Shown here: positions 1-37,434 of the stretch, in pieces
How the letters are laid out: each line of letters begins with the position of its first letter
Numbering within the stretch: the stretch's first letter is position 1
Source of the DNA: Astrocystis sublimbata
Lineage: Eukaryota > Ascomycota > Sordariomycetes > Xylariales > Xylariaceae
NCBI GenBank assembly: GCA_022453515.1
Contig: JAJNNY010000124.1
Location: forward strand, 1 to 37,434
Direction: 5' to 3'
DNA length: 37,434 bases
Notes under the pieces: generated by a model
Database searches by the model: none
What the model was told of the DNA's origin: nothing
The model's input: only the letters and a program-made list of their open reading frames with translations
Position numbers and translations under genes: made by a program

Positions 1-652
1 TGTCAGATGCACTGTGCCAGCCTTGGTGCGCGCTCTACTGAGTGCCTCTTTAGGTGCCTACCTAGGTACCTAGGTAGTACTCGTACGCCCGACTACCTAG
101 GCGAGAACTACCTGCCCTCCCTCGCCCTCCATAGCATAAACACGCCATCCATAACAGGTTAGATGCATCCGCTACTGGAGCGTCATAAATTGGCCAAGCA
201 CAGCAATCACATCACTGGCTCGACTGGAAGCGAATTAATTGAGAAATACTAGGTAGTACTTAGGCCCTTCGCCCCCACACCCGGCGAGATCTTCAATTGC
301 AAGTTGCATCATCTTGTCTTGGGGGCCGCTTGTTATCCATGTGCACACAACCCGCCTGCGCCTACGAGCCTCATACGATACACGCCCTCGCACGCCTACT
401 GCTCGACTGTTACTGACTAGGTAGGTAGCAGGCAGCCCTACAGGGCTCACTCGAGAACGCCCTCCCTGTCGACTGATACGCACGATATGTACCGAGTGTG
501 TTGTCCGATTCTGATACTGGATACTGGCGAGACTGGGGCACGCGAGGCACGCGCATGGGGAACCAACAGAGATCTTCACGCCACCTAAGCACCAGGTACT
601 ACCTACCTACTGTCCAGTGAACCGGCGAACCAGCGAGCCAGCCGAGCCAGCC
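1..652. other. Upstream region of the ALKBH6-like gene
   Basis: No convincing gene is present. The stretch holds repeated TACCTAGGTA-type motifs at 53-80, near 91-101, 413-425 and 595-611. It is a promoter or leader candidate for the gene starting at 653. The mirrored copy is 18338-18989. Confidence 0.6.
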
Positions 653-1438
653 ATGGTGGCCGAGGCTGAGGCGACGAGAATGGACGCACTGCCTGGGCTC
701 TCGCTGCCCCCGTCCCTCGAAGGCGCACGTGTGCACCATTTGCCCTCCGCCGCTTTCTACATCTCCGAATTCATCACCGAAGCCGAAGAGAAACTCATCC
801 TCGACAAGATAGTCTCCGCCCCAAAGCCGCGGTGGAAGCAGCTGAGCCGCCGTCGACTGCAGGCTTGGCCCTCGGACCTCATCAATAACAAGTTGGTGGA
901 TGCGCCCCTGCCACCATGGCTCGAAGCCCCCATCGTTACCCGCTTGCAGTCGCTTCCTCTCGATCAAGGCCGCCCGCACATATTCGCCGACAGCCCCCAT
1001 ACACGCCCAAACCACGTGCTCATCAACGAATATCCGCCCGGTGTTGGTATAATGCCTCACAAGGACGGCGCCGCCTATCATCCCATCGTCTGCACAGTCA
1101 GCTTGGCTGCTTCTATATGCTTGAACATACATGAGATGAGGGGCGACGGCACGCTCAACAAGGACCCGTCTTGGAGGATCTTGCAAGAACCTAGAAGCCT
1201 TCTAATCACAACCGCGGATCTTTACACAGACTTTCTCCATGGCATCGATGACATTACGGAAGACACGCAGCTTTCGGAAGAGACAGTAGCGAATTGGTCC
1301 TTACTGCGACCGAGTTCACTATTCCACAGCGGCCGAAACATGCGCCAGACGCGAACTAGTCTTACCTACCGCGACGTACTAAATGTTTCAAAGCTGGATA
1401 AAAAGCTCGGTCTTCTGCTTGGCCAGCGGAAATGGTAG
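653..1438 (+). CDS. ALKBH6-like Fe(II)/2-oxoglutarate dioxygenase (left arm)
   Basis: A 261-aa AlkB-fold dioxygenase, intronless. Members of the family use Fe(II) and 2-oxoglutarate for oxidative demethylation; the substrate of the ALKBH6 branch is not settled. The iron triad is visible as H136-x-D138 (in MPHKDG) and H197 (in FLHGIDD). The 2-oxoglutarate-binding RxxxxxR motif is R234 to R240 (RTSLTYR). A YPPGVGIMPHKDG-type segment matches the ALKBH6 group. I start at the ATG at 653, in GCCATGG context; the frame is open back to a GTG at 617, which is not a credible fungal start. The gene converges on the polyprenol reductase with 21 bp between the stop codons, so their 3' UTRs must overlap. 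Its inverted copy is 17552-18337. Confidence 0.9.
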   Translation: MVAEAEATRMDALPGLSLPPSLEGARVHHLPSAAFYISEFITEAEEKLILDKIVSAPKPRWKQLSRRRLQAWPSDLINNKLVDAPLPPWLEAPIVTRLQSLPLDQGRPHIFADSPHTRPNHVLINEYPPGVGIMPHKDGAAYHPIVCTVSLAASICLNIHEMRGDGTLNKDPSWRILQEPRSLLITTADLYTDFLHGIDDITEDTQLSEETVANWSLLRPSSLFHSGRNMRQTRTSLTYRDVLNVSKLDKKLGLLLGQRKW

Positions 1439-1459
1439 ACTCGCCTACGAAGGCCAAAG

Positions 1460-2503
1460 CTAAAACAACAGCGGTATCATCTTCCATTTCCCTCGCACGC
1501 CGTCGCCGAACTTCTCGCTATACCACAGCTTGGTCCCGTTCGCAGTGACGCCTAGATTGACCGAGATAAACAAGCATGCGAGTATCAGAGTCCGGTTGTA
1601 CAACAGGCCTTCGGGAGCCGCCAATACCGCCATCGACAAGTAGATCAGGCATTCACAAGTATAGTGTGGGGAAACCAAGTACCGAAACATGCCCTCGTCT
1701 GGAAGCGAGTACTTCTTCAACCCAGCAAGATACCGATGGCATCGATATTGCATAAACCACGCTGCGAGAAACACGGAGCTGGCAATGATCGATTTTGGAG
1801 GCGGAAACTCGAGACCTAGACAGCTTGGGCCTGAACATTGTATCGCCCCTGCGTCCAGGTCAATACACGGTGAGGAATCTCGTAGGGGGCACAGCAACTC
1901 ACTGGATCCCTCGATCCATACAGCTACACTTGTGCATAAGTAGAAGCCGTTTCCAAGTAGCCAATGGATAATCCACATGCTAGAGGACGATGGTCGTAGG
2001 ATAGCCAGGCACTCATACAGCCGCCTCGCTCCCTGCAGGCCCATCAGAAGCCAAGCCAGAAAAACCTGGCTCATAGTCATGGATGGCAATGCGCCTTTGG
2101 CAAGCTGATGCTGAACAATGAGCTGCAATACTGCTCCATTGGTGGCGAGCTGGGTCGCCCAGAATATCGTGCAACCCAAGGAGAGAATGTAGAAGTGAAT
2201 GAACCAAGAATGTGGAATCTGGCCCACCGACGTGAACCCACGTATGAGACGATAGAAAACCCCCGCGTTGGCATCGTCCTCAGGCTCCCGGTCGCTAACA
2301 ACGCGGTCTTTCGAGCTCTTTGGAGATGCGGTAGCAGTATCGCGACAACTACGAGCACCATATTGTGTCAGTAGTCGCTGGGTCGTCTCTGGCACTGCGG
2401 CGACCGCTAGCACGGCGGCTGCGCTCAGCACGTAGAACAGCTGGCAGATTTCTGTCGGGCTAAGGGCCATCGCTTTGTCGAAGACTGAGGCAGCCACCTC
2501 CAT
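1460..2503 (-). CDS. Polyprenol reductase, DFG10/SRD5A3 type (left arm)
   Basis: A 347-aa multi-pass ER membrane protein of the steroid 5-alpha-reductase family. DFG10/SRD5A3 members take part in making dolichol from polyprenol, and dolichol carries N-glycan precursors. Seen here: hydrophobic helices along the length, an LQGARRLYECL segment mid-protein, and a C-terminal reductase domain with EGMFRYLVSPHYTCE (about residues 269-284) and an NGTKLWYSEKFG stretch, ending WKMIPLLF as these enzymes do. I chose the ATG at 2503 because the longer frame begins with GTG at 2542. A hydrophilic insert near residues 205-230 (CPLRDSSPCIDLDAG) could be an unspliced in-frame intron or a species-specific loop. 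The inverted copy is 16487-17530. Confidence 0.9.
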   Translation of the reverse strand: MEVAASVFDKAMALSPTEICQLFYVLSAAAVLAVAAVPETTQRLLTQYGARSCRDTATASPKSSKDRVVSDREPEDDANAGVFYRLIRGFTSVGQIPHSWFIHFYILSLGCTIFWATQLATNGAVLQLIVQHQLAKGALPSMTMSQVFLAWLLMGLQGARRLYECLAILRPSSSSMWIIHWLLGNGFYLCTSVAVWIEGSSELLCPLRDSSPCIDLDAGAIQCSGPSCLGLEFPPPKSIIASSVFLAAWFMQYRCHRYLAGLKKYSLPDEGMFRYLVSPHYTCECLIYLSMAVLAAPEGLLYNRTLILACLFISVNLGVTANGTKLWYSEKFGDGVRGKWKMIPLLF

Positions 2504-5500
2504 GTTGTTTGTATTCGGCGACTCGGCGAATTGGTGAATCACTGACGACTGAGGGGCATGTTGGTGGGTTGACTCGCCTCAGTTTTGACCTTTTTACATG
2601 GTGGAAGCCATGGGGAACTGCCACGAGCAATCTACTTTACCTAACCCAACTCAAGTAGCTTAAATGCATGTATGCATTTAAAACGTGTATTGACTGGCCG
2701 CCCAAGGTACCTAATCTAACCATGTCAACAACCTTTCTTTTTTTCATCTCTGGGGAGATTTCTTCTCCAACCTGCAAGCTACCTTTGTCATTGTATTTTC
2801 AAGGGGCAATTCTATATAATGATCTAATTCATCACGTTGTAACTGTGAGGTTCGCAACGAAGCGTAAGGGGTAGGAGACAGGAAACACTGTTGGTGTATT
2901 AGTTTATAGGATGGCTTGCGACTGACGCTGCCCTTAGGTTGAACGTGACCTCGACGGCTTTGTAATGACACCTCGGAGGCATATATAGATATATATATAC
3001 GTACTTGTTGCCGTTGCCGTTGCTGTTCCCGTTCCTCATATCAAGTCATATGTCCGCTATGATTTGGCGTTTGAAACACCCAGTCCAATCACGCATTCCC
3101 ATCAATAGCAGCCTAACTCCGCTCTCTCTGTCTCTGGCGAGTAACTCCTTGTTTCGCAATGACTTTTGGCACACCTCTCGGGTGAAGAACCACAGATGGA
3201 GTCATCACCATCCTTGATTACGTGTAGCCAAGATAAAGCGTGCCGATATGAGCGGTATTCCAGTAACGTCCGACTTACTTAGGACAAATGTTCTCTTCCT
3301 AAGCTTACTATGTTTTGCTCGTCGTTTAATCGTGCTACTTGTTCGAGCAGCATTCCTTGTATTATATCATGCGCAGGAGTACCTAATAGCTATTACCCTG
3401 ATATACTAGCTTCATGAGTTGCGAGGGTTGGCATATTCATCTCTGATATGAAATGAATCAATACTTCTGGTCCCAAAAGCCATTTCTATTTACTGAGCGC
3501 GTAGTTCGATGTATCTCACCGCTGTTAACTTTAAGCAGTTCCTCAAGGGAGAACGGACGAGAGAGCGGGAGGAGACTAGCTCGCCACTCTTACCTATAAT
3601 ATACACTCAGATGTTCTACAACAAGGTTTGGGCAAGAAAAACTTGTTGCTAGGTAGATGAAATGTTCCTGTTCATTCGCTGCCCACTAGAAGTTACAACA
3701 AAAAATACAGTTCAGCAGACAGGGTTGGACAGGAAGTCACCAGCGTTGAGATTTTACCAAGCCCACACACATCCTGGTGTTTTCATTTTGATCACTAACA
3801 TGTAGGAAGAGTTGATTACTAGGGAAAGCTTTACTTATACTAGTCAGGTTTTTTTGATTGATTATAACAATTACACATTACTAAGTATTAGTTGGTGTCC
3901 CATTCATGGTTGCAGTTATGTGACGGCACAGAAGGCTGCCAACTTGAAGATTCAATCATCAGTGGCCACGAGTAATCATCAGGAAGCTGTGACATTGTAG
4001 ATTCTTGTACGTTTGTGGCCTATATGCCTTAGCAACAAATCAACCAAATTCAATATAATGAACGGATAAGGTGTTCTACTTGAGTCTCTATGTAATATGT
4101 GTACCATGACCTCCCATCACACATTCGTAGTGTTTACCTAAGCCTTTGGGCATATCACATTCAACAACAACAAAAACAATAATAATATGACTTTACATTT
4201 TGTTGCGGGTTGGTGCGTTCTTACAAGACTCCGTGTGCGTCTCGAGGCACTGCTGCGTAAAGGTCCATGGGCAAGCTCTGTCACGATTCACTCGCGTGAT
4301 CGCATGTAGAAGTGATGCAAACCATCAAGCTACCAGACTGGATACCACCCTGCTGTTAGTATCATTGTGGCCTGGTATTGAATCCTAGTTTCCGACAGGC
4401 GCGCGTCAAGAAGTCCTCGATGTCAAGGTCATACCAGTGGCATGGTAAGAATATAATCCCAACACGCACTTGAGGACAACTGACTGTACTGATGTCCACG
4501 ACATTCTGATTATAACCTTTATTGGAGTAATTGAATGGCTTCCGAGTCCCATGAATCGCCCAAAAAATGCCTTTATCGAGAGTAAATAAGAACAACCCTC
4601 CCAACCCTGCAGGTTAACCTGTAGCTCTGTTTTTTAACATCGATCACGACTTCCTATAAAAACTATATTGAGAGTGGAAGTAGCGTGAGCTCGTATGCTC
4701 TGAGAAATTCGTTTAAAACACGAAGCTAACAATAGGTGGCGGCGAGCTGCCTAAAGATGGATGAAAGCTAAACATAGGTCAGATCCCAGTTTTCCATGAC
4801 ATATTGAATTTATATTGACGGCTGGACATCAAGCAACCGATAATTTATGCTTTTTCCAACATGGAACTTACTGAGTACTGGTCGAGTGCATTCACCATGC
4901 ATGGCATGCTGATGGATACGCTGAACCTGCTCAATATACTACGACACATTGCCCACGACCACGATCTTGTAGTATCAATTCCCATGACTGTATACTTCCT
5001 AGCTGGTGTGGTTCATTTAAATCATTTGAATGAAATGAAATGACTACGTATGCCTAGAAAGTTCCCGTTGAGGTATTCGAGATACATACCATCATTCATG
5101 CTAATAGCAACCTTTTCTTTATATCATTGGTCCAAACCCGTTATGCAGATACTGGTCTGTAATGATCCTTTAAAGAAGCTGTATGAGAGAGCGTACGATA
5201 GCTACCATATAGTATGGACATATACCCATTGGTGTATCTTCGAATTTTCTCGATGAACAGTGTTGTTCATGAGCAATGGCCTTCCACCAAGGTGACGGAC
5301 GACCTCGCAGTTCAGGGAGTTAGAGTGCTGTAGCCAGACACGTCTGAGGCCTGCCCAGGTGACATAGGTGGAACCCGCAGTGCCGGATAATCATCGGCTA
5401 ATTGCGGGGTTTGACATCATGTCTGATTTTCCTGGAGTGCCCCACATGCCGCTCTTGAGTCTTGAGTCCAAGGGACGGACCTACCTAGGTGAACACTGCT

Positions 5501-5599
5501 ATTGCTATCAATCACCCCAACCTCGAATCAACACCAGATCGACATCAAGCCAACATCACACTTTCATAGGAGCACATCGTGTTGCAGTATCTGGCAATC
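2504..5599. other. 3.1-kb gene-poor spacer (left arm)
   Basis: No supported gene. Reading frames are all 80 codons or shorter except one of 147 codons that runs through the DRG1 leader and its first introns. The spacer contains a short AT microsatellite at about 2981-3000, GTTGCC-type imperfect repeats at 3005-3035, a CAACAACAA/AATAATAAT tract at about 4163-4187 and ATTTGAATG repeats near 5013-5043. The last 100-200 bases are the probable DRG1 5' UTR. The mirrored copy is 13391-16486. Confidence 0.6.
2661..2680. repeat. 20-bp palindrome
   Basis: TAAATGCAT and ATGCATTTA flank a GT dinucleotide, giving 9-bp complementary arms. It lies about 160 bp upstream of the polyprenol reductase start, so it could be a dimeric regulator site or a chance A/T-rich palindrome. 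The mirrored copy is 16310-16329. Confidence 0.5.
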
Positions 5600-7072
5600 A
5601 TGTCGACAACTGTGGAGAAGGCAAGTATAAGACGAGGGTCGGATCGTTGTTGCTGGTATCGCTAACTGGTAAACAGATCAAGGAGATCGAGTCCGAGGTA
5701 TGTGTTCTCGGGTGCATTTTGAGTTGGCGAATGTGTGCTGATCGGCTGCATGATCACAGATGGCTCGGACTCAAAAAAACAAAGCTACTTCGTTCCATCT
5801 TGGCCAGTTGAAAGCAAAATTAGCGAAGCTGAAGCGGGAGTTGCTCACGCCGTCTACCGGTGGTGGCAGCGGCGGCGGAGCGGGTTTCGATGTCGCCAGA
5901 ACAGGTGTTGCTAGTGTTGGATTCATCGGATTTCCATCCGTCGGGAAAAGTACACTCATGAGTAGACTCACAGGCCAGCATTCCGAGGCGGCAGCGTATG
6001 AGTTCACGACCCTGACATCTGTGCCTGGCCAGGTCATGTACAACGGTACGCCTCGCCAATGGGATTATCATTACTCTTTTGCTGATTTTAAATATTTGGA
6101 TAGGTGCTCCACTGCAAATGATCGACCTTCCTGGTATCATTGAAGGAGCTAAAGACGGCCGAGGTCGTGGTCGCCAGGTCATTGCCGTTGCCAAGACATG
6201 CCATCTGATCTTCATAGTGTTGGATGTGAACAAGCCCTTAACAGACAAGCGAGTGATCGAGTCAGAATTAGAAGGGTTTGGAATCCGTATCAACAAAGAG
6301 CCACCGAACATCACTTTCAAGAAGAAGGACAAGGGTGGTCTCAATATCACGAGCACCCAGCCTTTAACCCACATCGACCACGACGAAATCAAGGCCGTGA
6401 TGAATGAGTACCGAATCAATTCGGCTGATATTGCTATTCGATGCGATGCAACCATCGACGACCTAATTGATGTGTTGGAAGCGAGAGGTCGCAGCTACAT
6501 ACCCGTTATCTACGTCCTGAACAAAATCGATGCTATAAGTATCGAGGAACTAGATCTTCTGTACCGGATTCCGAACGCTGTACCGATCAGCTCGGAACAT
6601 GGGTGGAATGTCGATGAGCTGATGGAAGTCATGTGCGTATTGGATGCGGTGTCATGAAGAAATTGGTGTATGCGCTGACCTCTTTTCTTCCAGGTGGCAA
6701 AAGTTGAAACTAGTACGGGTCTACACAAAACCAAAGGGGAAACTGCCGGACTATTCGCAACCCGTCGTACTACGTTCTACGAAGTGTACCGTGGAAGACT
6801 TCGTGAGTTGACGTTTCCAAAACCTGCGCCGTGAATGAGCATTGTGGTTAACCGAAGATTTCCAAAGTGTAATGCAATCCATCGAACCATCACCGAGCAG
6901 TTCAAAAACGCAATCGTTTACGGCAAATCAGTAAAACACCAACCGCAACGTGTGGGGTTGTCGCACGAGCTGGCAGATGAGGACATTGGTAAATACACAC
7001 TGCATCCACCCGGCGACTGATTGCTGAGCATAAACTAATGTGTATGCCATAGTCACGATTGTGAAGAAATGA
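5600..7072 (+). CDS. RBG1: DRG1/Rbg1 developmentally regulated GTP-binding protein (left arm)
   Basis: A 368-aa TRAFAC-class GTPase that in yeast and animals binds a DFRP/Tma46 partner and ribosomes to assist translation. I join seven exons: 5600-5620, 5677-5697, 5760-6045, 6104-6632, 6694-6802, 6868-6988 and 7053-7072. This gives 369 codons including the stop, the normal family length. G1 is GFPSVGKS (71-78), G3 is DLPG (117-120), G4 is NKID (249-252), G5 is near ISS (271-273), and a TGS domain follows from about 287. The N-terminus [29 protein letters not shown] identifies DRG1, not DRG2. Intron 1 (5621-5676) has a GC donor (GCAAGT); the nearby GT would break the frame. Exon 2 is only 21 nt. 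The inverted copy is 11918-13390. Confidence 0.96.
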
Positions 7073-8864
7073 TTTGTCCTTGTTCGGGACAACTGCCTAT
7101 TGCGCCTCGGATTGCGTGCTAAGGGGGTGTTTGGCCAATGCCGACATTGGTCAGTCACGCAGGTTTACGTGGTACAATATGATCAACTCGCGTAGTACAC
7201 AGCGCGTCTATGTGACACCAGTATAGTTGGAATGTACTCTGCGGATGTTGTGCGTCTGCACAAGGCTGGTGGACGGCTTGCATGACCAATACACCATGAC
7301 CATGGCTGCTTGCTTGTTCGGCGGTTCCAGGGACGAGGTGGCAGCCGATGCGGCAGGCCACAGCAGATTGTCAGTGTCAATTGCTCCATCTGGCAAAGAA
7401 CTGAGATATTGCAGGGCGGGCATCATCACGTGAAAGTCAGTCATATGCGACAGCATCTGGGATAGAGGATGGCTCATAGAGAGAATGGGATGGTGTCTCA
7501 CATCGTGTTCCTATCACAGCCCGAACGGGAATGGGTGAGCACTGTCGACATAGTGCCGACCCAATACAATGCTACTCAATATGGTATTGGAGGTGCACCT
7601 CCGTTGCATGGGAAGCCTGGAGAATTGTGCTCGAAAATGGCAATTGGGCACGAAAGGTTACATTATAATACGAGAGGTCTGGTCTATCCGCATGAATAAA
7701 TCACAATCCTGCGCGCGGCGAACATCCGGTCTCGGTTTTCTCACTTGAGCTCTCTAATCGTACCTTCTCAAACCTGCTTCCACCTCTGCCTGGTATTTGA
7801 ATCATACACAAAACGCTTGGTGACTGCACTGACTGGGAGCTACAACATGCATCGCGGCATCGTCATATTTGAAGTAAGTATTGTGGGGCGGTGCAGCACC
7901 CCAAATTGTGCCGCATCTTACAATGATGAAATGATCAGTGCACCCAGGCGAGCCCAGGTAGACGAGGACCTGCAGCAACCGGGCCACGTCTGCTGCGGCC
8001 GACTTTCCCGACAAGCGTGTGGGATGCAGGGCCAGCTCTTAGTGTGCTGTATAAGAGCCGTTGAGACACGCTCCACAACACCACCTGGCTGGCATACGGT
8101 GTGCTAGTACGTGGAGAAGAGCGCGCGACGAAATCAGCAGAGTGAAGTGAGACATGAATATTGCCGGTCGTGGGCTTGGGCTCATCCTATCGTTGCACGT
8201 AAACGATCGGAGCCTCTGGATGACCACCTGGGCGTCCAGACCAGTCAACGTCCAGAGTGTCCCTCCAACAAAAGGCCGAGGGTAGACTGCCCCCTGCTCC
8301 AGCCTTTCAGAGCTCTGCTGTAGCCGCCGGCCAATGTCCACAATATCCTGCTACCTGACCTACTATGTACAATCGTGGAGAACGTTCCATACGATTTTGG
8401 GGAAGGATGGGGCGCTCTCGTTCAATCCTATCCAACAGCTGATATTTCTTGGCTCAACGATCTCGGTAGTCTTGACTAAAGCATTTGTCGCGCCTCGTCC
8501 GTTGCTCGGCTAGTCGGCGATTAGACTCGAACAAGTTTTTCTCGCTGAAAGTAGAAGCTGGTTGTGCAATTTAGGTTTTTATCTTGTGTCTCGATAGCGT
8601 GACTTCGGTAATAAAACGCGAAGTCGCAATATCCCGATGAGCCATTTCTACCGGATCTCATGTGTCCACACTGCGTACCTTACGAGCACTACACTGAACG
8701 CTCTGAGTTGTGGTGTTTGGCGATACTCCATACAGTGCTGCCGCATGGGAAAGCGCCTGCCAATTGGTAAGCTGTGGACGAGCCTGGGGACCTCCAGGAT
8801 TCCCTGCTTACTCGGTTTTCCGATTTACTTACTTCTAAGTACCTAGTCACTTATGGTAGTGTAC
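7073..8864. other. Region without a confident gene (left arm)
   Basis: Several 60-120-codon frames occur on both strands, none with recognisable motifs. The best minus-strand frames (7208-7501, 7802-8014, 8039-8341) look mildly protein-like but begin with non-ATG codons or are interrupted by stops, and I could not join them by convincing introns. A decayed gene next to the repeat core is possible. The first few hundred bases include the DRG1 3' UTR. The mirrored copy is 10126-11917. Confidence 0.5.
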
Positions 8865-8935
8865 CAGGGTTGGCAAATTAGTACGTACTAATGTTATACT
8901 ACACTTTAGTATTTTAGTGACTACAGTGTAGTACG

Positions 8936-9142
8936 TGTCACGGCGAGCGTACTGAGAAGCTGGGACAAAGCCGGCAGCAGCAGCTAATACTCTATTGACG
9001 AGAATATCAAGACTAAGGAGAGAAAGAGAAGAGAGAACTAGATACAGCGAGACAGTGTCTCTCTATATACGTATTGCCCTATGCGAATCCTTTCCTCATC
9101 TAGTAGCAGCTTAGTCATGTGATAGGTCTACTGGCCGTGACA
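8936..9142. mobile_element. Solo LTR (left arm)
   Basis: This 207-bp element begins TGTCACGGC and ends GCCGTGACA, giving 9-bp inverted ends with the canonical TG...CA termini of an LTR. It is flanked on both sides by GTACG (8931-8935 and 9143-9147), a 5-bp target-site duplication typical of LTR retrotransposon integration. No internal retroelement sequence or second LTR is adjacent, so it is a recombination remnant. It sits inside TAGTA-rich, probably older repeat sequence, which marks a nested insertion. Confidence 0.88.
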
Positions 9143-9236
9143 GTACGAGTACATACTATAATTAGTACTGATCTTAGGTACTACACTTTAGTATGTACTA
9201 AATATAGTATATTAATAGTGACTAATTGTAGTATTT

Positions 9237-9753
9237 ATAGTATTTATATTTTTGAAAAAAAAAAATTTAGAAAAAATTAAATTAAAGCAAAAATAAAAAA
9301 GTTTTGGAATTTTTTTTAATAAATATATTAAAGTTATTAATATTAAACTATTTTTTCTTATTTTTTTTAAGCAAGTATTACAATCTTCCTAATTTTTTAA
9401 AAAATTATTTTTATTTTTTAAATTATTTGCTCCACTTTTAAGTAAAACATAATAATGCTTACATAATTATTACTAAGAAAAATACTACAAATACTCAGTT
9501 GTAGTATTTTTCTTAGTAATAAATTATGTAAGCATATTATGTTTTACTTAAAAGTGGAGCAAATAATTTTAAAAAATAAAATAATTTTTTTAAAAAATTA
9601 GGAAGATTGTAATACTTGCTTAAAAAAAATAAGAAAAAATAGTTTTAATATTAATAACTTTAATATATTTATTAAAAAAAATTCCAAACTTTTTTATTTT
9701 TGCTTTAATTTAATTTTTTCTAAATTTTTTTTTTTCAAAAATATAAATACTAT
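9237..9753. repeat. A/T-rich palindrome core with 8-nt spacer
   Basis: This stretch is almost entirely A and T, with many homopolymer runs of 4 to 11 bases. It is the hairpin centre: 9481-9490 pairs with 9499-9508 across the spacer 9491-9498 (ATACTCAG). Reading both halves outward, seven run-length differences of one base separate them: T4/T3, A3/A4, A6/A7, T5/T4, A3/A4, AATAATGC/AATATGC and AATTAT/AATTTAT. The composition fits a heavily RIP-mutated repeat, which is an inference. No coding frame is present. Confidence 0.9.
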
Positions 9754-9847
9754 AAATACTACAATTAGTCACTATTAATATACTATATTTAGTACATACT
9801 AAAGTGTAGTACCTAAGATCAGTACTAATTATAGTATGTACTCGTAC

Positions 9848-10054
9848 TGTCACGGCCAGTAGACCTATCACATGACTAAGCTGCTACTAGATGAGGAAAG
9901 GATTCGCATAGGGCAATACGTATATAGAGAGACACTGTCTCGCTGTATCTAGTTCTCTCTTCTCTTTCTCTCCTTAGTCTTGATATTCTCGTCAATAGAG
10001 TATTAGCTGCTGCTGCCGGCTTTGTCCCAGCTTCTCAGTACGCTCGCCGTGACA
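9848..10054. mobile_element. Solo LTR (right-arm copy)
   Basis: This is the exact inverted copy of the LTR at 8936-9142, again starting TGTCACGGC, ending GCCGTGACA and bounded by the 5-bp duplication (CGTAC on this strand). I found no difference between the two copies, so the palindrome arose after the LTR inserted. Confidence 0.88.
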
Positions 10055-10125
10055 CGTACTACACTGTAGTCACTAAAATACTAAAGTGTAGTATAACATT
10101 AGTACGTACTAATTTGCCAACCCTG

Positions 10126-11917
10126 GTACACTACCATAAGTGACTAGGTACTTAGAAGTAAGTAAATCGGAAAACCGAGTAAGCAGGGAATCCTGGAGGT
10201 CCCCAGGCTCGTCCACAGCTTACCAATTGGCAGGCGCTTTCCCATGCGGCAGCACTGTATGGAGTATCGCCAAACACCACAACTCAGAGCGTTCAGTGTA
10301 GTGCTCGTAAGGTACGCAGTGTGGACACATGAGATCCGGTAGAAATGGCTCATCGGGATATTGCGACTTCGCGTTTTATTACCGAAGTCACGCTATCGAG
10401 ACACAAGATAAAAACCTAAATTGCACAACCAGCTTCTACTTTCAGCGAGAAAAACTTGTTCGAGTCTAATCGCCGACTAGCCGAGCAACGGACGAGGCGC
10501 GACAAATGCTTTAGTCAAGACTACCGAGATCGTTGAGCCAAGAAATATCAGCTGTTGGATAGGATTGAACGAGAGCGCCCCATCCTTCCCCAAAATCGTA
10601 TGGAACGTTCTCCACGATTGTACATAGTAGGTCAGGTAGCAGGATATTGTGGACATTGGCCGGCGGCTACAGCAGAGCTCTGAAAGGCTGGAGCAGGGGG
10701 CAGTCTACCCTCGGCCTTTTGTTGGAGGGACACTCTGGACGTTGACTGGTCTGGACGCCCAGGTGGTCATCCAGAGGCTCCGATCGTTTACGTGCAACGA
10801 TAGGATGAGCCCAAGCCCACGACCGGCAATATTCATGTCTCACTTCACTCTGCTGATTTCGTCGCGCGCTCTTCTCCACGTACTAGCACACCGTATGCCA
10901 GCCAGGTGGTGTTGTGGAGCGTGTCTCAACGGCTCTTATACAGCACACTAAGAGCTGGCCCTGCATCCCACACGCTTGTCGGGAAAGTCGGCCGCAGCAG
11001 ACGTGGCCCGGTTGCTGCAGGTCCTCGTCTACCTGGGCTCGCCTGGGTGCACTGATCATTTCATCATTGTAAGATGCGGCACAATTTGGGGTGCTGCACC
11101 GCCCCACAATACTTACTTCAAATATGACGATGCCGCGATGCATGTTGTAGCTCCCAGTCAGTGCAGTCACCAAGCGTTTTGTGTATGATTCAAATACCAG
11201 GCAGAGGTGGAAGCAGGTTTGAGAAGGTACGATTAGAGAGCTCAAGTGAGAAAACCGAGACCGGATGTTCGCCGCGCGCAGGATTGTGATTTATTCATGC
11301 GGATAGACCAGACCTCTCGTATTATAATGTAACCTTTCGTGCCCAATTGCCATTTTCGAGCACAATTCTCCAGGCTTCCCATGCAACGGAGGTGCACCTC
11401 CAATACCATATTGAGTAGCATTGTATTGGGTCGGCACTATGTCGACAGTGCTCACCCATTCCCGTTCGGGCTGTGATAGGAACACGATGTGAGACACCAT
11501 CCCATTCTCTCTATGAGCCATCCTCTATCCCAGATGCTGTCGCATATGACTGACTTTCACGTGATGATGCCCGCCCTGCAATATCTCAGTTCTTTGCCAG
11601 ATGGAGCAATTGACACTGACAATCTGCTGTGGCCTGCCGCATCGGCTGCCACCTCGTCCCTGGAACCGCCGAACAAGCAAGCAGCCATGGTCATGGTGTA
11701 TTGGTCATGCAAGCCGTCCACCAGCCTTGTGCAGACGCACAACATCCGCAGAGTACATTCCAACTATACTGGTGTCACATAGACGCGCTGTGTACTACGC
11801 GAGTTGATCATATTGTACCACGTAAACCTGCGTGACTGACCAATGTCGGCATTGGCCAAACACCCCCTTAGCACGCAATCCGAGGCGCAATAGGCAGTTG
11901 TCCCGAACAAGGACAAA
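10126..11917. other. Region without a confident gene (right arm)
   Basis: This is the inverted copy of 7073-8864, with the same short frames and no recognisable product. Confidence 0.5.
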
Positions 11918-13390
11918 TCATTTCTTCACAATCGTGACTATGGCATACACATTAGTTTATGCTCAGCAATCAGTCGCCGGGTGGATGCAGTGTGTATTTA
12001 CCAATGTCCTCATCTGCCAGCTCGTGCGACAACCCCACACGTTGCGGTTGGTGTTTTACTGATTTGCCGTAAACGATTGCGTTTTTGAACTGCTCGGTGA
12101 TGGTTCGATGGATTGCATTACACTTTGGAAATCTTCGGTTAACCACAATGCTCATTCACGGCGCAGGTTTTGGAAACGTCAACTCACGAAGTCTTCCACG
12201 GTACACTTCGTAGAACGTAGTACGACGGGTTGCGAATAGTCCGGCAGTTTCCCCTTTGGTTTTGTGTAGACCCGTACTAGTTTCAACTTTTGCCACCTGG
12301 AAGAAAAGAGGTCAGCGCATACACCAATTTCTTCATGACACCGCATCCAATACGCACATGACTTCCATCAGCTCATCGACATTCCACCCATGTTCCGAGC
12401 TGATCGGTACAGCGTTCGGAATCCGGTACAGAAGATCTAGTTCCTCGATACTTATAGCATCGATTTTGTTCAGGACGTAGATAACGGGTATGTAGCTGCG
12501 ACCTCTCGCTTCCAACACATCAATTAGGTCGTCGATGGTTGCATCGCATCGAATAGCAATATCAGCCGAATTGATTCGGTACTCATTCATCACGGCCTTG
12601 ATTTCGTCGTGGTCGATGTGGGTTAAAGGCTGGGTGCTCGTGATATTGAGACCACCCTTGTCCTTCTTCTTGAAAGTGATGTTCGGTGGCTCTTTGTTGA
12701 TACGGATTCCAAACCCTTCTAATTCTGACTCGATCACTCGCTTGTCTGTTAAGGGCTTGTTCACATCCAACACTATGAAGATCAGATGGCATGTCTTGGC
12801 AACGGCAATGACCTGGCGACCACGACCTCGGCCGTCTTTAGCTCCTTCAATGATACCAGGAAGGTCGATCATTTGCAGTGGAGCACCTATCCAAATATTT
12901 AAAATCAGCAAAAGAGTAATGATAATCCCATTGGCGAGGCGTACCGTTGTACATGACCTGGCCAGGCACAGATGTCAGGGTCGTGAACTCATACGCTGCC
13001 GCCTCGGAATGCTGGCCTGTGAGTCTACTCATGAGTGTACTTTTCCCGACGGATGGAAATCCGATGAATCCAACACTAGCAACACCTGTTCTGGCGACAT
13101 CGAAACCCGCTCCGCCGCCGCTGCCACCACCGGTAGACGGCGTGAGCAACTCCCGCTTCAGCTTCGCTAATTTTGCTTTCAACTGGCCAAGATGGAACGA
13201 AGTAGCTTTGTTTTTTTGAGTCCGAGCCATCTGTGATCATGCAGCCGATCAGCACACATTCGCCAACTCAAAATGCACCCGAGAACACATACCTCGGACT
13301 CGATCTCCTTGATCTGTTTACCAGTTAGCGATACCAGCAACAACGATCCGACCCTCGTCTTATACTTGCCTTCTCCACAGTTGTCGACAT
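11918..13390 (-). CDS. RBG1: DRG1/Rbg1 GTP-binding protein (right-arm copy)
   Basis: This is the inverted duplicate of the gene at 5600-7072, encoding the same 368-aa GTPase. Exons on this strand are 13390-13370, 13313-13293, 13230-12945, 12886-12358, 12296-12188, 12122-12002 and 11937-11918. All splice sites, including the GC donor of intron 1 and the 21-nt second exon, are retained, and the translated segments are identical. DRG1 is normally single-copy and highly conserved, so a second identical copy here argues for a very recent duplication or an assembly error. Confidence 0.95.
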
Positions 13391-16300
13391 GATTGCCAGA
13401 TACTGCAACACGATGTGCTCCTATGAAAGTGTGATGTTGGCTTGATGTCGATCTGGTGTTGATTCGAGGTTGGGGTGATTGATAGCAATAGCAGTGTTCA
13501 CCTAGGTAGGTCCGTCCCTTGGACTCAAGACTCAAGAGCGGCATGTGGGGCACTCCAGGAAAATCAGACATGATGTCAAACCCCGCAATTAGCCGATGAT
13601 TATCCGGCACTGCGGGTTCCACCTATGTCACCTGGGCAGGCCTCAGACGTGTCTGGCTACAGCACTCTAACTCCCTGAACTGCGAGGTCGTCCGTCACCT
13701 TGGTGGAAGGCCATTGCTCATGAACAACACTGTTCATCGAGAAAATTCGAAGATACACCAATGGGTATATGTCCATACTATATGGTAGCTATCGTACGCT
13801 CTCTCATACAGCTTCTTTAAAGGATCATTACAGACCAGTATCTGCATAACGGGTTTGGACCAATGATATAAAGAAAAGGTTGCTATTAGCATGAATGATG
13901 GTATGTATCTCGAATACCTCAACGGGAACTTTCTAGGCATACGTAGTCATTTCATTTCATTCAAATGATTTAAATGAACCACACCAGCTAGGAAGTATAC
14001 AGTCATGGGAATTGATACTACAAGATCGTGGTCGTGGGCAATGTGTCGTAGTATATTGAGCAGGTTCAGCGTATCCATCAGCATGCCATGCATGGTGAAT
14101 GCACTCGACCAGTACTCAGTAAGTTCCATGTTGGAAAAAGCATAAATTATCGGTTGCTTGATGTCCAGCCGTCAATATAAATTCAATATGTCATGGAAAA
14201 CTGGGATCTGACCTATGTTTAGCTTTCATCCATCTTTAGGCAGCTCGCCGCCACCTATTGTTAGCTTCGTGTTTTAAACGAATTTCTCAGAGCATACGAG
14301 CTCACGCTACTTCCACTCTCAATATAGTTTTTATAGGAAGTCGTGATCGATGTTAAAAAACAGAGCTACAGGTTAACCTGCAGGGTTGGGAGGGTTGTTC
14401 TTATTTACTCTCGATAAAGGCATTTTTTGGGCGATTCATGGGACTCGGAAGCCATTCAATTACTCCAATAAAGGTTATAATCAGAATGTCGTGGACATCA
14501 GTACAGTCAGTTGTCCTCAAGTGCGTGTTGGGATTATATTCTTACCATGCCACTGGTATGACCTTGACATCGAGGACTTCTTGACGCGCGCCTGTCGGAA
14601 ACTAGGATTCAATACCAGGCCACAATGATACTAACAGCAGGGTGGTATCCAGTCTGGTAGCTTGATGGTTTGCATCACTTCTACATGCGATCACGCGAGT
14701 GAATCGTGACAGAGCTTGCCCATGGACCTTTACGCAGCAGTGCCTCGAGACGCACACGGAGTCTTGTAAGAACGCACCAACCCGCAACAAAATGTAAAGT
14801 CATATTATTATTGTTTTTGTTGTTGTTGAATGTGATATGCCCAAAGGCTTAGGTAAACACTACGAATGTGTGATGGGAGGTCATGGTACACATATTACAT
14901 AGAGACTCAAGTAGAACACCTTATCCGTTCATTATATTGAATTTGGTTGATTTGTTGCTAAGGCATATAGGCCACAAACGTACAAGAATCTACAATGTCA
15001 CAGCTTCCTGATGATTACTCGTGGCCACTGATGATTGAATCTTCAAGTTGGCAGCCTTCTGTGCCGTCACATAACTGCAACCATGAATGGGACACCAACT
15101 AATACTTAGTAATGTGTAATTGTTATAATCAATCAAAAAAACCTGACTAGTATAAGTAAAGCTTTCCCTAGTAATCAACTCTTCCTACATGTTAGTGATC
15201 AAAATGAAAACACCAGGATGTGTGTGGGCTTGGTAAAATCTCAACGCTGGTGACTTCCTGTCCAACCCTGTCTGCTGAACTGTATTTTTTGTTGTAACTT
15301 CTAGTGGGCAGCGAATGAACAGGAACATTTCATCTACCTAGCAACAAGTTTTTCTTGCCCAAACCTTGTTGTAGAACATCTGAGTGTATATTATAGGTAA
15401 GAGTGGCGAGCTAGTCTCCTCCCGCTCTCTCGTCCGTTCTCCCTTGAGGAACTGCTTAAAGTTAACAGCGGTGAGATACATCGAACTACGCGCTCAGTAA
15501 ATAGAAATGGCTTTTGGGACCAGAAGTATTGATTCATTTCATATCAGAGATGAATATGCCAACCCTCGCAACTCATGAAGCTAGTATATCAGGGTAATAG
15601 CTATTAGGTACTCCTGCGCATGATATAATACAAGGAATGCTGCTCGAACAAGTAGCACGATTAAACGACGAGCAAAACATAGTAAGCTTAGGAAGAGAAC
15701 ATTTGTCCTAAGTAAGTCGGACGTTACTGGAATACCGCTCATATCGGCACGCTTTATCTTGGCTACACGTAATCAAGGATGGTGATGACTCCATCTGTGG
15801 TTCTTCACCCGAGAGGTGTGCCAAAAGTCATTGCGAAACAAGGAGTTACTCGCCAGAGACAGAGAGAGCGGAGTTAGGCTGCTATTGATGGGAATGCGTG
15901 ATTGGACTGGGTGTTTCAAACGCCAAATCATAGCGGACATATGACTTGATATGAGGAACGGGAACAGCAACGGCAACGGCAACAAGTACGTATATATATA
16001 TCTATATATGCCTCCGAGGTGTCATTACAAAGCCGTCGAGGTCACGTTCAACCTAAGGGCAGCGTCAGTCGCAAGCCATCCTATAAACTAATACACCAAC
16101 AGTGTTTCCTGTCTCCTACCCCTTACGCTTCGTTGCGAACCTCACAGTTACAACGTGATGAATTAGATCATTATATAGAATTGCCCCTTGAAAATACAAT
16201 GACAAAGGTAGCTTGCAGGTTGGAGAAGAAATCTCCCCAGAGATGAAAAAAAGAAAGGTTGTTGACATGGTTAGATTAGGTACCTTGGGCGGCCAGTCAA

Positions 16301-16486
16301 TACACGTTTTAAATGCATACATGCATTTAAGCTACTTGAGTTGGGTTAGGTAAAGTAGATTGCTCGTGGCAGTTCCCCATGGCTTCCACCATGTAAAAAG
16401 GTCAAAACTGAGGCGAGTCAACCCACCAACATGCCCCTCAGTCGTCAGTGATTCACCAATTCGCCGAGTCGCCGAATACAAACAAC
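13391..16486. other. 3.1-kb gene-poor spacer (right arm)
   Basis: This is the inverted copy of 2504-5599. It has the same microsatellites, the 20-bp palindrome at 16310-16329 and no supported gene. Confidence 0.6.
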
Positions 16487-17530
16487 ATGGAGGTGGCTGC
16501 CTCAGTCTTCGACAAAGCGATGGCCCTTAGCCCGACAGAAATCTGCCAGCTGTTCTACGTGCTGAGCGCAGCCGCCGTGCTAGCGGTCGCCGCAGTGCCA
16601 GAGACGACCCAGCGACTACTGACACAATATGGTGCTCGTAGTTGTCGCGATACTGCTACCGCATCTCCAAAGAGCTCGAAAGACCGCGTTGTTAGCGACC
16701 GGGAGCCTGAGGACGATGCCAACGCGGGGGTTTTCTATCGTCTCATACGTGGGTTCACGTCGGTGGGCCAGATTCCACATTCTTGGTTCATTCACTTCTA
16801 CATTCTCTCCTTGGGTTGCACGATATTCTGGGCGACCCAGCTCGCCACCAATGGAGCAGTATTGCAGCTCATTGTTCAGCATCAGCTTGCCAAAGGCGCA
16901 TTGCCATCCATGACTATGAGCCAGGTTTTTCTGGCTTGGCTTCTGATGGGCCTGCAGGGAGCGAGGCGGCTGTATGAGTGCCTGGCTATCCTACGACCAT
17001 CGTCCTCTAGCATGTGGATTATCCATTGGCTACTTGGAAACGGCTTCTACTTATGCACAAGTGTAGCTGTATGGATCGAGGGATCCAGTGAGTTGCTGTG
17101 CCCCCTACGAGATTCCTCACCGTGTATTGACCTGGACGCAGGGGCGATACAATGTTCAGGCCCAAGCTGTCTAGGTCTCGAGTTTCCGCCTCCAAAATCG
17201 ATCATTGCCAGCTCCGTGTTTCTCGCAGCGTGGTTTATGCAATATCGATGCCATCGGTATCTTGCTGGGTTGAAGAAGTACTCGCTTCCAGACGAGGGCA
17301 TGTTTCGGTACTTGGTTTCCCCACACTATACTTGTGAATGCCTGATCTACTTGTCGATGGCGGTATTGGCGGCTCCCGAAGGCCTGTTGTACAACCGGAC
17401 TCTGATACTCGCATGCTTGTTTATCTCGGTCAATCTAGGCGTCACTGCGAACGGGACCAAGCTGTGGTATAGCGAGAAGTTCGGCGACGGCGTGCGAGGG
17501 AAATGGAAGATGATACCGCTGTTGTTTTAG
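16487..17530 (+). CDS. Polyprenol reductase, DFG10/SRD5A3 type (right-arm copy)
   Basis: This is an identical inverted copy of 1460-2503, coding for the same 347-aa membrane reductase. The ATG at 16487 (ACAACATGG) is the start; the frame extends upstream only to a GTG at 16448. The reductase-domain segment EGMFRYLVSPHYTCE and the C-terminus WKMIPLLF are intact. The gene converges on the ALKBH6-like copy with 21 bp between stops, as in the left arm. Confidence 0.9.
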   Translation: MEVAASVFDKAMALSPTEICQLFYVLSAAAVLAVAAVPETTQRLLTQYGARSCRDTATASPKSSKDRVVSDREPEDDANAGVFYRLIRGFTSVGQIPHSWFIHFYILSLGCTIFWATQLATNGAVLQLIVQHQLAKGALPSMTMSQVFLAWLLMGLQGARRLYECLAILRPSSSSMWIIHWLLGNGFYLCTSVAVWIEGSSELLCPLRDSSPCIDLDAGAIQCSGPSCLGLEFPPPKSIIASSVFLAAWFMQYRCHRYLAGLKKYSLPDEGMFRYLVSPHYTCECLIYLSMAVLAAPEGLLYNRTLILACLFISVNLGVTANGTKLWYSEKFGDGVRGKWKMIPLLF

Positions 17531-17551
17531 CTTTGGCCTTCGTAGGCGAGT

Positions 17552-18337
17552 CTACCATTTCCGCTGGCCAAGCAGAAGACCGAGCTTTTTATCCAGCTTT
17601 GAAACATTTAGTACGTCGCGGTAGGTAAGACTAGTTCGCGTCTGGCGCATGTTTCGGCCGCTGTGGAATAGTGAACTCGGTCGCAGTAAGGACCAATTCG
17701 CTACTGTCTCTTCCGAAAGCTGCGTGTCTTCCGTAATGTCATCGATGCCATGGAGAAAGTCTGTGTAAAGATCCGCGGTTGTGATTAGAAGGCTTCTAGG
17801 TTCTTGCAAGATCCTCCAAGACGGGTCCTTGTTGAGCGTGCCGTCGCCCCTCATCTCATGTATGTTCAAGCATATAGAAGCAGCCAAGCTGACTGTGCAG
17901 ACGATGGGATGATAGGCGGCGCCGTCCTTGTGAGGCATTATACCAACACCGGGCGGATATTCGTTGATGAGCACGTGGTTTGGGCGTGTATGGGGGCTGT
18001 CGGCGAATATGTGCGGGCGGCCTTGATCGAGAGGAAGCGACTGCAAGCGGGTAACGATGGGGGCTTCGAGCCATGGTGGCAGGGGCGCATCCACCAACTT
18101 GTTATTGATGAGGTCCGAGGGCCAAGCCTGCAGTCGACGGCGGCTCAGCTGCTTCCACCGCGGCTTTGGGGCGGAGACTATCTTGTCGAGGATGAGTTTC
18201 TCTTCGGCTTCGGTGATGAATTCGGAGATGTAGAAAGCGGCGGAGGGCAAATGGTGCACACGTGCGCCTTCGAGGGACGGGGGCAGCGAGAGCCCAGGCA
18301 GTGCGTCCATTCTCGTCGCCTCAGCCTCGGCCACCAT
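17552..18337 (-). CDS. ALKBH6-like dioxygenase (right-arm copy)
   Basis: This is an identical inverted copy of 653-1438: 261 aa with HxD at 136/138, H197 and the RTSLTYR motif at 234-240. The only arm differences I found (18426 and 18428 against 564 and 562) lie about 90 bp upstream of its ATG, outside the coding sequence. Confidence 0.9.
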   Translation of the reverse strand: MVAEAEATRMDALPGLSLPPSLEGARVHHLPSAAFYISEFITEAEEKLILDKIVSAPKPRWKQLSRRRLQAWPSDLINNKLVDAPLPPWLEAPIVTRLQSLPLDQGRPHIFADSPHTRPNHVLINEYPPGVGIMPHKDGAAYHPIVCTVSLAASICLNIHEMRGDGTLNKDPSWRILQEPRSLLITTADLYTDFLHGIDDITEDTQLSEETVANWSLLRPSSLFHSGRNMRQTRTSLTYRDVLNVSKLDKKLGLLLGQRKW

Positions 18338-19290
18338 GGCTGGCTCGGCTGGCTCGCTGGTTCGCCGGTTCACTGGACAGTAGGTAGGTAGTACCTGGTG
18401 CTTAGGTGGCGTGAAGATCTCTGTTTGGTCCCCATGCGCGTGCCTCGCGTGCCCCAGTCTCGCCAGTATCCAGTATCAGAATCGGACAACACACTCGGTA
18501 CATATCGTGCGTATCAGTCGACAGGGAGGGCGTTCTCGAGTGAGCCCTGTAGGGCTGCCTGCTACCTACCTAGTCAGTAACAGTCGAGCAGTAGGCGTGC
18601 GAGGGCGTGTATCGTATGAGGCTCGTAGGCGCAGGCGGGTTGTGTGCACATGGATAACAAGCGGCCCCCAAGACAAGATGATGCAACTTGCAATTGAAGA
18701 TCTCGCCGGGTGTGGGGGCGAAGGGCCTAAGTACTACCTAGTATTTCTCAATTAATTCGCTTCCAGTCGAGCCAGTGATGTGATTGCTGTGCTTGGCCAA
18801 TTTATGACGCTCCAGTAGCGGATGCATCTAACCTGTTATGGATGGCGTGTTTATGCTATGGAGGGCGAGGGAGGGCAGGTAGTTCTCGCCTAGGTAGTCG
18901 GGCGTACGAGTACTACCTAGGTACCTAGGTAGGCACCTAAAGAGGCACTCAGTAGAGCGCGCACCAAGGCTGGCACAGTGCATCTGACACCGTCATTGTC
19001 GCTGTGCCGTTCCCTCGCTTGCTAGGCTCGCCAGGCCACTGGGCATGAGTATAAGTGTACGAAGACGTGTGAGGACTGAAGACACATCCGCATAAGTATG
19101 GGTATGTACTTACATACGAAAAGGATCCGCAAATATTCGTGCTTAGACAAATAGTAGTATCTACTAGTAAGTATTTGCATATGTACTATGTACGCGAACA
19201 TGAAGCCGCCGTCAGACGATCGAGGCAAGGTCGCTGAGTGGCGACGATGGATTCTTCCACTTCTGCTCTGCAAGGTAAAGGGAAGACAGG

Positions 19291-19320
19291 GCTCGACAGG
19301 GCTCGACAGGGCTCGACAGG
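19291..19320. repeat. Tandem repeat, 10-bp unit x3
   Basis: Three perfect copies of GCTCGACAGG, preceded by a partial unit (GACAGG) and followed by GC. Confidence 0.95.
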
Positions 19321-20643
19321 GCACCACCCTCGCCCCATACAGAGAGTCTCACAACAGTACAAACGACGCTTACTTACGAGTACTCGTACATCTCAAATCT
19401 CGCCATCCGTTTTTATCTTGGGCCGTGTGACCGTCAGACCGTGGAGCGACCTTCTAGTAGGAGCGGGCATCGGAAGGGCCTTGGTTCGAACTTGGAAGCC
19501 TGCCCAGCCTGCCCAGCTCGCCCAGCTCGCCCAGTGAGTGAGTGCCCTGGACAGACCGAGCAATAAGAAGAAAGTGCAGTTTGCGGCAGTATCGGCCAAC
19601 TGGCCTTCCAGCCTTTGGATGCTGCCTGCTCTGCGGTGCAGTAGTACTCGTACCTACCTACCTTAGGTACCTATGTACGTGTTGACAGTTGAACACTGAT
19701 TTCTGCGCGACTGGAGACTGACTGGGCATTCGCAAATTGTCCATCTCCCCAACGACACCTAGCGGTGCAAGCAGCGTGCTTGATCGTGCCAGTCGCCAGT
19801 CGAGCCAGTTTTCTGACCCAGTCCCGCCAGTCCTGTTTAGCAACCTCCAGGGGGGGCTTGGGTCCTGCCCTTGGCAAGTATGACCAAGATACTCCCGAGT
19901 AGAGAGCAACATGCAGCAATGCAGAGCGCCGCCGAGCTGCTTAGATCAGGACTTGGACCAGGACTTGGCTCGCGGCCCCTCGGCCCCTGTAGGGTCGCAG
20001 CGGGCTAGTCCGCGTACGGTCTAGCACAGCCTAGCGCACACTGCTAGACTCGACGCTACGCTGTAAAAGGGATGGCTGCGCTTCTCTCGACGGAGCTATG
20101 TGGAGCGGCCTCCAAAGTGGCGCTCAGAAGTGGTGCTTGTCGAGGTGGTGCCGGAGGCGTGTCTGATACTGTACGGTCTACGAGTACCGTTGGATCGTCG
20201 ACTTGTGCAACGTGCGGGAAATGTTGCGTCTGTCTGCCAACACCTGCTTACGTCCTACCTGAGAGCACACGCATCGCATGTACACGTACACGTTGTACTT
20301 ACTCGACCTCAGGCAGTGGGCGAGACAAGACAACCTTGGAGACCTCGAATAGGTATATGCGGCAGGCCTTGCAGCAGGCGAGCAGGCTGCCATCGCCCTC
20401 CATCTCCATGGCCCCCCGAGCCCCCCCCCATGCTCGACTTCCCGTCCGGGCCCCGTCCTACTGCCTTAGCTTAGACCTGGTTCCAAACGTCCCTGCAATC
20501 TGCCCACGGTGCCGGCTGTAGGTAGGTATGCGTAGGTAAGATATAGGTACATCGGTAGGCGTACTCGCACCTAACCCGGTGCTGGGAAGGTACATATGTA
20601 CCTACCTAGGTACCTTAGGTAGACCGTGGGAGTGCTATCGCAG

Positions 20644-20692
20644 CTGGCTGGGCTGGGCTGGGCTGGGTACTGGCTGCTGGCTGCTGGCTGCT
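20644..20692. repeat. GGGCT and GGCTGCT tandem runs
   Basis: About four GGGCT-type pentamers followed by about three GGCTGCT heptamers. This is a simple low-complexity tract in the upstream region of the ankyrin gene. Confidence 0.85.
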
Positions 20693-21201
20693 CTCTGTTT
20701 CTGCTAACAAGTTCCGCCTGCAAATCGCTGGGGCCAGCCAATACACCTCCCGCTCTGCTCTGCTCTTCTCTCCTCGTGCTGGTGGTCTTGTGCATCCATC
20801 CTGCTCTTCTCCCCGAGCACTCCTCCATCCTTCTCTCACCTACCACAGACTCGCAGACTACCATTCTCCAATCCGCTCTCGTTACTGATCAGAAGATACC
20901 CTACCCAACTCCCACCCGCCCGCACGTTTCAATAACAATAATAGTACGCCCTCCCCCAGTGCATCTCGACCGTAGTCTGAACATAGCTCCCCTTTCGCCC
21001 GGCACCCGCTACCCACCCTCTCGTCCTGCTGTCTTCGACTGCTACACTATTCGACTCGCAACCGGCCGCGCCGACCTACAGTGACTCGAGATCGACTACA
21101 CGAGAAGTCTGCCACGGCACAAATCCACAGGCTACATACAACTCCGGGCCCTAACCGCCGCCGCCATCATCTCTAGCCTACCACGCCGACGAGTGGCCAT
21201 C

Positions 21202-21237
21202 ATGGTGTACTGTATGAGAGCCTGGTATATGAAATAA
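21202..21237 (+). promoter_or_regulatory. 11-codon uORF before the ankyrin gene
   Basis: An ATG in good context (CATCATGG) opens an 11-codon frame ending in TAA at 21237. Immediately after it, a second out-of-frame ATG at 21238 opens a 67-codon frame that overlaps the main start at 21243. Scanning ribosomes would meet both before the main ATG, which suggests translational control or a different true start. Whether the leader is transcribed from here is not known. Confidence 0.5.
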
Positions 21238-21242
21238 ATGCT

Positions 21243-24200
21243 ATGGATGCGCAGAATGCTGCCGAGTCCTCAAGTACGAAGCAGCTCGCTTCCCCCAAGC
21301 AAGGACACACGGGCACCGACGCCACCAAGCCGAAGCCGACCTCTGCTTCTGCTACGAACTCCCTCAAATCACCCCAGAGCACCAAATTCCCGTCTGCGGC
21401 TAAGGATGCCCGCACCATCACAGCCGCATCGAATACGCTAGATGACGATGCTGCGCTTGACCAGAACTCGGACGCCGAGACGATCGTTTTGCCTGGCAAG
21501 GATGGCATCTCCCCGTCGAAGCCCCGCAAGGTTATCAAGCATGAGGATAGGAGTGATGACGAGATGAACAGTGTTCCACGACCGAGGAAGCCCTTGAAGG
21601 CTGCTAGAGATGTGGACCGCAACGGTGGTCATTCTGACGATGCCCGGTCCGTCTCTCATGGGTCGAAGAAGAAAAGACACGCCGAGAAAGAGATCCAACG
21701 AACCAATCATGATCCTAGCGTGCCTGGTTCTGCTCCTGTCTCCCCGCCAGTCCACAACCGTATCAACAATGTCACGTCGCACATGCGTCGCAGATCTGGC
21801 GACGCCCGCTCCGAATCTGGGTCTGAATCGTCAAAGTCACGCTCGCATCAGGTCTTAAACAGCGATAAGGTCAGGTCCGCAGATAAGCTTCTCTCCAGCA
21901 AGCGAAGGGCGATCAAAACAGAATCCGATGATGACGGGGAGCTGCGCAAGGCTCGGCGCTCGCGCATGTCCGATGCTGGTATTATCGATGCGCCCACTGG
22001 CCCGCGGGAGAGGGATCATAGAACAATGGTCGCCAGACCAGCAGACAAGCAATCTGCAGCGAGAAATCGATCCGCCTCACCACCATCTCGTATGCACCGC
22101 CGCAGCATCTCCACGCAACTGCCCTCCCAGTACTCGAATGGCTTGAGCAACAAGAAGCGACGGATCCCCGCTCCCCTTCAGTCTACCGAGTACCAATCCG
22201 ATGACTCCTCCGCAAGTGGTAGTCCACACCCTCGCAGCTCTAAACTGAAGAGTGTCGCTACACCCATCACAGGCGAATCAACCATGTCGCCCGCCCGAAT
22301 GCCGGCTCATAAGAAGCACGTTGACAACCATGGCCAGACGCTTTTTGCAAAGGCTTGTGCAAAGGGCGAATATGAAGTCGCCAAAAAACGTCTTGGGGAA
22401 AGGCCAGAGGACCTGAACTTTGCGGATTATGCAGGAAACACCCCTCTGCAGGTCGCATCTCTAAACGGCCACGAGGATATCGTGCAACTGCTGATTGAGG
22501 CAGGCTGCAACTTGGACTGCCGCAATAGTGATAAGGAGACCCCTCTTCTGGATGCGGTCGAAAATGGCCATTTGGCTGTAGTCAAGCTTTTGCTCAAGGC
22601 CGGTGTCAACCCCCGAAAGGCAGATGCCGAAGGGCACGAACCTCTGGAGAAAGTTCCGGATGACCTAGATAATGCCGAGGAGATTCGAGCTGCTCTAAGA
22701 GAAGCGAAGGAACGTGTTGGGGAGCTTCACCGTGCCTCTGAAGATCACCAACTTCAAGATGCTCATGATGCTCTCTCGTCCCATGGACCTGACAGCCCGC
22801 GCGACTCATCGGCTGCTCCCATTGGAAGTCTCCTCGCAGAGAAGCGTCGCGGAGGAACTGTCCGTTCGACCAAGACTAGCAACCATTTGCTCTACATGAA
22901 CCTCGATGACAAAACTCTTCGGCAGGCCGCGGCTCGCGGTGACAATGAAACCGTTACGCGCGTGTTACAGGTCAAGGAGCGATGCGATGACCCGGAGGCT
23001 TTGGTAAATGCGGCACGAGGAGGGCATAATCTGGTCGTGGAGCTTCTTCTTGCTCTAGGTGGCGCGAACCCTGACCCTCGACCAGTGTCAGGTCTCCCAA
23101 CAGAACACTCTACCCCAATGCTTGCGGCTATTGGACAGGAAAATATCGAGGTTGTGAAGCTTCTTCTTAATGCTACCAAATTTAATCCAACACGGCTTTA
23201 TAAGGGACAGACATATTACGAAATCGCTCGTCGGAGAGAGGGACAGAATTGGAAGGAGGAGGAACACTTATTGAAAGATGCATTTGACCATTACAATCGG
23301 GGTTCTAAGGGCTCCTCGAAGACGAAACCTTCTCCCAGCCGGCGGGATCGAGAACGAGAAAGGATGGTCGATGCAGAATTGAAGCGTGTAAACCGCGACG
23401 AACACACGCCTGACATATCTCGCCCACAGAAACGACGGACTTCGGTCAGCCCAAATCGTGATTCTGAAATCAGGAAGAAACTTGTCTCCGCCAAGACTGC
23501 AAGAAGCCCCCGTGAGAAGCGCTCACTCTCTCTTAGTATACAGGATGAGCACATGTCTAAACGGGGACCAGGCCGTCCCAAACGAGATGAGCGGGACTCC
23601 AATACCGCATCATCGGACCGCGAAGTTTCACCTGCACGCTCAAAAAACCCTGCCATGCCAAAATTGGTTGAACCTGAGGTAGCAGGATCATCGGATGGCG
23701 AATCCATAAAACCGAGACGCAAGCTGATCTCAGGCAAAGATTTGAAAGGCCAGCGAGAAAAACAGCGCCGTGAAAGTCTGGTCTCGAACATCTCGGGAGT
23801 GGACCGTCAAGAGTCGAAGAACGAGGAGCCTGAAAAGTCTCGACCAGATCGAGAAAAGCATATCAATCGAACAAAGGCACTAAGGCGCGAAGAATCAATT
23901 GACCGGCAGCCCAATTCTGACGTGCCGTCAGTCAAGAGACATCGTTCCAGCTTAAGCCCTTCCAGGCGTGGAGTTGGAGAGAATGAAGATAGTGCTGCCC
24001 CTCTGAAGCGACGAAAGCTCGACCTGGAAATGAAAGACAGGCGGCGTTTGGAGCCTCCGTCACCTGAGCGCCGCCATACAAAACGGGAGCTCTCACGCGA
24101 CTCTACCCAACAACGTAAACGCAAATCTGAGCAGCATCGTGAAGAAGCTTCATCCAAACCTATAGCTGCAAGCCGTGACAGTAGAGAGTTGGAGAAACCA

Positions 24201-26005
24201 AATAATGTCGAAAAGAGTATCACTGTTGCTTCAGAGGAACATGATGTAGAGATGCGGGACACAGCTCAAATGTCCGAGGAAGAGGGTGAGATACACGCCG
24301 ATTCTGAGAAGGAGGACACGAAGAAGCACCGGAAAAAGACCCTATCTGATTCTTCTCCATATGAAGAAGCCCGGAGGAAGGACGCTGAGCGTGAGCTACA
24401 AGAACGAGAAAGAAGGAAGAAAGAGGAAGATTTGAGACGGAAGGAGCTGGAAGCCGAGGAGCGCGCTCGCCTTGAACGTGAAGAGGCGAAACGTAAACAA
24501 TTGGCGGAAAAGGCTCGGTTGGAAGAGGAACAAAGATTGAAGGAAGAGGAAGCACGCAAGCAGCGTGAAGCAGAACGGAAGCAACGGGAAGAGGAACGGA
24601 AGAAGCGAGAGGAGGAAGAACGTAAGAAGCGAGAAGAAGACGAGCGGAAGAGGCTTGAGGAAGAGGAACGCAAGCAGCGAGAAGCTGAAGAACGCAGACA
24701 GAAGGAAGCCGAGGAACGAATGCAGAAGGAGGAACAAGAACGTAGAGATCGAGAGGAAGCTGAAAGGGTTCGGCGAGAGAAAGAGGCAGCAGAAGAGGCT
24801 CGTCGCATCCAAGAAGAACAAGAACGCCAGGAAAGGGAGCGCAAGCAAGCTGCGCGCGAACTCGAGCTAGAACGAGCTCGGCAAGCCGAGCAAGAACGAA
24901 TTCGTGTCTCGAAACTCCCACCACTTTTGCGTTGGCTCGATGGCTGTCCAAATCCCAGACAAAAAGAGACTGCGGAACTCTTCGCCAAAGCGCAAGGGGT
25001 TCGATACGACACTATTGATCCATCAGCGACTGGCAAGCCAGGCGGACGCGCTCAATGGCTTCTGAATACCCAAGTGGCTCTTCTTCTTGGGGAGAAGGAC
25101 CTTTCGTTGGCACAGTGTAAGTGATGTGCTGCAATTCATTCCAATACGACTGGCTGACTGAATCAATTATAGATGCTTCTTGGGAGCGGATTCCTGTATC
25201 TAACATCGCGAAACGGGTCATTTGGCGCTTAGAGCAAGATCGATATGCCCTGACTGAAGGCAAACTTTACCACCTAGGAGAGCAACTTCCGGATTTGTAC
25301 GGTGGAGATCCACGCACTGTCGGCTACAGAAAGTTAGAACAAATCCGTGGCGAGGCGGCCAATCGCTTCCTGGAGACAGACATGTTCTTCGTCAAAGTAG
25401 GTCTTGTTGCTGACTCACGTAATTATTATTCACTTACTAACCAACCATGTCAGGAATCCGACTTCCTAAGGCTCGTCCCAACGATTCCCCACCTCTCTGA
25501 TGTCAGAATTGCCATTTGTTATCGCGAGTTACCAGAGAAAGAATCCGATCTCTTCACTTTCACTGGACCGAGTAAATGGAAACAAGACCCAGACGCGATC
25601 AGCCGTGGACCATTTGCACCGAGGAACAAGTACTATGTTAATGGCCAGCTTACTGGCGAAGAGAAACCAGGGAAATATCGGCTGAGCCGAGAGCCTTTCC
25701 CCGACCACAGAGTTCCCAGGAGGCATGGATTAATTGCGGTTGCCCCTCACGAGCCTGACTACGCACGTCTTTGCATCGAGCAAGATCTAGCCTACCTTCT
25801 AACGGAGCAACAAAAACAGTCCGTCATGAATGGGTCCCATTTGACGCCAAAAAGCAATGCCTCGAATGAGCCTACAGATTATGCCGGCGAAACCCACTCG
25901 CCATCCAGCGTATCCCCGCGTACTACACTTGTAAATGGATTGAGCAGACACTTGGGCTCGCCAGGCGCTTTGACTAATGGGATCACGGGCGAGAACGACC
26001 ACTAA
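21243..26005 (+). CDS. Hos4-like ankyrin-repeat protein, putative Set3 complex subunit
   Basis: A 1549-aa protein joined from 21243-25116, 25173-25396 and 25454-26005 (introns of 56 and 57 nt; the second is divisible by three and open, so it can be missed). Residues 1-350 are S/P/K/R-rich and disordered. Ankyrin repeats occupy about 358-490 (NTPLQVASLNGHEDIVQLL, ETPLLDAVENGHLAVVKLL) and a second block about 553-650. An AT-hook-like KRGPGRPKRDE lies near 773-783. A very long E/R/K-rich helix spans about 1040-1220, then a conserved-looking C-terminal domain follows (LRWLDGCPNPRQKETAELF onward). Ankyrin plus this C-terminus resembles fungal Hos4, a subunit of the Set3 histone deacetylase complex; that assignment is inference from architecture. 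The ATG at 21243 is preceded by uORFs. Confidence 0.8.
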
Positions 26006-27665
26006 GTAACCCACGCATCTAATTGCGGACGTTCAATGATACCAACCTTCTCAACCTCTCAACCACCTCATTAAACATCTTCAAAACGTATGATAGCCCG
26101 AATTAAGCCTCACTAACGACTACACGCTCCTCCACAATGAGTCATTGCTCTTGAAATAATGGGATTTTCCTATGTCGTCACGGATCTACGAGTGCAACCA
26201 AATCATGACCCACGTATAGGCTTCATCTGGCTTCTCGGATGGAGTACTTGGCTTTGAATTGGCTGCCTACTTACGGCTCTCAGCCTTGGATTGGGGATTG
26301 AAACGCTTGTGCTGCTCATGCCAGCGTATATGTCAATGTAATGTCAACATGTCTAGATATGGCCTGGAGTAGGGTGAACTGCGGACCACAGTACATTAGA
26401 AACCTTGCAAGTACATACTTGTCCCACCCAACTGACTAGAAGACTCGAAGACGACTAGATGACTTTTTAAGTCATTCTTCGAATAATTAATACCACGCCT
26501 ATTAACAATGCCGAAATATGTGTCGCAGCGGCGTAGTGCCATAGCGGAGCTGTCTTCACACAATTCAGCAAGAATGTCGAAGCGCGAATCACCTCATGAC
26601 AGGTGTTGTGATACGTCCGACAAAATACCTAGATCAACAGGCCCGCGCAATGACAGTACCTAGTGGACAGGTATCACTTATTTGGCTGGCCGTTCTAACT
26701 GGGACTGAGTTGGGGGAAATACAAGGAAAAAGAGAGAAGTAGCACTTTTGAGAGTCTGTATGTTTCTGGTCTTGATTGGGCCTGGCACCTGGTAGCCGGA
26801 GGTAGCCCTGGGGGCTGGGCAGAAGCTTTGACTTGGGTGCATGGACAGCATGCATTCAATACCGATGATCGTAATGGGCCCGAAGAGGCACAGTCGAATC
26901 ACATAACCAGGCTCTCGCTCTGGGCAATATCTACTGCTACACTGTCCAGGAACCCAGCTCGCCCAGGTCCACCACGTTCAATATATGGAGAAAATTGCCG
27001 TATTGCGAACGGGCCCCTGCATCATGATTGGGCTGCATGGGGTTGTTATCGTTCATAAAGTTTTGCACTACGGCATTGTGCAAGCCTTACCTACTCGCCT
27101 ACAGAGTACGAATATATCGCAGTCCGGTGTGTCATAGGCTGGCGAGCTGGCTGGTTGGCCCTTTCTTTTTCAGCGAAGACAAAAAGCGGCTGGTCGCGGC
27201 TCGCTGCTTGCCGCAGCTGAGACACGCGGTAAGACACTTGCATGGTATGAAAGGTGATCAACCAATCCTATGTCTTCAAATTACGGGAACCCGAACCCGA
27301 CGATCTGTTGGCTGCGAGATGGTGGAGTTAATACGAATTGACAAGGTATGATCGTTTCCTGTTATGTACAGGGTATGAGACTGCCCCCGACCCGAGAAAG
27401 CGACACAAGATCTGCTAGGCTTGTAGAAAGAAGAACTCGGAAGGACAGTAGTACGTTGCGAGGTATCGATGTTCTGACTATCAGTCTCTCTCATACGATT
27501 CCAGGTGCCAGACTTCAATACACCAAATCAGCCAACCCAGCTCGGCATGATATGAATCATCTCATGAACTATCTCGGCCATACCGTTGACTGCATTCCCT
27601 GAGAAACGCCACCCCTATACCGACCGTAGGCGAGATCTAGACCAACGGTGAATCCTGCGAACGAA
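26006..27665. other. Intergenic region
   Basis: It has only short frames without motifs (up to 107 codons). The first 100-200 bases are probably the ankyrin gene's 3' UTR and the last 50-100 the leader of the membrane-protein gene. I see no RNA gene or repeat here. Confidence 0.55.
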
Positions 27666-28479
27666 ATGAAGACGTGCCGTCTTCCCACGCCTCTCCTTGT
27701 TGCCCTTCTCCTGCAAACAGGTTTATCGCTGGCTAAGATAGACAACGACTTCTCGCCCTACCCCCAGGGCTCGCAGGATTGTTTGTATGATGCGGCCGAC
27801 ACAGCTGGCTGCGTCGAAGCCGATACCGCGACCGAGCTCAATCAATGTCTCTGCAAGAATCAACACAATTTCGTATATAACACGGCAAAATGTGTCGCGT
27901 TGAAAAGCCCCTCCGATGTAGATGCCGTCTATGAGACATTGTCGTCCAACTGCGCGGGCACCGGTGTGACCCTCTCCGTGCCGAAGCAGGCTTTCATCGC
28001 AGCAGCCGAGGCTGCCAGCCAAAGTACTTCGACTTCGACTTCGAGCTCGTCTCCTTCGGCGACAAATACCGACCCGACCACAGACCACGACTCGTCAGGC
28101 AACGATCTAAGCACCGGGACGAAGATTGGCATAGGCGTGGGGGTAGGGTTGCGTCGTTGTTGCCGCGCTCGCAGCGTGGTTCATATGGACGTACCAACGG
28201 AGACGCCGCTTCACTCAGCGAATCCACAGCAGCGACATGTCCAACGGAGGGGCCGGGATCGCATACGGCGGCGGTGGTAGCGGCAGCGCCGACAGAATGC
28301 CACAGTTCGCGCAGAACAACACGCAGCAAGCACCTGCCGAGCTCGATCCCTCTGGATATGCGGCGACGGGTTATACGGGCGCCGAGGACAAGAGAGACGG
28401 GACTGGCATGCCGCTGTTGGCGGAGCTTGGGAATTCAAGACTTGCGCCTGTCGAGCTCCCGACTCAGGCAGATTACTAG
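27666..28479 (+). CDS. Secreted single-pass membrane protein with apparent frameshift
   Basis: The ATG at 27666 begins a signal peptide (MKTCRLPTPLLVALLLQTG, likely cleaved after SLA). Next is a six-cysteine domain (C at DC, GC, QCLC, KC, NC) reminiscent of, but shorter than, eight-cysteine CFEM domains, followed by a Ser/Thr-rich stalk (about residues 118-145) and the start of a membrane helix (GTKIGIGVGVG). At about 28144-28152 the frame slips. Skipping one base gives VVVAALAAWFIWTYQRRRR, completing the membrane helix and basic anchor, then a G/S/Q-rich cytoplasmic tail ending at TAG 28477-28479. The corrected product would be about 270 aa, a cell-wall sensor-like layout. No intron can repair the frame without destroying the helix. 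It may be a sequencing error or a real mutation; function unknown. Confidence 0.65.
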
Positions 28480-29182
28480 AGGCTTCCGACAACAAAAGTC
28501 CTCAACATACTTACTACCCAGGCCAAGGCCATCCGCCCGTCTCCCCTCAACGAGCAGGAGTGACCTGCCGCCCCCGTTTACCCCTTCACAAGCGTCTGAG
28601 TCCGGGACATATAAATGATTGTGTATTTCGAAAGCGATGTTTCTTGTATTACATAAAGAGAGGGTTGGCGACCTTATGAGGAAATGTAGTCAGTATTACC
28701 ATGGCTGGTTATCTTCATCTATGCAATAATGCTTATAATTATAAATAACGAATGCGCATTCTCATCGATATAAGTAAATGTGCTTTGAAATTTGGCGTCG
28801 TAGTAGCAATCTTTGGTAAAGGTGGCAGCATCTCATATTTATGTCATGGGATTGGCCGACATAAGCATTTGGGGCTTCATGCTATAATTAGGGCTAATCA
28901 TTTGTAGGATTCCGCCTCACACCAGCCAAACAATCCGACCTTCCACATCTGGACTTGTCAGCGTAAAAGTCATCCTATGGAGTGTTTGCGACCTTGGGTA
29001 GCATTGATCCGGCCAGATAAAGCATGTCACCAATATGGAGTTGCTATTTGTTTTCCTCTCTCATCATTGATTGGATCGTCAGAAAATTATAGCTATCATG
29101 TTCCGAAAGATCGTACCAACTTGCTTCAAGCTCCCAAGTCCAGGCACAGCTTATAAAAACAGGAGACTGTAGGGTTGCAAGA
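28480..29182. other. Intergenic region between convergent genes
   Basis: This A/T-leaning stretch between two gene 3' ends has no supported frame. It probably holds both 3' UTRs. Confidence 0.55.
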
Positions 29183-30147
29183 TTACAAAGTAGACGACGT
29201 AGATTTCGATGTCATCGAGGACGCATCGCTATCCGAATCATTCCCATGGCGCCGTCTCCAAAATGCGAGTTTTCCAAAGACCCGGGCGATCCGCGCCTTC
29301 ACACCCGTCCTGCGATGCTTCTTCGGCCTCACGTTCACAATTTTGCGCGCTGGCCTTGGCATCGACATCCTCGCGGGACCTTGGCAATGGCAGTTGCAGG
29401 AAATGCTGCCTACGGTTGGCCTGGCACCGCGGTAGAAGAAGGCAGGGTTCACATCCGCTTGAAGGGACAGGTTGAGCGCGATGCTGCAATTGTCTCGGAG
29501 CTCGAATGAGCCCGTGATTTTGTACCCTGCTTCCCGGCGAGGTTGCTGAGGAACTGTGCTGCGGCCTGGAGGAAGGCGTCGTCGTCTAAGACTTGGTCTT
29601 TCTCTCCAATGAACACTACGTGACGCCGGTGTCAGTAGATCGCCATGTCCGATTTCCCTTTACCTATCATCATTGTTTAAGGGTGGGATGAGCAAGATAT
29701 CGGCGCTGGGGACTCTTTGCTTACCAGCCCATGACTGTCGTCCCGTGCCCCCTATCGCAGCGACAGTGCTCCGCAGCAACTCGATGCTCGGCTCGAGTGG
29801 TGCAGCATTCACGCGAGAAGTATACGCCTTGTCCGTGATCCACGCCGGCTGCAGGTGGGGTTGCAGGTGAAGCCGTGTCACACGCATACGAGAGAGTCCC
29901 ACGACGGCACGTCCATGGGCGGAGGCGGGCTGATGCAGCTAGCATTCTCAAGAGCGCGAATGCGTGCGTCGAGCTGGGCAAGTGTCGCTCTGCATCTCTC
30001 ATAGCTCGGGAGCGCCCAGTCCTTAAAACCCTCCAAGTTGGCGACGACCGTCGCACAGTACGCTTGAGACTCTGTGGTGACGGATGACTTCGACGGTTCT
30101 ACGTCAATCGCAGAGTCCAACATGCCGGGCTTTAGTGGCTGTTCCAT
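29183..30147 (-). CDS. Unrecognised multi-exon gene with a frame conflict
   Basis: I do not recognise the product. The ATG at 30147 opens an 86-codon exon (to 29890) with a helical segment around LEGFKDWALPSYERC. A 41-nt intron (29889-29849) leads in phase to PAWITDKAYTSRVNAAPLEP at 29848. From there two models exist. Model A splices 29724-29616 and reads VFIGEKDQVLDDDAFLQAAA, which has strong C/G-ending codon use, but then needs one extra base in the A4 run at 29518-29521 to reach the biased frame GSFELRDNCSIALNLSLQ. Model B splices 29663-29616 and is open throughout (291 aa), but its frame across 29615-29520 is arginine/proline-rich and unbiased. Both end at TAA 29183 with a basic, serine-rich tail. 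Model A plus a missing base fits codon use better. Confidence 0.45.
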
Positions 30148-32899
30148 GATTGGATAGTGAGAATTCTGAGAACGATTTGCTATCTTGGTTCAGGGGCAGA
30201 TTTCTTTCGTTCTGAAAGGCTACCGGCTCTGGAAACGAGTTTTGCGGTGGCTCTTGGAAGGGAGGCTCGAGTGAGATTAATAGTCAAACTGCCTCCTTAT
30301 CAATTCTGAGCAAAGCGAGGGTAAATAAAGCACGAAGCAGACCCTCGGCCGGGAAAGATGCGTCGTATCGTAAGCCATCCACCGCATTAACTAGCGTACG
30401 GTCTTGCAGCGACGGGCCAACAACAATTCACTCTCGCAGTCGCATTCCGACTTTGAACGACCTTGGTAGTCCAATTCTCTGCGGGGTACGTGCCACGAAA
30501 CTGACGAGAGCCAATGTATCGGCTGCATCGAGACGGATTGGATCGCGACGCATCGTCGGGCATACGATAAGTGAGGCAAATGCAACCAGTAAAGATGCTG
30601 TCCTTCGCCGATGTGGCATGCTAATTGCAGGCATACAGTCTTGTTTTTCTACACCTGCCGCGCATTTGGGGCTGCTGTGACTCCCTTGCATAAGCAAGCG
30701 ACGCAGGTGGCATATAGAAGGGATAGAAAGACAGGTAATGTTTCCCTGCATCAAGTAGCCCAGGTAGCCTTGTTGCCTTGTTGCCTCGGTGGGGTTTGAG
30801 GTAGGTATCTCCAATCTCCAACCTGACGATGCTATTGCACTGTTGCGCGTACTGCCGGCGTTGCCTCGATTCGATTGGGGGGCTAGGGGGGCCATTATGC
30901 GGTGAGACGGCAATAATGAAGTTTGTTTTGAATAATTAGTTTCTTGATTCGCGAACCCCGTCAATACCATGAGAATAATGATCAGCTCTATTTTTCATTC
31001 GTGGTTGTATGCATTACCCCGAGCCTAAACTCACCCGGTTTACTTGCCTCGTCCTCACTATGCATGTCTATAATCCTTTTTGATCAACTTCAGCTTATCG
31101 TCATCAAGGTTCTAGAGGTACAGCTTTATTTGTGTTGCAATCATGCATACCTGTCCTTGTACTCTCACCTTATATCTGCATTTAATGATTTTATCACAGG
31201 CAACATCGGCATAATATTTAATGATCTAGCTAGAAGTGAATTGTGAGCGAGCGAATAAAAGAGATGATTGACATGCCGGGGTTTGGCCTTTTGGACTGCA
31301 AATGATGTTGGGCAAGCCCCAAGGCCTCTTTTCGCAGACATGCGTTAATAATTGCAACGCTTCCAATAATAGGAACAGAATAGGGTGCTCTGACACGTGC
31401 TACGTAGGGCCTTATGTTGAAGCCATTGATGGTGATTTTCTACAAGAATCTCGCCGTGCAAGTGTTTTTCAAAACCCATTCCCTTACGAAGTGGGAAAGT
31501 TTCTCTCTAAAGCCATGTGACACCAACACAGGGGTCAGATCACATTTTCAACTCTCGTGTTTCATGTTATGCGGTGTCCTTTTGCTCACAATATCAAGAC
31601 TGCATCGGGCGAGTATCTAAATTTGAACTGACAGAGGCATCCACTGTAGAAACACTACCGATATCCCAAGGTTGAGAGTCAACTGTGTAACGGGCCTTGT
31701 GTGCGTTCCTGTTTCCTGAAATGGCCTCTCAGGAACAAAGACAACTGCAAAGTTCAATCAAGTGTTCAAATGGCTCGAGAGGCGTTGGGACTGGAATATG
31801 AACAGAGGCCTGCGGCTCACAGCCAGCTGGCCTTGAAAGCCTATCCTAGATATTTTATGAACCGGCAGTAATCGTTTAGTAACATGCACAGCTATGCACT
31901 TTCTAGATACCACTTTACATGTTGCCGCAACATACGGCGGTGCAGCTTGTCTGTTCTCCTGGAGCAACAACTATTTGTCTGCGACCCATATTCTGTCCGT
32001 ATCACTTCAATTCGATCTTACACCATCTGACGATATCTGAGGGCGGTAGTTCAATCTAAATGATGCCACTATCTATCTGTACGAACATAGTTCCGGTCCG
32101 TCATTTTGCAGAGGGGCTTTATACGTTTTTCTACTGCACATATTTGTAGCCTAGATGTTGGTTATATTAAATATTCACACCTCAATATTTATTGAGATAG
32201 ATAGCTGCTCGACTTTCCTTTGATATACTGAAAGGTATCGGTACTCGCCCTACAGCTCGAATGAAGTATGAGATTGACTTGACTAGATATCATACTGCCG
32301 CTATCAATAGCGTTCAACTTTCGAATACAAGTCGAAGTTGAAAGTGATTATGTGCGAGCATTCGAGTGTCCATCATGAGGCTCACCAGCATATACTGAAA
32401 AAGACGGCGACGTGTATGCCTTGTTCGCTCGTGCGGGGAGCGTAGGGCAGAAACACTCGACTTCTAAGTTCGAGAATTTGACTTTGAATCTTCAACTTGA
32501 GCTCATGGTGCTGTCTCTGTACTTTTGTTTGCCTAGAAAAATCCTGAAGCCGTAGATACAACGTCGGGTAGCGGCTCACGGGGTGGTGGGGTATAAGACC
32601 CAAGTGGGTTGCCTCAGACATCAATCACAGGTCATCATTTAGACTAGACATCAACTATAAATGTACGCATGTTTGGCGGGGTATTAAGCTCAACATTCCT
32701 ACTTGACTACCTGACATTGCTCTTCAGGTCTTGGGCACAAAGCAAGAACGAGAAGTGTAAATCAAACAGATACAAAACTACTTCCTTACGACCTGTCTAA
32801 ATCGACTCAATCAAGCTACTCGCGCTCAAAAGACGAGTAGAGCTTATAAGATTCAACTGATCTCGGAACACTCGGCCGGATCTCGGCACCAAGCTCAGA
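30148..32899. other. 2.75-kb intergenic region
   Basis: No gene is supported. The longest frame (180 codons, minus, 30428-30970) starts with TTG or GTG-like context, has no domain-like pattern and overlaps frames on the other strand. The region becomes A/T-rich after 30900. Small imperfect inverted repeats occur near 32308-32345 (CAACTTTCG against CGAAGTTG) and at 32816-32840. Confidence 0.5.
32816..32840. promoter_or_regulatory. Inverted repeat upstream of the beta-helix gene
   Basis: CTACTCG (32816-32822) and CGAGTAG (32834-32840) form a 7-bp inverted repeat with an 11-bp spacer, about 60 bp before the ATG at 32900. A dimeric zinc-cluster regulator could bind such a site, but chance is also possible. 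Confidence 0.3.
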
Positions 32900-34621
32900 A
32901 TGACGGAGATCTCAGAAGCGAACAGCACAATCTTCGGCGAACATGTTTACGTGTTTGATGCCAGTATGCCGATGGAAGCCATACAAGACAAGGTAACGGC
33001 CATCTTCCAAGAGATGGAGGCCAACGAGTTTGGCCCAGAGCGTTACGCATTACTATTCAAGCCGGGGACCTACGATATCCTCTTCGATGTTGGCTTTTAT
33101 ACCCAGGTGGCGGGCTTGGGGCGCAACCCTGACGATGTGCTCATCGAAGGAGGTGTAAATGTCCCGGCGTACTGGATGCCCAATCGTAATGCGACATGCA
33201 ACTTCTGGCGTACTCTGGAGAATTTCGCCGTCAATGCCTCCTCTGCCACCAACGATACAACAACGATAGCCGTGTCCCAGGCAGCTCCTATCCGGCGCGT
33301 GCATGTTAAAAGTTCCGGTGGTCTTTGGCTGTTCCAAGTCGACCCAGACACTGGGGCTGGTGGCTGGGCCTCGGGCGGTTTCTTGGCCGATTCGATCGTT
33401 GATCATACCATTCTTCCGGGCTCGCAGCAACAGTGGTTATCCCGGAACAACCAGTATGGCAGCTGGGCGAACGGTGTCTGGAATATGGTATTTGTTGGCG
33501 ATGCAGATGGACCATCCCAAGATGATTTTCCCACAACGCCTTACACCACCATAGCTCAGACACCAGTCATTCGAGAAAAGCCGTTTCTCTACGTCAATGG
33601 TGATGATCAGTACGAGATATTCGTTCCCGACCTACAACACGACACGCAAGGGCCGAGTTGGGCTGGTGGAAATGACACGCCCGGTCGGTCCATCTCGCTC
33701 GACGACTTTTACGTAGCACAACCAGCAGAAGCGACCGCAGCTAGAATCAATGAGGCTTTGGGAGAGGGAAAGAATGTGCTTTTCACCCCTGGTATTTACA
33801 AGCTCGACGACACCTTGCAAGTAGAAAGTGCAGACACCGTTGTCCTCGGGCTAGGCCAACCATCGCTTGTCCCCACTCATGGCGGCTCAGCGATCTGTGT
33901 AGCCGACGTGGATGGTGTCACAATAGCAGGCCTGATTATCGATGCTGGGGAAGTAACGTCTCCGAGTCTAATTGAGATCGGGCCTCAAGATAGTTCCGAA
34001 GGCCATGAAGCTAGCCCCACGGTTCTATATGACCTGACTGTCCGTACAGCCGGCCACTGCAGCAACGATTGTGGCATTACGATAAACAGCCACAATGTCA
34101 TTGGAGACCAGCTATGGCTCTGGCGCGCCGACCATGGAGATGGCGCTGCGTGGGACTCGAACCCGACGAAGAACGGGGTGGTTGTCAATGGAACTGATGT
34201 GATTATTTATGGGCTCTTCAACGAACACCACAAAGAGTACCAGACTCTCTGGAACGGAAACGGGGGCAAGCTTTACTTCTATCAGTCTGAGATCCCCTAC
34301 GATCCGCCAGACCAAGAGTCTTGGATGTGCGGCTCGACCAACGGATTCGCTTCTTATAAAGTAGCAGACACGGTAACAGATCATGAGGCATGGGGACTTG
34401 GTGTCTATTCGTACTTCCGTGACTCGCCCACAAAACTCGAGAATGCGATTGAAGTGCCCGAGGCTCCCGGTGTCAAATTACATCACCTGACTACTGTGTG
34501 GTTGACGGGGACGGAGGGCTCTGAGATAAGCCATATAATCAATGGGTCGGGAGGCTGCGTCCACGCAAATTCTCCCGAGGAAGCTATGCGACAGACTATG
34601 AACGAGTTTCCTGCTGCTTAG
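32900..34621 (+). CDS. Right-handed beta-helix protein, bacterial-like
   Basis: A 573-aa intronless protein. Its sequence, for example RYALLFKPGTYDILFDVGFY, QVAGLGRNPDDVLIEGGV, VWNMVFVGDADGPS, VLFTPGIYKLDDTLQ and TLWNGNGGKLYFYQSEIPYD, matches my memory of a family common in actinobacteria that is variously labelled 'coagulation factor 5/8 type' or 'adenylyl cyclase'. Both labels look like poor names for a pectin-lyase-like beta-helix. Two halves each begin with a LLFKPGTY/VLFTPGIY strand unit, consistent with an internal duplication. Bacterial relatives are usually secreted; here no signal peptide follows the ATG at 32900, although a CAG just before the ATG could be the acceptor of an unseen upstream exon. 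A carbohydrate-related role is likely but not shown. The absence of introns in an intron-bearing locus, together with the bacterial similarity, suggests lateral transfer. Confidence 0.85.
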   Translation: MTEISEANSTIFGEHVYVFDASMPMEAIQDKVTAIFQEMEANEFGPERYALLFKPGTYDILFDVGFYTQVAGLGRNPDDVLIEGGVNVPAYWMPNRNATCNFWRTLENFAVNASSATNDTTTIAVSQAAPIRRVHVKSSGGLWLFQVDPDTGAGGWASGGFLADSIVDHTILPGSQQQWLSRNNQYGSWANGVWNMVFVGDADGPSQDDFPTTPYTTIAQTPVIREKPFLYVNGDDQYEIFVPDLQHDTQGPSWAGGNDTPGRSISLDDFYVAQPAEATAARINEALGEGKNVLFTPGIYKLDDTLQVESADTVVLGLGQPSLVPTHGGSAICVADVDGVTIAGLIIDAGEVTSPSLIEIGPQDSSEGHEASPTVLYDLTVRTAGHCSNDCGITINSHNVIGDQLWLWRADHGDGAAWDSNPTKNGVVVNGTDVIIYGLFNEHHKEYQTLWNGNGGKLYFYQSEIPYDPPDQESWMCGSTNGFASYKVADTVTDHEAWGLGVYSYFRDSPTKLENAIEVPEAPGVKLHHLTTVWLTGTEGSEISHIINGSGGCVHANSPEEAMRQTMNEFPAA

Positions 34622-35276
34622 GTAGTTATTCATATCAAAAGGCTCCTTAGATCAAGGGGGTACTTATCAGAAACGGTGTCCACCCGCAAACAACGGTACG
34701 AAGCTCTGAAAGTTAGTCTTGTCTGAGCCGAATCCCGTCCACGATTACCAAATCCTTAGTTTCTACTATGTATGAAGAAAAATAGTGCTCCCACTGCGAC
34801 ATAGACATAATTCGATACGTTAGATTCGCCCAGGGACCCCTGACCCGACATGGGATCAGCCACCAGAAACGCATCAATGATGTCAAGCCCCGCAACAGCC
34901 ACAGTCCTTCGGGGCGATCGACGTCAACCCTCCACAATCTCGATGACCTGCCTCGAGAGGTGGTAGAGTGTGGTGGAAATCAGGTTTATGAACCCAGTTA
35001 CGCGGTATTCAGTGACGTGCATTAGTATGCAAGTCAGAAGTTACCCTGTTTCCCAGGCGTAGAGCGCCGGTGCCTATGCCTATGATATAAGGATTACCAA
35101 GAGTACTTACCTAGCTGCACTCTCACTATATTAGTGTCCGCTCTCCATCTGGCGCGAGAATATCCCAGATTTGTTTCTAGCTTCAAACCATCTGCTGTTT
35201 GCTTTTTGACTCTTGTGGCCAATTAAATCCATCAATCGAATTATTTTATACTCTTAGACCGTCAAAACCGGCCACG
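34622..35276. other. Intergenic region
   Basis: I see no supported frame or repeat here. The final 60-100 bases are the likely leader of the polyglutamine gene. Confidence 0.55.
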
Positions 35277-35485
35277 ATGTCTGATACCGAAACCAAGCCA
35301 GCGCCCTACGCTGAGAGCGCCTCCGAAAGCTCCGTGTCGCCTTCTCCTTCTCGCTCCCCTGCCCGTCGTCGCCGTGCTCGCAAGGGAAAGTCCCAGCAGA
35401 GTTCACTGCAGCAGATGCAAAATTCCGACGAAGTTTGGCAGCAGCAGCAACAACAACAGATGCAGATGATGCAACAGCAGCAGAT

Positions 35486-35523
<38 letters not shown>

Positions 35524-35717
35524 ACGGCGGCGGCGACTCGGGCGACACACTTAAGCTACGACTTGACCTCAATATTGAAGTCGAAGTTACATTGAAAGCC
35601 AGAATACATGGCGACTTGACTTTGTCTCTTCTGTAAGTGCTAATTGGGCCCTGAAGGCTCTACAGTAGTTGCGGTTTGCAGTATGGCGTACTAATCTTTT
35701 GCTTCAGGGACACATAA
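35277..35717 (+). CDS. Small polyglutamine-rich protein
   Basis: A 121-aa protein joined from 35277-35632 and 35708-35717. The 75-nt intron starts GTAAGT, has a perfect TACTAAT branch site and ends TTCAG; splicing adds LDT before TAA, while the unspliced frame ends at TAA 35634-35636. The ATG at 35277 (CACGATG) is the first in-frame ATG. The N-terminus is acidic then S/P/R-rich with a basic patch (RRRRARKGK), followed by a Q/M run (about residues 53-80). The C-terminus LKLRLDLNIEVEVTLKARIHG is a conserved-looking amphipathic strand pattern I associate with a widespread uncharacterised fungal family. Function unknown. Confidence 0.8.
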
Positions 35718-36554
35718 ACACGATGCTGGAAAGTAATCACTCTGGGTCGGCCGGTTTCAGCTCGAATAGGTCAGATTTGAGAGATTTGTTTATCTTTTCG
35801 TTTCGCTACTTCTGCTGGTCACCAGAATAATTCGATATCCCATGAAACATCAGGCGTTTTTGTAATACCTATGGCTGAACTATATTTACGACTTACCTAA
35901 ATGATGGAGGCTTGGAATAGTTCAATCTGTATAATATAATTGAAAGAGATCCAACAATATACCCAATGTCGATTTCCAATTGAGAAGTTAAATAAACTCC
36001 GTCGAATACCATCTTCGTTTCATTCCTTATGTGATACGCGCTCTGGAACTGGGTGTCTAACTGGCCATGTAATAGAATAGTAGGTACTTGAGGATCTAAA
36101 AACGTCATATGCAATTGAGCTAAACCCCTCACACTGCAGGCACGTTTCTAAGTGAAGCAACGCGATCTTTTTGGTCCGGGAGTTATTATCATCGCACACG
36201 CACTACTCTCTACCAACAAGTGCTTCCGCATTGCGCTATGGTTTTCTTACTTTATAACAAATGTTGCTAGGATCATCGTGACAACAATTTACAGTTGCAT
36301 TAAGAAGGACTATTTATTACCGTGCCCATGAGTTTTGATTTAGCTACTCCATGATGTCCGTCTCCTCCGTAATAAATCCTAGACTACCTAGGTAGGTACC
36401 GACAGAACTGCCTTTGGGCAGAATTACTCTTGGGGGCTAGCAAACATTGCATCCCACAGCACCATGGTCAAAAAACCACGTCTACTGTTCATATAGTTAG
36501 AACAACAATCGCATCTGCGTTTCCAATCTCACCAAACCAGCCAGATTTTCCATT
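35718..36554. other. Intergenic region
   Basis: No gene is supported. A TACCTAGGTAGGTACC motif lies at 36385-36400. Flanking bases are 3' UTRs of the polyglutamine gene and the transporter. Confidence 0.55.
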
Positions 36555-37434
36555 TCAATCGCCAAAACTTTCGTACCCCGCTTGTTGCATGCCTTTCCCC
36601 TCATCGACAAGCCACGTAAGCACCACACAGAACAGTAAGAGCGCCGAACTTATCGCCGCAGGCAACCGGAGGTTATTCGTCGCATCGACGATTGGTCCGT
36701 TCACAATCTGAGGTATCCATACCGTGCCGAGCGAGAGGACGAGCTGGAATCCAAAGAACTTGATCTCGTTTCCTTGCGGAAAGAGCCGAGCGAAAAGGAC
36801 CTTGAAGGCGACATTGGCGATGCTTGCGGCAATCGACTGCAGAGCCTGGAAGAAGTAGAACTCCCAGCGCTGCTTGAACCCAATGCTGACCGAGGGCGAA
36901 ATGCCTATGGCGCACCACAGTGCGCAGAAGCAGGTGAGTCCATACGAGAGAATGGTCCAGTGGCGCAGTGTCAGTCCGACGCGGTTCTTCAGGGTCGGTC
37001 GGATGTAGAGGAATATCGTGGCGGTGATGATTGAAGACACTGGCTGGACGAGCGAGTAGTAGGTGAACTCACGCAGACTTGGTCGAATGTTGAGGTTGAA
37101 AAGTTGACCGGTGACCGAACTGAAGGCGAAGACGGTGTCGTTGTAAATCGTGAAAGCCAAGAGGTATTTGAAAGACTCTGGGTATTGCCAGATCTGCCGG
37201 AACAAGAGTGAAAATGTCGTCAAGGGAAGCATCAACCAGTTCGTAGTCTTCTCCCCTCGCGTTTCCTTGGCCGCAGGAGCAGGCAATAACCTCCAGGAAA
37301 TGAGAGAGACTATGATGCAGAGGGCCCCGGCCGCTGTGGTGGTGTAAAGTCCCGCGTACAACGACGAGACGAATGTCAGGCCGAGGGATACGACGAATAG
37401 AACGATTTGGCCGGCGCTCAAGCCGTTGGATCCC
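36555..37434 (-). CDS. Atg22-like vacuolar transporter, C-terminal part
   Basis: This is the last 292 or so codons of a multi-pass membrane protein whose 5' end lies beyond the right edge of the window; the frame stays open to 37434, so no start is assigned. At least six hydrophobic helices are visible. Segments such as FKYLLAFTIYNDTVFAFSSV and WEFYFFQALQSIAASIANVA match the C-terminal half of the fungal Atg22 family, major-facilitator-type proteins. In yeast Atg22 exports amino acids from the vacuole after autophagy. The tail ends GKGMQQAGYESFGD. Whether this is the true Atg22 orthologue or one of the Atg22-like paralogues common in filamentous fungi cannot be decided from this part. Confidence 0.82.
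   Translation of the reverse strand, partial: GSNGLSAGQIVLFVVSLGLTFVSSLYAGLYTTTAAGALCIIVSLISWRLLPAPAAKETRGEKTTNWLMLPLTTFSLLFRQIWQYPESFKYLLAFTIYNDTVFAFSSVTGQLFNLNIRPSLREFTYYSLVQPVSSIITATIFLYIRPTLKNRVGLTLRHWTILSYGLTCFCALWCAIGISPSVSIGFKQRWEFYFFQALQSIAASIANVAFKVLFARLFPQGNEIKFFGFQLVLSLGTVWIPQIVNGPIVDATNNLRLPAAISSALLLFCVVLTWLVDEGKGMQQAGYESFGD

What the first reader, a model, noticed from the sequence alone, without database searches (positions are those of the whole stretch)
1..18989. Nearly perfect 19-kb palindrome carrying duplicate housekeeping genes
Two arms of about 9.5 kb mirror each other around 9495 with an 8-nt spacer, and only two mismatches were found outside the A/T core. Three conserved genes, including normally single-copy DRG1, are duplicated exactly. 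This is either a fold-back assembly or library chimera seeded at the A/T-rich hairpin, or a very recent inverted duplication such as a hairpin-capped break that replicated into a palindrome. The arm reaching exactly base 1 is what a contig-end fold-back would produce.
Basis: partly seen in the sequence, partly recalled or inferred. Interest (0 to 1): 0.9.

Follow-up and report, generated by a model that had tools for sequence, protein, structure and literature searches.

The report
Fold-back sequencing artefact, not genomic palindrome
The mirror-image 19-kb stretch is very probably a sequencing or assembly mistake in which a contig turned back on itself inside an A/T-rich transposon remnant, so the "duplicated" housekeeping genes are most likely single-copy.

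Summary
The palindrome is real in the letters: 1-18989 mirrors itself around 9495, with an 8-nt spacer and one small patch of difference (562/564) outside the A/T core. It is an artefact. The window is a whole 37,434-bp contig (C29) of a fungal assembly, probably Astrocystis sublimbata. The 810,606-bp contig C35 holds the arm and the single-copy pieces compared at 100%, yet begins with its own, incompatible fold-back of this locus: another turning point, and a mirror arm running 816 bases past C29's 18989/18990 "boundary". The turn lies inside half of a hAT-like element whose nested insertion is mirrored with it. The other half and a different flank are on C85/C109; C85 folds back too. At a second copy of the element C176 reads straight through while C148 and C84 fold back. 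Seven contigs, perhaps eight, have such fold-backs, each reaching a contig end, arms 0.04-10.1 kb. C29 turned at a native 9-bp inverted repeat, readable unfolded in C85. Best mechanism: strands snapped back at A/T-rich hairpins during DNA handling or library making, giving palindromic reads. Confidence 0.96.

The parts
9499..18989 (+). Proximal arm, contiguous with the single-copy sequence 18990-37434; taken as the genuine copy of the locus
   Evidence: C35:18359-21359 = window 18000-21000 and C35:10559-18459 = window 10200-18100, both 100%
1..9490 (-). Distal arm, mirror copy of 9499-18989; artefactual
   Evidence: Self-alignment; C35 carries a mirror arm of the same locus that ends elsewhere
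9482..9507 (.). Turning point: stem ATACTACAA / loop ATACTCAG (9491-9498) / stem TTGTAGTAT; native 9-bp inverted repeat
   Evidence: Same stem with a 10-nt loop at C85:595-622, where the sequence goes on unfolded (AAGCC...)
9240..9750 (.). A/T-rich core, 13% G+C; apart from 562/564 all differences between the arms lie at 9305-9498 (and mirror places)
8865..9490 (+). Half of a hAT-like terminal-inverted-repeat element (TIR CAGGGTTGGCAAATTAGT at 8865-8882), cut off by the fold
   Evidence: TIR pattern; complete relative with 8-bp target duplication CTATGTAG in C176
9499..10125 (-). The same element half in the proximal arm (TIR at 10108-10125)
8936..9142 (+). Nested 207-bp insertion with 9-bp inverted ends (TGTCACGGC...GCCGTGACA), flanked by GTACG at 8931-8935 and 9143-9147
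   Evidence: Copies without the surrounding element in C127, C113, C124 at 98.1-99.5%; uninterrupted site in C176
9848..10054 (-). The nested insertion at the exactly mirrored place
5760..6633 (+). DRG-type GTPase gene pieces (MMR_HSR1 in 5760-6143; MMR_HSR1_Xtn at 6331-6633), mirror copy
12357..12659 (-). DRG-type GTPase, MMR_HSR1_Xtn part, copy in the proximal arm
1463..2503 (-). Steroid_dh / polyprenal reductase type gene, mirror copy
16487..17527 (+). Steroid_dh / polyprenal reductase type gene, copy in the proximal arm
617..1438 (+). 2OG-Fe(II) oxygenase domain frame, mirror copy (proximal-arm frame 17552-18373, minus strand)
18990..37434 (+). Rest of the contig: ankyrin/KRIT1-type protein 21243-25124, DUF7593 25121-26005, ATG22 36555-37421 (-); its two ends also found in C35
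   Evidence: window 21001-35999 not compared with C35 (one search was not scored)

Best explanation
C29 is a redundant contig ending in a fold-back artefact. SHOWN: the locus runs from the single-copy side through the proximal arm into an A/T-rich hAT-like element, and the contig turns back inside that element. The same locus is assembled again in C35 with another turn and another arm end. The far half of what is very probably the same element copy, with a different flank, is on C85/C109. INFERRED: DNA broke or a strand was displaced in the A/T-rich element; its 3' end snapped back on a native short inverted repeat (9 bp at C29's turn) and was extended or sealed, giving hairpin-capped molecules read first along one strand and then along the other. 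Such palindromic reads were laid down as contig ends. The arm ends where that molecule or read ended, so base 1 has no biological meaning. The genes of the arm are then single-copy.
For: (1) C35 (810,606 bp) matches C29 at 100% at 10200-18100, 18000-21000, 19141-20241 and 36000-37434 and starts with its own fold-back, C35:1-20164, centre about 10081, turning at a C29-equivalent of about 9340 instead of 9495; its mirror arm starts 816 bases further out than C29's and crosses 18989/18990. With the 7,901-base arm query, four matches were found: two in C29 and two in C35. (2) C85:1-627 is a fold-back of the other half: against C29's core its better arm has 1 mismatch and 11 gaps in 313 columns, while the copies in C176, C88, C146 and C84 show 23-33 mismatches and 20-32 gaps. 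C85 then runs into a different flank shared with C109. (3) At a second copy C176 reads straight through the element, with an exact 8-bp target duplication, while C148 (99.98% over the shared 4,997 bases) and C84 (99.5% over 5,215 columns) fold back at two different points. (4) The fold-backs found each reach a contig end: C29, C35, C84, C85, C2 and C48 at base 1, C148 at its last base, and a small one of 83 bases (90%) at the start of C13 (C48 by match coordinates only). (5) Arms: about 10.1 (C35), 9.5, 6.3, 3.6, 3.5, 1.7, 0.3 and 0.04 kb. (6) The nested 207-bp insertion sits at exactly mirrored places: copying, not two insertions. (7) A native 9-bp stem at C29's turn: 4 such stems (loop 3-12) in C85:307-740, none in the 18,445 bases of window 18990-37434. 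(8) Against C176 the mirror arms of C84 and C148 match less well (97.1% and 99.8%) than their proximal arms (99.5% and 99.98%).
Against: No reads or depth were available. No contig was found that reads straight through THIS copy of the element; that was seen only at the second copy, in one contig. The 8-bp target duplication expected to join C29's flank to C109's is imperfect (TAGTGTAC against TAGTTGTAC, one base extra), so pairing C29/C35 with C85/C109 rests mainly on core identity; and C35's own core, surely the same locus, differs from C29's by 7 mismatches and 17 gaps in 147 columns, so core identity is a noisy measure. Error is not confined to the mirror arms: in C35 the noisier side of the core is the proximal one; of 10 differing columns in C29's core, outside copies favour the proximal arm at 4, the distal at 2, and leave 4 unclear. 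The stem count of point 7 is not matched for composition: the C85 stretch is far richer in A/T. The fetched stretches were at most 10 kb, so longer arms could have been missed elsewhere. C29 and C35 are not identical throughout: their offset changes by 25 bases between 21000 and 36000. One survey (PMC12870357) found fold-back reads at 0.55-0.6% in nanopore genomic DNA but virtually none or 0.03% in its three PacBio samples; the platform of this assembly was not established.
Confidence: 0.96

Rival explanations
1. A true, recent inverted duplication in the fungus: a break in the A/T-rich element was capped by a hairpin through snap-back and replicated into a palindrome.
For: The turn is at a native 9-bp inverted repeat in an A/T-rich element; fold-back priming at breaks is proposed for inverted duplications in yeast (PMC10622511, start of abstract in a search listing).
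Against: C29 and C35 hold two incompatible palindromes of one locus; no sequence beyond the mirror arm is seen; the arms found end at contig ends and are at most about 10.1 kb; C85 folds back from the other side of what is very probably the same element copy, and the two turns overlap by about 300 bases, which one broken molecule would not give; a sister locus reads straight through in C176.
Confidence: 0.02
2. A mixture in the culture: different nuclei carry different recent fold-backs at these elements, so the element is a fragile site in vivo and straight and folded versions coexist.
For: Several different turns at two loci of one element family plus a straight version. These calls do not by themselves exclude a mixture.
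Against: In vivo events would be expected to run on to a telomere or a further junction (inference), but the arms found end at contig ends at 0.04-10.1 kb, as fragment or read length would give. A fold-back also occurs at another sequence (C2/C48).
Confidence: 0.02
3. Hairpins made by a hAT transposase at the flanks of the element when it is cut out.
For: The element has hAT-like ends and an 8-bp target duplication in C176; recalled, not from a call: hAT transposases make hairpins on flanking DNA.
Against: The turns lie inside the element, about 100 to 630 bases from its end (C13 about 97, C148 about 141, C84 about 370, C35 and C85 about 400, C29 630), not at the junction of element and flank.
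Confidence: 0.002

Closest known systems
Fold-back (palindromic) artefact reads in long-read sequencing, Breakinator study (PMC12870357; outline, Results and Discussion read)
   Same: Nearly perfect palindromic molecules, often with little sequence between the halves, recurrent at the same places, thought by those authors to arise in library preparation; in their K562 samples the sequence between halves was enriched in simple repeats, A runs among the commonest.
   Different: There seen as reads against a reference; here fixed into the ends of assembled contigs. They found virtually none to 0.03% in their three PacBio samples.
Artificial palindromes after whole-genome amplification, Pacasus study (PMC6218980; outline and Background read)
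   Same: Polymerase runs back along its own product and makes inverted copies that harm assembly.
   Different: No evidence here on whether the DNA was amplified.
In vivo fold-back inverted duplication at breaks or inverted repeats in yeast (PMC10622511 and others; search listing only)
   Same: Snap-back as the proposed seed.
   Different: Needs a stable rearranged chromosome; here one locus has two incompatible palindromes, each ending at a contig end.

Membership tests
Long-read fold-back artefact | Second half maps to the same place on the other strand | tested here: met
   (on the contig, not on reads)
Long-read fold-back artefact | Unfolded version of the locus exists in the same sample | tested here: inconclusive
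   Met at the second copy (C176 against C148/C84). At this copy only the far half with its flank is seen, on C85/C109
Long-read fold-back artefact | Turn and arm length differ from molecule to molecule | tested here: met
   C29 against C35; C148 against C84
Long-read fold-back artefact | Seen in single reads, symmetric about the read's middle | not testable with these tools
   No reads held
Genomic inverted duplication | Novel junction to unrelated sequence at the outer end of the mirror arm | tested here: not met
   The mirror arm ends at base 1 of the contig in C29 and in C35, at different places of the locus
Genomic inverted duplication | Doubled copy number | not testable with these tools
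   No depth data
hAT-like non-autonomous element (the thing at the turn) | Matching terminal inverted repeats and an 8-bp target duplication | tested here: met
   C176: CAGGGTTGGCAAATTAGT at both ends, CTATGTAG on both sides. At the C29/C109 copy the duplication is imperfect. That these features mark hAT elements is recalled, not from a call
hAT-like non-autonomous element (the thing at the turn) | Transposase elsewhere that moves it | not tested
   No search made

The most novel reading that the evidence does not exclude
Non-autonomous hAT-like elements with A/T-rich, hairpin-prone interiors are real fragile sites in this fungus: in living mycelium some nuclei carry breaks capped by fold-back at these elements, and the assembly sampled several such molecules, with different turns, at two copies and from both sides of one.
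Probability: 0.03. Interest if true: 0.6.

Novelty: not a real feature. Interest (0 to 1): 0.1.

Why it matters
It is a warning about this assembly. Seven contigs of it, perhaps eight, carry inverted false ends, some contigs are redundant, and genes in the arms look duplicated. For the Steroid_dh gene two different gene models listed for a contig of 810,606 bases are in public protein sets, and each matches both arms of the window equally. Copy-number or synteny work that takes these contigs at face value would find false duplications. It also shows that A/T-rich element interiors can be where this artefact recurs.

Tried and rejected
Rejected: true palindrome (two incompatible versions of one locus); hAT-transposase hairpins (turns lie inside the element); two independent insertions of the nested element (mirrored to the base). 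Misleading result: the first own-genome DNA search with the arm (13 of 15 candidates scored) listed only repeat pieces and neither C35 nor C29 itself, so the arm seemed unique; the DRG-domain search and shorter DNA queries showed C35. A search with window 20900-36100 was not scored because the answer held too many letters, so the middle of the single-copy side was not compared with C35. Expected but not found: an exact 8-bp target duplication joining C29 to C109. That errors would lie only in the mirror arms was expected and is only partly true. The right flank of C176 was sought elsewhere and found only in C176. Papers: 'Astrocystis sublimbata' gave two papers in a listing, neither opened; a search on xylarialean genomes held 379 papers, of which the 20 listed show none clearly about this genome; so platform and DNA preparation remain unknown. 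One paper search returned nothing. No tRNA genes were found in the window.

Full report
Observation. The mirror symmetry is in the sequence as described. Positions 1-18989 align with their own reverse complement at 99.88% in one piece; outside the core the arms differ only at 562 and 564, and the remaining differences lie at 9305-9498, in an A/T-rich core (9240-9750, 13% G+C). The two mismatches amount to one shifted base; C35's mirror arm has the proximal arm's form. The spacer is 9491-9498. Each arm holds a Steroid_dh (polyprenal reductase type) gene, a 2OG-Fe(II) oxygenase domain and a DRG-type GTPase.

What the window is. It is the whole of contig C29, 37,434 bases, of a genome of 42.6 Mb in 189 contigs, so the arm that reaches base 1 reaches a contig end. 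The best protein match of the Steroid_dh gene is from Astrocystis sublimbata (Xylariaceae), and the longest contig listed for it has 810,606 bases, the exact length of C35; that the genome is this species is inferred from this.

The same locus twice. The domain MMR_HSR1_Xtn is found five times: twice in C29, twice in C35 and once in C122; whether the arm gene is DRG1 and the C122 gene DRG2 was not tested. The arm, window 10200-18100, has four matches, two in C29 and two in C35, all 100% as rounded. C35 also matches the single-copy side at 18000-21000, 19141-20241 and 36000-37434 at 100%. Window 21001-35999 was not compared (one search was not scored); the offset between the contigs changes by 25 bases there, so they are not identical throughout. 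C35 itself begins with a fold-back of this locus, but another one, C35:1-20164: bases 1-2500 of C35 read as window 19805 down to 17305, so its mirror arm starts 816 bases further out and runs straight across window 18989/18990. Its centre is near 10081, and its turn corresponds to about window 9330-9356, not 9495, with about 90 bases missing nearby. One locus cannot hold both palindromes. The 18989/18990 "junction" is continuous in C35.

The turning point. At 8865 an element starts with CAGGGTTGGCAAATTAGT. In C176 a complete relative has this end on both sides and the 8-bp target duplication CTATGTAG, as hAT-type elements do (recalled). In C29 only one half is present, followed by its mirror. 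A 207-bp insertion with 9-bp inverted ends (TGTCACGGC) and GTACG on both sides sits at 8936-9142 and again, mirrored, at 9848-10054; C127, C113 and C124 hold copies of it alone at 98.1-99.5%. The missing half is on C85: C85:297-622 matches the core and continues through the right end of the element, at 715, to another flank, shared with C109 at 100% over C109's last 522 bases and, as rounded, over 4,001 bases further in. Over the core C29 and C85 differ by 1 mismatch and 11 gaps in 313 columns with C85's better arm (5 and 12 with its other arm), while the copies in C176, C88, C146 and C84 show 23-33 mismatches and 20-32 gaps. C35's noisy core, surely the same locus, shows 7 mismatches and 17 gaps in 147 columns, so this measure has its limits. 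The flank duplication is imperfect: TAGTGTAC against TAGTTGTAC. C85 also folds back, at 1-627, about 300 bases short of C29's turn. At C29's own turn the unfolded C85 shows a native inverted repeat, ATACTACAA - AAATACTCAG - TTGTAGTAT. Four 9-bp stems with loops of 3-12 bases occur in C85:307-740, one of them at the turn, and none in the 18,445 bases of window 18990-37434; the two stretches differ much in A/T content, so this is no matched control.

The second copy as control. C176 goes straight through the element into another flank, which was found in no other contig. C148 shares its left flank at 99.98% over 4,997 bases and C84 at 99.5% over 5,215 columns, but both fold back, at different points. 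C148's fold-back reaches its last base. Thus in one assembly the same locus is seen straight once and folded twice.

How common. Of 26 loci of at least 2,000 bases examined for inverted self-matches at E 1e-10 (2 shorter ones left out), 7 had one: C85 (seen in two loci), C84, C148 and C2 at contig ends, and a short internal one of 86 bases at 80% in C146 (two loci), not a fold-back of a contig end. Of six contig starts picked without regard to the element (C1, C2, C3, C28, C30, C31; first 10 kb each) one, C2, folds back. C48 is a second version of C2 with a fold-back differing at the turn (letters of C48 not read). C13 begins with a fold-back of 83 bases at 90% in the element. C94 and C109 stop inside the element; no inverted match longer than 43 bases was found in C94's last 400 bases and none in C109's last 522. 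So fold-backs and contig breaks recur at this element family, but C2/C48 shows they are not confined to it. Many were found because the element led to them, so these are not rates. A full survey was not possible.

Mechanism. Best supported: molecules broke or were displaced in the A/T-rich interior, snapped back on short native inverted repeats, and were extended or sealed into hairpin-capped fragments; reading both strands gives a palindrome twice as long as the fragment. This explains arms of 0.04 to 10.1 kb that end at contig ends, and different turns at one locus. Steps shown: the fold, its variability, the native stem at C29's turn, the straight version at the second copy. Steps inferred: breakage, snap-back in vitro, and the assembler's use of such reads. 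Fold-back reads of this kind are described (PMC12870357, Results and Discussion read; PMC6218980, Background read). Against: the first of these found virtually none to 0.03% in three PacBio samples, and the platform here is unknown. Errors do not lie only in mirror arms: against C176 the mirror arms of C84 and C148 are the poorer ones, but in C35's core the proximal side is, and C29's core gives a mixed vote of 4 to 2 with 4 unclear.

Verdict. Not a genomic feature. The genes of the arm are most likely single-copy. The practical point is that the assembly carries false inverted ends and redundant contigs; two different gene models for the Steroid_dh gene (P0001, P0002), both listed with a contig of 810,606 bases, match both arms of the window equally.

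Noticed in passing
L024 (C2:1-7062) and C48:1-7131: Two contigs start at the same base with a fold-back of one locus that is not the hAT-like element; their turns differ and they match at 100% over 2,401 bases further in, so one of them is probably redundant.
   Followed up: partly
window 8936-9142: A 207-bp insertion with 9-bp inverted ends and a 5-bp flanking duplication GTACG; copies 98.1-99.5% alike at C127, C113 and C124 suggest recent movement of a small non-autonomous element.
   Followed up: partly
L033 (C13:1-139), L021 (C94 end), L034 (C109 end): Three more contigs, two of them over 500 kb, stop inside copies of the same hAT-like element; these elements look like a cause of breaks in this assembly.
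   Followed up: partly
L010 (C84) and L013 (C148) against L015 (C176): C84, C148 and C176 overlap over the same flank (99.5-99.98%), so they look like unmerged versions of one region.
   Followed up: partly
window 16487-17527: Public protein sets hold two different gene models for this gene with a contig of 810,606 bases, perhaps one for each arm.
   Followed up: partly
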